A stretch of 64,000 nt of DNA from Flavobacterium phycosphaerae (GTDB lineage: Bacteria; Bacteroidota; Bacteroidia; Flavobacteriales; Flavobacteriaceae), in contig NZ_JAAATZ010000001.1 in assembly GCF_010119235.1 (NCBI RefSeq), positions 3,209,946 through 3,273,945 on the forward strand. The letters are read 5' to 3'. Position 1 is the first letter of the stretch; every line of letters begins with the position of its first letter. Shown here one piece after another: positions 1-64,000 of this stretch. The position numbers and the translations under genes were made by a program. The notes under the pieces were generated by a model, which was given only the letters and a program-made list of their open reading frames with translations, was not told where the DNA came from and made no database searches.

Positions 1-111
1 AATGATTTTTTTCGGACATTAACTACATCTTTTTGGTCTTTGCGCTTTTTGTTTCGTAAGATTAGGATGGCCGGATGAATGATTTGGGAATCATTTTTCT
101 GTAAATAAAAA

Positions 112-133
112 AGCCCCTCAATGTTGAGGGGCT
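112..133 (-). terminator. Rho-independent terminator of the adhesin gene
   Basis: A perfect 9-bp stem (112-120 with 125-133) has a 4-nt loop and is followed, on the minus strand, by a T-rich run (A-run at 105-111 on the plus strand). It lies about 25 bp after the stop codon of the repeat adhesin and should end its transcript. Confidence 0.85.
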
Positions 134-157
134 TTACTTTTATAATAATTTTAAAAA

Positions 158-3100
158 TTATCTTTTAATAACTCTTTGGGTTCTTACTTCTTCACCTTGC
201 GTTACAATAACATTGTAAACTCCTGACGAATAGTTATTACCTACTTGAATTTGAGATACTTCATTTGGATTAACATCACGTTTTTCGATTAATCTTCCTG
301 TCATATCATAAACAGACACGCTAACTTGTGCTTCACTTGAAGTGATTAAGCTTAATTTGAAGTTATCAGTGTACGGATTAGGTGCCACGATAACTGATAA
401 ACCTTTAACTTCATTTGCTGATGATGCGTTCATTCTTACTGCTACTGGTTGAGCAGGACAAGGAGTAACATCCCAACCTACAAACACTTTACATTCATCA
501 AATACATTATTCAAGGCGTCTACAACATTAGTAATAGCTGAAAGACTAACACCTCCTTCAGAACTATTAATACCATCTGCATTACCTAGAGCACGATTAG
601 CTAAATCAATTAACCCACCCACTGTTTTGTCTCCATTTCCATTTGGTGTAATAGCATTCACCACAGCAGCAGGGATAGTTTTATAGGTGTATTCATTAAC
701 TGTATTAACCCAAACTCCAAACTCATCGTAGTGACCACAAATTCTTTCAACCGGCTCTTTTGAACCACAACCACCAAGTGGATTAGCTGTTGCAAGAGTA
801 CCTGCCTGTAATACAAACCCACTTAAATTTGTTGTAAGGCTGATATTAGCATTCAATGCTAAAGTCATCGTTTGAGCAAGTAATGCATTATTGATTACAC
901 CACTTCTCAATAGAGAATTCGGTAATGAACAAACACTATTGTTTCCAGCCGGAAGTTCTTTTGATGGACCACCGCCAGGTAATTTGTCAATAATACAACT
1001 TACAGCACCCGGAGCAGTCATAAATACTGAACGTCCAGGCAAACCAACGGTAATTGTTCCACCAGCATTTGCCAAACATTGAGCAATCATTTGTGCTGTA
1101 GTTAAATGCCCAACTTCTCCGTCACACATTGAACCACCTGAAGTACCGTAAGCACCTTGAGTGTATGTACAGAATGCTTCACAAGGAATCAAATCAACAG
1201 TTATTTCGCTTGTAGCCTCACAACCATTTGCATCTTTAACTACTACAGTATGTTGGCCTGTACTTAAATTAGCAAAAGTATAAGGAGAAGCTTGTTCTGT
1301 AAATGCCCCACCATCTATACTAACACTATAAACTCCTGTTCCACCAGAGAATGTTGCTTCAACACTACCGGTAGCAGTATTAGCACATATTTCAGGTAAT
1401 GAAGTTAAGCTAAGCTCAACAGCTGTCGGAATAGTGATAGATACTTGTTTAGTATCAGTACAGCCGTTAGCATCTGTAGCCACGATAGTGTATACTCCTG
1501 AAGCAGAAGCAGAGAATGGTGAAGTTTCTGCGTTACCGTTTACAGTATACGTTTTAACTCCTGTTCCGCCGGTAGCACTAAATGTAATTGTACCATTTCC
1601 GCCATAACATAGAGGATTAGTTCCTTCAGCCGTTAAATCAACTTTAGTTGGAATAGCAATCGTTACTGTTTTAGTATCGGTACATCCGTTAGCATCTGTA
1701 GCTACAATAGTGTATACTCCTGAAGCAGACACTGAGAATGGTGAAGTAGCTGCATTACCGTTTACAGTATACGTTTTAGCTCCTGTTCCTCCGGTAGCAC
1801 TGAAAGTAATTGAACCATTTCCTCCAAAACATAATGGATTAGTACCATTAGCAGTCAATTCTACTTTAGTAGGGATAGTGATTGTTACTTGTTTTGTATC
1901 GGTACATCCGTTAGCATCTGTAGCAACTATAGTATAAACTCCTGAAGCAGCTGCTGAGAATGGTGAAGTTGCTGCGTTACCGTTTACAGTATACGTTTTA
2001 GCTCCTGTTCCACCGGTAGCACTGAAAGTAATTGAACCATTTCCTCCAAAACATAATGGATTAGTTCCATTAGCAGTCAATTCTACTTTAGTTGGAATAG
2101 TAATCGTTACTTGTTTGGTATCAGTACATCCGTTAGCATCTGTAGCTACAATAGTGTAAACTCCAGCTCCTAATCCCGTTGCCGGTGAGGTAGCTGCATT
2201 ACCGTTTACAGTATACGTTTTAGCTCCTGTTCCGCCGGTAGCACTGAAAGTAATTGAACCTGTACCACCGAAACACAATGGGTTGGTTCCATTAGCAGTC
2301 AATTCTACTTTAGTTGGGATAGTAATCGTTACTTGTTTTGTATCGGTACATCCGTTAGCATCTGTAGCCACGATAGTGTAAACTCCGGCTCCTAATCCCG
2401 TTGCCGGTGAAGTAGCCACGTTACCATTTACAGTATACGTTTTAGCTCCTGTTCCGCCGGTAGCGCTGAAAGTAATTGAACCTGTTCCACCAAAACACAA
2501 TGGGTTGGTTCCATTAGCAGTCAATTCTACTTTAGTTGGAATAGTAATAGTTACTTGTTTTGTATCGGTACATCCGTTAGCATCTGTAGCTACAATAGTG
2601 TAAACTCCTGAAGCAGACGCTGAGAATGGTGAAGTAGCTGCGTTACCGTTTACAGTATACGTTTTAGCTCCTGTTCCACCGGTAGCACTGAAAGTAATTG
2701 AACCATTTCCTCCAAAACATAATGGATTAGTTCCATTAGCAGTCAATTCTACTTTAGTTGGAATAGTAATCGTTACTTGTTTGGTATCAGTACATCCGTT
2801 AGCATCTGTAGCTACAATAGTGTAAACTCCAGCTCCTAATCCCGTTGCCGGTGAGGTAGCTGCATTACCGTTTACAGTATACGTTTTAGCTCCTGTTCCG
2901 CCGGTAGCACTGAAAGTAATTGAACCTGTACCACCGAAACACAATGGGTTGGTTCCATTAGCAGTCAATTCTACTTTAGTTGGGATAGTAATCGTTACTT
3001 GTTTTGTATCGGTACATCCGTTAGCATCTGTAGCTACAATAGTGTAAACTCCTGAAGCAGAAGCTGAGAATGGTGAAGTGGCTGCGTTACCGTTTACAGT

Positions 3101-6100
3101 ATACGTTTTAGATCCTGTTCCGCCGGTAGCACTGAAAGTAATTGAACCATTACCACCAAAACACAATGGATTGGTTCCATTAGCAGTCAATTCTACTTTA
3201 GTTGGAATAGTAATAGTTACTTGTTTAGTATCAGTACATCCGTTAGCATCTGTAGCTACAATAGTGTAAACTCCTGAAGCAGACGCTGAGAATGGTGAAG
3301 TAGCTGCGTTACCGTTTACAGTATACGTTTTAGCTCCTGTTCCACCGGTAGCACTGAAAGTAATTGAACCATTTCCTCCAAAACATAATGGATTTGTACC
3401 ATTAGCAGTCAATTCTACTTTAGTTGGAATAGTGATTGTTACCTGTTTTGTATCGGTACATCCGTTAGCATCTGTAGCTACAATAGTGTAAACTCCAGCT
3501 CCTAATCCCGTTGCCGGTGAAGTAGCTGCGTTACCGTTTACTGTATAGGTTTTAGCTCCTGTTCCTCCGGTTGCACTGAAAGTAATTGAACCTGTACCAC
3601 CGAAACATAATGGATTAGTTCCATTAGCTGTTAAATCTACTTTAGTAGGGATAGTGATTGTTACTTGTTTTGTATCAGTACATCCGTTAGCGTCAGTAGC
3701 TACGATAGTGTAAACTCCTGAAGCAGATGCTGAGAATGGTGAAGTGGCTGCGTTACCGTTTACAGTATACGTTTTAGCCCCTGTTCCACCGGTAGCACTA
3801 AAAGTAATTGAACCATTTCCTCCAAAACACAATGGATTTGTTCCATTAGCAGTCAATTCGACTTTGGTTGGGATAGTAATCGTTACTTGTTTGGTATCTG
3901 TACATCCGTTGGCATCTGTAGCAACAATAGTGTAAACTCCTGAAGCAGCTGCTGAGAATGGTGAAGTAGCGGCATTACCGTTTACAGTATATGTTTTAGC
4001 TCCTGTTCCGCCTGTAGCACTGAAAGTAATTGAACCATTTCCTCCGAAACACAATGGATCAGTTCCGTTAGCTGTTAAGTCAACTTTGGTTGGGATAATA
4101 ATCGTTACTTGTTTGGTATCAGTACATCCGTTGGCATCTGTAGCCACGATAGTGTAAACTCCTGCTGCTAATCCCGTTGCCGGTGAAGTAGCGGCATTAC
4201 CATTTACAGTATATGTTTTAGCTCCTGTTCCGCCTGTAGCACTGAAAGTAATTGAACCTGTACCGCCGAAACACAATGGGTTTGTTCCGTTAGCCGTTAA
4301 TTCTACTTTAGTTGGAATAGTAATCGTTACTTGTTTGGTATCAGTACATCCGTTAGCATCTGTAGCCACAATGGTATAAGTACCCGCTGCAGAAGCTGAG
4401 AATGGTGAAGTAGCGGCATTACCGTTTACAGTATACGTTTTAGCTCCTGTTCCACCGGTAGCACTGAAAGTAATTGAACCATTTCCTCCAAAACACAATG
4501 GATCAGTTCCGTTAGCTGTTAAGTCAACTTTGGTTGGAATAGTAATCGTTACTTGTTTTGTATCAGTACATCCGTTAGCATCTGTAGCTACAATGGTATA
4601 AGTACCCGCTGCAGAAGCTGAGAATGGTGAAGTAGCTGCATTACCGTTTACAGTATACGTTTTAGCTCCTGTTCCGCCGGTAGCACTAAAGGTTATAGAA
4701 CCATTTCCGCCAAAACACAATGGATCAGTTCCATTAGCCGTTAAGTCAACTTTTGTTGGGATAGTAATCGTTACTTGTTTGGTATCAGTACATCCGTTAG
4801 CATCTGTAGCTACAATAGTATAAGTACCCGCTGCAGAAGCTGAGAATGGTGAAGTAGCTGCATTACCGTTTACAGTAAACGTTTTAACTCCTGTTCCACC
4901 GGTAGCACTGAAAGTAATTGAACCATTTCCTCCAAAACACAATGGATCAGTTCCGTTAGCTGTTAAGTCAACTTTGGTTGGAATAGTAATCGTTACTTGT
5001 TTTGTATCAGTACATCCGTTAGAATCTGTAGCTACAATGGTATAAGTACCCGCTGCAGAAGCTGAGAATGGTGAAGTAGCTGCATTACCGTTTACAGTAT
5101 ACGTTTTAGCTCCTGTTCCGCCGGTAGCACTAAAGGTTATAGAACCATTTCCGCCAAAACACAATGGATCAGTTCCATTAGCCGTTAAGTCAACTTTTGT
5201 TGGGATAGTAATCGTTACTTGTTTGGTATCAGTACATCCGTTAGCATCTGTTGCTACAATAGTATAAGTACCCGCTGCAGAAGCTGAGAATGGTGAAGTA
5301 GCTGCATTACCGTTTACAGTATACGTTTTAGCCCCTGTTCCGCCGGTAGCACTAAAAGTTATAGAACCATTTCCTCCAAAACACAATGGATTTGTACCAT
5401 TAGCAGTTAAATCAACTTTAGATGGAATTGTGATAGTCACTTGTTTAGTATCAGTACATCCATTAGCATCTGTAGCTACAATAGTATAAGTACCAGAAGC
5501 TGACGCAGAGAATGGTGAAGTTGCTGCGTTACCGTTTACTGTATACGTTTTAGCTCCTGTTCCTCCTGTAGCACTGAAAGTAATTGAACCATTTCCGCCA
5601 AAACACAATGGACTAGTTCCGTTAGCAGTCAATTCTACTTTAGTTGGAATTGTTACTACCACTGGCGCACTCGGATTAGATGGACAACCATTTTCGGTGG
5701 TCACAACCACTGAATAACTTCCGGACACCGTAGCATTAAAACTAGCGACATTACCTGGGTTACTGGCAGTTGCCGGTACCGTCCAAGTATACGTATAAAC
5801 CCCAGCAGGACTAGGTGTTGCAGTAACTGTAGAACTTTGTCCAAAACAAGACACTGGCGTTGCAGCCACTGTTGCCGATGGAACTCCTCCTAAACCACCA
5901 CCAACAAAGTCATCCAATGTTGCAGTAATCTCCTGAGAGGATCTCGTTTCTAGTAAGAATTTTGAAAAACATGCTCCTACGTTTCCTAATTGAGCAAGGT
6001 CTACATATCCTTCATAAAATTCATTTAAACCATATTGTGTAGTATTGGTCGTATTGTCATTATTATTTTTATCTTTAAAAAACCAGCCTGTTGGCACTGG

Positions 6101-6874
6101 CGTGTTAACAGTATTATTCTCAGCCACCTGAGCAGAGAACGTCTTTAAATTAAAAGCAGGATTATCAGCATAATTACCTCCTGTTCCTACCCACTCCAAA
6201 ACGGTTACCGCTCCAATATTACCACCGTTGGTAAAATTCGCAAGTACAAGGATATCACCAATTACAGGTGGTAAATGCTTAGCAGGAGTAAAAAGGTTAA
6301 CGCCGTTTACTGTTTCCGGATGGGTACCATCCTGAAAGAACCAAAATCCAATTTGAGCATCCCCACTATTGGATATTCTATCCCCTGCGAACACTATAAA
6401 TGGTCCTCCAGTGGCAACTGAACCGTCAGATCGTATAACCTGACCCGGTTGAAGAATAACAGCTGCTGCATTGGCAATGTCATTCTTGTCTTTAGCTGTC
6501 CCTAGTTTCCAAAACCAGTTGTTGGCATAGAAGAAATCTTTTTCATTTCCCGCAAAAATATCATCCTGATTGATAATATTGAATTTGTCGGCAACGTGAA
6601 TAATTCCAGCTTGATTCCATTCCCCAGGGAATGAAGTAGTTAACCCATCAATTTTGACAGTCTGGGCGGTTAAAAAATTAGTAAACAAAAAAAGCACAAA
6701 TAACAAAACGATGCTAATCATACTTTGACTTTTTGAACTACTACTTTTGGTGTAAGTTTCTCCCAAAACTCCTGTTTTGGAAAAATCTAACTTAAGACCA
6801 CTTTCTCCTGCGCCTGAGGCATAACTCTCGCGGCAGGGAAATCCTAAATTACGCAATAAAGTACTGTTTTTCAT
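158..6874 (-). CDS. SprB-like giant repeat adhesin with T9SS type A sorting domain
   Basis: A 2238-aa secreted surface protein, probably an adhesin carried to the cell surface by the type IX secretion system. The N-terminus has an unusual charged stretch of about 50 residues, then a hydrophobic signal segment (about residues 52-70, ending FLTAQ). A unique N-terminal region follows (about 70-400). Then come 19 nearly identical 74-residue SprB-type repeats (about 408-1814), each with the core PLCFGGNGSITFSATGGTG, and one diverged unit. The C-terminal ~75 residues (VAPNPYTDNF... VYDMTGR... SGVYNVIV... VIKR) are a classic type A T9SS sorting domain. SprB repeats are known from the mobile gliding adhesin of Flavobacterium johnsoniae, but similar repeats occur in many non-gliding adhesins, so a gliding role is only possible. 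A shorter start (Met52, 6721) would give a conventional signal peptide. Confidence 0.92.
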   Translation of the reverse strand: MKNSTLLRNLGFPCRESYASGAGESGLKLDFSKTGVLGETYTKSSSSKSQSMISIVLLFVLFLFTNFLTAQTVKIDGLTTSFPGEWNQAGIIHVADKFNIINQDDIFAGNEKDFFYANNWFWKLGTAKDKNDIANAAAVILQPGQVIRSDGSVATGGPFIVFAGDRISNSGDAQIGFWFFQDGTHPETVNGVNLFTPAKHLPPVIGDILVLANFTNGGNIGAVTVLEWVGTGGNYADNPAFNLKTFSAQVAENNTVNTPVPTGWFFKDKNNNDNTTNTTQYGLNEFYEGYVDLAQLGNVGACFSKFLLETRSSQEITATLDDFVGGGLGGVPSATVAATPVSCFGQSSTVTATPSPAGVYTYTWTVPATASNPGNVASFNATVSGSYSVVVTTENGCPSNPSAPVVVTIPTKVELTANGTSPLCFGGNGSITFSATGGTGAKTYTVNGNAATSPFSASASGTYTIVATDANGCTDTKQVTITIPSKVDLTANGTNPLCFGGNGSITFSATGGTGAKTYTVNGNAATSPFSASAAGTYTIVATDANGCTDTKQVTITIPTKVDLTANGTDPLCFGGNGSITFSATGGTGAKTYTVNGNAATSPFSASAAGTYTIVATDSNGCTDTKQVTITIPTKVDLTANGTDPLCFGGNGSITFSATGGTGVKTFTVNGNAATSPFSASAAGTYTIVATDANGCTDTKQVTITIPTKVDLTANGTDPLCFGGNGSITFSATGGTGAKTYTVNGNAATSPFSASAAGTYTIVATDANGCTDTKQVTITIPTKVDLTANGTDPLCFGGNGSITFSATGGTGAKTYTVNGNAATSPFSASAAGTYTIVATDANGCTDTKQVTITIPTKVELTANGTNPLCFGGTGSITFSATGGTGAKTYTVNGNAATSPATGLAAGVYTIVATDANGCTDTKQVTIIIPTKVDLTANGTDPLCFGGNGSITFSATGGTGAKTYTVNGNAATSPFSAAASGVYTIVATDANGCTDTKQVTITIPTKVELTANGTNPLCFGGNGSITFSATGGTGAKTYTVNGNAATSPFSASASGVYTIVATDANGCTDTKQVTITIPTKVDLTANGTNPLCFGGTGSITFSATGGTGAKTYTVNGNAATSPATGLGAGVYTIVATDANGCTDTKQVTITIPTKVELTANGTNPLCFGGNGSITFSATGGTGAKTYTVNGNAATSPFSASASGVYTIVATDANGCTDTKQVTITIPTKVELTANGTNPLCFGGNGSITFSATGGTGSKTYTVNGNAATSPFSASASGVYTIVATDANGCTDTKQVTITIPTKVELTANGTNPLCFGGTGSITFSATGGTGAKTYTVNGNAATSPATGLGAGVYTIVATDANGCTDTKQVTITIPTKVELTANGTNPLCFGGNGSITFSATGGTGAKTYTVNGNAATSPFSASASGVYTIVATDANGCTDTKQVTITIPTKVELTANGTNPLCFGGTGSITFSATGGTGAKTYTVNGNVATSPATGLGAGVYTIVATDANGCTDTKQVTITIPTKVELTANGTNPLCFGGTGSITFSATGGTGAKTYTVNGNAATSPATGLGAGVYTIVATDANGCTDTKQVTITIPTKVELTANGTNPLCFGGNGSITFSATGGTGAKTYTVNGNAATSPFSAAASGVYTIVATDANGCTDTKQVTITIPTKVELTANGTNPLCFGGNGSITFSATGGTGAKTYTVNGNAATSPFSVSASGVYTIVATDANGCTDTKTVTIAIPTKVDLTAEGTNPLCYGGNGTITFSATGGTGVKTYTVNGNAETSPFSASASGVYTIVATDANGCTDTKQVSITIPTAVELSLTSLPEICANTATGSVEATFSGGTGVYSVSIDGGAFTEQASPYTFANLSTGQHTVVVKDANGCEATSEITVDLIPCEAFCTYTQGAYGTSGGSMCDGEVGHLTTAQMIAQCLANAGGTITVGLPGRSVFMTAPGAVSCIIDKLPGGGPSKELPAGNNSVCSLPNSLLRSGVINNALLAQTMTLALNANISLTTNLSGFVLQAGTLATANPLGGCGSKEPVERICGHYDEFGVWVNTVNEYTYKTIPAAVVNAITPNGNGDKTVGGLIDLANRALGNADGINSSEGGVSLSAITNVVDALNNVFDECKVFVGWDVTPCPAQPVAVRMNASSANEVKGLSVIVAPNPYTDNFKLSLITSSEAQVSVSVYDMTGRLIEKRDVNPNEVSQIQVGNNYSSGVYNVIVTQGEEVRTQRVIKR
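1431..5650 (-). repeat. 19 tandem 222-bp repeats inside the adhesin gene
   Basis: The coding repeat has a 222-bp period (74 codons). Units are almost identical at the DNA level and fall into subtypes: NGS-type with FSASA/FSAAA, and TGS-type with ATGLGAG/ATGLAAG in the second half, plus a TSP/TNP/TDP difference near the start. Subtypes alternate in blocks, as expected from duplication and unequal exchange. Copy number may differ between strains or be compressed in assembly. Confidence 0.95.
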
Positions 6875-7203
6875 AATGTTAAGTATTTAGTAATACCACA
6901 TCATGAGTAAATTTAGGTTTTTAGTATTTTTGGGACAAGCATTAAAAGAATAAGTGTCTTTTTTAAACTTCAATCTTGGTGAAAGACAAACAGTAGATTC
7001 TTATTGGGATGTTAAAATTAAGTATTAATAGCAGTTTATGTTAAAATTGGCATAAGTTTTCTACAAACAATTCTATTTCATCGACAAACTGCATAAAAAC
7101 TCAAAAATGATTTAATGCTAAGTCAATAATTAAGTTTAAAATCAGTTAAACAACGGTGGTGTTTTAACCTATAAAACTAAGATTTTTAGAGCGTTGTATC
7201 CGG
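6875..7203. other. Intergenic region upstream of the adhesin
   Basis: This 329-bp AT-rich gap holds the 5' region of the adhesin and the 3' side of the acetyltransferase gene. I see no ORF or RNA gene. An imperfect inverted repeat (about 7145-7150 with 7162-7168) could form a small hairpin downstream of the acetyltransferase on the minus strand, but it lacks a T-run. Confidence 0.5.
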
Positions 7204-8325
7204 TTAAGACAAATTCTTTTTATAAGTTCGCCTTCTTTTAAAGGTTACCGGATCAAAATGCTTCCACATATTGTGTATGGCGTGATTGTCTTCCAACTCA
7301 GGAGTTCGGATACAGTTTTGAATCCCTTTTTCTTTGAAGAGATGGTAATATTCATTAAAAATGATAGCGGTAACCCCTTTACTTTGATATTCAGGATCTA
7401 TACCTATTAAATAGAATAGTACATCTTTGCTTTCATTTTTGGCTTTAAGCAAATGATAGAACCCTAAAGGAAACAATTTCCCGTTGGCTTTTTGTAGCGC
7501 TTCTGAAAAACTAGGCATTACTATACTGAAGGCAATCATATTGTGATTTTTATCTTCAATAAACTTGATGTATTCCGGATTGATAAAGCTGATGTATTTT
7601 TTTTTAAAATATTCCTTTTGCACATCAGTTATGGCTACAAAGGAAGAAAGGCCGGCATAACTGGAATTAAACAAATCAAACATCTTATCCACATAGGGCA
7701 TGATGTCATTGGTATTAGTAAAATTCAGAGCTTTTAATTCGTAGCGCTTTTTGATAAGTTCCTGAGCTTTTACGAAAAATTCAGTCTTCACATTTGAAAA
7801 AGGAAACTTGTTTTCGAGGTATTCTTTCTCCTTGACATAACCCAATTTCTCTAAGTGCTCCTTATAATAAGGAAAATTATACCAAGTAATCATCGAACCG
7901 ATTTCATCAAACCCTTCAGTCAAGACACCAACTTTATCCAAATTGGAAAATCCCATTGGTCCCTCGACATATTCGAGGTTGTTGCTTTTTCCGAATTCAT
8001 AAACTTTTTCTAATAAGGCTTTAGTCACTTCTACATCATCAATAACATCCCACCAACCAAAACGCACTTTCTTTTTCTGTTGCTCGTTTACTTCACTCCA
8101 ATTAATGATAGCAGCTATTCGCCCAACAATTTTTCCATCGCGATATGCCAAATAGAAATGAGCATCAGCTGTAGTAAAAGCAGGATTTTTAGTTTTATCA
8201 AATGAATCTAACTCATCATTAATCAAAGGCGGAACCCAGTATGGATGATTTTTATATAAGACAAACGGAAATTTCACAAAATCTTTCAGCAGTTTTTTGC
8301 TATTGGCTTCAACTATGGTAATCAT
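7204..8325 (-). CDS. GNAT-fold N-acetyltransferase-like protein (YghO-like family)
   Basis: A 373-aa cytoplasmic protein of a family widespread in Bacteroidota. Near the N-terminus is the NHPYWVPPL region, followed by HFYLAYRDGKIVGRIAA, a strand pair typical of the GNAT fold. The C-terminal half has a second acetyltransferase-like region, LIGIDPEYQSKGVTAIIF, resembling the acetyl-CoA-binding motif A. The substrate is unknown. The start codon overlaps the end of the upstream outer-membrane protein gene by one base (8325), so the two are probably translated together. Confidence 0.75.
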   Translation of the reverse strand: MITIVEANSKKLLKDFVKFPFVLYKNHPYWVPPLINDELDSFDKTKNPAFTTADAHFYLAYRDGKIVGRIAAIINWSEVNEQQKKKVRFGWWDVIDDVEVTKALLEKVYEFGKSNNLEYVEGPMGFSNLDKVGVLTEGFDEIGSMITWYNFPYYKEHLEKLGYVKEKEYLENKFPFSNVKTEFFVKAQELIKKRYELKALNFTNTNDIMPYVDKMFDLFNSSYAGLSSFVAITDVQKEYFKKKYISFINPEYIKFIEDKNHNMIAFSIVMPSFSEALQKANGKLFPLGFYHLLKAKNESKDVLFYLIGIDPEYQSKGVTAIIFNEYYHLFKEKGIQNCIRTPELEDNHAIHNMWKHFDPVTFKRRRTYKKNLS

Positions 8326-9296
8326 TATGGTTTGGTGTTTTCTAATTCTACTTCGTCTTTGCGCTTTTTACCTTTATCTTTTTTCGATTTTTTATCTTTC
8401 TTATCCTTAGGATCTTTTTGATTTTTAACGCGTTTGTAATTCGTTTCATAATTACTGTCAAAACGCCAGGAAAGACCAACATTCCCTGATAATAATGATG
8501 GTGTATCTTTCACGTTTTTACTCAGAGAAGCATCGAGTTGAATATTTTCCCGAACCAAATAGGCCGCTCCCAATCTGAAGACATTATCGGCATAATAGTC
8601 GCTTTTGTAGGCCTGCATTTCCAAAAAAGCAGACCAGCGCATATTGAACCCTCTGGTCATTGTGGTAATCCACCCCAAGGTTGGGTACTTAGTCATGTAT
8701 TTATCCGCTATAATATTATTGACCCAAACCCATTTAGTACCAAAATGATGCTGCGTAATTACCATTACTTTCGGACTGATGGCTTTGTCTCCTTCAAAAG
8801 TAAACGGATTAGGTCCTATCTTTAAATTCAAACCACCATACACGGCTACTGCCGGAATAAATTGCTTCCAACTGAACTTGTGATTGGCTTTCCAGCTATA
8901 CAAATTGGGCTTATCTTCTTTGATAAACGGATCATAAACTAAATATTTTACACCAATGGTAAATTGCTTCAAACCACCACGAGTATCGTCAACCAGTGGA
9001 GCTTGGTACCAATCGTATTGGTATTGTGTGTTTAAATTAAATTCGAATTGATCAAAAAAAGCTCCATACCGTACATCTATTTCTGTACCGAAACCATTGG
9101 CTTCATACCGCGCTAAATCATGCTTTTCGCGAACACCATACACCCCACCTTCTGCCTGAATTACTGTTTTCCCTACAGAGAAAGCCGACATCGATTTTCC
9201 CGGTCGATTGGAATTAATAAGGTCAGTATATTGGGCGTATTGCGAAACCGAAATCAGCAGAAAACCAATGACAAAAAATCTTTTTAGGTACCTCAT
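8325..9296 (-). CDS. Outer-membrane beta-barrel protein, transporter-like (phenol-degradation meta-pathway superfamily type)
   Basis: A 323-aa exported protein with an N-terminal signal peptide ending near SQYAQ. It has many alternating amphipathic strands with aromatic residues and the start TDLINSNRPGKSMSAF, usual for the flavobacterial proteins annotated as transporters of this barrel superfamily. The last ~45 residues are very rich in Lys and Asp (KDPKDKKDKKSKKDK) and likely unfolded. No substrate can be deduced. It is the first gene of a two-gene minus-strand unit with the acetyltransferase. Confidence 0.65.
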   Translation of the reverse strand: MRYLKRFFVIGFLLISVSQYAQYTDLINSNRPGKSMSAFSVGKTVIQAEGGVYGVREKHDLARYEANGFGTEIDVRYGAFFDQFEFNLNTQYQYDWYQAPLVDDTRGGLKQFTIGVKYLVYDPFIKEDKPNLYSWKANHKFSWKQFIPAVAVYGGLNLKIGPNPFTFEGDKAISPKVMVITQHHFGTKWVWVNNIIADKYMTKYPTLGWITTMTRGFNMRWSAFLEMQAYKSDYYADNVFRLGAAYLVRENIQLDASLSKNVKDTPSLLSGNVGLSWRFDSNYETNYKRVKNQKDPKDKKDKKSKKDKGKKRKDEVELENTKP

Positions 9297-9395
9297 ATGT
9301 TGTGAAAATTAAGCAGGATAACTTAGTGTTTCAAAAGTAGTATTTTTTATTATTTATTTAAGAAGTCAAAGCGAAAATTACATTAAGGAATTTAG

Positions 9396-9403
9396 TATTT
9401 TTG
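9396..9403 (+). promoter_or_regulatory. Bacteroidota -7 element upstream of the DUF4834 gene
   Basis: TATTTTTG matches the -7 consensus TAnnTTTG. No good -33 TTTG lies at the right distance. The element overlaps a possible TTG start at 9401, which argues for the ATG at 9422. Confidence 0.4.
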
Positions 9404-9421
9404 ACAAAAATTTTTTATTCA

Positions 9422-9673
9422 ATGGAAACCGCATCTTTTAGTGGCCTTTTAGAAACCATTTTATTCATCTTTGCTTTTTACTACGTTGTAAAGTTCTTAG
9501 CGCGTTTGTTTTTACCAATAATGGCGCAAAAAATGATGGAAAAAGCCGCCGATCAATTTCAACAACAGCAACAAAATTACCAACAACAACATACATCTCA
9601 AAATACTAACTCTGAAAAACCAAAAGAGAAAAAAGTAGTAGGCGAATATGTTGATTTCGAAGAAATTGAATAG
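9422..9673 (+). CDS. DUF4834 family small membrane protein
   Basis: About 83 residues from the ATG at 9422; an in-frame TTG at 9401 would add seven, but it lies within the probable promoter. One transmembrane segment (LLETILFIFAFYYVVKFLARLF) is followed by a Gln-rich cytoplasmic stretch (QFQQQQQNYQQQH) and an acidic C-terminus VVGEYVDFEEIE. That end is typical of the uncharacterised flavobacterial DUF4834 family. It sits 30 bp before the YfhO gene and is probably co-transcribed. Function unknown. Confidence 0.75.
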   Translation: METASFSGLLETILFIFAFYYVVKFLARLFLPIMAQKMMEKAADQFQQQQQNYQQQHTSQNTNSEKPKEKKVVGEYVDFEEIE

Positions 9674-9703
9674 TTAAACCAAACCTCCCTTCAAACCAAA
9701 TAA

Positions 9704-12220
9704 ATGAAGCAACTTCAAAAATTTTACCCGCATTTTTTAGCCATCATTGGTTTTATCACCATCTCATTAATTTACTTTTATCCGGTACTGCAAGGCAAAA
9801 AAATCTTCCAATCCGATATCGTTCAATATACCGGAATGGCCAAAGAACAAAACGATTTTCGAGCTGAATATCACACAGAACCTTATTGGACCAATTCCGC
9901 TTTTGGGGGTATGCCAACGTATCAAATGGGAGCCAATTATCCGCACGATTATATTGGTAAACTGGATGATGCTTTGCGTTTCTTACCAAGACCGGCAGAT
10001 TATGTATTTCTGTACTTTTTAGGATTTTACGCCTTATTACTGGTTTTCAGAGCTGATCCGTTAAAAGCTTTTTTTGGTGCCTTGGCGTTTGGTTTTTCAA
10101 CTTATTTGATTGTAATTCTGGGTGTTGGTCATAATGCAAAAGCACACGCCATTGCTTACATGCCATTGGTAGTTGCCGGATTTATTTTAGTTTTTCGAAA
10201 ACGATATCTGCACGGTGGTATCCTGACGATGTTAGCTGTAGCCTTGGAAATCAATGCGAATCACTTTCAAATGACTTACTACTTGTTGTTTCTTTTGTTA
10301 GCGCTTGGCGTCTATTTGTTATACAAACTAATTAAAGAAAACGACTTAAAGTCATTACCTAAAATAGCCGGAACTTTTGTAGTTGCTATAGTTCTGGCCG
10401 TTGGGGTAAACGCTACGAGTTTATTGGCTACCAAAGAATACACCGACTTTAGTATGCGCGGAAAAAGTGAATTAACTTTCAATGCTGATGGCTCAAAAAA
10501 TGATACCACAGCTTCGATGTCGCATGATTATATTACAGAATACAGTTATGGTATAGCCGAAAGTTTAAACCTCATAGCTCCTCGCCTTTTTGGTGGTTCT
10601 AACACTGAAAACATTGGAAAAGACAGTAAGTTATACGAGTTCATTATCAATCAAGGCGGTTCAGACGAAGATGCCAGACAATTTTCAGAATCAGCACCAA
10701 CTTATTGGGGAGACCAACCCATGGTAGCTGCTCCGGCTTATATTGGCGTCATTGTTTTCTTCCTCAGTGTCTTGGCTTTATACCATGACAAACGCAAAAT
10801 AAAATACGCTTTCCTAGCAGGTGCATTAGTTTCCTTATTGCTTTCTTGGGGAAAAAATTTATCGGGTTTAACCAACTTCTTTATTGAATATGTGCCGCTT
10901 TACGACAAGTTCAGAGCTGTTTCTTCGATACAAGTCATCTTGGAATTATGCCTTCCGGTTTTAGCCATAATGGGATTACAATCCTTCTTTAAAGAAACCG
11001 AAAATCAAAAAAAATCATTGCTATACACTGCAGCCACTTCTATTGGTTTGATTGTTTTATTATTTTTAGCCAAAGGGATGTTCTCTTTCGCTACAGCAAA
11101 TGATAGTTATTATACACAAGCTTACGGCAAAGAAATGGGAACCGCTTTCGTAGAAGCCTTAAAAGCCGACCGTGCCAGTTTATTCATGGCCGATTTATTG
11201 CGTTCCGGATTTTTCATGGTGGTTGCTTTTGGAGCGCTTTGGTTTTATATCAAAGGAAAATTAGCACAAAACACCGCCATCATCATCGTTGGTGTTTTCA
11301 TGGTAGGCGATTTATTTTTTGTTGATAAAAATTATGTAAGCAACACACCGCATCAGTTCCGAAGCGCCCGAGAAGTCGATCAGCCTTTTGAACCTACGCC
11401 TGCCGATGAAGAAATTCTGAAAGACAAATCCATTTATCGTGTATATGAATTACAAGGCAGATTGCAAGGACGAACTTCCTATTTCCACAAATCTGTCGGA
11501 GGGTATAGTGCCGTTCGACCAAGACGTTATGATCAATTATTCGATTATATCGTTGACAAAAAATTAGCTGATTTAGGGAGTAATATCGACCCAACAACTT
11601 TGTCTTTAACCAAAAATATTTCGATACTGGACGCCTTGAATATCAAGTATCTTTTGGTAGAAGTAAAAGACGGCCAAAGTGTGCCGATTACCAATCCGTT
11701 CACCAATGGCAATGCATGGTTTGTTTCTGAATTAAAAGAAGTAAAATCGGCTGACGAGGAAATGAAAGCTTTGGATAAATTGGACACCAAAAATGTGGCT
11801 GTTATTAACAAATCTGAAACACAATTGTATAAGGATACATTTGCCACAGCAGCGTATGCAGCTATAAAAGAAAACAGCTTTAAATCTGACAGCACAGCAA
11901 CCATAAAATTAACTACGTACAAACCCAATCATATTGAATATACTTCAAACAATGCCAATGACGGTTTTGCCGTGTTTTCTGAAACCTATTACAAAGATGG
12001 TTGGAAAGCGACTATTGACGGAAAAGAAACGGGCATTTTCAGAGTGGATTATGTGTTACGTGGTTTAGTCATTCCAAAAGGCAATCATAAAATCGAATTC
12101 AAATTTGAACCGCAAGTAGTAAAAACAGGAAGCAGTATTGCGTTGTTTAGCTCAATCGGAATGCTTTTGGTGATTATTGGTGGAGTGTATATTGACCAGA
12201 AGAAAAAGAAGCAAGCCTAA
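9704..12220 (+). CDS. YfhO family polytopic membrane protein
   Basis: An 838-aa inner-membrane protein with about a dozen hydrophobic segments in the first 550 residues and a large extracytoplasmic region near the C-terminus, ending in one more membrane helix. The early motif FQSDIVQYTGM, the YWTNSAFGGMPTYQM segment and the late YYKDGWKATIDGK segment are typical of YfhO-like proteins, which resemble GT-C lipid-linked sugar transferases. Its stop overlaps the start of the next glycosyltransferase (TAATG at 12218-12222). Together with the flippase this suggests surface-glycan or glycolipid assembly. The exact reaction cannot be told. Confidence 0.85.
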   Translation: MKQLQKFYPHFLAIIGFITISLIYFYPVLQGKKIFQSDIVQYTGMAKEQNDFRAEYHTEPYWTNSAFGGMPTYQMGANYPHDYIGKLDDALRFLPRPADYVFLYFLGFYALLLVFRADPLKAFFGALAFGFSTYLIVILGVGHNAKAHAIAYMPLVVAGFILVFRKRYLHGGILTMLAVALEINANHFQMTYYLLFLLLALGVYLLYKLIKENDLKSLPKIAGTFVVAIVLAVGVNATSLLATKEYTDFSMRGKSELTFNADGSKNDTTASMSHDYITEYSYGIAESLNLIAPRLFGGSNTENIGKDSKLYEFIINQGGSDEDARQFSESAPTYWGDQPMVAAPAYIGVIVFFLSVLALYHDKRKIKYAFLAGALVSLLLSWGKNLSGLTNFFIEYVPLYDKFRAVSSIQVILELCLPVLAIMGLQSFFKETENQKKSLLYTAATSIGLIVLLFLAKGMFSFATANDSYYTQAYGKEMGTAFVEALKADRASLFMADLLRSGFFMVVAFGALWFYIKGKLAQNTAIIIVGVFMVGDLFFVDKNYVSNTPHQFRSAREVDQPFEPTPADEEILKDKSIYRVYELQGRLQGRTSYFHKSVGGYSAVRPRRYDQLFDYIVDKKLADLGSNIDPTTLSLTKNISILDALNIKYLLVEVKDGQSVPITNPFTNGNAWFVSELKEVKSADEEMKALDKLDTKNVAVINKSETQLYKDTFATAAYAAIKENSFKSDSTATIKLTTYKPNHIEYTSNNANDGFAVFSETYYKDGWKATIDGKETGIFRVDYVLRGLVIPKGNHKIEFKFEPQVVKTGSSIALFSSIGMLLVIIGGVYIDQKKKKQA

Positions 12221-13515
12221 TGTCTGAGCCCAAGAAACTTTTAATCATCACTTATTATTGGCCGCCAGCCGGTGGACCGGGCGTACAGCGTTGGTTAAAG
12301 TTTGTAAAATACCTGCCCGATTTTAATGTGCAGCCCATAGTATACATTCCTGAGAATCCAACGTATCCAATTATTGATGAAGGCCTGCAAAGCGAAGTTT
12401 CGGAAAAAGCTATTATTCTAAAACACCAAATTTTTGAGCCTTATCAATTGGCGTCCTTTCTTTCAAAAAACAAAACCAAAAAAATAAGCTCCGGCATTAT
12501 TCCGAATCAAAAGAAACAATCTTTTTTAGAAAGAATGTTGCTTTGGGTTCGTGGCAATATTTTTATTCCTGATGCGCGATTTCTATGGGTAAAGCCTTCG
12601 GTAAACTACTTAAAAAAATACATCGAAGAAAATAACATTGATACCATTGTTACATCGGGACCGCCACATAGTTTACACTTAATTGGTTTGGAATTGAAAA
12701 AAGAGTTGAAATTAAAATGGTTTGCTGATTTTCGTGATCCTTGGACAACCATTGGTTATCACAAAGCATTGAAACTCTCATCCTATGCTACTAAGAAACA
12801 CAAAGCCTTAGAAAAAGAAGTTTTAAATTCGGCCGACACCATTATTGTAACCAGCAAAACTACTAAAACAGAATTTCAGGCAATTACATCAAAACCTATT
12901 GAAATCATTACCAATGGGTATGATGTAGAAAAAATAACCAAACAGCCCTTGGATGACAAATTCACTTTGGCACATATTGGTTCGTTTTTATCCGAAAGAA
13001 ATCCTAGAATACTATGGAAGGCTTTAAAAGAGCTGACCATGGAAAACGCGTCTTTTAAAAATGATTTTCAATTAAAATTAATAGGAGCCGTGAGTCAGGA
13101 AGTTTTAGATACCATTTCGGAATTTAAACTTACGCATTATGTTCAGAATTTGGGTTATGTATCTCATCAGGAAGCGGTGGCACATCAACGTAAATCTCAA
13201 GTTTTATTACTGATTGAGATTAATTCCGAAGACACCAAAAGCATCATCCCGGGAAAACTATTTGAATACATGGTTTCCGAAAGACCCATTGTAGCCATTG
13301 GTCCGGAAGGCTCTGATTTTGCCGAAATTATTACCTCAACCAACACCGGAGCTTTCTTTACTTATGACGAAAAAGAAAAACTAAAAGCACTACTTTTGGA
13401 ATATTATCAGGAATACAAAAACCAAAATCTGAAAGTGCATGCCGTAGGTTTACAGCAGTATTCTCGAAAAAGTTTGACGGAGCAATTGGTTAAAATACTT
13501 AATCGCAATTCTTAA
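12220..13515 (+). CDS. Glycosyltransferase, family 4-like (GT-B fold)
   Basis: A 431-aa predicted cytoplasmic glycosyltransferase. The N-terminal domain starts ITYYWPPAGGPGVQRWLKF, the usual glycine-rich acceptor-side motif of family 4 enzymes in Bacteroidota. The DFRDPWT segment is typical of this subgroup. The C-terminal donor-binding domain carries HIGSFLSERNP and IIPGKLFEYM near residues 340-350, equivalent to the conserved EX7E region. It probably adds a sugar to a cell-surface glycan made with the neighbouring YfhO protein and flippase. It starts on the stop codon of the YfhO gene. Confidence 0.88.
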   Translation: MSEPKKLLIITYYWPPAGGPGVQRWLKFVKYLPDFNVQPIVYIPENPTYPIIDEGLQSEVSEKAIILKHQIFEPYQLASFLSKNKTKKISSGIIPNQKKQSFLERMLLWVRGNIFIPDARFLWVKPSVNYLKKYIEENNIDTIVTSGPPHSLHLIGLELKKELKLKWFADFRDPWTTIGYHKALKLSSYATKKHKALEKEVLNSADTIIVTSKTTKTEFQAITSKPIEIITNGYDVEKITKQPLDDKFTLAHIGSFLSERNPRILWKALKELTMENASFKNDFQLKLIGAVSQEVLDTISEFKLTHYVQNLGYVSHQEAVAHQRKSQVLLLIEINSEDTKSIIPGKLFEYMVSERPIVAIGPEGSDFAEIITSTNTGAFFTYDEKEKLKALLLEYYQEYKNQNLKVHAVGLQQYSRKSLTEQLVKILNRNS

Positions 13516-13530
13516 ATCCTAAAGCAAAAC

Positions 13531-15000
13531 ATGGGCATTGTTCAAAACCAATCCATTAAAAACACCATCATCACTTTTCTGGGTTTCGGAATTGGTGCCG
13601 TTAATGCCTTGTTTTTTTATACTTATTTTCTTGAAAAAGAGTATTATGGCATCGTGAACACTGTTCTTTCCGGAGCCAATATTCTGATGCCTATAATGGC
13701 CTTTGGTGCACAAAACACATTGATTAGATTCTTTTCTTCTTATGCTAATCAAAAAGAACGGGATGAATTTCTAACGTTTATGCTCATTTTGCCATTGGCT
13801 ATAATCATTCCGCTAGGGTTAGTATTTTATGGGTTCTACGATGAAATTTCACACACTTGGATCCAAAAAAATCCAACTCTAAAACCGTTCTTTTGGCTTA
13901 TTCCTCTGATTGGGATGTTTTCAGCCTATACTGAAGTTTTTTATGCCTGGGCAAAAGTGCACATGAAGTCGGTTGCTGCAACATTCATTTACGAAATCCT
14001 CGTCCGTCTTATCATAATGGGACTTCTTGTAGGCGTTCATTTTAATTGGCTGTCAAAAGAAACTTTTGTCTATAGTGTAGCCCTGACTTATTTTGGGCAA
14101 TTGGTTGCGATGAAGCTTTATGCTATTTCAGTAAAAAGGCCGGTACTCCGATTCGCTATTCCCGAAAACCTGAAAGATATTATTTACTACTCCTGCTTCA
14201 TAATCGTATCGGGCGGTGTTGCCGTAATGCTGATTGATTTTGATAAAGTAATGATTGCAAAATACTTGGCAGTCAGCCAAAATGCCCTCTATTCCGTTGC
14301 CATATTTATAGCTACAGTGATTGCCGTACCAAGTCGTGCCATGACTCAAATTGTGGCTCCTATCACAGCCCGATTGATGGTCGAAAAAAAACACGATGAA
14401 CTCAATGATTTATATAAAAGAAGCGCTATCAATCTTCAGGTAATTGGCGGTTTTATCATGATACTTATTTTTGTCAACATCAAAGAAATGTATCATTTGA
14501 TTCCGAAAGATTACAGTGGTGGCATTGCTATTGTTTTTATGATTGGCTTATCCAAATTCTATGATGTGCTTTTGGGAAATAATAATTCTATTATTGTCAA
14601 TACCAAATATTATCGAACCGTACTTTTATTTGGCATAGCCACTGTCGTTTTGATGATTGTTTTGAATATGATTTTCATTCCGCTGTATGGTATTGAAGGT
14701 TCGGCTTTGGCGACTTTGATTACCATAGTAATGTACAACACTACCAAACTCTTTTTTGTAATTAAGAAAATGAATTTGTATCCGTTTACCTCAAAAACCA
14801 TCACATCATTGGGGATTTTAGCTCTTTGCTTTGTACTGTTCTATTTTTGGGATTTTCCATTTCACACGATTATCAACATTGGGCTCAAATCGGTATTACT
14901 TTCATTGCTTTATCTCGTGTTGATTTATAAAGCGCACCTTTCGGAAGAAATTAATGTAGTGGTTGAAAAGTGGTCAAAAATCATTGGTATCTTAAAATAA
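13531..15000 (+). CDS. Polysaccharide/oligosaccharide flippase (Wzx/MATE-like)
   Basis: A 489-aa integral membrane protein with about 14 predicted helices. The N-terminus GIVQNQSIKNTIITFLGFGIGAV followed by LEKEYYGIVN is characteristic of flavobacterial lipopolysaccharide biosynthesis flippases of the MOP superfamily. It would move lipid-linked glycan units across the inner membrane. It lies 15 bp after the glycosyltransferase and is followed at once by a terminator, so it is the last gene of the DUF4834-YfhO-GT4-flippase operon. Confidence 0.85.
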   Translation: MGIVQNQSIKNTIITFLGFGIGAVNALFFYTYFLEKEYYGIVNTVLSGANILMPIMAFGAQNTLIRFFSSYANQKERDEFLTFMLILPLAIIIPLGLVFYGFYDEISHTWIQKNPTLKPFFWLIPLIGMFSAYTEVFYAWAKVHMKSVAATFIYEILVRLIIMGLLVGVHFNWLSKETFVYSVALTYFGQLVAMKLYAISVKRPVLRFAIPENLKDIIYYSCFIIVSGGVAVMLIDFDKVMIAKYLAVSQNALYSVAIFIATVIAVPSRAMTQIVAPITARLMVEKKHDELNDLYKRSAINLQVIGGFIMILIFVNIKEMYHLIPKDYSGGIAIVFMIGLSKFYDVLLGNNNSIIVNTKYYRTVLLFGIATVVLMIVLNMIFIPLYGIEGSALATLITIVMYNTTKLFFVIKKMNLYPFTSKTITSLGILALCFVLFYFWDFPFHTIINIGLKSVLLSLLYLVLIYKAHLSEEINVVVEKWSKIIGILK

Positions 15001-15004
15001 AAAA

Positions 15005-15026
15005 CCATCTCGAGGAGATGGCTTTT
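15005..15026 (+). terminator. Terminator after the flippase gene
   Basis: A 7-bp perfect stem (15005-15011 with 15015-15021) with a 3-nt loop, flanked by AAAA and CTTTT, lies 4 bp after the stop codon. Confidence 0.75.
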
Positions 15027-15221
15027 CAAAAGTGTTTGATTTTTGTTTTTGACGTATTATCTTTAACTTAAGTAAGTATAGTATCTAAATCGTTTCCGAT
15101 TACAAGTCAAAAGTATTTTTAAATTTCAATGCTACAGCATTAAATCGATGAAACACGGTAATACTCGTTAAAAGAGCAATTTACACTCTATTTGACGCCT
15201 CACTACAAAGACAATTAGCTT

Positions 15222-15623
15222 TTATACAGCTTGCTGATTGTCTAAATAACTACTTAACACTTCTTCAACAGCAGCTTTATAATCGTTGACATGCGGTTTT
15301 TTCATTAGATAGTTAACCCCTAAATCCAAAAAGTTGCGCACCATTTTTCGTGGATAAGCCCCTGACACCATAACAATGGGAATGTTTTTTAAATTATCAG
15401 ATCGTTTTATCACATTAAGAATTTCTTCCCCATTGAGTATCGGCATATGAACATCCAAAAAAATAACATCGGGCTTTTCATCTATGTTTTCTAAAATGAA
15501 TAGCATTTTACTGCCATCCAAAAAAACTTTGACCGTATGCCCCAGGCTTTCAGCAACCTCTTTAAAGAAGTCTAAATCGTCTATATCATCGTCAAGATAA
15601 TAAATCGTTTGTGATACTTTCAT
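15222..15623 (-). CDS. Single-domain response regulator (CheY-like receiver)
   Basis: A 133-aa receiver domain with no output domain. The acidic triad is at Asp11-Asp13 (YYLDDDIDDL), the phospho-acceptor is Asp57 (VIFLDVHMP), the switch Ser is Ser87 (IVMVSGAY), and the conserved Lys-Pro is at 109-110 (LMKKPH). It is likely phosphorylated by a separate, perhaps hybrid, histidine kinase and acts by protein contact. No kinase gene is nearby, so it is an orphan, and its pathway is unknown. Confidence 0.92.
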   Translation of the reverse strand: MKVSQTIYYLDDDIDDLDFFKEVAESLGHTVKVFLDGSKMLFILENIDEKPDVIFLDVHMPILNGEEILNVIKRSDNLKNIPIVMVSGAYPRKMVRNFLDLGVNYLMKKPHVNDYKAAVEEVLSSYLDNQQAV

Positions 15624-15753
15624 AACTATGTAGATTTGAGAAGATAAAACTAATGCGATTTTGCTACAATGATGTTATAAAATAAATGCACGTTGTTACA
15701 TAATTTCAACTTGTTGATGGCTTGAAACTACTTGATAACTAATTTGTAAAACT

Positions 15754-15785
15754 TTTGCCTTTCGCAAAAAATAGAATTACTTTTG
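15754..15785 (+). promoter_or_regulatory. Bacteroidota sigma-A promoter of the transketolase operon
   Basis: TTTG at 15754-15757, a 20-nt spacer, then TACTTTTG at 15778-15785 match the -33/-7 consensus TTTG-N19/20-TAnnTTTG. It lies 27 bp upstream of the ATG at 15812. Confidence 0.8.
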
Positions 15786-15811
15786 ACACCGAATAATTTT
15801 AACTACATGTA

Positions 15812-16657
15812 ATGGCTAACATTCAACAATTACAAGATTTCACAACACAAGTAAGAAGAGACATTCTTCGTATGGTACATGCTGTAAACTCGGGACATCC
15901 GGGTGGTTCTTTAGGCTGCACCGAATTTTTCACCGTGTTATACCAACACTTAATGCAAAGAAACCCGGGTTTCGACATGAACGGTAAGGGAGAAGATTTA
16001 TTCTTCTTGTCTAACGGTCACATTTCGCCGGTTTTTTACAGCGTTTTGGCCCGAAGCGGTTATTTCCCGGTAGCAGAATTGGCTACGTTCAGAAAACTCA
16101 ATACTCGTTTGCAAGGGCATCCAACTACTCACGAAGGTTTACCGGGAGTTCGAATTGCTTCAGGTTCTTTGGGACAAGGAATGTCAGTAGCTATTGGAGC
16201 AGCTCAGGCTAAAAAGTTAAACGGTGATAACCATTTGATTTATTCACTTCATGGTGATGGTGAATTACAGGAAGGACAAAACTGGGAAGCCATCATGTAT
16301 GCTTCTGCAAAAAAAGTAGACAACCTAATTGCTACGATTGACTATAACGGTCAGCAAATTGACGGTTCTACTAATGAAGTGTTGAATATGGGTAATTTAA
16401 AAGCCAAGTTCGAAGCGTTTGATTGGGAAGTATTAGAAATCAAAGAAGGCAACAACATCGAAGCTATTATTGCCGGTATGGAAGAAGCCAAAAGCAGAAC
16501 CGGTAAAGGAAAACCGGTTTGTGTTTTGTTACACACCGTAATGGGGAATGGCGTTGATTTTATGATGCACACTCACGCATGGCACGGCAAAGCACCCAAT
16601 GATGAACAATTAGCTAATGGATTGGCTCAAAATCCGGCAACCTTAGGAGATTATTAG
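15812..16657 (+). CDS. Transketolase, N-terminal subunit
   Basis: A 281-aa thiamine-diphosphate-binding half of a split transketolase (pentose phosphate pathway, two-carbon ketol transfer). The early GHPGGSLGCTEFF motif and HGDGELQEGQNWEAIMYA, with its GDG...N magnesium/ThDP motif, are visible, as is the later DYNGQQIDG. A length of about 280 aa is normal for the separate N-terminal subunit. The C-terminal subunit starts 4 bp downstream, so the two are made as a pair to form the heteromeric enzyme. Confidence 0.95.
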   Translation: MANIQQLQDFTTQVRRDILRMVHAVNSGHPGGSLGCTEFFTVLYQHLMQRNPGFDMNGKGEDLFFLSNGHISPVFYSVLARSGYFPVAELATFRKLNTRLQGHPTTHEGLPGVRIASGSLGQGMSVAIGAAQAKKLNGDNHLIYSLHGDGELQEGQNWEAIMYASAKKVDNLIATIDYNGQQIDGSTNEVLNMGNLKAKFEAFDWEVLEIKEGNNIEAIIAGMEEAKSRTGKGKPVCVLLHTVMGNGVDFMMHTHAWHGKAPNDEQLANGLAQNPATLGDY

Positions 16658-16661
16658 AATT

Positions 16662-17615
16662 ATGAAAAAATACGAAAATACAGGAAGTAAAGATACCCGT
16701 TCAGGATTTGGTGCAGGAATGACTGAGTTGGGACAAAAAAATGAAAATGTAGTAGCCCTTTGTGCTGATTTAATCGGTTCGTTAAAGTTTGACGATTTCA
16801 AGAAAAATCATCCGGAGCGTTTTTTCCAAATCGGAATTGCTGAAGCTAACATGATTGGAATTGCAGCCGGTTTAACCATTGGTGGCAAAATTCCTTTCAC
16901 CGGAACGTTTGCCAATTTTTCTACTGGAAGAGTTTATGACCAAATCCGTCAATCAGTAGCTTATTCAGATAAAAACGTGAAAATTTGTGCTTCACACGCC
17001 GGATTAACACTTGGTGAAGACGGTGCTACACATCAAATTCTAGAAGACATTGGATTGATGAAAATGTTACCGGGAATGACTGTGATTAATACTTGTGATT
17101 ACAATCAAACCAAAGCGGCGACGATTGCTTTAGCTGAGCACCACGGTCCGGCTTACTTGCGTTTTGGTCGTCCGGTTGTGCCTAACTTCACCCCTGCTGA
17201 TGAACCTTTCGTAATAGGAAAAGCCATTATGCTAAACGAAGGTTCTGATGTAACTATTATTGCTACCGGGCATTTAGTTTGGGAAGCATTAATTGCCGCT
17301 GAAGCTTTAGAAGCTAAAGGTATTTCGGCAGAAGTCATCAACATTCACACCATTAAGCCATTAGATGAAGAAGCAATTTTAAAATCGGTTGCCAAAACCG
17401 GTTGTGTTGTTACGGCTGAAGAACATAATTTTCTTGGGGGCTTAGGCGAAAGTGTTTCGCGTGTTTTAGCACTTCACAATCCAAAACCACAAGAATTTGT
17501 AGCAGTAAACGACAGCTTCGGAGAAAGTGGGACACCGGAACAATTGATGGAGAAATACAAGCTAAACAATCAAGCAATCGTAGCGGCTGTTGAAAAAGTA
17601 ATCAAAAGAAAATAA
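16662..17615 (+). CDS. Transketolase, C-terminal subunit
   Basis: A 317-aa partner of the preceding subunit, containing the pyrimidine-binding and C-terminal domains. FFQIGIAEANMIGIAAGL contains the conserved catalytic Glu that activates the thiamine ring. GLTLGEDGATHQILEDIGLM is the usual active-site segment, and the C-terminal domain has the EEHNFLGGLGESV motif. It is the last gene of the two-gene operon, with a bidirectional terminator just after it. Confidence 0.95.
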   Translation: MKKYENTGSKDTRSGFGAGMTELGQKNENVVALCADLIGSLKFDDFKKNHPERFFQIGIAEANMIGIAAGLTIGGKIPFTGTFANFSTGRVYDQIRQSVAYSDKNVKICASHAGLTLGEDGATHQILEDIGLMKMLPGMTVINTCDYNQTKAATIALAEHHGPAYLRFGRPVVPNFTPADEPFVIGKAIMLNEGSDVTIIATGHLVWEALIAAEALEAKGISAEVINIHTIKPLDEEAILKSVAKTGCVVTAEEHNFLGGLGESVSRVLALHNPKPQEFVAVNDSFGESGTPEQLMEKYKLNNQAIVAAVEKVIKRK

Positions 17616-17638
17616 AATAACCTAAACAACATAAAAAA

Positions 17639-17657
17639 AGCCGCTCAATGAGCGGCT
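17639..17657. terminator. Bidirectional terminator between convergent genes
   Basis: A GC-rich stem (17639-17645 with 17651-17657, extendable inward) is flanked by an A-run upstream and a T-run downstream. It can serve both the transketolase operon and the convergent lipoprotein gene. Confidence 0.85.
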
Positions 17658-17663
17658 TTTTTA

Positions 17664-18704
17664 TTAGTGACAACTAGGGTCTAAATGGCGTTTCTTACCG
17701 TTTCCACTGCTTCCGCATGTCGGAATATCAGCAAACGGATAAGCTAATCCGGTAGCGGGATTTTTGATTTCAATTTTGGTCAATATCTCATCTCCATCAT
17801 CATCAACATCCAAAAAATCCGGAATTTCATCATTTCTGGTATATTTTCCGTTTGGCATCATTACTTTATCTTGATCCGTGTTATCTGGATTACTAACACC
17901 TGTTTCTAAAGTGGCCATATATCCATCATTATTCAAATCTTCTAAATAGGATGGTATGCCATCTGAATCCTGATCATTCCTTTTAATTTCAAGCAATTTA
18001 AAGGTAAAAATTAAAGGGGAATAAGCTGGGAATGTTGAACTGCCGCCAGTTCCTGAATAATAAGCCAGTCCTGACGGAAGGAACATTATCCCAGCACCAA
18101 AATTAGAAAAGGAAACCGTGCCATCAGAATTACTGATATAACTACCGGCTCTGAAATTTGGAAAAATCTCTGTCCATCCTCTTATTACGCCTCCGTATAA
18201 ATTAAAATACGTTTCCGGATTGTTTGACTCTTCAAACTGTTTTGATATGATTCCTTCTGTTCCGTTATAAATATACTCACCACGGTAAGCCGCCAAAACA
18301 TTATCTACATTACACGGTGCTTTTTCCAATTCTTCGGCAGGTGATGTGGACCTGTCAATTTTTCCTCTTAAAGCTATGTAATATATTGTGTAGGTAACAT
18401 TTGTATCATTTTGCTTTATGGTAACTACATGCGTATCTATAGGATATTCGGTTTGATCCCAAATCGATACTTGTGGCCCATTTTCTGGAATTTTCGTAAA
18501 AACCACATCCAGATCGTCATTTCCACTCGGGTTATGCACTACGGTCATATAGTGCGATTTCATGAACGCTACTATATTTTCATTATCTTTTGCATACTGT
18601 TGAGCATAATCACGAAGAGGCTCAGTACTACTATCACTTTTCGAACAGGAAGCCGCAAAAAGGCAAAGAAAAAAAAGCAATACCGACTTGAAAAAATTAT
18701 TCAT
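17664..18704 (-). CDS. FKBP-type peptidyl-prolyl isomerase-like lipoprotein with calcium-binding type repeats
   Basis: A 346-aa lipoprotein: signal segment followed by a lipobox ending AASC (Cys20). The middle (about residues 150-235) has FKBP-like strands, including FGAGIMFLPSGLAYYSG, similar to the flavobacterial FKBP-type isomerases related to gliding lipoproteins. The C-terminal part carries Asp-rich thrombospondin type 3-like segments ([29 protein letters not shown]), likely to bind calcium. Isomerase activity is inferred only from the fold. It is probably a folding factor or structural protein in the periplasm or at the outer membrane. Confidence 0.75.
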   Translation of the reverse strand: MNNFFKSVLLFFLCLFAASCSKSDSSTEPLRDYAQQYAKDNENIVAFMKSHYMTVVHNPSGNDDLDVVFTKIPENGPQVSIWDQTEYPIDTHVVTIKQNDTNVTYTIYYIALRGKIDRSTSPAEELEKAPCNVDNVLAAYRGEYIYNGTEGIISKQFEESNNPETYFNLYGGVIRGWTEIFPNFRAGSYISNSDGTVSFSNFGAGIMFLPSGLAYYSGTGGSSTFPAYSPLIFTFKLLEIKRNDQDSDGIPSYLEDLNNDGYMATLETGVSNPDNTDQDKVMMPNGKYTRNDEIPDFLDVDDDGDEILTKIEIKNPATGLAYPFADIPTCGSSGNGKKRHLDPSCH

Positions 18705-18783
18705 TTTTATTTGATTTTTAGGCTCGCAAGATACAATATTGATTTATTTTTGTAAACAATTTAACGTTGATTTTGGAAAAAAA

Positions 18784-19167
18784 ATGAGAGTGGATAAATA
18801 TTTATGGTGTGTTCGTTATTACAAAACCAGAAACATGGTTACCGAAGCCTGCCGTAAAAATCAAATTACCGTCAATGGTCAGGTAGCCAAAGCGTCTCGG
18901 GAAGTTTTTCCTTTAGACAAAGTCACCTTTAGAAAAGACCAAATTACATATGAAATAACTGTTTTAGACATTCCTGCCAATCGTGTTGGCGCTAAATTGG
19001 TGGATATTTACCGAAAAGATGATACCCCTTCCGAAACTTTTGCCCATTTAGAGCTACTAAAACTATCCAAAGAACATTACAGAAAAACAGGCACAGGAAG
19101 ACCAACCAAAAAAGACAGAAGAGATATAGATGGCTTTGGAGTAGATTTTATTAAAGACGAAGAATAA
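18784..19167 (+). CDS. S4-domain RNA-binding protein (Hsp15-like)
   Basis: About 127 residues from the ATG at 18784. The longer reading start at 18739 adds a hydrophobic tail-like stretch not found in the family, so it is unlikely. MRVDKYLWCVRYYKTRNMVTE is the typical S4/Hsp15 start, followed by the S4 loop ITVNGQVAKASREV. A basic C-terminus (GRPTKKDRR) fits rRNA contact. Hsp15 relatives act in rescue of stalled 50S subunits. That role is inferred from the family. Confidence 0.88.
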   Translation: MRVDKYLWCVRYYKTRNMVTEACRKNQITVNGQVAKASREVFPLDKVTFRKDQITYEITVLDIPANRVGAKLVDIYRKDDTPSETFAHLELLKLSKEHYRKTGTGRPTKKDRRDIDGFGVDFIKDEE

Positions 19168-19185
19168 ACCAACAACATACTAAAC

Positions 19186-19683
19186 ATGCAACTAAACATC
19201 ATTTTAAATCACCAACAGATTGAGCATAAAATAAAAAGGATAGCCTATCAGATTTATGAAACGTTTGCTGATGAAGAGGAAATCATTTTGGCCGGAATAG
19301 CTAATAATGGCTATGTTTTGGCAGAAAAAATAAATACAGCACTAAAAGAAATTTCTACTCTAAAAGTGTCGCTATGCGAAGTAAAAATAGATAAACAAAA
19401 TCCGTTCAACCCAATTACAACTTCAATCGCTAAAGAAGCATACAGCAATAAAGGAATTGTTTTGGTTGATGATGTTTTAAACTCAGGAACTACATTAGTG
19501 TATGGAGTCAAACACTTTTTGGATGTGCCCGTTAAGAAATTTAAAACAGCTGTTTTAGTAGATCGAAATCACAAAAAATTTCCGGTAAAAGCTGATTTTA
19601 AAGGCATTTCACTTTCAACATCTTCCAAAGAACATGTACACGTAGTGTTTGAAACGGATAACAATTATGCTTATTTAGTGTAA
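19186..19683 (+). CDS. Phosphoribosyltransferase (type I PRTase, PyrR-like)
   Basis: A 165-aa type I phosphoribosyltransferase fold. The PRPP-binding loop is clear: GIVLVDDVLNSGTTLVYG, with the two acidic residues and the SGTT phosphate loop, and it is followed by DRNHKKFPVKADFKG, which resembles PyrR/Hpt-like proteins. It may salvage a nucleobase or regulate pyrimidine genes; the sequence alone does not decide. It follows the S4 gene by 18 bp and converges with aroK, overlapping by 9 bp. Confidence 0.82.
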   Translation: MQLNIILNHQQIEHKIKRIAYQIYETFADEEEIILAGIANNGYVLAEKINTALKEISTLKVSLCEVKIDKQNPFNPITTSIAKEAYSNKGIVLVDDVLNSGTTLVYGVKHFLDVPVKKFKTAVLVDRNHKKFPVKADFKGISLSTSSKEHVHVVFETDNNYAYLV

Positions 19684-20193
19684 CAGGTCGAAAATTTCAT
19701 CAACAACCGTAGCCAGATTTTTATCGTCAATATCAACTTTGTGAGCGGCCTGAATATAGAAATAACTGCGGTCAAATAGATTTTTGGCTATAAACTCTTT
19801 CAGCTCGGCTTCGGTTTGGTTAGCTATTAAAGGTCTTTCGCTTTTAGCCTCTTTCAATCTGTCAAAAATAGTACCTATCGAAGCTTTTAAGTAAATTGAT
19901 TCTATGCCTTCACCGTTTAAAAGTAAATGATTATTAGCATAACATGGTGTTCCGCCTCCGGTACTGATGATTATTTTTTTATCGTTTTGGACTAATTGTT
20001 TAAAAAGTTCATGTTCCATCTTTCTGAAATAGATTTCACCGTGCTTTTCAAAAATTTCCCGAATGGATAATTTTACCTTCTCTTCGATTATTTTATCCAA
20101 ATCAACCCAACCCCAATTTAATTTTTCAGCCAATAATTGGGCAATAGTGGTCTTACCGACCCCCATATAACCTATCAAAATTATTTTCTGCAT
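19675..20193 (-). CDS. aroK: Shikimate kinase
   Basis: A 172-aa enzyme phosphorylating shikimate at the 3-hydroxyl with ATP (aromatic amino acid pathway). The Walker A loop is GYMGVGKTT (residues about 8-16), the shikimate-binding Asp and Arg lie in WVDLDKIIEE and YFRKMEHE, the GGG motif is in ISTGGGTPCY, and the lid Arg is in SERPLI. Length is normal. Its 3' end overlaps the convergent phosphoribosyltransferase gene. Confidence 0.96.
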   Translation of the reverse strand: MQKIILIGYMGVGKTTIAQLLAEKLNWGWVDLDKIIEEKVKLSIREIFEKHGEIYFRKMEHELFKQLVQNDKKIIISTGGGTPCYANNHLLLNGEGIESIYLKASIGTIFDRLKEAKSERPLIANQTEAELKEFIAKNLFDRSYFYIQAAHKVDIDDKNLATVVDEIFDLLH

Positions 20194-20264
20194 CGCAATA
20201 AAACCTTATAAATTAAGCCGTTAACAACCATTGTTAAAAAAAGGTAAATTTATAATAAAATTGC

Positions 20265-20296
20265 TTTGAAATATAAATAATAAGGCCTTATATTTG
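20265..20296 (+). promoter_or_regulatory. Promoter of the tRNA-Lys cluster
   Basis: TTTG at 20265-20268, a 20-nt spacer and TATATTTG at 20289-20296 form a near-perfect Bacteroidota promoter 24 bp before the first tRNA. Confidence 0.85.
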
Positions 20297-20320
20297 CACC
20301 CGCATTCAAGAAAAGAAAAA

Positions 20321-20393
20321 GACTCGATAGCTCAGTTGGTAGAGCACAACACTTTTAATGTTGGGGTCCTGGGTTCGAGCCCCAGTCGGGTCA
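20321..20393 (+). tRNA. tRNA-Lys (anticodon TTT), copy 1
   Basis: A full cloverleaf. The acceptor stem GACTCGA pairs with TCGGGTC, the D arm is GCTC...GAGC, the anticodon stem CAACA/TGTTG holds loop CTTTTAA with anticodon TTT, and the T arm CTGGG/CCCAG holds TTCGAGC. 73 nt without an encoded CCA. Confidence 0.97.
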
Positions 20394-20420
20394 CAATTTT
20401 TCTTTTATTTTGATGCTAAA

Positions 20421-20493
20421 GACTCGATAGCTCAGTTGGTAGAGCACAACACTTTTAATGTTGGGGTCCTGGGTTCGAGCCCCAGTCGGGTCA
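20421..20493 (+). tRNA. tRNA-Lys (anticodon TTT), copy 2
   Basis: An identical copy of the preceding tRNA exactly 100 bp downstream, sharing its promoter. Only the spacer differs. Confidence 0.97.
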
Positions 20494-20494
20494 C

Positions 20495-20532
20495 AAAGTA
20501 AAGACGTTGCATTGCAACGTCTTTACTTTTTT
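20495..20532 (+). terminator. Strong hairpin terminator between tRNA-Lys and tRNA-Leu
   Basis: A 16-bp perfect stem (20495-20510 with 20514-20529) with a 3-nt loop, followed by a T-run at 20527-20532. It ends two bases before tRNA-Leu begins, so tRNA-Leu must rely on read-through or on a promoter hidden in this segment. Confidence 0.85.
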
Positions 20533-20533
20533 A

Positions 20534-20617
20534 GGCCACGTGGAGAAATTGGTAGACTTGCCATCTTGAGGGGGTGGTGTTCGAAAGGACGTGTGGGTTC
20601 GAATCCCATCGTGGTCA
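20534..20617 (+). tRNA. tRNA-Leu (anticodon GAG)
   Basis: A class II tRNA with a long variable arm. The acceptor GGCCACG pairs with CGTGGTC (one G-T), the D stem is GAG/CTT, the anticodon stem CCATC/GGTGG holds loop TTGAGGG with anticodon GAG, the variable arm is TTC-GAAA-GGA, and the T stem GTGGG/CCCAT holds TTCGAAT. 84 nt. The accessory island begins right after it. Confidence 0.93.
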
Positions 20618-20624
20618 CGGCTAT

Positions 20625-20665
20625 AATCCCGAAACACTTGATATACAAGGTTTCGGGATTTTTTT
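20625..20665 (+). terminator. Terminator after tRNA-Leu
   Basis: An 11-bp stem (20625-20635 with 20650-20660) with a 14-nt loop and T-run. Just beyond it two GTGAC words occur 6 bp apart (20675-20694), a small direct repeat of unknown meaning. Confidence 0.85.
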
Positions 20666-20705
20666 ATACCTTAGTGTGACTTTTTTGTGACATAAATTTA
20701 TTCTT

Positions 20706-21578
20706 ATGCCAATATATACAAATGGCTCAACATTTCCAATACATAAATTCAACTTATTAAATAACAATAGGTTATTTAGTATTGAAGATATAAATAATTT
20801 AATTTATTATCCAAATCATTTTGACTCCTATGGAGATTTTGTAGACGTAATAAACAATATCGAAATTAGAAATCAACATTTATTGGAAACGATACTGCCC
20901 TATTCCTTCAGAAGAGTATTTGAAAACGATAAAAAAGTAATTTCCAGAAAAGACATTACTTCTCAATCAATAATGGATATAAATCAATTTGTAGTAATCA
21001 CAAATTTAAAGTTAAATCTAAATGACATAGAAAATGAATTGGAATATCTTTCTGATATTGGAATATCTATCAATCGCAAAAGATTTTTAAACGATATCAT
21101 AACATTCACTTATAAATATTTATTCATAAAGTTATCGAAAGTAATCTATTGTCATTCAATTGGTAAATTCAATGAAGTTATGGATTTTAAAAGCCATTAT
21201 GATCAGTATTGTAAATATCAATCCGATCTAGAAACTTCAAATTACACAAAGATTAATTATTATTCAAAAGTCAATTATGTGAATGCCTATTATGAATCGT
21301 TTCAGACTAATGATATCAATCTAATTCAAGATATTCTTTCTGAAATTTTACAATACGATGACGAAAAGAAAATAGTTAAAATACTAAATGACATTATTGA
21401 AAATAATATCCCTTTAGATCCTTCATTAAGCTCAAAGAAAAAAAATAAGTTCCTATTACCCTTTTTTAAATTAATTACTTGTAATTTTTTTTACCGGGAA
21501 TTATTGGGTTATGAATTATCTGATTCAGAATTAATCAATCGCTTCAAAAAATTTCGATTGAAAATGGTGAATATATAA
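20706..21578 (+). CDS. Hypothetical protein, first gene of the accessory island
   Basis: A 290-aa protein that I do not recognise. It is rich in Asn, Ile, Lys and Tyr, with no signal peptide and no clear transmembrane helix. Predicted helices with a short Lys-rich segment (SSKKKNKF, about residue 240) are all that stands out. It lies directly downstream of tRNA-Leu, where an island integrase would often be, but it has no recombinase signature. It stands alone between two terminators. AT content is higher than in the core genes before it. Confidence 0.6.
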   Translation: MPIYTNGSTFPIHKFNLLNNNRLFSIEDINNLIYYPNHFDSYGDFVDVINNIEIRNQHLLETILPYSFRRVFENDKKVISRKDITSQSIMDINQFVVITNLKLNLNDIENELEYLSDIGISINRKRFLNDIITFTYKYLFIKLSKVIYCHSIGKFNEVMDFKSHYDQYCKYQSDLETSNYTKINYYSKVNYVNAYYESFQTNDINLIQDILSEILQYDDEKKIVKILNDIIENNIPLDPSLSSKKKNKFLLPFFKLITCNFFYRELLGYELSDSELINRFKKFRLKMVNI

Positions 21579-21596
21579 ATGAAAAAATATTTAATT

Positions 21597-21640
21597 AAAG
21601 CGTCCTATTTAAAACTATAAGTTTGAAAATAGGACGCTTT
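21597..21640 (+). terminator. Terminator after the 290-aa gene
   Basis: A 14-bp perfect stem (21597-21610 with 21627-21640) with a 16-nt loop and following T-rich sequence. The A-rich 5' flank would also let it act in the other direction. Confidence 0.85.
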
Positions 21641-21690
21641 ATATTTCTGTTTATTCATAACCTTGTACCGTTGTATTAAAATAAATACCA

Positions 21691-21897
21691 ATGGAAAATA
21701 CTAGTAATTCTGAAAAATTCTTTAATCGCTTTGAAGCTGCAGGATATCTAAAAGTATCAACAAAGACCATTGACAGATTAATCCGGGACAATCGAATAAA
21801 AGCTTTTAAACTCGGAAAGCGTGTCCTTATATACTCCGATTCATTAACTGAGGAAAACATCAATGCGGTTAAGCCAAATTTTCAAAATACCCTATAA
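21691..21897 (+). CDS. Helix-turn-helix, excisionase-like DNA-binding protein
   Basis: A 68-aa protein consisting of a MerR/excisionase-type winged helix: FFNRFEAAGYLKVSTKTIDR, then LIRDNRIKAFKLGKRVLIY. This is the usual HTH_17 pattern. Such proteins direct excision or control transfer of integrative elements. Here it is one of the few mobile-element signs in the island, since no cognate integrase is adjacent. It may instead be a small regulator. Confidence 0.8.
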   Translation: MENTSNSEKFFNRFEAAGYLKVSTKTIDRLIRDNRIKAFKLGKRVLIYSDSLTEENINAVKPNFQNTL

Positions 21898-21920
21898 ATT
21901 TTATTGAAATTAAGTTTAAA

Positions 21921-22292
21921 ATGAACGATAATAAAAAACCCATAAAGTGTTTATATTCAGGCGAAGAGTTTATTCCTAAAAAAATCTCTCAACGCTTTGC
22001 TAGTCCTCAAAACAGAATCAAATACAATAATGATAAGGCCAGTAAATTGAAACTTGAAAGAGCATTTATAGACCGACCACTCCATAAAAATAGAAATATA
22101 CTTAAGGAACTTCTTGGAAATAAAACAGAAACTATTGTTCACGAGGAGTTTTTAAAAGGCAGAGGATATAATTTCAATTTAACGACCCACTTTGAGAAAT
22201 GGGAAGGTAAACCCAGCCCATGTGTATATGAGTTTATAATCATAAAATTACCGAATCAACAAATAAAAATTTTGAAAAATGATAGATATTAG
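21921..22292 (+). CDS. Hypothetical protein of mobile-island type
   Basis: A 123-aa basic protein. The N-terminal segment IKCLYSGEEFIPKKISQRFASPQNRIKYNN recalls a short zinc-ribbon-like protein in which most cysteines are lost. Small proteins of this appearance often follow excisionase-like genes in flavobacterial islands; that is my impression and was not checked. It overlaps the next small ORF by 14 bp, suggesting translational coupling. Confidence 0.55.
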   Translation: MNDNKKPIKCLYSGEEFIPKKISQRFASPQNRIKYNNDKASKLKLERAFIDRPLHKNRNILKELLGNKTETIVHEEFLKGRGYNFNLTTHFEKWEGKPSPCVYEFIIIKLPNQQIKILKNDRY

Positions 22293-22452
22293 AAATATTG
22301 AAATTGTGACACCGGATATTCAACGACAGTCCTTGATTGAAAGCAACAACAGATTAAAAACAGTTACTATTTTGTTATTCACAGCCTTAGTTCTATCAGC
22401 TGCTGTTTGCACCTACAATTACTTACACCAAGTGCAAAAAGATGAAAAATAA
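22279..22452 (+). CDS. Small single-pass membrane protein
   Basis: A 57-codon ORF starting at ATG 22279, inside the end of the preceding gene. It starts MIDIRNIEIVTPDIQRQSLI and has one hydrophobic helix (TILLFTALVLSAAVCTYNYL). The overlap and sequence style support a real short gene coupled to its neighbour. Function unknown. Confidence 0.5.
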   Translation: MIDIRNIEIVTPDIQRQSLIESNNRLKTVTILLFTALVLSAAVCTYNYLHQVQKDEK

Positions 22453-22890
22453 GATTTTCATTTTGATTATCTATCCAAATTAATACGGATTAATGTGTAT
22501 CAATATGGATGGAATTTATTTTTATTTAGTTTATATGCGCTTTACATTTAATTGCAATGCAGTTTTATTTTTAATGAATCTATTGATAGTATCGTTTTTA
22601 CATTGAAAATGTAATATATTTGAATTGAAATTTAAAAAAAACAATATAGAATAAAGAATATATAACATTGTAAATATCAATAGCGTAAGCTAATAGTCTT
22701 TCTCCGCGAAACCGGCAAACTTCAGAAGAAATATAGATTATTAAGCAGTCGCTCTCGCAAGGCGTGGGCTTCTCTTATCTATATTTCGGGTGCTTGCCGG
22801 TACCAGCGGAGTTGGGTAATGAGTTTGTCCCACGCTGTTGGTTTTATCTAATCTCTAAAACTCTTGGGACAGGGTAAACCAACCGACAAT
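22453..22890. other. Non-coding gap with folded element
   Basis: A 438-bp gap without a convincing ORF. The left part (to about 22680) is very AT-rich and may contain a promoter. The right part holds the folded element at 22702-22811 and further short complementary words up to the start of the next gene: TGTCCCA near 22826-22832 with TGGGACA at 22865-22871, and GTTGGTTT near 22837-22844 with AAACCAAC at 22876-22883. These cannot all pair at once in nested form. Confidence 0.6.
22702..22811 (+). ncRNA. Long three-tier hairpin, possible structured RNA or recombination site
   Basis: Three perfect paired blocks nest inside each other: CTCCGC (22702-22707) with GCGGAG (22806-22811); ACCGGCAA (22711-22718) with TTGCCGGT (22794-22801); and an 11-bp block (22728-22738 with 22777-22787). 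The inner loop of about 38 nt can form one more short stem. It is much richer in GC than its surroundings. The form suits either a structured RNA leader of the following gene or a folded recombination site like an integron attC. I cannot decide between them, and only one copy occurs in the window. Confidence 0.45.
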
Positions 22891-23421
22891 ATGAAAACTA
22901 TTAAATTAGCATTATTTATTTTAGCTTTTATTCAAAATACAGTAGCTCAATCAAAAAGAGATTTACTGGATGAGATTGAACGATATCAAAAGTCATTAGT
23001 TGAAAATAAACCCTACAACGCCGAAAGACCGCAGGTCTATGAAGCCATGAACGTTTCGGGCGCACAAGAATACCAAAAAGTTTTACGTGAAAGTGAAAGC
23101 AGAGGATTTTGCGAATGGTATTCTGAAAGCGATACTTATAAAGAAACTTTGACATATGAAATCGTTAATGATAAACGACCATTTCGTGTAAACTTTACAA
23201 TAAAAAAAGAGCATCGGGTGAAGAATCTAGATGGAACCTACTCACCTTGGCAAACAAGCTATGACATGTCAAAAAAATATACCTTTAAATTGCAATATGA
23301 AATTTATGTTGCCTTATTTGGACAAATAAAACTTCCTGATGATTTACAGGCAAAAATTGACAAATTCAATGAGTTGCAGACCAAAGACAGAAAAAGAATT
23401 CTTCAAGGAAGAGATTATTAA
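22891..23421 (+). CDS. Secreted hypothetical protein
   Basis: About 176 residues from the ATG at 22891; a longer in-frame start at 22864 would place nine polar residues before the signal peptide. A signal peptide ends near NTVAQS. The mature protein is rich in charged and Tyr residues, with RESESRGFCEWYSESDTY in the middle. No known domain is recognised. It begins a probable pair with the next gene (20 bp gap) and follows the folded element. Confidence 0.6.
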   Translation: MKTIKLALFILAFIQNTVAQSKRDLLDEIERYQKSLVENKPYNAERPQVYEAMNVSGAQEYQKVLRESESRGFCEWYSESDTYKETLTYEIVNDKRPFRVNFTIKKEHRVKNLDGTYSPWQTSYDMSKKYTFKLQYEIYVALFGQIKLPDDLQAKIDKFNELQTKDRKRILQGRDY

Positions 23422-23441
23422 ACCTTTTAACAATTCTATAT

Positions 23442-23783
23442 ATGGAAACTTTCACAGCGTATACACCTGAAGGTGTCAATCAATTTACTTTTGATTCATT
23501 GATAAAAGATAATACTTATCAATTTTTACATTTTGTTCCAATTAAAGGAAGCCCTAAAAAAGTTAGAATGGTTGTTTCATTATTTAATAAAGACAATGTT
23601 CTAATTGAAGAGCGAGATTTCCAATTAGAGATTGATAACTCGGGAAGAAAATACAATGAACATTTTATTGGGTTGTTGCAAAATGGGATGACACAAAAAA
23701 TGATATTTACTGGATTAGATTTTGAAGATAATCACCTTTTAGATAGCATTTGTATTGGTGTTGTAATTGAAGAAGTCAGTTAA
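23442..23783 (+). CDS. Hypothetical small beta-rich protein
   Basis: A 113-aa cytoplasmic protein with no signal peptide. It is beta-strand rich with an internal VRMVVSLFNKDNVLIEERDF pattern and acidic overall. Not recognised. Its position 20 bp after a secreted protein gene would suit a partner or immunity-like role, but nothing in the sequence proves it. Confidence 0.5.
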   Translation: METFTAYTPEGVNQFTFDSLIKDNTYQFLHFVPIKGSPKKVRMVVSLFNKDNVLIEERDFQLEIDNSGRKYNEHFIGLLQNGMTQKMIFTGLDFEDNHLLDSICIGVVIEEVS

Positions 23784-23975
23784 TAAATTATGGGCATATT
23801 TTTAGTAGAAATTTATGTATCATCTCAAACACAATATTAAAGTGCATAACAAATCTAAATTTTGAGCAACGTTAAGAAAGAATACTTATGTAGTTATTTC
23901 AAATAAATGAAAGAAAATGTATATTAAATTGATTTTTTTACTAAACTTGAAATAGAATGATCAACTAATATAATT

Positions 23976-24752
23976 ATGGGGATTTTTAACGATTATGTCA
24001 GTGCTATTGATGAATGTGCAATTCCTGAAATGCCTGTTAACCATATAGCTAATATAAAAAACATAGAAGGATTCCTTGCTAAAAATGGAATTTCCAATGA
24101 TTACCTAATTGAAAAATGTGAAGTTTTTGGTGAACATTACTTATATATTTTCTATGGTAGGGCTGCCTTTAAGCTGAATAAACATGATGCATTTCCAATG
24201 TGTTTCGTTTTTAAAAAACCTACTATACAACCAGTCAAGTCATTCCCATTTGATTCTGGTGCTTTTCACCATGACCGTATGGAAAAGTATTTTTTTAATA
24301 CTAAATTAACGCTGGACGATTTTGATTTTAGTGGGAATAATGATTACATTTATAGGGTCATTAATCATTTTTTTGAGAACAATGCGGCTTACTATGATGA
24401 AAAGAACAAATCTGCTGTGCCTGATGATGGTATTCCGGCAATCAAGGGCTATTTAGAGATGATTGCAGATGACCGTAATGACAAGTTAGATGGCCGAAAA
24501 AGTGCAATTGAGTTAATTTATGATTTTCCCTTTCATTTTAGTAATGGATTGGAATTAGTGATTCTGCCCGAGTTTGATTTAAAATTTTCTACTGGTAATA
24601 TTACCTTCAATCAATTAAAAACCATTTTACAAACACGCTATGGGTGTGACGTAAAAAGTTACTCTAACAGAATGACAGACCCTGTAGAATCAAGTTATAA
24701 AGAAATTAAAAAAATTGTTAAAAGTCATATTAAAAATAACGGCGGATTATGA
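23976..24752 (+). CDS. Hypothetical protein, first of a coupled pair
   Basis: A 258-aa protein without signal peptide or membrane helix. Two conserved-looking stretches stand out: YLYIFYGRAAFKL (about residues 51-63) and VKSFPFDSGAFHHDRMEKYF (about 87-106). Their spacing is reminiscent of an enzyme active-site pair, and I have an unverified impression that YGRPAY and FPFDTGAF words occur together in an uncharacterised family. The stop overlaps the start of the next gene (ATGA, 24749-24752), so the two are made together. Lying beside the Gabija-like pair, it may be a second defence system. Confidence 0.55.
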   Translation: MGIFNDYVSAIDECAIPEMPVNHIANIKNIEGFLAKNGISNDYLIEKCEVFGEHYLYIFYGRAAFKLNKHDAFPMCFVFKKPTIQPVKSFPFDSGAFHHDRMEKYFFNTKLTLDDFDFSGNNDYIYRVINHFFENNAAYYDEKNKSAVPDDGIPAIKGYLEMIADDRNDKLDGRKSAIELIYDFPFHFSNGLELVILPEFDLKFSTGNITFNQLKTILQTRYGCDVKSYSNRMTDPVESSYKEIKKIVKSHIKNNGGL

Positions 24753-25579
24753 CAAAGATGAAGTTTTACGGTTATTTAGATAATGAAGTCATTGCGAGTG
24801 GTTTTTTAATTCCGGTTTATATTGAAGCCGAGAAATTCTTCTTCCATGAGCTATCAAAAGATAACAAGCAAATAATGGGCTTCCGTGAGTTTGACTCAAA
24901 ATCTTATAATCGGGATTCAATTGTTAAATTAAACAAGCCATTACCCGCAAATATTGACGACGAAAGCTATATTGTGGTTAAATTCAATGATACAGTTCAA
25001 TACGGTACTTTTTCAGAAATATTGGATTTAGTTTCTAGGAAGATTTTTGATGGCGAGATTAAAAGCAAAATTCTTAGTGATAATGCAGAGAAGATTTTTG
25101 GAAAAATATTTTTTAAACGAGAGCTACTTGAGGAAGCACTTAAGTTTTTTTCAGCATTAAATATTAGAAAAAGAGCATTAAACGATTACCTATCAAAATA
25201 CAGCGGCTCGCAGCTATTTAGAGTAGCCTCTGGAAACGATTCGAGGTTCGAAAATTATTTTGAAAAGCATGTTATCCAAGCTAACAAAAGGGTATTGAGG
25301 GTACCTGCTAGTGTAGAAGTACTAATGGAAAACGATCATGATGTAATTTTTGCTAATCACGATCTTGGAATACGCTATAATCCGGATTTAGCAGGTATCG
25401 GTATCAAAGCAATGACTTGGAATCGTAATCACGAAGGAATTCATCAAAATATTTGGAGAATCAAAAAGGAAGGTGAAAGGGCATATACTAATCTTTGTAT
25501 TTATGGCACAGAAAATATAGGCATAGAAGTAGCGCGGTTGTCCAACAAAATCTATGAAACGTTTGCTGAAGCAAAATAA
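24749..25579 (+). CDS. Hypothetical protein, second of a coupled pair
   Basis: A 276-aa cytoplasmic protein that I do not recognise. The middle is helical (SRKIFDGEIKSKILSD; KRELLEEALKFFSALNIRKR). The C-terminal half carries VIFANHDLGIRYNPDLAGIG and MTWNRNHEGIHQNIWRIKKE, rich in His, Asn and Asp, which may form a catalytic or metal site. It is translationally coupled to the 258-aa protein and followed by a terminator, so the two form a closed two-gene unit. Confidence 0.55.
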   Translation: MTKMKFYGYLDNEVIASGFLIPVYIEAEKFFFHELSKDNKQIMGFREFDSKSYNRDSIVKLNKPLPANIDDESYIVVKFNDTVQYGTFSEILDLVSRKIFDGEIKSKILSDNAEKIFGKIFFKRELLEEALKFFSALNIRKRALNDYLSKYSGSQLFRVASGNDSRFENYFEKHVIQANKRVLRVPASVEVLMENDHDVIFANHDLGIRYNPDLAGIGIKAMTWNRNHEGIHQNIWRIKKEGERAYTNLCIYGTENIGIEVARLSNKIYETFAEAK

Positions 25580-25595
25580 GCATTAAATAAATTAC

Positions 25596-25624
25596 AAAGA
25601 CTGATCTTGGCAGTCTTTTTTTAT
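25596..25624 (+). terminator. Terminator of the two-gene unit
   Basis: An 8-bp stem (25596-25603 with 25611-25618) with a 7-nt loop and T-run to 25624. Confidence 0.85.
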
Positions 25625-25861
25625 TAGGTGTTATTTGCCCCATTTAGTGTATTCTCGTGTTTTTGATTATATTTGTTTCTATCTACTTTCCTTACTAATT
25701 TTGCATCAAAAAGTTTGTAAAATTTAGTCGACTAATTAAATTTATTCTTACTTTTGACCTGCCCCACCCCTACAAATACCACAAAAGTTTATTTGCAATT
25801 ATCTATCAAAATATTCATTTGATTATTTTGATTGGCTTCATTATTTAACTCATGAAAAATT

Positions 25862-28019
25862 ATGAAAATCAAAAAACTTTACATCAATAATTTTAGAATT
25901 CTAGAAAACTTCGTTATCGATTTAGAAGACGAAATATCTCTGATTATCGGGAAAAATAATTCCGGGAAAACTTCTATTCTTACAATTTTAGATAAATTTT
26001 TAAATCAGCCTGAAAGTAGTAGATTTAGTATCGAAGATTTTAATTTAAATTTTGTGACATCGATAACTAATTTAATTGAAGATTCATTAGAATTAAAAGA
26101 AGAAGATTTTGTTAAAAATTTTTATGGAATTAAGTTAAGGATCCTTTTTGAGTATTTTGACCATGATAATTTTAGCAAAGTTCAGAAATTGATGTTAGAC
26201 CTAGATCCTGAAAATAATTTTATAGTTTTGGGGTTTGACTACTATTTAAATTATGAAAACTACCTAAAAATAAGAGACGATTATAAAGCTTTTAAAAATA
26301 GGGAGACAGGGAAAAAAAATCAAGCAGCATCTTCAAGTCCTCCCAAAAAATATATTGAAAAGACATTTAAAAATTTTATTAAATTAAATTTTCAAGATTA
26401 TTTTACGAACAAAAAAAATCTATTTTCTACGATAAAAGTACTAATGAAATAATTGAAGATAATTTTATTTCAATAGAGGATATAAAACTTTCCGATATTA
26501 TAAATTTCAAACACATTTCGGCACGAAGAGATGTAACGAATAAAGAAACTGACAAAACACTTTCACTGCAAACGTCGAAAATTTACGAAAAGAAAGAAAC
26601 AGAAGAAAGTGAAAGAGAAAAAATTGAGGAGTTTCAAGACACTATTATAAATACAGACGATGAATTGTCAAAAATTTATGAATCCTTCTTTGAAGATATT
26701 ATTTCTAAAATTAAAACACTCGGAGGTATAAAAGAAAATGATTCTGTTTTATCCGTATTATCTACTTTACAATCTAAAGAACTTTTAAAAGGAAACACGA
26801 CAGTATTTTATAAACATGATATTCATGATTTGCCGGAACAATTTAACGGTCTAGGTTATTTGAATTTAATAAGTATGATTTTTGAAATTGAAATAAAAAA
26901 ATATGAATTTCAAAAATCTTTATTAGAAGTCCCATCTGAAATAAATCTTCTGTTTATTGAGGAGCCTGAGGCACATACGCATCCACAAATGCAGTACGTT
27001 TTTATAAAAAACATAAAAACTATCGTTGGTAACGCAATCGAAAAGCAAATAAAAAACACGGCAGGAACAAATAACGTGTTATCAAAAAGTTTACAATGTT
27101 TAATTAGTACACACTCTTCTCATATCGTAGCAGATAGTAATTTCGATGAAATTAAATATTTAAGAAAGATTGGATCAAAAATTGAATCCAGAAATCTTAA
27201 AGAACTCAAGTTTCTTTACAATAAAAAAATAGGCACTATGATTTTTTAAAACAATATTTAACTATCAGTAGAGCTGAAATATTTTTTGCGGACAAAGCTA
27301 TATTAATTGAAGGAGATACTGAACGGATATTACTACCTACAATGATGAAGAAATTAGACATTCAAAATTCTGCATCAGATTTAATAGACAAAAAGATTCC
27401 TCTCTTATCACAAAACATATCAATAATAGAGGTTGGTGCTTTCTCTCAAATTTTTGAATTATTTATTGATTTCATTGGAATAAAATCGCTAATCATCACT
27501 GATTTAGACGCGGTGCAAATGAAAACTGTACAAAATAAAAATGGTAAGGACAGATTAGTTGCCGAAGCTTGTAGGGTTTCAATCGGGACCGATTTTTCAA
27601 ATACTTCATTAAAATACTTCTTAAAAGGAAAGACGTTAGAAGATTTGAAAACATTACCCTTAGAAGAAAAATGTTTAATAAAAGATAGTTCAGGATGGGT
27701 TCCAAATATAAATGGCATATTATGTATAGTATACCAAACAGAATGTAATAGCTACTTTCCAAGGAGTTTCGAAGATTCCTTCTTTGCTATCACAAAAAAT
27801 CTAGATTTAGTAAAGAAAAAACTAGCCAGATTTAGAGGAATTAAAAATCCAAGATATTTTGGCGATTCAAGTAAAGATGTATATGATTTAGCTAATGAGT
27901 GTATAGATAAAAAAACACACTTTGCGCTTGACATCATATATAATAGTAATGATGATTATTCAAACTGGGATATTCCCCAATATATAGAAGAAGGTATATT
28001 ATGGCTGAAGGAAAATTAA
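25862..28019 (+). pseudogene. gajA: OLD-family ATPase/TOPRIM nuclease (Gabija GajA-like), two frameshifts
   Basis: Three fragments (25862-26452, a second running to 27249, and a third from about 27250 to 28019) make one protein of about 719 aa when one A is added to the A8 tract near 26410-26417 and one to the A7 tract near 27222-27228. The N-terminal ABC-type ATPase has Walker A IIGKNNSGKTS (residues 28-38) and Walker B LLFIEEPEAHTHPQ, with a following STHSSHIV His-loop. The C-terminal TOPRIM part has AILIEGDTERILLP and IITDLDAVQ, the acidic metal-binding residues of OLD nucleases. In Gabija, GajA is a nucleotide-gated DNA nuclease acting with GajB. The frameshifts may be sequencing errors, phase-variable slippage or true decay. 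Confidence 0.82.
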
Positions 28020-29935
28020 TTAGAACTGAAATAGATGATATTATCGAACAGATTGATAGTAAAAATAATTTCCTTTTAAGTGGTGGAGCTGGTAGTGGCA
28101 AAACTTATACACTGGTGCAAACCATTAGATTGATCATTGGTAAATATCCTACCGAACGGGTTGCCTGTATCACCTTCACTAATGCAGCAGTCAAAGAAAT
28201 TGAGGAAAGAATTGACGATGACAACCTTGATGTTTCAACTATTCACGATTTTTTATGGGATTGTATTAAAAATTATCAATACGAACTAAAAAAAGCCCTA
28301 GTTGATTTAGCCAATAATGTTGATGTGAAGAAAATTAACATACTGAACCCCACAATCGAAATGTTTAATGAAAATGGGATCCAGTATAAGGAAAACGTAA
28401 GTTTGATAAATGGTATTATTTCACATGATGAGCTTTTGATAATAGCCGAACACCTTTTTGAAAATTATATTAAACTTAATGATATAATCAAGGATAAATT
28501 TAAATTCATACTTGTTGACGAATATCAAGATACGAATGAATTAGTAATTAAGATTTTTTTAAAACATTTCAAAAAAAGTAAAAAGGTAAATATAGTTGGT
28601 TTTTTTGGCGACGCTATGCAATCCATTTATGATAATTCGATCGGTAGTTTGGATAGCTATAAAGGTAATTCAGGTGATTTGGTTAGAGAAATAAAAAAAG
28701 AACAGAATCGTCGTAATCCATTAAAAGTAATAGACTTAGCTAATAAACTGAGAAATGATGGATTGGTACAAAAGGAATCTCAAGATTTAGATGCTCCAAA
28801 TATGGATACTACTGGTAAGGTAAAACCCGGTGATATAAAATTTATATATTCATCAGAATATAATTTGGAAAAAGTACGTCAATATCTCGATTGGGATTTT
28901 AATGATGCTGAAAATACAAAGGAGTTAAATTTAACCCATAATTTAATAGCTAAACAAGCTCAATTTTCGGCATTGATGAGTATCTATAATGATGACCAGA
29001 TTTTAGAATATAAAAATTTAATCAATTCTTTTTTAAAGGAACATCCCGAAATAATAGTTCTTGAAAGCGATACTTTCAGTGACGTTATAAAAAAAACAGG
29101 AATAAATCCTTCTAACGGCAATATGTTGAATTTTATAACTTCAAATCAAGATTTATTTAATGAAGCCATAACTTATCCCTTCGAAGTTTTTAAGAAGATT
29201 TACTTGGATAGCGAGATACTGACCGATGATAAAAAACAAAAAGAAGGAGAAGAGAGCAAAAAGGGTTCAAAACGCGACAATCTCTTAAAGCATTTATTTA
29301 AAATTCAAAATTGTATACGTTTATACAAAGACGGATTTTACAATGATTTTTTAAAAACAACGAATTATAAAATTAACTCTATTAATGATAAAACTGTTTT
29401 GAAAAAGCAAATTGAAGATTTATCAAATATTGGTTCTAAGAGTATTGGAGAAATGATTGATTTGGCAGACACTTACAAAATTATTATAAAAGACCAACGA
29501 TTAGATGAGTATATTGCTAAAAAACAATATGTTTATAACAGGGTTTGTAAAGTTGGTTATACTGAATTTTTAAATCTTTTCAATTATTTAGAGGGCTATA
29601 CCCCGTTCTCGACACAACATAAAACTAAAGGAAACGAATTTGATAATGTTTTAGTTATTCTAGATCGAGGAAATTGGAATAAATATAACTTCGAATATGT
29701 TTTTGATAATGGGAGTATTTATCAATCATTAATTGATGGCAAATCAAAGACAAAATCTAAACTAGAAAGTTATCCAAAAATTAAAGAAAGGACACAAAAA
29801 ATATTTTATGTATGCTGTACTAGAGCAAAAGAGAACTTAGCAGTTTTTTTTCATCTACCCTCCCCTGCAATCTTATCTACTGCTGAAAGCTGGTTTACAA
29901 AAGACAATTTAATTAATCTTGATTCAATTACTTAG
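28001..29935 (+). CDS. gajB: UvrD/Rep-like superfamily 1 helicase (Gabija GajB-like)
   Basis: A 644-aa helicase with all main SF1 motifs in order: Walker A LSGGAGSGKTYTL; motif Ia ACITFTNAAVKEIEERI; motif II ILVDEYQDTNE; motif III GFFGDAMQSIYD; motif IV EQNRRNPLKVI; motif V STQHKTKGNEFDNV; and motif VI IFYVCCTRAKENL. It overlaps the end of the OLD nuclease gene by 19 bp. An OLD-type nuclease followed by an overlapping UvrD-like helicase is the defining gene order of Gabija anti-phage systems. It is longer than the roughly 500 aa of Bacillus GajB. Confidence 0.88.
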   Translation: MAEGKLIRTEIDDIIEQIDSKNNFLLSGGAGSGKTYTLVQTIRLIIGKYPTERVACITFTNAAVKEIEERIDDDNLDVSTIHDFLWDCIKNYQYELKKALVDLANNVDVKKINILNPTIEMFNENGIQYKENVSLINGIISHDELLIIAEHLFENYIKLNDIIKDKFKFILVDEYQDTNELVIKIFLKHFKKSKKVNIVGFFGDAMQSIYDNSIGSLDSYKGNSGDLVREIKKEQNRRNPLKVIDLANKLRNDGLVQKESQDLDAPNMDTTGKVKPGDIKFIYSSEYNLEKVRQYLDWDFNDAENTKELNLTHNLIAKQAQFSALMSIYNDDQILEYKNLINSFLKEHPEIIVLESDTFSDVIKKTGINPSNGNMLNFITSNQDLFNEAITYPFEVFKKIYLDSEILTDDKKQKEGEESKKGSKRDNLLKHLFKIQNCIRLYKDGFYNDFLKTTNYKINSINDKTVLKKQIEDLSNIGSKSIGEMIDLADTYKIIIKDQRLDEYIAKKQYVYNRVCKVGYTEFLNLFNYLEGYTPFSTQHKTKGNEFDNVLVILDRGNWNKYNFEYVFDNGSIYQSLIDGKSKTKSKLESYPKIKERTQKIFYVCCTRAKENLAVFFHLPSPAILSTAESWFTKDNLINLDSIT

Positions 29936-29946
29936 ACATCATCTTT

Positions 29947-30261
29947 ATGACTACCAAAATCGCAAATCAAATAGCAGAACTTCTGAACAATCGAAATCAA
30001 TTGACAGTACAATATACCGAAGAAAAAGCTTTAGCCAATAAAGACAATTATGTTTATATATTAGATTTCGAAAAAGTTATTGCTTGTGCAGAAAGCAAAA
30101 AAGTACAATGGTATCAATGGGAAGTTTCTCATGTTTCAGTAGCAAAAGATTTTGAAGGGAAAGGATTTGGAAATAAAATTCTTTTAGATGCAGAACGTAA
30201 GGCACGTGCTGGGAACGCAAGAATTTTACAATGCACTAATAAATTTTATAATTCCTATTGA
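29947..30261 (+). CDS. GNAT acetyltransferase, C-terminally truncated
   Basis: A 104-aa protein with the N-terminal strands of a GNAT enzyme and acetyl-CoA-binding motif A, VSVAKDFEGKGFGNKILLDAE. The usual last ~40 residues (the C-terminal strand pair and the Phe-Gly region) are missing; after ILQCT the frame runs into unrelated sequence. No other frame restores them, so this looks like a real truncation at the right edge of the accessory island. Confidence 0.65.
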   Translation: MTTKIANQIAELLNNRNQLTVQYTEEKALANKDNYVYILDFEKVIACAESKKVQWYQWEVSHVSVAKDFEGKGFGNKILLDAERKARAGNARILQCTNKFYNSY

Positions 30262-30325
30262 TTCAAATATAGTTAAACATTGTAATTTTATTCATCACTA
30301 ACATTGGAACATTACCAACATTACC

Positions 30326-30841
30326 TTATTTCTTTTTTACCCGAAACCATTTTGATTCTTTATTATAATATACTTTAATAGAATCTTTGTTTAAGGCGGT
30401 TACTTTTAAGCCATCTTTATCCTGATTCAAATGCAGTTTCAAAAACTTGCCGTCTGAGCTTAAAAGGATTGTTTCTTGTGCCTTATTATCTACAGATTTA
30501 ATATATCCAAAATAACGAACATTCGGAAATAAAGTTTTAGAGGTCGCCTTTGACAGCTCTTTTTTTAGTTCTTTCTTAGAAGATACATTATTTGAATTTA
30601 TGCGTGTTCTTTTAGCTACTCCTTTAGAGCTGCACAGAAATGGATCTCTTATAATCTTGTTCAATTCAAAAGTATCCTTTTTAAGTATTTTATTTTTAGC
30701 ATCATAATTACTATTGGTAATAGTAGCAAAAGACAATGGCTCCTTTTTAACAAAATATTGATTTACATATCTATAAATTACAGTTCCCCACAAGGATAAC
30801 ATCAATACTAATAAAACAACATTTAATTTCTTTTTCATCAA
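30326..30841 (-). CDS. GspC/PilP-like pilus or T2SS-associated protein (hypothetical)
   Basis: A 171-aa protein with one N-terminal membrane segment (LNVVLLVLMLSLWGTVIYRYV) and a periplasmic part ending in a compact beta-rich domain (VRYFGYIKSVDNKAQETILL... LNKDSIKVYYNKESKWFRV). That topology and the YFGYIK...ILLSSDGKF pattern resemble PilP/GspC-type proteins that link the inner-membrane platform to the secretin. The call rests on context and topology. It is the last gene of the long secretion operon. Confidence 0.45.
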   Translation of the reverse strand: MMKKKLNVVLLVLMLSLWGTVIYRYVNQYFVKKEPLSFATITNSNYDAKNKILKKDTFELNKIIRDPFLCSSKGVAKRTRINSNNVSSKKELKKELSKATSKTLFPNVRYFGYIKSVDNKAQETILLSSDGKFLKLHLNQDKDGLKVTALNKDSIKVYYNKESKWFRVKKK

Positions 30842-30855
30842 CTAAAAAATGAGTT

Positions 30856-31812
30856 TTAATTTACTGTAAATTTAAAAGGCACATTATACAATCCTGTATT
30901 TCCGGCTAAATCCTTTGCTTTTACTCTCCAATAATAATCTCCGGCTGTTGAAAATGACTGTTGGAAACTCGTTGTTGCAGTATTCGATGACTGAAGAATT
31001 GAAGTAAAGTTTACATCGCTGGAAAATTCTATCGTATAGGATATGGCTGATTGAATGGCTCCAACATCTGCAGGGATGGTCCAGGTAAAGTTTATCGGTT
31101 CATTTATAGTTTGTGATGAATTAGCTGCTGGTAAAGCGTTTGCAGGAGTATTTGGAATACTTCTGTCTAAATAAAAATTTCTCGAAGAGAACATCGTGGC
31201 ACTAGTACTGTTTACTCCTTTTATCTTCCATTTATATTGGGCATCATTAGCCAATATAGTACTGTTTAAGGTAAGAGATGTGACAGTTAAGTTAGATTGC
31301 TGATTAACTATAGACGCTGCATTGGTAACATTAATCAACTCAAAACTATAACTATCAGCAGCAGTTAAACTTTGCCAAGATAAAATTACGGCTGTATTAT
31401 TAGTATAAAAATTATCGGATGGATTAGATAATATAATTTGCTGATTAGTTAAATCGTTAGTCTCATAAACCGCAAAATTATAGTTAAAAGTATAAGTAGA
31501 AGAATATGCAAAGTTTTCACCTCTAACACGCCATTGATAATTCCCTTGGGTCAAAGGAAAACTAAAATGATTTTGACTGACTAATGAATCTAAAACCATA
31601 TTAGAATTGGTTGAGTAAACTTGTATTCTGTATTTGTCAGCGCCATCGAGTTCATTCCATTGAAAATCTACTACATTACTGTAAATAGATTGGCTGTTTT
31701 GCGGATATATAATTTGTACAACATCGTTAGTGATATCTTTCTCTATAATATCTTCACAAGAACACAAAGAAATCAAAGTCAGTACGATGATTATGCTATT
31801 TATTGCTTTCAT
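30856..31812 (-). CDS. Lipoprotein with fibronectin type III-like domains
   Basis: A 318-aa lipoprotein: signal segment and lipobox LISLCSC (Cys near residue 19). Three repeated beta-sandwich domains follow, each with F-x-W-x(n)-Y-x-(I/F)-(Q/E) patterns such as VDFQWNELDGADKYRIQVYS, LSWQSLTAADSYSFELINV and FTWTIPADVGAIQSAISYTI. It sits within the secretion operon, overlapping the PilO-like gene by 17 bp. It may anchor or modify the machine at the outer membrane, or be a substrate. Confidence 0.7.
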   Translation of the reverse strand: MKAINSIIIVLTLISLCSCEDIIEKDITNDVVQIIYPQNSQSIYSNVVDFQWNELDGADKYRIQVYSTNSNMVLDSLVSQNHFSFPLTQGNYQWRVRGENFAYSSTYTFNYNFAVYETNDLTNQQIILSNPSDNFYTNNTAVILSWQSLTAADSYSFELINVTNAASIVNQQSNLTVTSLTLNSTILANDAQYKWKIKGVNSTSATMFSSRNFYLDRSIPNTPANALPAANSSQTINEPINFTWTIPADVGAIQSAISYTIEFSSDVNFTSILQSSNTATTSFQQSFSTAGDYYWRVKAKDLAGNTGLYNVPFKFTVN

Positions 31813-32320
31813 AATTTTGGAATATTAGTTTTAAATGTAACATTTCTTTTTTAGTGTTTTTTTTATCAGTATAAAAGGCAAGGCTTATTATTTTTGAATA
31901 GTCAAATTGTTTTTCAAATTTATAGGTCAAGTCCAATAACTGATTATAGCTTCCTGTTAAATCTATTTCATAAGTATAAACCTGATAATCATCGTATACA
32001 AAATTGTGAATGGGTTGTAAATTATTAATCGAAATTTCGGAGCCATTTTTCACTAAAAAATCAATGATTTCCTGTTGAATTTTTTCTTTTTCAACCCCTT
32101 CTTTACCAATCAGTTTATCTAACCCAGCCACTTGGTTGCTCAAAACTCTAATATTGGAAGTTTGATTATTCATTAGCGCTTTTTTATCTCTCAAAACATT
32201 ATTTTCCGTATACAATAAAATCAAATTACTGAAAGATCTCTTGTAAGCAGTTATAGAAAGTATTATAAAAAATACAATCAGAAATTTAAATTTGAGTTTA
32301 TAGCTGTATTCATTAAACAT
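31796..32320 (-). CDS. PilO/GspM-like inner-membrane assembly protein
   Basis: A 174-aa protein: a short cytoplasmic start, one membrane helix (FKFLIVFFIILSITAYKRSF), a coiled-coil stretch (LLYTENNVLRDKKALMNNQTSNIRVLSNQV) and a ferredoxin-like periplasmic domain (IHNFVYDDYQVYTYEIDLTGSYNQLLDLTYKFE). The GSYxxLLxLxYxxE pattern is typical of PilO/GspM. Its start overlaps the end of the preceding GspL/PilN-like gene once that gene's frameshift is corrected. Confidence 0.7.
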   Translation of the reverse strand: MFNEYSYKLKFKFLIVFFIILSITAYKRSFSNLILLYTENNVLRDKKALMNNQTSNIRVLSNQVAGLDKLIGKEGVEKEKIQQEIIDFLVKNGSEISINNLQPIHNFVYDDYQVYTYEIDLTGSYNQLLDLTYKFEKQFDYSKIISLAFYTDKKNTKKEMLHLKLIFQNYESNK

Positions 32321-33499
32321 CCTTGATAGTGATTTTTAATTCAAAATAAGATATGTTTTGTTTGTCTCTTTTAATAGATATTATCTCCAATTTTTGCAAC
32401 CATTTTTCATTTTTTAAAGAATCAATCCAATCATTAAAAGCAGTTTCATTAACAGTATTCCCTCTCAATAAAATGATTTTATAATCAAATTCAACCTTTT
32501 CGGTTTTTTTGATTTCTTTTTTAATGGGTACACTTCCAAATAAGAAAAATTGATGGCAGCCGGAATTGATTTTGACAATTCATAACAATAAAATGAGATA
32601 AACTTCTTCGAAGAAAAACCAGTTTCAGCAAGAATTTTAAGTTTTTTTTCCTTTTGAAGTTCTAAATCATTAATAACCATATATGACTTATTTGTAAAAC
32701 TGTTTTCTAAATTTAAAGTTGCATTTTTATAAATGAAATATTGAGTTAAACCATAACTGGCAAGCAGTAAACAAAAAAAACCAACTAACATTACAACTCC
32801 CGATTTTTCAAAAACCTTTCTATAAATAACCTCCTCGTAATCTATCTGACCACTACTACTTTTTTGAATAGTATTTTGATTGATATAAAAATTAATGGCA
32901 GCCCCATATAATGGAAGATGGAAATTAGTAATCGAGGCCGTTCCAATAGCATAATTTTCAGTTTTGTTATCTTCAACAGTTTTTGAAATAGCATTTAAAG
33001 TGTTATTATTAAATTCAAGTACTGTTTCATTGGATAAGAGTTTACCTTTATCAAGTAAATCATTAACCAAAACTGCAGTTAAACCACCAATATAAAAATC
33101 AATAATCTGGATTTCATTTTTATGAAAAAGACCAATCAATTCGTCTAATACAGTAGCTCTGCAAAAACTCAAAAATTGACTGTCTTGAGTATTATAACTG
33201 GTATAATGTATTGATTTATAATCTAAATTTTTTAACCATTCAGTATCAGCCTCATTTTTTAAGTCAATCTTTTTATTCAATATTCCTTTGCCATCCAACA
33301 AAAGAATCGACGGATTTCCGGTATCCAGTTTAGCTTTTAAGCTTTCAATATCAGAAAAAACCAAATTTTCAACAATATCTAACTGCGACTTGTTTTTCTT
33401 TACTTTCAAAAGAAAATAAGAATCACCTTCACCAGTCCTAAAGACTCCGATTAGATTAAGGGCCTTAAAATTTACTATTTTATGAAATAAAAAATTCAT
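32313..33499 (-). CDS. GspL/PilM-PilN-like assembly protein, one frameshift near the 3' end
   Basis: The open frame from 33499 stops at 32465 (344 aa). Adding one A to the A6 tract at about 32521-32526 continues it to a stop at 32313-32315, giving about 395 aa. The restored tail has the FNDWIDSLKNEKWLQKLEI pattern expected in PilN/GspL periplasmic domains. The N-terminal part looks like an actin-like cytoplasmic domain, followed by a membrane helix (VVMLVGFFCLLLASYGLTQYF) and a coiled coil. The corrected stop overlaps the PilO-like start (ATGTTTAA). Its start overlaps the secretin stop by one base. Confidence 0.68.
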
Positions 33500-35418
33500 T
33501 AATAAACAACTGTCGGTTTAATAAAAATATGAAGTTTCGAAGTACTTTTTGCCTTTTTTCTGCTACTGAAAAACCATTTAATTATAGGTATTCTTGATAT
33601 CAAGGGAACACCTGAACCTGAATTCTCTCTTTCCAATTCATCTAATCCACCTAGCAATATCATTTCATTATTTTTAACTCTCACCAAAGATTCAAATTTT
33701 TGTGTGGCCTTACCCGGCGGTGCTGTAGCCCCTGCTCTGGCTAGGAAAGAACTTTTTTCAACAACTATATTAAGAGTAACATTTTCGTCAGTAGAAACAA
33801 ATGGTTTTATAGATAGACTTAAATTAGCATCAGTAGATTTCCAAGATCCTGACTGCAAAATATTATTATTTATCCCACTATTAATTAACTGATTAGTTTG
33901 CTCAAAATAGTAACTAGTTTCCCCAATTGCTAATTTGGCCTCGTGACCACTAATCGTGGCTATTTTCGGAGTTGACTCAATTTTAATAATAGAATTATTC
34001 TCAAGTGCTTGTAGATTCAAATAGAAAGCTTCAGTTACTTTTCCCAATTTAATTAATCCGAGTCCATTAAATGCATCTATCAAATTGTTCACTGAACCAC
34101 CATTTAGATTAACATCAGTTGTAGGGAATAGAACTCCGCTGGTTTGTTTAATATTGCTTTTATCAATACCAGCCTTAATACCGGTTTGAATATCATATGA
34201 TTTATTATACTGTACGATAATAACTTCTATTTGAACTAAGGGAACTACTTTATCAATTTGTTTAATATAGACACGCAATTCATCAATCAAAGACTTGGCA
34301 CCAGAAACAACTAAACCATTCAATTCAACAAATTCCTTAATTTCCAATTTTTCAGTAAAAACTCTTGGCAATGAAGTCAAAACAGATTCAATAGAACGAT
34401 TTTCAAGCTGAATGATTTCTGTTGCCCTTAGCCCTTCTGTTACCTGTTCCCCTATTAAGTAATAGTCATTCTGCTTTTTGAATGCATATTTTTTGCCTTT
34501 AAAAATATTTGCCAATAAATCATCGAAAGTTAGATTATCAACTTGCAATGATGTCTTTTCATTTTCAGGCTTATTATAGAAAAAATAATTGATTTTTAAT
34601 TTTTCTGCAGCCTCTTCAATTAAATCGGTGGCATCAGCAACATTGGCTTTAACATCTAAAAATCCATTCTTATTAACATCCACCTGAAAAAATCCGGGAG
34701 CATCAGCGGCTAATTTTTGAGGTTTATTTTTAACGGTATTGTTTTTTTCCGTGGCAGTTGAAACTGAGTTCTGACTACTCCTTTCTAAAAGATAAAACCC
34801 ATTATCGTCTTTAGTAGCAGTAAGACTATTTGATTTAGCCATCATCTCGATAACCTGATCAAAGGGACGGTTTAGAATGTAGGAGGATACTTTTTGAGTT
34901 TTAATGTCAGGGGCCATAATGATATTTTTCCCCGACTTGTCAATTATAGCCTGAACTACATTAGGCAAAGAATCATTCTCAAGTTTAACGGAAAGAAAAT
35001 CATTTAAATTGTTATAGGTGACATCAATTATTTTGAGCTCTTTTTTAGGAATGACTTTAATCTCCATTCTCTTTTTGAAGATGATAATATTATTAACAAA
35101 ATCAACATCAAGATCATATTTCTGAACCAAAAAAGTAAAAACATCCTTTACGGTTACATCGAAAAAATTATTAACAACAGGTTGATTTAAATCTGTATCA
35201 ACACTAACGTTCAACTGATGTTCTTGAGCTATCGAGTTGATAAAATCATATAATGTTAAACCGGAAACATCTGTTTTCATTACATCATTCAGTCCTTTTT
35301 TAATCTTCGAAAAATCTTCGAACTTCTTATTAATCTCCGTATAATCTTGTTGACCAAACGAAAGGTTAATAACAAAAAATCCAATAACAGTATATATAAT
35401 TTTGTTTATCATTATCAA
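33499..35418 (-). CDS. Secretin (GspD/PilQ family outer-membrane pore)
   Basis: A 639-aa protein with signal peptide (ends FGQQ). N-terminal secretin and STN-like N domains (for example TDVSGLTLYDFINSIAQEHQ and VKDVFTFLVQKYDLDV) are followed by an N1-type domain (IIQLENRSIESVLTSLPRVF) and the secretin core: IEVIIVQYNKSYDIQTGI, LEENNSI-like ALENNSIIKIESTPKIAT, GETSYYFEQ, and the end region EMILLGGLDELERENSG with VPLISRIPIIKWFFSSR. It forms the outer-membrane channel of the machine. It overlaps gspE by 4 bp. Confidence 0.93.
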   Translation of the reverse strand: MIMINKIIYTVIGFFVINLSFGQQDYTEINKKFEDFSKIKKGLNDVMKTDVSGLTLYDFINSIAQEHQLNVSVDTDLNQPVVNNFFDVTVKDVFTFLVQKYDLDVDFVNNIIIFKKRMEIKVIPKKELKIIDVTYNNLNDFLSVKLENDSLPNVVQAIIDKSGKNIIMAPDIKTQKVSSYILNRPFDQVIEMMAKSNSLTATKDDNGFYLLERSSQNSVSTATEKNNTVKNKPQKLAADAPGFFQVDVNKNGFLDVKANVADATDLIEEAAEKLKINYFFYNKPENEKTSLQVDNLTFDDLLANIFKGKKYAFKKQNDYYLIGEQVTEGLRATEIIQLENRSIESVLTSLPRVFTEKLEIKEFVELNGLVVSGAKSLIDELRVYIKQIDKVVPLVQIEVIIVQYNKSYDIQTGIKAGIDKSNIKQTSGVLFPTTDVNLNGGSVNNLIDAFNGLGLIKLGKVTEAFYLNLQALENNSIIKIESTPKIATISGHEAKLAIGETSYYFEQTNQLINSGINNNILQSGSWKSTDANLSLSIKPFVSTDENVTLNIVVEKSSFLARAGATAPPGKATQKFESLVRVKNNEMILLGGLDELERENSGSGVPLISRIPIIKWFFSSRKKAKSTSKLHIFIKPTVVY

Positions 35419-36818
35419 GCATTGATTAAAATTGAATAAATTTCCTCCAGTGCAGTTTCACCGCTTGAAAGTATATCAAAAGCCCTATCTGGTAGAGACT
35501 TATGATTAGCCTTATCACTGAATATAGTATTTACTTCATTATTTTTTATGTGGTTTGCTGTTTTAAAATCTACGTTTAATATCTCGTATATTGCTTTTCT
35601 ACCACTATAACCGGTATGATAACATTTATTACATCCAATAGCTTTATACAATTTATCAATTTTGTAAGGTATTTGAAAACTACTGGGAAAGTCTTCTGCA
35701 GTAAAGTCAATGGGTAGTTTACAATGGGAACAAAGTTTTCTGATTAAGCGTTGTGCTACTGAAATATTTAACGTTTCAGCAATTAAATATGGTGGTATAC
35801 CCATATCAATTAATCTGGCAACAGTTCCTACTGCCGAATTGGTATGTATGGTAGATAAAACCAAGTGACCGGTTAACGAAGCTCTTATTGCCATCATAGC
35901 GGTCTCAGAATCCCTGATTTCTCCAAGCATAATGATGTCTGGGTCTTGACGAAGAAAAGATCGTAAAGTTGAAGCAAATGTTAATCCAATGTCTTCTTTA
36001 AGCTGAACCTGATTTATTCCTTTAAGAGTATACTCTATTGGATCTTCAACAGTAACTATATTGCGGACTGTATCATTTAATAATTTCAAAGTAGCATACA
36101 GAGTGGTAGTTTTACCTGAACCGGTTGGACCACTAATTAAAATGATTCCATTAGGCTTTTTAATAGCTTCAAGATAATAGTGCAACTCATCACCATCCAA
36201 ACCTAGTGTATTCAAATCAATATTAGAAGCATCATTGCCTAACAAACGCATCACAATCTTTTCTCCAAAGAGTGTCGGTAAAATAGAAACCCTTATATCA
36301 TAGGAATCATTGGTAATCCTACCATCTTGAGGCAATCTTTTCTCAGTAATATTAAGCTTTGCTTTAATTTTTACTTTATTGACTAACTCTAAATAATTTT
36401 CTTTATCTATTTTATAGCGTTCAATAAGCTGACCGTCAATCCTAAATCTGATTCTGGCATCCAACTCATATATTTCAAAATGAATATCACTACTTTTTAG
36501 TGACTTTGCTTCGTAAAGCAAATTTTCTAAAAAATCTCCTTTATCTATATTTAAAGATTGTGAAGCATTACTACCTCTATCTTTTCTGTAATATAACGAG
36601 AGTGCTTTTTCGATTTCATTACTTTCAAAAGGTAAAAAAAATACATCTTTTCCCAAAAGCAACTCCAACTCTTCTATAGAATCTTTAGTGTTATAAGTAG
36701 TATCTACAAAAAAAGTTATGCTGTTCTCATCAGCATTTTTAGGCACAATCTTATAATGATTAGCTAAATCACTCGAAATAATATGTTGATTTTCGGGAGT
36801 AATATTGATTTCTTGCAT
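35415..36818 (-). CDS. gspE: GspE/PilB-family secretion or pilus assembly ATPase
   Basis: A 467-aa cytoplasmic hexameric ATPase. The N-terminal domain (to about 90) is followed by SDIHFEIYELDARIRFRIDG. Walker A is GPTGSGKTTT (230-239), the Asp box is TVEDPIEY (about 256-263), Walker B is DPDIIMLGEIRD (292-303), and the His box is STIHTNSA (322-329). The zinc site has two CxxC pairs (Cys363/366 and Cys396/399), typical of assembly rather than retraction ATPases. It powers pilin or pseudopilin polymerisation through the GspF-like platform. Confidence 0.96.
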   Translation of the reverse strand: MQEINITPENQHIISSDLANHYKIVPKNADENSITFFVDTTYNTKDSIEELELLLGKDVFFLPFESNEIEKALSLYYRKDRGSNASQSLNIDKGDFLENLLYEAKSLKSSDIHFEIYELDARIRFRIDGQLIERYKIDKENYLELVNKVKIKAKLNITEKRLPQDGRITNDSYDIRVSILPTLFGEKIVMRLLGNDASNIDLNTLGLDGDELHYYLEAIKKPNGIILISGPTGSGKTTTLYATLKLLNDTVRNIVTVEDPIEYTLKGINQVQLKEDIGLTFASTLRSFLRQDPDIIMLGEIRDSETAMMAIRASLTGHLVLSTIHTNSAVGTVARLIDMGIPPYLIAETLNISVAQRLIRKLCSHCKLPIDFTAEDFPSSFQIPYKIDKLYKAIGCNKCYHTGYSGRKAIYEILNVDFKTANHIKNNEVNTIFSDKANHKSLPDRAFDILSSGETALEEIYSILINA

Positions 36819-36822
36819 GGTC

Positions 36823-37305
36823 TTATATTATGGTCATTTTAGTATAATTAAGCAAAAAATCTTTTAGTAAAAATAACAGTAATAGCAAAGCTGAAAACCC
36901 AGCTAAGGGGATTGTTTTTTCTTTCATTCCTTTTTGAAACAATAGGTACAATACAATCGAAAAAATCATGGAGAGTATAAAAAAAAGAATGTAATTAAAA
37001 TTTAAAAACAAGGGAGTAATACTAATGAAAAATAACAAATCTCCTAAACCGAAATAATGGGAAAAGGGGTTTAATAGCTTTCTGTTTTTTAAGCTCATAT
37101 ACAATACTAAAACTGCTATTATTACTATAAAAAACAACATATTGGTTATATATATAGAACTCATCAATCCGGATTTTTTATTAAATAGGAAAACAGAAAA
37201 CAAAAAAATCAATACAGGCAATACTACATGTATCTTCCTGAACTTCAAATCCTGAAATAGCACTATAATTAAGCTCAATAGCAATCCTGTAATAATAAAA
37301 TCCAA
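36823..37305 (-). CDS. Prepilin peptidase (type IV leader peptidase, A24 family, short form)
   Basis: A 160-aa membrane protein with about five helices. The two catalytic Asp motifs are present: FQDLKFRKIH (about residues 18-27, equivalent to DxxxRxIP) and the GxGD motif FGLGDLLFF (about 85-93). The N-terminal methylase domain of PilD/GspO is absent, so this is a peptidase-only form. It should cleave the four prepilin-like proteins of this operon. Confidence 0.85.
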   Translation of the reverse strand: MDFIITGLLLSLIIVLFQDLKFRKIHVVLPVLIFLFSVFLFNKKSGLMSSIYITNMLFFIVIIAVLVLYMSLKNRKLLNPFSHYFGLGDLLFFISITPLFLNFNYILFFILSMIFSIVLYLLFQKGMKEKTIPLAGFSALLLLLFLLKDFLLNYTKMTII

Positions 37306-37306
37306 T

Positions 37307-37741
37307 CTACTCCTTTGTTACTTCCGTTAATATTTTCTTATTGTCAATTTCCCATGTATTAAAGGCACCATCACTATCTAAATCAGAAACAGAAGTGGCT
37401 CTGGCCAAAAAAGAATCGTTGGTAGCATCTATAACCTCCACTTTATAAACAGCTTGTCCTCCTTGATCCACAGTCAACTCTTGTTCAAAACCTAACTCCT
37501 CAAGATTATTGCTGTATTTTGAATACCGGTAAAAATGGCTTTTTTCCAGCCCGTAAACTTGATTCAGCATAGCCTGAGCTTCTATGGCTTTAGCCTGACT
37601 GATAACCGCAGTTTGATTGGGTAAAACCATTAAAAGAATAATTCCAATTATGCACAGTACAATTAATATTTCAGTCATAGAGTAGGCTTTAACCATAGTT
37701 CCTTTAATTTTTTTAACCATTTTAATTCCTGACTTTTTCAT
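37307..37741 (-). CDS. Major prepilin/pseudopilin (GspG-like)
   Basis: A 144-aa prepilin with the motif VKA|YSMTEILIVLCIIGIILL: cleavage after Ala, Glu at +5 and a hydrophobic N-terminal helix. Start alternatives give leaders of 19 residues (37741) or only 4 (ATG 37696, MVKA). The short one matches the leader of the 403-aa protein in this operon. The globular part has YGLEKSHFYRYSKYSNNLEELGF and ends with SDLDSDGAFNTWEIDNKKIL, close to the calcium-binding tail of GspG major pseudopilins. Confidence 0.85.
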   Translation of the reverse strand: MKKSGIKMVKKIKGTMVKAYSMTEILIVLCIIGIILLMVLPNQTAVISQAKAIEAQAMLNQVYGLEKSHFYRYSKYSNNLEELGFEQELTVDQGGQAVYKVEVIDATNDSFLARATSVSDLDSDGAFNTWEIDNKKILTEVTKE

Positions 37742-37879
37742 CTTCTATTATAATTTAAGGATAAAATTTATTGCTTATTTAGCATCTGAATTCGCAATTC
37801 AGTGTTATTAATAATTTGACTTCTAATTAAAGGTTTTTTTTTAATTATACAAGGTATTTCCTAAATTAATACTATTCCT

Positions 37880-39001
37880 TTAATTTTTGATAATCTTACT
37901 TAAATCGAACATTGGAGCATACATCGATATCATTATAACTCCGACTATAACTCCAATAAAGATAATAATCATTGGCTCCAAAATCACACCAATCATTTTA
38001 GTTTGATGATTTATTTCTTCGTTGTATTGTTCTGTTAGTCTTTCAAACATAACATCTAATTGATTTACTTGCTCTGCTACCTCAATCATTGAAACCATTT
38101 TATTTTCGTATACGCTGTGTTTTTTCAGACTGTCACTTAAAGAAATCCCCTTGGTTACATCACCTTTAATGCTTTCGATTGATTTTTCAATAGGATAAAA
38201 ACCTATCATTTTTGAAGTTAATGATAAGGAGGTAATTAACGACGTTTTAGACGTAGTTAATAAATTCATAGATTGGCAAAACCGGGAAATATATATTTTC
38301 TTGATTAAATCACCAAAATAAGGTATCCTCAAAACAATTTTTGAGGTAATGTCCCTATAAGAATCTTTTTCTTTGAAGAGATAATGAAAAACAACTAATC
38401 CAGTTATTAATAAAAATAAAAACAGAAATAATGCTCCTGAATGATTTGATATTTTGATAATCATTTGAGTGCTTTTGGGTAGCTCGCTTCCAAATTGTTT
38501 AAAAACAGAACTGAACATTGGCACTACTTTATTCAACATAAAATAGAGTACGGAAATAGTAACCAACATTACTATACAAGGATAGGTTAAGACTGAGATG
38601 ACTTGGCGGCGCATTTGAATTTTTCTATTGAAAAATTTCTGCAATTCATTTAATACTTCTTCTAATTTTCGAGTTTCTTCACCAATTTGAATGCTGTAAT
38701 ATTCATATGGTGAAAATTGATTGGTACTGATCATAGCTTCACAAATGCTTTTACCCAAAACCACTTTTTCTTTAATATCAATAATGATGCTTTGCTCAAG
38801 TTTAGATTTGGCCTGGTGGCTTAAGATTTCCAGTGCTTTTTTAAAATCAACTCCTGATTTTAATAACATCCCCAATTCTCGATAAAACACTTCTTTCTTC
38901 TTGTCCGATAACTTTTTAGTACCGGTTAAAGATTTTAATTCAAAGTTAAATTCTGTTTTATTTGCCGAGATATTCTTATAGTTACTTAAATCAATACTCA
39001 T
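37880..39001 (-). CDS. gspF: GspF/PilC-family inner-membrane platform protein
   Basis: A 373-aa protein with two repeated T2SSF domains and three hydrophobic helices (about residues 135-160, 190-210 and 345-368). It has the family signatures FYRELGMLLKSGVDFKKALEIL and MVSMIEVAEQVNQLDVMFERLTEQYNEE, and ends PMIIIFIGVIVGVIMISMYAPMF. It couples the GspE ATPase to pseudopilin assembly. It starts one base after the stop of the upstream pseudopilin gene. Confidence 0.94.
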   Translation of the reverse strand: MSIDLSNYKNISANKTEFNFELKSLTGTKKLSDKKKEVFYRELGMLLKSGVDFKKALEILSHQAKSKLEQSIIIDIKEKVVLGKSICEAMISTNQFSPYEYYSIQIGEETRKLEEVLNELQKFFNRKIQMRRQVISVLTYPCIVMLVTISVLYFMLNKVVPMFSSVFKQFGSELPKSTQMIIKISNHSGALFLFLFLLITGLVVFHYLFKEKDSYRDITSKIVLRIPYFGDLIKKIYISRFCQSMNLLTTSKTSLITSLSLTSKMIGFYPIEKSIESIKGDVTKGISLSDSLKKHSVYENKMVSMIEVAEQVNQLDVMFERLTEQYNEEINHQTKMIGVILEPMIIIFIGVIVGVIMISMYAPMFDLSKIIKN

Positions 39002-39002
39002 C

Positions 39003-39491
39003 CTATTTATAGTTTTTCATTAATTCATTAGAATATACTTTTTTAAAAAACTTCAGATTCATCAGCTGTTGATTGACATTCAATTCCAAAGAAAGACGCT
39101 GAAAAACGATGCGGTTATTTTTGTTTTTAACTGTATCTATGATAAAATGTGTCAATGGAATTCTAAAAGTGTCTTGAAAACCATCTTTACTTCTTATGGT
39201 GTATTCATCAACACGCAGGTATTTTACATTAGCTCCCGCATAAGTATTAAAGACAATATTCTCATCATCCCTTGACATTTTCTCACTGTCAAAGATATCC
39301 TTATTTAAAGCATAAGTTAATCGGTTCATATCGGCAACAAATTGATTTTGATTCTTAAAATCGAGCATTCTTTCGGATAATATGCTAAAAACAATAAAAA
39401 CCAAACCAATCACTATAGCCGTAATGACCATGCTAAATGCTGCCTCTAATACAGAAAAGGCTCTCGCTGTTGCAGTCAATTTATTTTTCAT
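39003..39491 (-). CDS. Minor pseudopilin (GspJ-like)
   Basis: About 162 residues from the ATG at 39491; an upstream in-frame start at 39515 is less likely. The prepilin motif is ATARA|FSVLEAAFSMVITAIVIG, with Ala before the cut, Glu at +5 and a long hydrophobic helix. The C-terminal part is beta-rich (MNRLTYALNKDIFDSEKMSR... YLRVDEYTIRSKDGFQDTF), similar to GspJ-like minor pseudopilins. It overlaps the preceding pseudopilin gene by 11 bp. Confidence 0.75.
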   Translation of the reverse strand: MKNKLTATARAFSVLEAAFSMVITAIVIGLVFIVFSILSERMLDFKNQNQFVADMNRLTYALNKDIFDSEKMSRDDENIVFNTYAGANVKYLRVDEYTIRSKDGFQDTFRIPLTHFIIDTVKNKNNRIVFQRLSLELNVNQQLMNLKFFKKVYSNELMKNYK

Positions 39492-39837
39492 TTTGTTGCT
39501 GAACAAAAAAATCATTCTTAATAAACACTCCGGAACTGTCTTTATAGTTAATACTGAATTCCTGCAAATTACTGTTAACCCATTCCTGATGGATAACTAA
39601 ATTATCATTTGACATTTTTTCAATCGTATCGGGATTAACCTGAACCATATAATATATTTCTGCCAACCTGTTCCTAGAACCGTAAAATTTAGGAGAAGTT
39701 TTAGGAGTAAATACCGCTGCATAAACCAATACTGCCACATAAAGACATATAGCAATAATGCATAAAGCAATTACTGATTCCAAAATAGAATTAGCCGATA
39801 GTCTACAATACTTTCTTAAATATGCCATACGGTTCAT
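39481..39837 (-). CDS. Minor pseudopilin (GspH/I-like)
   Basis: About 118 residues from ATG 39837 (or 39828). The longer start at 39891 would read deep into the upstream gene. The prepilin motif is CRLSA|NSILESVIALCIIAICLYV with Glu at +5. The small globular domain (FYGSRNRLAEIYYMVQVNPD) has no clear subtype. It overlaps the 403-aa gene at its 5' end and the GspJ-like gene at its 3' end, so translation is coupled throughout. Confidence 0.72.
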   Translation of the reverse strand: MNRMAYLRKYCRLSANSILESVIALCIIAICLYVAVLVYAAVFTPKTSPKFYGSRNRLAEIYYMVQVNPDTIEKMSNDNLVIHQEWVNSNLQEFSINYKDSSGVFIKNDFFVQQQNEK

Positions 39838-41014
39838 TCTTGTTTTTAAATAGTGGTATGGAGATAAAATAGTTAGGTCTTTTTGTAACATCTATTTCTC
39901 CATTTATAATGCAGTTCTCATAATTTCCCGAGGAAGTTCGGCTAAAAATTTTATTAGTATATACCGAACCGTAAACACTACCGTATACCATCAATTTTCC
40001 GGTACAGTAAACATCACCTACTATTTTTGTATCTTCTTTTAGTACTATACTGTTATCATCAATATTATTCAATCGTGTACCAAATAACACCACAGCGCCA
40101 TAAATAGAACAGTTTTTATTAATCGTCATCTCACTCTTTTCATTGGAAGTATTATAAATAGCCATTACCGATGGATAATTAAGTATAACGTCATCTTCTA
40201 TCACAATCTTTTTAGTGGCAATAGCCTGAATATTCCCCTTGAAACCTTTGCTTATTTTAATTATTGGAGCCTTTATAATTACATCTTCTAATACATCATT
40301 AGCACTAATGGTAATTGAATCTTTAGCATATAAAATAAAATTCCCTTTAATAATTACATTTTCAAGTAGCGGTGAGTTCAACTCCACCTCAATAGTCTTA
40401 CTTAAAAAGGAATTAAAATAAATAGAGTCCCTACTCTTTTCTATATCTTTTAAAAAAAAGCCTGCCGATTTTTTTTCTTCAAATACTTTTTTAAAATCAG
40501 GACTTATCTCCGGTAAAACACTGGTGGACAAACCTATCCTTCCTATGGACTTCAAATTGCTCTGAGCACTAGTAATGTATTTTTCATCAATAAATTTACT
40601 AGGCAATAGTTTATCTCCAATTAAAGTTACATTACCAGAATAAGACAAATCATTAGAAAAATTGCTCAAATATAAGGCTGTTGTATTGGTGGCATAATGC
40701 CCTACAAAATGAGCAGATGCAATGGTGTCATTTTTTAAAATGCTGCTTACAACAATTACATTAAGCAACCCATGTGATTTCATCTGGTAGTTGGAGACAA
40801 TTCCGTTCTCTTTGTTAACCATTGTATTTTCTTCATCTCCTTGGGTAAGTGCATAGTTCAAAATTGATTCATTTTGAACATACATATCCTCTCTAGTGTT
40901 ATAGAAGGTATTGAGCATTGTATATAAACTAGAAAAATACAATAAGGCTCCGCATAATATTGAAACCAGTAAACAAACATAAACAGCATAGAGTAAACTA
41001 TTTGCCTTTACCAT
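39803..41014 (-). CDS. Prepilin-like protein with a bactofilin-like beta-solenoid domain
   Basis: A 403-aa protein. The N-terminus MVKA|NSLLYAVYVCLLVSILCGALLYF copies the prepilin leader and helix but lacks Glu at +5 (Tyr instead), as in tip-forming GspK-type pseudopilins. From about residue 200 there are repeating short beta strands (VIIKGNFILYAKDSITISAN, VIIKAPIIKISKGFKGNIQA, SIYGAVVLFG, KIVGDVYCTGKLMVYGSVYG), a pattern of right-handed helices as in bactofilin-like polymers. A tip protein with such a domain is unusual. Confidence 0.6.
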   Translation of the reverse strand: MVKANSLLYAVYVCLLVSILCGALLYFSSLYTMLNTFYNTREDMYVQNESILNYALTQGDEENTMVNKENGIVSNYQMKSHGLLNVIVVSSILKNDTIASAHFVGHYATNTTALYLSNFSNDLSYSGNVTLIGDKLLPSKFIDEKYITSAQSNLKSIGRIGLSTSVLPEISPDFKKVFEEKKSAGFFLKDIEKSRDSIYFNSFLSKTIEVELNSPLLENVIIKGNFILYAKDSITISANDVLEDVIIKAPIIKISKGFKGNIQAIATKKIVIEDDVILNYPSVMAIYNTSNEKSEMTINKNCSIYGAVVLFGTRLNNIDDNSIVLKEDTKIVGDVYCTGKLMVYGSVYGSVYTNKIFSRTSSGNYENCIINGEIDVTKRPNYFISIPLFKNKNEPYGIFKKVL

Positions 41015-41774
41015 TTGACTTCTCCTTTTTAGAAAATAATCTCTTAAAGAAATTATCTTTTTTAGCTTTAGGCTCCGGATTATTATTTGAGGAATTCATT
41101 TTATTATTTCCTCTTGTATCGTTTTCTTTATTGGAAGTAGCTTTAGTTTTGTCGGCTTTTCGTTTTTCTTTCTCTAATTGCTTATCCTTTTTCTTTTCAT
41201 CGCGCTTTATTTTTCTTTTAGCCTTATTTTCTTTTATTTTAGCTTCTCTGGCCAAATCCACTTGACTTGGTATTACTTTCTCGCCGTTATTAAAAGTAAC
41301 GGTGTCTTTTGAAATAAAATTTATCCACACTCCCTGCTTTTTACCTCTACTGTAACGTCCTTTTTCGATCAATTCTCCTCTATCACTATAATGAAAATTC
41401 ATTCCCTTTCTTCGACCATCATTCCAATACTGACTAGTAGCTAAGAATCCATTTGTATGCCAAGTTTTCCATAGACCAACTTTTAGCCCATTTTTGAATG
41501 TGCCTGATTCTGCTAACTGATTATTTAAATAAAATTTATCAAAAGTTTCATCAAGCAGTTCCCCAGCAATACCATTTTCTGAATTGTGAATAGCGCCGCC
41601 CTTAAACCAATAATAGACCCTGTCTGACATCACATCAGGCTTATTATCAGTTACATAAAACTCATATTTAAAATTACTATCCGTAATTCTTTTTTTAAGC
41701 CTAGGCTCTTGAAAAGAAAAAAATGATAAAACAACAACAGTCCCTATAACCAAATTTACAACTGAATCTCTCAA
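40998..41774 (-). CDS. MORN-repeat protein at the head of the secretion operon
   Basis: A 258-aa protein with an N-terminal hydrophobic segment (VNLVIGTVVVLSFFSF), perhaps a signal anchor, and toxin_MORN-type repeats: LAESGTFKNGLKVGLWKTWHTNG, YWNDGRRKGMNFHYSDRGEL and RYSRGKKQGVWINF. The last ~90 residues are highly charged and disordered (KENKAKRKIKRDEKKKDKQL). It overlaps the prepilin-like 403-aa gene by 17 bp and is the first gene of the minus-strand operon. Function unknown; MORN-like repeats often mediate contact. Confidence 0.7.
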   Translation of the reverse strand: MRDSVVNLVIGTVVVLSFFSFQEPRLKKRITDSNFKYEFYVTDNKPDVMSDRVYYWFKGGAIHNSENGIAGELLDETFDKFYLNNQLAESGTFKNGLKVGLWKTWHTNGFLATSQYWNDGRRKGMNFHYSDRGELIEKGRYSRGKKQGVWINFISKDTVTFNNGEKVIPSQVDLAREAKIKENKAKRKIKRDEKKKDKQLEKEKRKADKTKATSNKENDTRGNNKMNSSNNNPEPKAKKDNFFKRLFSKKEKSNGKGK

Positions 41775-41944
41775 AATTCTATTATTTTAAAACTTATGCA
41801 ATATAAGACTTTTAGGAAAAAAATAAAAATAAAGAAACGGGGCAATAAAATAATATTTACCTTTGAAAATAATACGATTTCTGTCCAAATAGCAACATAA
41901 TTTGCTATTTTTAAAAGCGTCAAGTTCATTGTATTTATTGATAG

Positions 41945-42967
41945 TACAGCGAAAAAGATTACCCTCCTTTTGGAAGTCTAGTTCCTAAACGCCACGGTGG
42001 CATTGATGACTATCGTTATGGGTTTAATGGTAAGGAAAAAGATGATGAATTAAAAGGTGAAGGAGTTCAATATGATTATGGATTTAGAATATATGATGCG
42101 AGGTTAGGTAAATTTTTATCTACTGACCCACTATTTAAAGGTTATCCATGGTACACACCTTATCAATTTGCGGGTAATACACCAATTCAAGCAATTGACT
42201 TAGATGGCCTTGAAGAGCGAATAATGATTCGCGAAATGTATGCTGGGGTAGTATTAAGAAGATATGTAATATTTGTTCCTACCTCTGAAAGGATAAAAGA
42301 AGGAGTAGACGATAAAACAGTAGCTATTTTTAAATATGAAACTAGCACACCAGAAGGTAAAAATGAGTTCAATGCGGCTCGTGCTAACCTTACTAGTCTT
42401 GAAGGGAGAAAACGATTAATGAGAGTATTCCAAAATAATTATCAAAAAATTAAAAAATTTGATCAAATGCCTGCGGATGATTCTCAAGCTTTAAATTCAG
42501 CAATGGCTAAAGGAATGGCCGACAAAAAGGTTTCAAATAAATATGTTACTAACATAGCTATTCAACCTTTTGTTGTTCAATTTAAAACTGACTGTAGTAT
42601 TATTGACTCATTTACACCAATAGAAAAGGAACAGCTCGAAAAAGCTGCAACTATTTCAAAAGGAACCGGAGCGACACTTAATATAGTAGGTGTTTCAAGT
42701 GGAGTGCCAAGCAGATATACAGGTAGAAGTTCTGATGGAAGCATAGTTAAAGGTGAGCTAAATGTAGATAATAATAATATTCTTTCTAATGATCGAGCAA
42801 ATTTTATCAAACAAGTGTTAATAAAAGATTATGGGGTTGATGAAAGTAAGATAACAATTGGAGTTCCTGAAGTTGAAAAAAAATCTGAAAATGATACTGA
42901 AAATAAAAATAATCAAAGAGCTGAAATTAGAATTATTTTATCGGATGATTCATTCAAAACAAATTAA
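41945..42967 (+). pseudogene. Silent Rhs C-terminal cassette with OmpA-like tip
   Basis: An open frame of 340 codons follows an in-frame TAG at 41942-41944 and has no start codon in the Rhs core part (first ATG at 42224) and no promoter that I can see. It begins in the Rhs core ([15 protein letters not shown]), continues through DDYRYGFNGKEKDDELKGEG and the core end FLSTDPLFKGYPWYTPYQFA and LDGLEER, then changes to a unique tip. The tip contains an OmpA-like domain: VVQFKTDCSIIDSFTPIEKE, NDRANFIKQVLIKDYGV and NNQRAEIRIIL match the peptidoglycan-binding pattern. It stays in frame with the expressed Rhs gene through the shared repeat. I read it as a stored alternative C-terminus, not a random fragment. 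Confidence 0.8.
41965..42024 (+). repeat. 60-bp inverted repeat, left copy (in the silent cassette)
   Basis: These 60 bases are identical to the reverse complement of 46444-46503. Before them, after a two-base mismatch (41963-41964), six more bases match. After them identity drops sharply. A short palindrome, GCCAC-G-GTGGC, lies at 41991-42001. Confidence 0.97.
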
Positions 42968-43877
42968 TTGTTTTTACATTCTATTATTAATTTCAAATAA
43001 TTTAATTTCTCAAAAATGGAACATTTGTATTTATGATAATGATTTACAATTCAAAGGGCATTATTCGAAGCCATTGGATTCAATTTCTTATTCCGATAAT
43101 AATTTTTTTAATTTTGATGAAAAATTATATTTTTCGAATTTTGAAGGATGTTACATTAGATTTTTTCCGAGTTATCCGGATGATGATATAGATAAGAAGA
43201 TTGATTCATTATTTTTTAAAAGAGATTTATCGAATCAATTTGAACTTAATGTAGCATCAAGTAAATATTCATACAAACAATTTGAGGAATTTTATTTAAT
43301 AGGCGAGCCATTTCCTGAATTAAGTTTAAATTCAGGCTTTTCATCTGAAATTATTATACCAGATGGGAGATGGATTAAACTAGATAGGTATAAAAATAAA
43401 GTCTATGATTTTGAAATTAACGATTTTAAATTAAATGGCTTTATCTATCTTTATTATCCTCTTTCAAACAAGGTAAAAAGGATTAGCCACTACACTAAGG
43501 GTTTTTTTTCGAAAATCAACATTAACCTTTTTAAAAATGGTGAGGTAAGGTATATTGATTATGAAAATTTTGATTCGGATAAAACTCAACCATTATATAT
43601 TCTTAATGACTCAAATGGTTTAAAAAGACATATTATTTACCCTAAACAGTTTGATATTATATATGAGAAAGGTAAAATAATAAAATACTATACGATAGAC
43701 AATGATTTTTTTAACGGAAAATACTTTATAAAAAATGAAAATGGAAGTATAATTGAAGAAGGAAAGTATAGGCATGGCAGGCGGAAAGGAATAATCAGAT
43801 ATTATAACGATAACGGGGAGCTAGATAAAATTGAGTATTATTTGTTGGGAATTAAACTATGGAGTAAAAAAAATTGA
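42945..43877 (+). CDS. Secreted MORN-repeat protein paired with the silent tip
   Basis: About 310 residues from the ATG at 42945, which overlaps the end of the silent cassette by 23 bp. The longer start at 42858 reads a Lys-rich stretch in front of the signal peptide and is unlikely. A signal peptide is followed by SQKWNICIYDNDLQFKGHYS. The C-terminal ~100 residues have MORN-like repeats (FFNGKYFIKNENGSIIEEG; KYRHGRRKGIIRYYNDNGEL). It may be the immunity or partner protein of the OmpA-like tip. It resembles the MORN protein at 40998-41774. Confidence 0.65.
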   Translation: MIHSKQINCFYILLLISNNLISQKWNICIYDNDLQFKGHYSKPLDSISYSDNNFFNFDEKLYFSNFEGCYIRFFPSYPDDDIDKKIDSLFFKRDLSNQFELNVASSKYSYKQFEEFYLIGEPFPELSLNSGFSSEIIIPDGRWIKLDRYKNKVYDFEINDFKLNGFIYLYYPLSNKVKRISHYTKGFFSKININLFKNGEVRYIDYENFDSDKTQPLYILNDSNGLKRHIIYPKQFDIIYEKGKIIKYYTIDNDFFNGKYFIKNENGSIIEEGKYRHGRRKGIIRYYNDNGELDKIEYYLLGIKLWSKKN

Positions 43878-44131
43878 TTGACCATCAGAAACTTTATATC
43901 AAAGTGTAATTGTTTGTGTTAATTTCAAAGCCATCACTTCGAATGATTTCAATACATTTAGGGAAAATTATATAGAAAAGTACTAAGAAAAAGTTGTCGA
44001 TTATTTTTCATCTTTGCTTGTTAAAAACACTCACAACTATAAATGCTGGAAATCTGAGGGGACTTATAGTACAAAATTTTTAGCTTAAACTACTCGATAA
44101 TCATTTACATATAATTATTACTTACAGTAAT

Positions 44132-45175
44132 CTAATATCTCTCCAGCTTACTATGCACTTTTTCTATCTCCTTATCAATATATACTTGGGCATAGTGAAC
44201 ATAGCGATTAAAGGAACTGCTGGCATGACTATGCCCACTAATTTTACGTACTAAGTGTTCAGGCATACCAAGAATTAGTAGTGTAGTAATGGCGGTTCTT
44301 CGCATCATATGCGAACTCATTTTATCACAAAAACGGTCCTTGCTTTCTTTGCTACTTGCTATTCGTTTGGTTATCCCTTGTTTCTCACGGGATATTTCTA
44401 TTGGAGCTGTAAACTCGGCTAATTCACCTATACGCTTTAGGCTTTTGTTAAAATTGAAAAGTGTTATTGGTGCAAAAAGTGCCGTCTTACTATTTTTGGA
44501 CTGGTATTTTTGAAAAATTAAAATAGCATAGTTAGCCAGTTTGATTGAACTACTCGTTTTGGTTTTTTTTGATTTTAATTTTAAATACCAATCATCGCCT
44601 GATTGCTCAAAATTTTTATTGGTGAGTAAAAAAATATCTGAATAACGTAAACCCGTGGTACATCCAAAAACAAATATATCTTTCACTCTTTTTAGGCTTG
44701 GTGTTAATTTGGTTTCAAATTCCTTATCGTGAATTAGAAATTTTAATTGCTCGGGAGATAATACTAGGATGTCAATTTCTTCTTTCCTGACATAAAATTG
44801 TTTATGAAAGTCACCGGCATAAATATCTTTCTCCAGTTTTAAGTAATTAAAAAATACCCGTATCACTTTGATAGTTGCCCCAACGTAGTTGTCAAAACAC
44901 CCCTTTTTATATAGAAAGTCCGTAAAGTTCTTGTAAAATTTTTTCCAATAATTTTTTTCAGAAAGCAATTCTTTCTTTGTGAGTTTTAAGATATCGCAAA
45001 CTCTGAGTTCTGTGTTGGTTTCTTCTGAAAATAATATGAGATTTTTAAGTACATATATATAATTATCTATGGAGCTTTTGGCTATGCGTTCCCCATTCTT
45101 TTTTAATCGTTTGCCCGATTCGGATTCTTTAATAAACTGTTTGAATAAAGGAATTAATGGCTTGGGGGTTTTCAT
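44132..45175 (-). CDS. Tyrosine recombinase between the inverted Rhs tips
   Basis: A 347-aa tyrosine recombinase: N-terminal SAM-like DNA-binding domain (about 5-125) and catalytic domain with Arg177 (TTGLRYSDI), Lys204-206 (KSKKTKTSS), His289-x-x-Arg292 (SSHMMRRTAI), His315 (ISGHSHASS) and nucleophile Tyr325 (FNRYVHYAQ). All core residues are present, so it should be active. It lies inside the segment bounded by the 60-bp inverted repeats, and not beside a tRNA, a place typical of DNA invertases of this family in Bacteroidota. It could also be a leftover integrase; position and orientation favour the invertase reading. Confidence 0.88.
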   Translation of the reverse strand: MKTPKPLIPLFKQFIKESESGKRLKKNGERIAKSSIDNYIYVLKNLILFSEETNTELRVCDILKLTKKELLSEKNYWKKFYKNFTDFLYKKGCFDNYVGATIKVIRVFFNYLKLEKDIYAGDFHKQFYVRKEEIDILVLSPEQLKFLIHDKEFETKLTPSLKRVKDIFVFGCTTGLRYSDIFLLTNKNFEQSGDDWYLKLKSKKTKTSSSIKLANYAILIFQKYQSKNSKTALFAPITLFNFNKSLKRIGELAEFTAPIEISREKQGITKRIASSKESKDRFCDKMSSHMMRRTAITTLLILGMPEHLVRKISGHSHASSSFNRYVHYAQVYIDKEIEKVHSKLERY

Positions 45176-45205
45176 TTTTCATTTTTTATAATAGAATAAA
45201 AAAAC

Positions 45206-45239
45206 AAAGAAAAACTATTCTTAACGAATAGTCTTTCTT
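45206..45239 (-). terminator. Terminator of the Rhs operon
   Basis: A stem of at least 7 bp (45214-45220 with 45226-45232, extendable by imperfect A/T pairs) with a 5-nt loop. On the minus strand it ends in a T-run. It separates the Rhs-associated 95-aa gene from the recombinase gene, which therefore needs its own promoter. Confidence 0.75.
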
Positions 45240-45272
45240 GTAGGTCTATTTTTAAGTGATGTAAACACCTTT

Positions 45273-45560
45273 TTAAAACGTTAAATCATATATAATCAGA
45301 ATAAATATTAAAAATAGATTAATATAAAATAATGTTAAGTATAGCACATAATATTTTTTACATTTTAAAATAGATTTTTTGTCCTCAACATTAATCACAT
45401 TTTGTAAACCTGAATTTAAAATTTTTAAAGAAACTCTCTTGTAAGTGATAATTAAACCTTTTCTGTTTAAATCCAAGTATAAAAGATTAACAAAAAAATT
45501 TATTCCTATTGAAATGATAAAGATTATAACTATAATAGATACATATATTTTCATGTTCAA
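45273..45560 (-). CDS. Small two-helix membrane protein downstream of the Rhs tip (possible immunity protein)
   Basis: A 95-aa protein with two strongly hydrophobic segments: IYVSIIVIIFIISIGINFFV at the N-terminus and YYVLYLTLFYINLFLIFILI at the C-terminus. Between them is a short basic, partly helical loop with a KCKKYY segment. It starts 15 bp after the Rhs stop and precedes a terminator. Such a small gene just after an Rhs tip is usually the cognate immunity gene. A membrane immunity protein would suit a membrane-acting tip. This is inferred from position. Confidence 0.55.
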   Translation of the reverse strand: MNMKIYVSIIVIIFIISIGINFFVNLLYLDLNRKGLIITYKRVSLKILNSGLQNVINVEDKKSILKCKKYYVLYLTLFYINLFLIFILIIYDLTF

Positions 45561-45575
45561 TTTTTAATTAAGTTA

Positions 45576-48500
45576 TTACGACTTTTTCTTTTCTGTCTTT
45601 TTCTTTTCAGGTTTTTTAGCTTCAGGTTTTTTTGCCTCAGCTTTTTTATTTTCAGTTTTTTTAGTCTCCGTCTTTTTCTTTTCGGCTTTATTAGTTTCCA
45701 CTTTTTTAGTTTCTTTTTTATCCGGAGTATTTGAGTTAGATTTTTCTTGTTCAACTTGCATAGTGTAGTAATTTTTAGCAGCGTCAATTGCTTTCTTTAA
45801 ATCTTTAACAGGAATACCTGCTTCTTCTGCCCAATCTTCAATTGTATCACCTAGTTCTTCCCAAGTAACAGTTCCGATTAGAAAAGAATAGCCAACGGTA
45901 GCATGAAACTCAATACCGGCACCACCTCCTACTTTTGGAATAGCACCTCCAGCTCCCATTTTAGTATCATTGACATGCCCGTTTTTGTCTTGTTGTAATG
46001 AAATTTCTAAATCACCACCGTTGCCCATTGCTGATCCTCCCAAACTAACTCCCCAGCCTCCTAATTGTTCTGAGTTTGTAACATTAGGAAATAAACTAAC
46101 AGACAATCCCGCGCCAATTGATACCCCCGCACCAACTCCACCTTCAGGAGTTACGAATAACGAAATTCCATTAGGAGCTACAACAACAGAAACACCAATA
46201 GCCACTGATACGATGAGAAATGTTGCTCTTCCACTTATTGTAACTTTAGCGGCTTCTAAACCTTCTAGCTCAACCCGATCAATAACCCTATTTTCACTAA
46301 ATGCATAGGGACTATTCCAAGGATATTTTGCAGTTAAAGGATCAATCGCAAAAAACCTCCCTATTCTCGGGTCATGCATTCTAAAATCATAATTCAAAGA
46401 ATTTCCTTCTCCCTTAATCTCATCATCTTTCTCCTGTCCTTGGAACCCATAACGATAGTCATCAATGCCACCGTGGCGTTTAGGAACTAGACTTCCAAAA
46501 GGATAGTAATCATTGTAGGCAATAACATCAGCATTAAAGAATGGTATACTCGCATATGGCTTGTAAGGTATCTTCTTATCATTAATAACAACTAGTACAT
46601 TTCCTAAATGGTTTTTAAGCTCATATCTTTTGTCTCCAACAAGGTTTTTATAATTTTTATAGGAGAATGGTCCGGTTGGATCAAAAATAGCATGATTATA
46701 ATCCAAATAATTAGGAATACCATTACCATCTGTATCCATCGTGTATTCGGCTCCTGGGATAGGATAGTTAACATATCCCGGACCTCCTTCGATGATTTCC
46801 CATGTTTGATAGCCATCTCCATCATCATCTACATCCAAATAATTCGGGATACCATCAATAGCCACATATTGGTTTCCTGATGAATTAGTAATATCAGTAT
46901 TTACGGCGTCAGCAGGATTACCATCACCATTTGGATCTGAATATTCATTAATGGTTAAAATACCATCACCATCATCATCTGTATCCAAATAGTTAGGGAG
47001 ACTATCTATTATACCACTATTGGTATTTAGTGTTGGATAACTATCGGTATTTATAGCATCATAAGGAATATGATTTCCGTCAGGATCAGCACTTTCATAA
47101 AAAGTATATAAACCATCATTATCATCGTCATTATCTAGATAATTAGGATTACCATCAGTATCAGTATCCGTTGACAAAATACCTCCATCCGGTGCCGGAC
47201 CTTCATATAAAGTGAATAAACCATCACCATCATCATCAGAATCAAGATAATTTGGAATACCATCAGGATTTGTTGCTGAAGCTGCATCGGTATTCAGTAC
47301 TGTACCTGTATTAGGATTATGATCGCCGTCATTATTAGCTCCTTCATAAATGGTATTAATTCCATCACCGTCATCATCAGCATCCAAATGGTTAGGGCAA
47401 CCGTCCCCATCTGTATCTATTTCAGCATAAGTTACTGAGGTAGGCGAGTCAAATACAACTTCATATATATCATAAAGTCCGTCTTCATCTTGATCTAACA
47501 AGCATGGACCATATTGTCTTACTGCTCCATTTTGGTTCATTATTGCATTTGAGGATGGGCTTCCAGTTGGGGATAATGGATTCGCATTATCATCAAAATT
47601 ATAATTATCAACAATCAGATTATTAAAGTTATAATTAAAATAACAAACATCAAAATCATACATGGTACTGAAATTCCCTATTCTATTACTGCCTGTTGGT
47701 ATAGTTATAGCTCCAACAGTGGGAGTATTGGATGGAACCCAATTTGAAGTCAAACTTTGATTTTGAGCTCCATTAATTTTAAGTACCCCAGATGTTGAAG
47801 AGAAGTTAGTAGTAAAGTCAAGTTCAAAATTACTCGGCACGTTAGCAACTGCAGTAGCTTCATAGGAGTTAAGTATAGTATTAGTTGGATCAATGCTGTT
47901 AATTATTCTTGAATATTTATTGATGGTAACTCTTGGTTTATAAGAATCCGCGGCATTTTTTCTAACCGAAAGTTTTACTTCTGTAGTAACATCATAAATT
48001 GGTTCAGGGACTACTTTTAGGTTTAATATAGATGTATTAGTATTTGCAAAATCAACTCTCAAAGTAGCAGAGTAAGCATTAAATCTCGTGTTAGTTGCAC
48101 TATCATTTACTAGTACATCAACATTTGCGGCATTATTAGGAATAGTAAACTCGACTCCTCTGTAGGCTTTTCTTATTCTTACGGTAGGCTGATAACTTGA
48201 ATTAAAACTAGTCAACGGAATAGAAGTGACAAATGAACTTACTCCTCCAACCATTTTGTTAAATACAAGATCACCAGCAGCTATAATAGTCCTAATTCCA
48301 TAATAGACACCATTGGCAACAAAACCAACCGTTACTCCATTATATTTATTAATATCTCCTGTTATCGTATATTCAACCGATCCTGATTGATTCAGAGCAA
48401 AAATAGTATTAGATGGCGCCATTGAAGTAGAAGGGCACCCCGTTGGCCTTTGAACAGAAGTAGTATCCCCATTCTGTACTAGAGTAAAACAAGATGGAAT

Positions 48501-51500
48501 TGGAGAAAGTGTACTAATATTAATTCCATTTACAGGAGCAGTAGCATTAAAAATTAATTTCGATAAATCAGTATAAATGGAACTTACTGGTATTGATAAA
48601 TTGTTATTAATCGTAACACTAGTATTTAATGAAATGTTAGTTGGTAGTGGATTGGTAATCATGGCCGCATTAAAATTCCATGTAGCTGATTTATTTAACC
48701 CAAAGTTTAATGAATAATCTCTAACTACAGGGTCTCCAATACAAGATGACATTCTTGACATGCTATTTTCAGATGGTAATGGTGGAACCTGAATTTCGCA
48801 CTTTTCTGCAACCGCATTTTCTCTATCATTTACCAAAGTAGATTTTCCATAATCTTTAATAGGCCCCTCATATAAAGGTACACTACTATACACTACGGTA
48901 TTTTTTTCTTCTAGCCCTACTCGGCTACTACCATAAATATCGTGTTCTTTTAAAAATAAATTTAATCTACCTCGCTTATTTTTTAAATCATATACCCCAA
49001 GCACATTACCTTGAGCATCTCTACAATAGTATGTTGTATTACCGGATTCAGAAAAATTTTGATGTATAGATTTAGCTATTCTATTACCAAGACCATCATA
49101 TTCAAAATCAACATAAGTATAAGAATCTCCTGAACCTTTTATAATCCCTTTAACCTTCCCATCAACTCTCCATTTTATGGTTAGCTGTTCTGATTTATCT
49201 TGGATTAACTGACCTATTTGATCATAAATATAATTTCCTGTATTATTATCATCAGGGTTATAAACATAGTCCGGATATATTAATTGGATTTGATGAATTT
49301 GATCTTCTAGGTCATTTTCAAATTCTGATTCATTAGCCGGAGAAGATTCATCATGAACCATAGTTAATTTATTATTGTTCGATTGATAATCATATTTTAA
49401 ATCATCCATTACATCAATGGAACCATCATTATTTAATGCTTTCCTAAGAAGTGTTTTAATATTCCCATTCCTATCATAAGTATAATTGGATAAATAGCTA
49501 TCCGTAAAACCACCTGAACCATTTTCTTTAGGTTTTATAGCATTAGAGGTCAATGAAACTATTCTATTAAGCTGATCATACGTATAATTATTTTTTTGAA
49601 CTGAAAGAACCTCTTCTTCATTAATTCTAACACCAGTAGTCATTTGTTTAATATTACCATTAAATAAATTCCTGTTATTTCCTGGAATTGAATTGTCTCT
49701 ACTAAACATTAAGGGAGCGTAACCAGCATCACCATTATCTCCTTCAATAGCTCTATAATCCGTAAATTGATCATTATCAAAATAACTTAGAGAATAACCG
49801 TAAGCATCTTTTGTTTTAGTTTCTCCCGACATATTGCCATCATTCCCCATATCATTATTAGGTGACATTATATTTTCTCCATTAACCGATTTTATCCAAC
49901 CTTGTAAGGTATAACTATAGTCTTGTCCTTGGACTTTCTTATCCCCTATTTGGGTTCTTCCCAGTGGGCCGTGTGGATAGTATTTATACGCCGCATCTTC
50001 TTCCCAAACAACTCCATCAGGTGAGGTTTCAACATTGAGTAACCTATTATCCGCATCATAATTATATTTATGGATAAATTGGTCTATTTTATTTGGTTGA
50101 AAAGTCACCTTATTAACATTTCCACTGATTAAATCATAATCATAAACTACTCTTTTAAGATGCTTTTCACAGTCGTTGAGTTGTCCTGTTTCCTCATTAA
50201 TTACACCTGTAGGGCTACAAGGTAAATTCTTTAAAGAAGTAATATAAGTAAGCAATTCTTTGACATTACCATGAACATCATAATTGTAAAAAATTGCATT
50301 GGTAAATTTATCAAGAACATCTAGTTGATCATAGTAAAAAATTCCTGTAACCCTGTTTCTGTTGTTATGAGCCGGAATAAAATCAGGTGATGTATTGGTT
50401 ACAAATAAACTTGAAGCAAATATGCTGGGCGATTCCACTAGAGGATCTTCTGTATAAACCGTAATAGTTACTTCTCTTCTAATATTTGTGGTTCCTGAAA
50501 AGTCATTCACTGCATTTCCTCCGAATATTAACCTTCCTTCATCACTTATATTATAATCTCCAGGCTTAACAAATACTTCGCCTGCTTCAATTATTCGCCC
50601 TAAAAAATCATAAACCGAATAGCTGTATTTTTCTCTTCCTGTTTCTACATCTACAATCCGTTGGTTATCATTTTGAGAGGCTATAATCCTGCCTAAAGCG
50701 TCATATGCAAATCTTGTCATGCCACCATCAGGTGTATTCTGCCATACTAATTGGTTTAGCGAATTGTACTTATACTCAGTTTTAAATCCATGAGCAGGGG
50801 TTAACAAAGGGTTTTCAATAGCATTAGGATGATTTCTGAAATTATTAATTGAAGCGTTTAAACTAACACCTAAATTAGATACTCCCTCAGGTGCTACAGT
50901 TTGAATTAAATTTCCGGCTTGATCATAATAATATAAAGTGTGTTGATACTCTTGATCTCCATATGTCATTTTGAAATTTTCAACAGCATATTTAATAGCT
51001 TGTTCAATGTACTGTCTAATAAATTCTTTACGCAAATATTGTATATAGGCATTATAAGAATCCAACTGATATGTTGCTGTTACATTAGCCATTAATTCTT
51101 TACAAGGATCTTGAAGAGTAATCGCTGGAGAATAGGCAGGCATTGGACCTGGTGGACATCCATGAGGGCCAGCCATATATATAGTATTTACATAATCATT
51201 CCAATATACTCTCTCGGGGTCATCTTGATTTTCTAAACAATAGACCAAATAGTTGTTTATAACCTGGTTTATTTGGTTATAACCATAATGCAAATCGGTT
51301 TCTCCAAACTGCGCTATAGTCAGAAAGTTTGGATCATCAGCAGACTGAACATTTAAAGTACTCATGTAATAAACATAAGAATCAACTACATATTGTAAAC
51401 TCAAATCACAAAATGCTTGTTGGGGCATTACAGTAATGGTAGGCAAATTATGCTCAGCTAAATACTTCGTATACTTTGTGTATTTTTCTTCACAAGCTAC

Positions 51501-54500
51501 TGGAGCTACCGTTTGTGGGATGCATTCACAAGCGGCTGTATAAGGCGCATTTACAGGTGGAGCATCGCCTCTATTTATAGTTATTGGTGATTGATTAATA
51601 ACTGGGTCACCTTTAAATGAAACAACTCCTTCAGCAGAAGCACTATTCCTGTTGCTTAAAGGATCATAATCGTTGCTTATAAAATTACAGAAACGACTAC
51701 CAATCCACTCTCCCTGAGTATTAAACTTAGTATAATTAGATATTAGTATGTGATTAAGAACATGAGTAATACCAACATGGTCAACATAGCTTACATTTCC
51801 AAAAAATGTATCTGTCATATCAATATAATTAATATGGTCTACATCGGGCAAATGCAATTGAATAGTAATATTCGAAGTATTTGATGTATCCCCATTATTA
51901 AAATATAACATAGCTCCTCCTGTGGTATTATAATATAAACCATAGTTTATAAAAGGACCAACTGGAAGATTGTAATTTGTATTCTGCCAAGCAACAAGGT
52001 AATCTCTTAATGCCTGAAAATGAGACTCTAAATTGCATTGCTGAATAAATGTAGAAATGACAGCATTACTTTGTATTGGACCATAAGCAGTATATTGTGT
52101 CTGATTATTATAAGTAGCTATGGAATGATTTCCTGGCAATATTAAAAAATTCAGAACATCTCTAAGTCTATTCTCATATGCAACTTCTTCTTCTTGAGTT
52201 ATTGGACATGATGTGAGATGTGGATTACCCTCAGAATCACATACATCACCAATACCATCATTATCCGCATCAGCTTGATCGGCATTCTTAATTGTTGGAC
52301 AATTATCACAATTATCAAAAATACCATCTCCATCAGTATCTACTGTACCACAATTTCCATTATTACCATCACAGATATCTCCAATACCATTCCCATTATA
52401 ATCCCATTCGCCACATGGAGAACAACATAGCAAATACAATGGTTTTTTAGTCTCACCAGGACAATATTGCCCTTGACAATTCGTTAAAGTTCCTCCTACT
52501 GTAATTGTTCCGTTATCAACGTTAAAAATACTCGTTATATAATTTCCGGCTTCATTGGTTGAATTTTGAGGTTCATAAATATAATTATCAACGGATAATG
52601 AAATCAAATCTTGTGGTATTATACCATTATCAATAAAGCTTTCTGTCCAAAATTGCAAAGCAAGCATACTGGTAGAATTCTTAAATATTTGAAATAAATA
52701 ATGATCTGTCTGTTGAGTTCCGGTCCATGTAACATTATCAGAAGCAGTTGAGCCAAACATAGTTCTTAAAAAACTACTCATATAAAATGGGTCACTCGTT
52801 AAATCATAAGCGCTATCAAATAAATGATTTGTCTGTAATAAATGATTATAAAGTGCTTTAAAAGCATCTTGAAATTGTATTTTTTTATCATTACAGGCTG
52901 TTACTACTGGCGTAATAACTTCACCTGTTCCTGACTGTCCCTCAAGATGACAAGCACCAATTTTAGCAATCGTTTTTCCAGTTAATATAACATCTCTAAA
53001 AGTCCCTGAACCTTGTTGTATCCTGGCAATAATCTGGAAACCATAAATCGGTGGATTAGCCGATAAGTTAGAGGTAAGTACATCATAATACAATTGGCTA
53101 CAAGCAATAATATGCCAATCATTACTGCTATTACCCATTGAATAATTATTCCAGCTTAAATTAGCTGAAGCAGGAAGTGTCAATACCAGTTGTGATGCAG
53201 AAGCAACATAGCTTGGCACTATAGGGGCAAAAGTAAAGTTTAAATCCGAACCATTTATAGTAACTCCCATAGTTGGGGTTAAAGTAGTTGGCATAGGAGT
53301 CCCTGTAAGTTCATGAAATAAATTTGCTGTCAATCCCTGCCCTATTTGATTCCAGCCTACTAAACTGGAAGATGTTGTCAAATTAACATCTTCAAAAAGA
53401 CCACTTATAAACAAGTTTAAATCATTTATCAATGGACAATTTCCCGTTTGTAAATAATATTGATAATTATTAAGAGCTAACAACTGATTTAAAGAACCAC
53501 CTAAATTTCCAGAATCATACCCAAAATCAATTGGAATGAACTTCTTAATCTTAGCACCATATGCCGCAGCTTGTGGCAAAGAACATAAAGGTATAGTTGT
53601 GGTTGAAGTTGGATTATTTGCAGCTATATAAGTATTGATTTCTTCATAGGTATTATTTCCGTTATATGCAGTATAATTATTGATTACATTCGTAATATTA
53701 TCTGAACCACCTGTCCCTATACATCCGTTGAAACAACCATTTGATTTGGCATAAGCATTAATAAAAACATGCTTGATTTTTTGTTTTAAAGAAATGTATA
53801 AATTTTTATACGTATTCCATATTCTATTTTTAATGATTTCTTGGGCATTAGGTGACAAGCTTGTAAAACTTGAACTCGTTAAACTGACATCATTGAAATT
53901 ACATACCTGAATTGCGTTACATCTAGCCATAATAACCGCAGCTTGGAACATTTTGGCGTAATTTAATGGGTCAGTAGCTAATCCGTTTTGGTTTAATAAA
54001 TAGGTTTCGTATTGACTATTTAAAGCTTCAAGCATTATACTTTGTCTCCAAGCAAGTAGATTAGGGGTCTCTCCATTTATAATTTGAAAATAAGGGTCAC
54101 CGCTATATATATTTGGATTGCTCATCATTGGGCTTGCTAAATCAAATAAGCCTGCTTGGTAAGCCTTCTGATATGTATCTAAATAATTCAAATAACCATC
54201 ATACTCATCTGAATTTAAAAACCTTGTAACAGAACCCGTCTCAGTGGTTACACCAGCATTAACTGAAAATTGTTTTACAACTGTTTTTTTTATTAATTGA
54301 CATAAATTGTTAGAATATTCTAAATAACAGTACTCTGGATGGTATTTAACAAGGGACTTTGCCCAAGACTCCTTCCATTTGCCAATGAAATCATCAAGTA
54401 ATAGTAAATCCTGAGGATAAACGTAACCACCCGTTTGAACAACGGCGGTAGAAACTATTTGAGGTGTATATCCACTAGGGTTGGTACTCGTCACACCTGT

Positions 54501-54554
54501 ATATTCAACTTCAATTTGTGATAAACTTCCGTCTGTATCGGTATACATAGGCAT
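45576..54554 (-). CDS. Giant Rhs/YD-repeat protein, expressed version
   Basis: 2992 aa without its own signal peptide. In order: a large N-terminal region; thrombospondin type 3 calcium repeats (about 711-785); YD repeats (about 1200-1850, e.g. [33 protein letters not shown]); a beta-rich region (about 1890-2330); a second block of type 3 repeats (about 2365-2620, IPNYLDxDDDGDG); and the Rhs core end ([14 protein letters not shown] about 2648; [19 protein letters not shown] about 2694; [20 protein letters not shown]). The variable tip (about 2767-2992) is Gly-rich and hydrophobic, then has an acidic/helical part and a Lys/Glu tail. It is probably one protein with the preceding 949-aa ORF, split by a frameshift near 54555. 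Confidence 0.88.
46444..46503 (-). repeat. 60-bp inverted repeat, right copy (in the expressed Rhs gene)
   Basis: A perfect reverse-complement match of 41965-42024, covering Rhs residues about 2684-2704 ([18 protein letters not shown]). The palindromic core is at 46467-46477. The tip-side sequence beyond it is only loosely similar to the silent cassette. Confidence 0.97.
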
Positions 54555-57286
54555 TGGATGTCTCCAATTAAAATCGTTTCCTGGGTATTATTTACTTGTC
54601 CATTGTAAATAATTTGATTATCTTCATTAAAAACACTCAATAAAGTAGAACTTGCATTAGTACTATCACTATTTGCTGGATTATCGTTTATACTATTAAC
54701 CATACCGGGTGTCATTCCATATTGACCACCTGGACTAACATCATTTTCTAATGATTTTTCATTTATTGAACAACTTGATGCAAAAGCACTTCCACAAATT
54801 TTATCACAAGTATTTCTCAATAAATTCCAATCATTAATCATACTAATCACTTGATGATCAACATCCGTTTGACTTATAAGTTGTCCAAAATTAATTGACT
54901 CATCTTCATTCTCATTCAAATTATAAACTTTTATACTACAATCAGATTCATTTTGAATAAATATGGTTGTATTAGTTTGAGGAACATTATAAATGTTTTT
55001 AATTTGTTTTAAAACATATTCACATTTACTCCCTATACTTTGTTCACATTCACTACAAGTAGTATTACAATCAATATTTAATTGAGGGCTAAAACCATCC
55101 GGGCTTATATAACATTCTTTTCCGATATCCTTATTAGTCAACATTTGCACATAATGATCCGCATAATTATTGAGAGTTTCTTTGTTGACTTTCAATTCTT
55201 TTACCAGTGAATAATTACCAGTATTTAGAAATAATGGTGAAGGAGTGAATCCTTGTGAATAATTAACTAAAGCACCAGTTCCTATACCATATGTTCCAAT
55301 TACCATTGAATTGTGAGGGTGTAATAAATCATTATTACATTGATCTTTTAAACCAATCTGCAAATCATATACAAATGAATATTTCTGTGGGCACTTTTCT
55401 GGAATAAAAACATTCTTATTATAAATATTATATTTAAAAGTGTGGTCAATATTGTTGCCCGCTACACCTAATTGACTTGAAAGTGTTAAAATATCATTAT
55501 AATTGAAAAAATTAGAGGATGTGCTTAGTTCATTATTATCTAATTCAGTATCTCCGTCATTTGCATCTGCTTTATTTAAAAGGTCTACAGTTATTTTTTT
55601 TAAACCCTCTTCTGATTCCTTTAACGGGATTAAACTTTCAGGGCTATTTCCTGCTAATGCTGTAGCTATAGTTCTACCCTGTGGATCAAGATAACTTACA
55701 CTTACTTGACCATTTGGATCAACTGCAATATTCTTTTTATAATGAGATACATATCCTACTTGATAACCAAACAAACGGTTAAGCTCTTCCTGATGAGGAA
55801 TAGAATAAAAATATTGCATTTCATGATTTGTAGACAATTGATGAGCTGGGCCAACGCCTCCTTTTCTGGATATTCTACCGGTGTTATCAGGAGTATATTC
55901 TATTTGACTAAATGGAAATTGGAAAGCATCAGGTATATAATTTCTAAAGGGGCTATCAAAAAAGTCATTGTTTTTTGAATAATATTTACTTGAACCACTA
56001 TTGATATTCATTATACCGGCAGGCACTCCACATTCACCCTCTTTAGTATCCCAGTCAAAATCTAAATGGGAATATAACTCACCGTTAGAATTTTGATTTA
56101 AATTTTTAAAATAGCGAATGTAATCCTTTTTTATCGGCACTGGCAATACTTCTAAGGCAGCTCTCCCTTGTGTATCATATATAACTTCTCCGACTACTAT
56201 ATTTCCTTTATCAGTATTAACCTTGGTAACAGTCTGTCTGTTACGTAGAGATCCGTCAAAATAACTTACCACTTCCTTTTTCTTTCCATGCTCAGCATAG
56301 CTAGCCTGAAACTGCCAATTTTTTTGATTTTCGTGACCGTTAATAGAAATAAAACTATTCTCCCATGTTGAAATTTTTGTTTTATCATCCACTCCAGAAC
56401 TCCAAGGTCCATAAAACACTTTGTCTACAGAATCACTATTATCTACAAATCGACCAACGCCCCTAACTCTATAAATAACATACCCTCTGGAATAAATCAG
56501 AGGAATTTGATAGTATGTTTTATCGGTTTGTACTCTTGTATTATTTAATTCAAAATCTCTTGAAGAAAAATCAATTAAATCAGCAGCTAAAACACTTCCG
56601 TCCTCAGCATAATTATCAACCCAAGTCCATTCTAATTCATATTGTAATGCACCTGTCAAACTTGGCCAATTAAAATTAAGGGCTAGAGGCATCCCATCAG
56701 AGTCGTAGGCAATTTGTGAGGTTATAGTGGGTTGTTGATTCGTTATTAAATAATATCTTTCAGTATTAAAACCCAACTCTATGGATACATTTTGATCTAC
56801 TGTATCAGTTGTCGTGCCATTAGCAAGATTAGTTACTTGAACATTTTCTACTTTTAATCTGACACCATAACTGTTTACAAGTTCGTAAACTGACAAATCT
56901 GCAAAATTTGACGAATGGCCATATGGGTTATACTCAGCTGTCAACTCTTTTGAAAATGAATTTGCTGTATCATCATCCCCATTAGAAAGTAATGGAGTAA
57001 TTAAAGCTGTCACGGTAACTTTAACCCATTGAAATGGTCCAATTTCATTGTCTATCTTTAATTTCGCATAAGCTTTTGGGACAATTGAAATATGATTAGG
57101 CATTGTATATTGAGGATCCCTTAAGTATCCTTCCATATGATTATTAATGTCAACATATGTCATTGTGACTTCAGGCGCAGTGTAGATATTTTTTTGACTA
57201 AAAACTGAAAAATTAGTACATAATAACAAAAAGACAAATACTATTTGCTTTTCTATTTTACTTGCAGAAAATAAAAAATAATTCAT
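54491..57286 (-). CDS. N-terminal part of the Rhs protein (secreted, DUF6443-like region)
   Basis: About 931 residues from the ATG at 57286, which gives a proper signal peptide (to FSVFSQ); an upstream start at 57340 is possible. It contains FN3-like strands (about 215-330), then [41 protein letters not shown] and [17 protein letters not shown], the typical first YD-like units of Bacteroidota Rhs proteins. The frame stops 64 bp inside the next ORF. Adding one base near 54555 joins it to the 2992-aa frame (ILIGDIQ then MPMYTDTDG), giving one exported protein of about 3,920 aa. Confidence 0.8.
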
Positions 57287-57383
57287 AAAAAAAGTCTTTT
57301 TTATAGTTAACACTAATGAAGTAACCTCCATAAAACTCATACTGGAAATAAAACTATTGAAGCTATATGATTTTTCATATTCC

Positions 57384-58103
57384 TTATGATTTAAATAATT
57401 TGTAACCTGAAAATCGTTGAGACAACTTTATGTCACTCCCTTTGACAGTAAAATAATTATCTCTTTTTATTAGTAAATCGTCTTTTTTATTGTCTATTAT
57501 CCGGTTTGAAAATGTTATTTCTAATCTTGGAGTAGTGTAGATTTTTTTCCCGTTTTTATCTTTAGTTTCCATTTTTTCTACATAATACAACAATTGCTTG
57601 GTAATGCTCAAATCAGATTTTTTAATATAAATAATTACTTTACTCAACATTACTTGCGAAATTTTCCCTGGCTTCAATTCACATATATAAAAGTCTTTAT
57701 CATTTTTAATCGTTCTATTTTCAAATACTTTTAAATAAGCAGTAACTGATAGTGGAGACTCTTCAAAAGCAGCGTTAGCTGCATTCCGAATTTGTATAGC
57801 TTTCTCATCATTATTTATTTTCAATCCATAATTATCGTAGGCAATAAACTCGGTGTTTTTAATTTTAACATAACACACATTATTTTTCTTTAAAAAAACA
57901 CCTTTATATTGCTCGTATATTTCCTTAGTACTATAATCACTGTATAATGTGTACTTTGTATTATAAGAGACCTGTTTCCGTTTTTTCAGTACATCTTCAG
58001 CGGTTCTAATCACCTCGTCAACTGAAAGTTTTTTTTGCTGCCCATAACTGTTTATACTAATAGATAAAAACAGAAGCCACAATATCATATTAATACTTTT
58101 CAT
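57384..58103 (-). CDS. Exported protein of the Rhs operon, LolA-like
   Basis: A 239-aa protein with signal peptide (ends NSYGQQ). The mature part begins with a helix (LSVDEVIRTAEDVLKKRKQV) followed by repeated beta strands (YNTKYTLYSDYSTKEIYEQY; VFLKKNNVCYVKIKNTEFIAY), compatible with a LolA-like half-barrel that carries hydrophobic cargo. Sequence similarity is weak, so this is a fold guess. It overlaps the stop of the 1061-aa gene by one base and lies about 100 bp before the Rhs N-terminal ORF. A role in Rhs export or folding is plausible. Confidence 0.55.
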   Translation of the reverse strand: MKSINMILWLLFLSISINSYGQQKKLSVDEVIRTAEDVLKKRKQVSYNTKYTLYSDYSTKEIYEQYKGVFLKKNNVCYVKIKNTEFIAYDNYGLKINNDEKAIQIRNAANAAFEESPLSVTAYLKVFENRTIKNDKDFYICELKPGKISQVMLSKVIIYIKKSDLSITKQLLYYVEKMETKDKNGKKIYTTPRLEITFSNRIIDNKKDDLLIKRDNYFTVKGSDIKLSQRFSGYKLFKS

Positions 58104-61100
58104 TATTCTTTCCCTCCAACTTTTACATTACCACTTCGCGTCTCTTGAATGGTGAAAACTCCTTTTTCAGTTTCTTTTTTGATCCGGATCAATCCACCTT
58201 CCGGATCATACTCATAAAAGGTTGAATAGTTGTTTTCATCAAGTTCAGCCATCAAGCGCTGGGTCTTTTGATCATAAACAAAACTTTTCATATTCCCTTT
58301 AGTTGGCAGAACCCTAACATCATCAAAATAAGACATTACTTTTTCAAACCTTGACTCATTTTTAAGCTCTAGTATCATATCTCCAACTCGTATAGTTTCA
58401 TCACCTGGCACAGTAATTTCACCTATAATTCTTTGCCAGCCATCTATAATATCACCTGTAGGTCTGAAAGTATAGATGTAGGGATTATCAAACAAATCAT
58501 TAGAATTCTCGTGTTTAAATGAAACATTGATATAACTATTAACATAAGTTTTAAATTGTTTCTTTGGATTATCATTTGACTCTTCTTTTACCCATCCACT
58601 TACCAAATATTTTTCTCCTTTTAATAGTCCAAAAGAGGCACAATCAATACAGGGAGGATCACAGCCTTCACCGTCATTAATTATAGTCAATTTTCTGGCG
58701 TTGGCATGAACTACACACTGACCCAAATTATCTTTCGCATTATAAATAAAGGAATTGTAAGATGGCCCTGTGTCGCCTGAAACTTTGGCAGAGTATATAA
58801 CTTCAACATAATCTCCCGGGTGCAAAACATGACCTGCTGATGAGAAATTAATCCTCATCCAGTTTGTTGAATTCCCAAAACTAGGCAACCATGGCGAGCT
58901 AGTCCCGCTTCCTGGTGGACAATTAGCTAAATTGTCCCGTAACATATTTATTACATCATTATTATAACTTACCACAGGTGGTTGAACAAAAGATGTATTA
59001 GTAGTAATAGTTGGTGGACCTGTTGTGTTAAAATAATTAATATAAGTATTACCATCTGATCCACGAGGTGTATGATCACTTTCAAATTGATCACCGGGTT
59101 GCGGTTTTAAATTTAATAAATCATAGAGAGTCATATTTTCTGAACCGTCATTAAAAACCAGCATTTTAAAGTCAATCTTATCACCATTTCGTACTTTCTG
59201 TATTATTGGCACTGGAGGTTCTGTTAAAGTAGCAGAATCATCACTTAACCAAGTCGTAAATTTTCTACATTTTACAAACATTTTATTACTTAAATGAAAT
59301 AACGACTTAATGGTCATGTTTGCTTGTAAATAAGCATCACTAACTAAAGAGGTTCCATTAGAATTCTTGACGTAAGCTTGATTCACAATTTGGGTTTGAG
59401 CCATAAGACTATTCTTTGCCTGCACCTTAAACTCAATATACAAGGTTTTGTTTGCAAGGCAATTTCCTGATGGAAAATTAATATTTTCAACTTTTAGTTG
59501 GGTCGAAGTAGGTCCATTCGTTATTGTAACCAAAGGAGCAACTGCCCCCATATCAGGAATGTTCATAGTATTACCTGTCAAAATGGTAAAACTTGATTCA
59601 TGAGGATTTGGATCAGTTGTGTATATGTACTTTATTGGACCTAAAAAAACAAGTTTATTACTTAAATCATCCAATATTTTTACATTTGAAACACCTGTAT
59701 TAGAAATATTTTTCACATTTATTCTATAACTAAAAACTTCGCCAGGAGAACCATCATTAACCGAACCAAAAAGGGCTGGTGTTCCTGAAGAATTTAGCAC
59801 CTCACTTTCATCTGGATTATAGCGAATAATATACTTATTAGCTGTTAATTGTTGACTGCATGAAGCAACTGTTGAATATCCAGCTCCATTGGAAGAATTA
59901 TGGGCAGTGTCAATAGTATCATAATAAAGATGACAATAAAAAGGCACCTGACCCGAAGGTGGACTAAGCAAATTATATCGATATGAAATATTGAAATTTA
60001 AGGTTAGTGGTTCGTTAGGAATAGTACAATTATAAGTCCATTTAACTTTTGTAGTGGCTAAAGGAGTTGAGGAAGGCGCATACGGTACATAATTACCTGA
60101 TGAATTTAAATATTCAACTACAGGAGTAATACCACAGGCGGTTGGTGGTGAGTTCGTAATTGAATTTATAAGAAAACCAGAGGGCACATCAGCTATAAAA
60201 AATATCCTGTTATAATTACTTCCAGGCGTAATACTTACATTATAAGTTGCAGTCAAATAATTAGAAACATTGCAAACACTAGGACAAGGCAACGTGGGTG
60301 CTGTAACCGCAATATTTGATCCTCCTCCTCCGTTACAATCAGTACAATTAACACCCGATAATGACGTTGTAAACTCATGGCTTAGCGATTGATATGTTAA
60401 ATTACTTCCACAATTGGAAGGTTTTTGACCAGTTGCGTATGTTATAGGCTTGAAAAATGGAGTGCTATTGCAGATATTACATGGGTATTTAACATAAACA
60501 TAAAAGGTTAAAGGATACGACCAAATAGTCATAGGTAGTGGAGTACTAGGATTAGTAAATACATTCCAACTTATGGTTTGCGAATTTGGTGGACTTGAAC
60601 CTGAAGGAGGTAATAATGCAATCGGATTATTGAAATCTAAATTCTGATTATATACACCAATTACCGTCGCACATGACGACAATTGCAAAAAAGCTTTAGC
60701 ATTAGTATAATTAAGACAATTCCCGGGATTCGCAATTCGATACTTATACTTAACAACTGTACCAGCACAAATATTTGTAGTATTAGTCGGCTCAACCTGT
60801 GATAAATCTGTATCTAGTTTATCTGTATTGTTAATTGTCAGCAAAGGCGATTGATAAACTGCAGGACTTGGCGAACAAGTTCCGTCATAAGTACTTAAAG
60901 TAGCTATCAATGACTGAGCAGTAAAACATTCTCCAGTTGGCACATAAAAAGTAATATTAAAATTTAAGATACCACTAGTAGTGCTATTTATATTTGATAT
61001 TGTAACAGTTCTGTTATAAATATTATTATTATCCTGACTAACGGAAGCCCCCGTAGGAAGTTGCGATGAAGAATAAATCAAACTTCCTGAATTAAATACA

Positions 61101-61288
61101 ATCTTTTGATAACAACTTGAAGATGATGGTAAATTAATATTAAAGCTTAAAGCAAGGGAAGTTCCTCCAGTCAAGGTAGTTGGACTACTAATATTTGGAC
61201 TACTTGTCAATAAAGCAATAGTATTAGATTGTCCATGAGCCAATAAAGTTACAAATAGGATCGTTATTGATAAAACTAGTTTTTTCAT
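58103..61288 (-). CDS. Large secreted DUF11-like repeat protein with a YD-like C-terminus
   Basis: A 1061-aa exported protein (signal peptide to LLAHGQS). It is Ser/Thr/Pro/Asn-rich with beta-sandwich repeats of the DUF11 type, e.g. FSYRINVKNISNTGVSNVKI with LDDLSNKLVFLGPI, and VDFKMLVFNDGSENMTLYDL-like units. A CBM-like region (FGLLKGEKYLVSGWVKEESN ... SYFDDVRVLP) follows. The last ~60 residues are YD-like (SFVYDQKTQRLMAELDENNY, FYEYDPEGGLIRIKKETEKG). This same tail is common in Bacteroidota proteins encoded before Rhs genes. It begins two bases after the stop of the upstream ORF. Confidence 0.75.
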   Translation of the reverse strand: MKKLVLSITILFVTLLAHGQSNTIALLTSSPNISSPTTLTGGTSLALSFNINLPSSSSCYQKIVFNSGSLIYSSSQLPTGASVSQDNNNIYNRTVTISNINSTTSGILNFNITFYVPTGECFTAQSLIATLSTYDGTCSPSPAVYQSPLLTINNTDKLDTDLSQVEPTNTTNICAGTVVKYKYRIANPGNCLNYTNAKAFLQLSSCATVIGVYNQNLDFNNPIALLPPSGSSPPNSQTISWNVFTNPSTPLPMTIWSYPLTFYVYVKYPCNICNSTPFFKPITYATGQKPSNCGSNLTYQSLSHEFTTSLSGVNCTDCNGGGGSNIAVTAPTLPCPSVCNVSNYLTATYNVSITPGSNYNRIFFIADVPSGFLINSITNSPPTACGITPVVEYLNSSGNYVPYAPSSTPLATTKVKWTYNCTIPNEPLTLNFNISYRYNLLSPPSGQVPFYCHLYYDTIDTAHNSSNGAGYSTVASCSQQLTANKYIIRYNPDESEVLNSSGTPALFGSVNDGSPGEVFSYRINVKNISNTGVSNVKILDDLSNKLVFLGPIKYIYTTDPNPHESSFTILTGNTMNIPDMGAVAPLVTITNGPTSTQLKVENINFPSGNCLANKTLYIEFKVQAKNSLMAQTQIVNQAYVKNSNGTSLVSDAYLQANMTIKSLFHLSNKMFVKCRKFTTWLSDDSATLTEPPVPIIQKVRNGDKIDFKMLVFNDGSENMTLYDLLNLKPQPGDQFESDHTPRGSDGNTYINYFNTTGPPTITTNTSFVQPPVVSYNNDVINMLRDNLANCPPGSGTSSPWLPSFGNSTNWMRINFSSAGHVLHPGDYVEVIYSAKVSGDTGPSYNSFIYNAKDNLGQCVVHANARKLTIINDGEGCDPPCIDCASFGLLKGEKYLVSGWVKEESNDNPKKQFKTYVNSYINVSFKHENSNDLFDNPYIYTFRPTGDIIDGWQRIIGEITVPGDETIRVGDMILELKNESRFEKVMSYFDDVRVLPTKGNMKSFVYDQKTQRLMAELDENNYSTFYEYDPEGGLIRIKKETEKGVFTIQETRSGNVKVGGKE

Positions 61289-61290
61289 AT

Positions 61291-64000
61291 CTATTGTTTC
61301 TTTTTAGTTGAGGAATTGATTGTCGTCTTAGCCTTTTCAAAAGACTTATTTCTTGTTCCTTCTGTATCAGCATCAATAGGACACCCATCAACTCTTCTTA
61401 TAAATTGTACACTACGACCAGGGTAAACAGCAACACTATTGTTTCCTGTATGAGATTTTTTATCTGTTATATAAGCATTGTCTTTATCATAAACTCCTTG
61501 AGAAAAACCAAAATGAGGCTTTAGAGATGCCGATTGATTAAGTAAAATATTCATAGGATCATAATCTTCAAAACCATCAAATCCAATTTCTCTATACTTT
61601 GCATTTGAAACAACTGCCATAGGTAACGTATATCGATATCCATATTGGGCAGAAGAAAATCTTTTTAATGCATCCATATTTTCAAGTTCAACGCCATATG
61701 GACTGAACATTGTAACTTGGCTCGCAAAAGTCCAACCAGCCATGTCTATATACCAATCCTGACTTTTCAATTTATAAAATGGGCTGAATTTTTTGAAAAA
61801 ACCTGTTTTACGTCTATTGGTAGTTTCAAAATTATTACGTCCCGTTAAGTATGCATAAGACTTAATTGCTCTCCAATCACCTTTAATATTATACAAATAT
61901 GGGTTTACTGGAGTTTCAGGAATAGCGTTCAAAAAACCGTATTCATTAGGTAGATTATTTTCGCATTGTGATTTCCAATCATCACTATATTCAATAGCAT
62001 TGGCATTGATACCTTAACACTAGTCACATCATTACTGCTGTCATAACCAAATGAATCATTTCCTAATTGGGATCTTAAATTTCCGTTTATATCTAAAATA
62101 GGGTTCTTCATTAATGTGATTGATGCCATAGCTAACATTTGCTGATTTCTATTTCCAGAACGAATAATTTTAAAATGCAAATCGGAAGGCTGATTGGATG
62201 AATCTATAATTTCACCAGATTTATTCATTAGTCTAATATGATTGCTACTAATAGCATAAACCCAAAGTTTTGTATTTAATCCATTGTCATCAAAGAATAA
62301 CTCATCACCTACTTTAAAAAACTTATTGATATTATTAGCAGGTACTAAAGGTGAATAACCATTAAGATAAAAATAAGAATCACCTGAAGTAATAGTTTCT
62401 GCTAATTTGCCTGATAAATCATATTTTCAGAAGCCATTCCCATATTTTTATAGTACCAATAGGATGGGAAATTAAAACTATAGTACTTCTCATCAAATTC
62501 GTTTATAGTTTGAGTAAGCAACACTTGACCTGTTTTTGCATCCCAAGCAAGATTTTTGGTTGCAATTCGCGACCCTAAATCATAGGCAACTGTTTCAACC
62601 AAACAGCTGTTTTATGAATTACTTTAGTAGTTGTAGCGGTTCTTAACTGTGATTCGTTATACGCCTCTCTCGGCAAAACAATAGGAACAAAAACAGGCCA
62701 GATACCTGCTAAGAATGAGGCTATATTAGCATCAAATCCATAGGATTGAGTTACCGTTCTACTTTCATTAAAATCATTAATCACATCATAATTAATTCCA
62801 AGTAGTGATTTTCATTAATTTTCCCATGTTCATCTATAGTGGTGAACACACTACTTAATTTTCCAGTAGAATCAACGTTATAATTGTAATCTACCCTTGA
62901 AATTGGAGAATTTTGATTTTCTGCATACACTTTTGCGATTTAACCTTTCCATCCATATCATTAGTCTCAATAGTAAAACCTTGTGAGGCTGTTAAATGAC
63001 TTTGAGCATAAACACTTAACATTTTAATAATGGACTTTATAATCGTAGAGTCTTACATCATAATCTGTATAATCAACTATAGTAGGAAAATCTTTAGTGG
63101 TATAATGTTCCGTTACAACCTTTCCTGTTGCGTGTTTTTTTATGAATTTATTATCATCAAATTCATTTTTCTTATTTAAATTAGTAACGGTAACTCTGAG
63201 TAAGTAACTTTTGGGCAAGGGAAAAAATTCTCACCAAAAGGTTTTCTACATAATAGTTTCCCTAGGAGCTCCTATTCTCTCTGCATAATTTGATTGTCAT
63301 TACCATAAAAAGTTCTACAAAAGGATTTTCAGGTGAAGCATTAGGCTCAAATGTAGCGACACCACTTGACCCAACACCGTCTTCCAATGTATAGGTATAT
63401 TCTTGTCCGTACATTTCTCCATAAATAGGATTGTCCTCATTATTCATGACATCCCAATTATCGCTTAATTCAATTTTCTTAACCTTAAGCCTCCACCAAA
63501 TTTTTACCAATAGGATTTTCCAATCTAATCCATGATCTCGCTTTATCGAATTTTCAGCACAATGCTTTAATTCTAAAGCTCTATTTGGTCCGTAAAATTT
63601 CAGCCATCGAACCAATACTATACACTAGATTTTTAACAATTGATACAAATCCAGCGCTAACTTCATCTCCACCACCATAAACAAATCTATTCAAGTAAGT
63701 CTTCCGTATCCCCAACCCGATTTGCTATAGGGTTAACCTCATCACTGCCTGTAAATCCTCCATCTTTTCTTAAAAATTTTAGGGGGAGGGAAAAACGCCA
63801 TCATTAACTTGCATGTCTTGGATTCTTTTTTGGTCAATTTCAAAATAACCGGAAACATAATCATAACTTGATGCATGCATACTAATTAAAAATTTGAAGT
63901 AAATAGGTTTATACATGTTTCAGACAAGTAATTATCTTTAATTGTTGAACAGTTATACTAGGATTGTTAGTTTGTACATAGATAAATCTATTATGTCCTC
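61291..64000 (-). pseudogene. 3' part of a giant Rhs-associated protein gene, many frameshifts, 5' end outside the window
   Basis: One long coding region is broken into pieces (61291-61932, 61929-62228 with unlabelled continuation to 62400, 62402-62602, 62575-62784, 63024-63218, 63262-63615 and more up to 64000). Adding single bases near 62010, 62425 and 62597 joins neighbours smoothly, and several more are needed further up. The pieces read as one conserved protein: GGFTGSDEVNPIANRVGD, YGQEYTYTLEDGVGSSGVA, KHATGKVVTEHYTTKDFPT, LGSRIATKNLAWDAKTGQVL, NEFDEKYYSFNFPSYWYY, then FKIIRSGNRNQQMLAMASIT and NPYLYNIKGDWRAIKSYAYL. Proteins like this commonly precede Rhs genes in Bacteroidota. Frequent missing bases suggest poor sequence at a contig end. 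Confidence 0.75.

What the first reader, a model, noticed from the sequence alone, without database searches (positions are those of the whole stretch)
41965..46503. Candidate recombinase-driven switch of the Rhs C-terminal tip
Seen: a perfect 60-bp inverted repeat joins an expressed giant Rhs gene (minus strand) and a start-less Rhs C-terminal cassette (plus strand). Between them lie two different tips, each with a downstream gene, tail to tail around an intact tyrosine recombinase gene. Codon phase at both repeats is the same, so inversion of 4.4 kb would place the OmpA-like tip and its MORN gene behind the Rhs body and store the current tip and small membrane gene. Known: tyrosine recombinases invert DNA between inverted repeats in Bacteroidota (surface-protein and promoter switches), and orphan Rhs tips are known elsewhere, normally in direct orientation and thought to move by homologous recombination. 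Inference: a self-contained flip-flop for Rhs effectors or surface proteins. I know of no described Rhs tip switch of this form.
Basis: partly seen in the sequence, partly recalled or inferred. Interest (0 to 1): 0.93.

Follow-up and report, generated by a model that had tools for sequence, protein, structure and literature searches.

The report
Recombinase-driven Rhs toxin tip switch
A Flavobacterium-type bacterium carries a stretch of DNA that flips to swap the end (and the neighbouring, probably protective, gene) of a giant Rhs toxin-like protein; both flipped states are present in its own genome assembly, and the same arrangement recurs in many related bacteria.

Summary
A perfect 60-bp inverted repeat joins a giant Rhs gene to a start-less Rhs cassette, with an intact tyrosine recombinase between. 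The recombinase family goes with Rhs: 71 of 79 related loci have Rhs cores within the held flanks; of 54 loci with two or more cores 51 hold them inverted, against 0 of 10 Rhs clusters in genomes without a close recombinase. Inside the segment its orientation to the Rhs body is 11:10, outside 9:0. Loci hold up to six cores; some tips match known polymorphic-toxin domains, most match nothing. I call it a shufflon-like switch for Rhs tip/immunity modules; ten paper searches listed no such system. That this recombinase does the flipping, and what tips A and B do, is inferred.

The parts
41965..46503 (.). Invertible segment, 4,539 bp, repeats included
   Evidence: Exact reverse complement at C1:20235 of the same contig's other end; same orientation absent there
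41965..42024 (+). Left arm of the 60-bp perfect inverted repeat (Rhs core codons)
   Evidence: four copies in the genome, two per overlap copy
46444..46503 (-). Right arm of the 60-bp perfect inverted repeat, inside the Rhs gene
45576..54554 (-). Rhs body, C-terminal part, with core and tip A (2,992-aa ORF)
   Evidence: RHS_repeat PF05593, TIGR03696 core and YD repeats
54491..57340 (-). N-terminal part of the Rhs body (DUF6443), a separate ORF in this copy; one 3,959-aa ORF in the contig-start copy
45576..46247 (-). Tip A (joined in this state): glycine-rich beta domain plus Lys-rich repeat tail
45273..45560 (-). Small hydrophobic membrane protein (by eye), candidate immunity gene of tip A
   Evidence: translation; no Pfam match
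42025..42967 (+). Start-less cassette: rest of the Rhs core and tip B (weak OmpA-like C-terminus)
   Evidence: fused to the body in the other state
42858..43877 (+). ORF downstream of tip B (MORN-like by eye only, start uncertain), candidate immunity gene
   Evidence: no Pfam match
44132..45175 (-). Tyrosine recombinase, 347 aa; R177, K204, H289, R292, H315, Y325 conserved
41924..41964 (+). Outer flank of the left site: degenerate GTTCTT element (GTTCAT) and GATTACCC; stays in place on inversion
   Evidence: mismatches 41963-41964 stay with the flank
33499..39001 (-). Type II secretion-like genes beside the stored side: secretin 33499-35418, GspE 35415-36818, GspF 37880-39001

Best explanation
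This is a site-specific DNA-inversion switch that changes the C-terminal tip of one giant Rhs protein. The tyrosine recombinase recognises sites in the Rhs core codons round DYYPFG and just outside them, and crosses over inside the shared repeat. Flipping the 4.5-kb segment moves the stored tip and its downstream gene behind the Rhs body, in frame, and stores the former pair start-less on the opposite strand. Each tip travels with its own small gene, most likely an immunity gene. SHOWN: both orientations in one assembly, breakpoints within the repeat, in-frame fusion in both states, linkage of the recombinase family with inverted Rhs cores. INFERRED: that this recombinase catalyses it, that tips A and B are antibacterial toxins, and that export runs through the neighbouring type II-like system.
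For: Both states: window 41965-46503 occurs as an exact reverse complement at C1:20235, while the flanks align for 42 kb out to both contig tips; body plus tip B = one 3,959-aa ORF. No letter differs inside the segment; the five mismatches of that alignment lie outside the 60 bp. Linkage: 71 of 79 loci with at least one core; 54 with two or more; 51 of 54 inverted; control 0 of 10 clusters (Fisher 1.9e-9). Recombinase orientation to the body 11:10 inside, 9:0 outside, with no tree signal (7 changes, shuffled mean 7.1). L023/L024: opposite orientation, flanks 86-90% identical. Identity of inverted partners peaks at -53 to -38, third codon positions included. TACTAT codon order in 29 of 32 bodies versus 5 of 20 control cores. 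GTTCTT in 47 of 80 orphans, 1.5 expected. 154 of 158 tips are followed by a co-directional ORF, 72 by the same measure on the opposite strand.
Against: No reads were available, so the ratio and rate of the two states are unknown. No experiment ties the enzyme to the inversion. 3 of 54 multi-core loci (L039, L057, L068) show direct cores only. In some loci the longest exact run between partners lies away from the proposed site (for example L033, L043, L048, L063, L071); it covers position -44 in 30 of 42 cases. No clear dyad of recombinase-binding arms was seen. A few relatives have a recombinase that is interrupted (stop in L071; matches in pieces in L081, L082, L090). Tips A and B have no confident toxin match, and at least 104 of 150 tips match no Pfam family (inferred from the tallies).
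Confidence: 0.88

Rival explanations
1. The inversion is real but made by RecA-type homologous recombination between the repeats; the recombinase is a bystander or relic.
For: Main/orphan rhs fusion by homologous recombination is proposed for Salmonella (PMC3967940, passages). The longest exact repeat is 60 bp here and up to 223 bp elsewhere. A few relatives have an interrupted recombinase.
Against: The longest exact run between partners is only 20-30 bp in many loci. Inverted layout goes with the recombinase: 51 of 54 versus 0 of 10. The catalytic residues are kept in the 75 sequences aligned. TACTAT and GTTCTT conservation at DNA level is not needed for homology.
Confidence: 0.08
2. The two orientations are an assembly artefact or a true duplication, not alternative states.
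For: The two copies lie at the two ends of one contig, where errors gather.
Against: The overlap is dovetail (C1:1 = window 21658; window 64000 = C1:42293), as in failed circle closure. The junctions lie about 17-25 kb inside the contig tips; between C1:18739 and C1:32853 the copies differ only by the inversion. A 60-bp repeat is too short to mislead long-read assembly (general knowledge; the sequencing method is not known here). A species pair shows both orientations.
Confidence: 0.04
3. The recombinase belongs to a mobile element or phage that happened to insert among Rhs tips.
For: It is an integrase-family protein.
Against: No relative among the 27 pattern matches in viral contigs. 71 of 79 loci have Rhs cores; the other 8 are cut by a contig end within about 1.3 kb of the gene. 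Element ends were not searched for systematically.
Confidence: 0.03

Closest known systems
Shufflon of plasmid R64 (Rci tyrosine recombinase, PilV C-terminal switching)
   Same: One constant N-terminal gene, alternative C-terminal segments, inverted sites, a tyrosine recombinase gene (PMC3414803, passages)
   Different: Target is a giant Rhs gene with paired downstream genes, not a pilus adhesin; recombinase inside the segment in 39 of 51 inverted loci; kinship with Rci was not tested
Rhs orphan tips by C-terminal displacement (Jackson 2009, PMC2935791) and main/orphan fusion in Salmonella (Koskiniemi 2014, PMC3967940)
   Same: Start-less tip/immunity pairs beside a full rhs gene; exchange of tips changes the effector (passages)
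   Different: There: fragments downstream of the gene, homologous recombination. [quoted passage not shown] Here: inverted, with a recombinase, both states seen
Tyrosine-recombinase inversions of Bacteroidota (surface, capsule, hsdS switches; recalled; Bacteroidetes inversions in PMC5903667, passages)
   Same: DNA inversion between inverted repeats
   Different: Rhs is not mentioned in the main text of PMC5903667 (0 occurrences)
Rhs tip arrays in Ornithobacterium hominis and Bergeyella cardium (PMC6421346, PMC13183296)
   Same: Bacteroidota Rhs gene with many displaced tips and immunity genes (passages)
   Different: Explained there by displacement; no recombinase or inversion at the Rhs array in the passages seen

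Membership tests
Shufflon-type C-terminal inversion system | Recombinase of the tyrosine family at the locus | tested here: met
   71 of 79 loci linked
Shufflon-type C-terminal inversion system | Inverted sites whose recombination swaps the 3' end of one constant gene | tested here: met
   both fused states assembled
Shufflon-type C-terminal inversion system | Several invertible segments (multiple shuffling) | tested here: inconclusive
   one segment in the window; three or more cores in 19 of 79 loci, but shuffling there is not shown
Shufflon-type C-terminal inversion system | Recombinase homologous to Rci and sfx-like sites | not tested
   no Rci comparison made
Rhs polymorphic toxin | Rhs/YD repeats and Rhs-associated core domain | tested here: met
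   PF05593, TIGR03696 and TIGR01643
Rhs polymorphic toxin | Variable toxin tip followed by an immunity gene | tested here: inconclusive
   family: some toxin models, 154 of 158 tips with a downstream ORF; tips A and B without confident match; immunity not tested
Rhs polymorphic toxin | Delivery route (PAAR/VgrG T6SS or other) | tested here: inconclusive
   no PAAR/VgrG match among the window proteins scanned (not the whole genome); type II-like genes adjacent
Orphan rhs by C-terminal displacement | Tips downstream of the gene in the same direction | tested here: not met
   the stored tip is on the opposite strand
Serine-invertase switch (Hin/Gin/Mpi type) | Serine recombinase | tested here: not met
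   Phage_integrase match, conserved tyrosine-type residues and fold
Integron | attC/attI sites and IntI integrase | not tested
   no site model was run; NCBIfam XerA/integron integrase match at 28 bits, cut-off 220

The most novel reading that the evidence does not exclude
A Bacteroidota recombinase family is dedicated to Rhs toxins: it flips tip/immunity pairs in two-tip loci, shuffles arrays of up to six, and, through directly repeated sites, could excise and take up tip/immunity cassettes as an integron does, feeding a type II-like exporter. That would be the enzyme-driven tip exchange that Rhs work has lacked.
Probability: 0.35. Interest if true: 0.95.

Novelty: new variant of a known kind. 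Interest (0 to 1): 0.9.

Why it matters
The exchange of Rhs tips has been put down to homologous recombination or displacement. Here is a recombinase family that keeps company with inverted Rhs tips in many species, with both states seen in one genome. One deletion, one plasmid assay and long reads would settle it. It also poses a kin-recognition puzzle: a flip changes a cell's tip and its neighbouring gene at once, so siblings in the other state may be targets unless the stored protective gene is also expressed.

Tried and rejected
True duplication was set aside because the overlap is dovetail at both contig tips. Phage origin: none of 27 pattern matches in viral contigs encodes a relative. 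A PDB search by sequence gave 0 matches; the fold search gave Tn1549 integrase, XerA, XerH, Cre and lambda integrase. Tip A's fold search gave no match at E <= 0.001 (best VapD, E 2.1e-3), so no function is claimed. Cassettes shared between species were sought as a sign of transfer (matches of 450 bp or more at 75% or more outside the recombinase): no whole cassette in a new position was seen; L074/L090 (754 bp, 86%, core and part of a tip), L080/L090 (819 bp, 88%, flank and core) and L036/L098 (1,410 bp, 96%, from tip end into the recombinase region) come nearest. A pair of recombinase-binding arms was looked for by eye and not found. PADLOC gave three NsnC models, each in one tip. Paper searches: (10 of 10); none listed an Rhs tip inversion switch, but I saw only listings and the passages named. 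Passages seen with nothing on it also in PMC10353427 and PMC7073777. One paper id was guessed wrongly (PMC3983063, outline).

Data dropped or bounded: L099 (chance match) was left out of the 79. One N-gapped half core in L030 was merged. 'Body' means 200 or more open codons upstream; in L065 these are only 238. 18 of 39 inside-type loci hold no body in the stretch fetched. Control clusters (two or more cores within about 12 kb) were read by eye: ten clusters in eight genomes, none with a recombinase match at 1e-30; G024 and G042 were left out because they carry it (G042 C26 inverted, G042 C15 a direct pair; G024 C36, cut at the recombinase, two direct cores). The TACTAT counts were also made by eye and mix bodies and orphans in the control; relatedness is not corrected. 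The GTTCTT expectation is from single-base shuffles. Tips scanned: 148 of 158 plus the window's two. One search measured 41 loci plus the window; 40 of 41 had 20 or more exact bases, L092 five.
Full report
Observation. The 60-bp perfect inverted repeat is at 41965-42024 and 46444-46503. It lies at the start of a 264-bp alignment of the two Rhs cores; outside the 60 bp that alignment is about 63% identical. The right copy lies in a giant Rhs gene on the minus strand, the left in a start-less cassette on the plus strand. Tips A and B, each with a downstream ORF, stand tail to tail round a 347-aa tyrosine recombinase.

Both states in one genome. The window is the last 64 kb of a 3,273,945-bp contig. 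The first 42.3 kb of that contig repeat window 21658-64000 in dovetail fashion, with single-base indels crowding towards the contig tips: an untrimmed circular overlap. The one structural difference is that 41965-46503 is exactly reverse-complemented. In that copy the Rhs body runs into tip B as one ORF of 3,959 aa, and tip A with its membrane gene is the stored pair. The mismatches that flank the repeat stay with the flanks, so the crossover lies inside the 60 bp. The junctions lie about 17-25 kb from a contig tip. The host is Flavobacterium or close to it: its unnamed 'same genus' relative G024 has the same recombinase contig (12,457 bp, same place) as F. beibuense in the named collection.

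Family-wide pattern. A scan of one genome per species returned 80 loci (the cap); 79 were kept. 71 of 79 have at least one Rhs core within the held flanks; the other eight are cut by a contig end within about 1.3 kb of the gene. Of 54 loci with two or more cores, 51 hold them in inverted orientation: 39 with the recombinase between, 12 with it outside. Cores per locus: 0 in 8, 1 in 17, 2 in 35, 3 in 7, 4 in 3, 5 in 6, 6 in 3. No locus has more than one core with 200 or more open codons upstream. Control: among relatives without a close recombinase, 0 of 10 clusters of Rhs cores were inverted (Fisher 1.9e-9). In an even draw of the family, 11 of 298 other genomes have the recombinase at E <= 1e-60.

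Orientation as a natural experiment. Inside the segment the recombinase points with the Rhs body in 11 loci and against it in 10; outside, the relation is the same in 9 of 9. On the recombinase tree the orientation needs 7 changes, shuffled mean 7.1 (quick tree): no inheritance is visible. Flavobacterium sp. Root420 (L023) and F. pectinovorum (L024) share flanks at 86-90% identity on both sides, with the recombinase in opposite orientation. L028/L037 also differ in orientation, with the outer flank at 79% and only short matches on the body side. L036/L053 and L048/L055 agree.

Site. Identity between inverted partners rises at -61/-60 from the YGF anchor, at GATTACTATCC, and peaks at -53 to -38, third codon positions included. 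The longest exact run begins at -61/-60 in 17 of 41 loci (two of these at a contig edge) and covers -44 in 30 of 42 cases; in some loci it lies elsewhere. The codons for YY read TACTAT in 29 of 32 bodies with the recombinase and in 5 of 20 control cores (p 1.9e-6). GTTCTT occurs upstream of CCTTTTGG in 12 of 32 bodies (11 at -24) and 47 of 80 orphans (21 at -41/-40, 19 at -24/-23), expected 0.5 and 1.5. The window's orphan has a one-off version, GTTCAT. I read this as part of the recognition sequence; the arms are not solved.

What is switched. Of 150 tips scanned, single members or a few match PT-HINT, Ntox21/23/35/43, WHH, LHH, GH-E, Tox-PL-2, RES, colicin DNase, CdiA tRNase, lysozyme, glucosaminidase, Tlde1, YkuD, CHAP and others (35 families, 25 shown); most tips match nothing. 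154 of 158 tips are followed within 150 bp by a co-directional ORF of 50 or more codons, against 72 by the same measure on the opposite strand. Tip A is predicted as a beta-rich domain with a disordered Lys-rich tail (pLDDT 73); its neighbour has two hydrophobic stretches (by eye). Tip B has a weak OmpA-like end. Their activity is unknown.

Export. The intact Rhs copy begins with a hydrophobic, signal-like stretch (by eye). Secretin, GspE and GspF genes lie beside the stored side. 17 of 79 loci show at least one such gene in the held flanks, on the orphan side in all 8 where the body is also held. Type II-like export is a fair guess, no more.

Recombinase. R177, K204, H289, R292, H315 and Y325 are invariant or nearly so (97% or more) in 75 aligned sequences (catalytic roles recalled). 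L071 was dropped for a stop, and loci with matches in pieces (L081, L082, L090) or short matches were not aligned. The predicted fold (pLDDT 88) matches Tn1549 integrase, XerH and Cre.

Compared with the known. It works like a shufflon, applied to Rhs. [quoted passage not shown] Koskiniemi 2014 explains main/orphan fusion by duplication and homologous recombination (passages). Zhang 2012 describes cassette recombination in general and XerC/D genes beside polyimmunity loci (passages). None of ten paper searches listed an Rhs tip inversion; the library lacks most subscription papers, so this is no proof of absence.

Limits. No reads, no experiment; rate and control of switching are unknown, and so is whether the stored protective gene is expressed.

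Noticed in passing
L137 (contig end) and L141 (contig start) of genome G118: A single-contig 3.35-Mb genome begins and ends inside its own locus of this family: the end holds an orphan core and the recombinase, the start a body with its tip. No end overlap was found. It may be another assembly broken by mixed orientation.
   Followed up: partly
window 41924-41929 and orphans/bodies of the related loci: GTTCTT element at two fixed distances, 17 bp apart, from CCTTTTGG; bodies and array orphans mostly use the near one, orphans of two-core loci the far one. Role unexplained; it resembles a boxA-like sequence (recalled).
   Followed up: partly
window 32465-41774: Type II secretion-like gene cluster with pilin-like genes (by eye) on the minus strand, also found beside other loci of this family.
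   Followed up: partly
window 45568-45722: 15-bp tandem repeat coding for a Lys-rich tail of tip A.
   Followed up: no
window 40998-41774: 258-aa gene with MORN-like repeats by eye (no Pfam match) at the outer edge; matches in 21 of 79 loci.
   Followed up: no
L033:7415-8075, L040:9323-9897, L050:3311-3860, L058 (two copies), L060, L064, L065, L066, L082: A stretch of about 560 bp, 75-82% alike, recurs close to the recombinase in nine loci; not identified.
   Followed up: no
L066 and L058: Two recombinase copies in one locus: inverted to each other in the 6.7-kb contig L066 whose two ends are Rhs cores, direct in L058.
   Followed up: no
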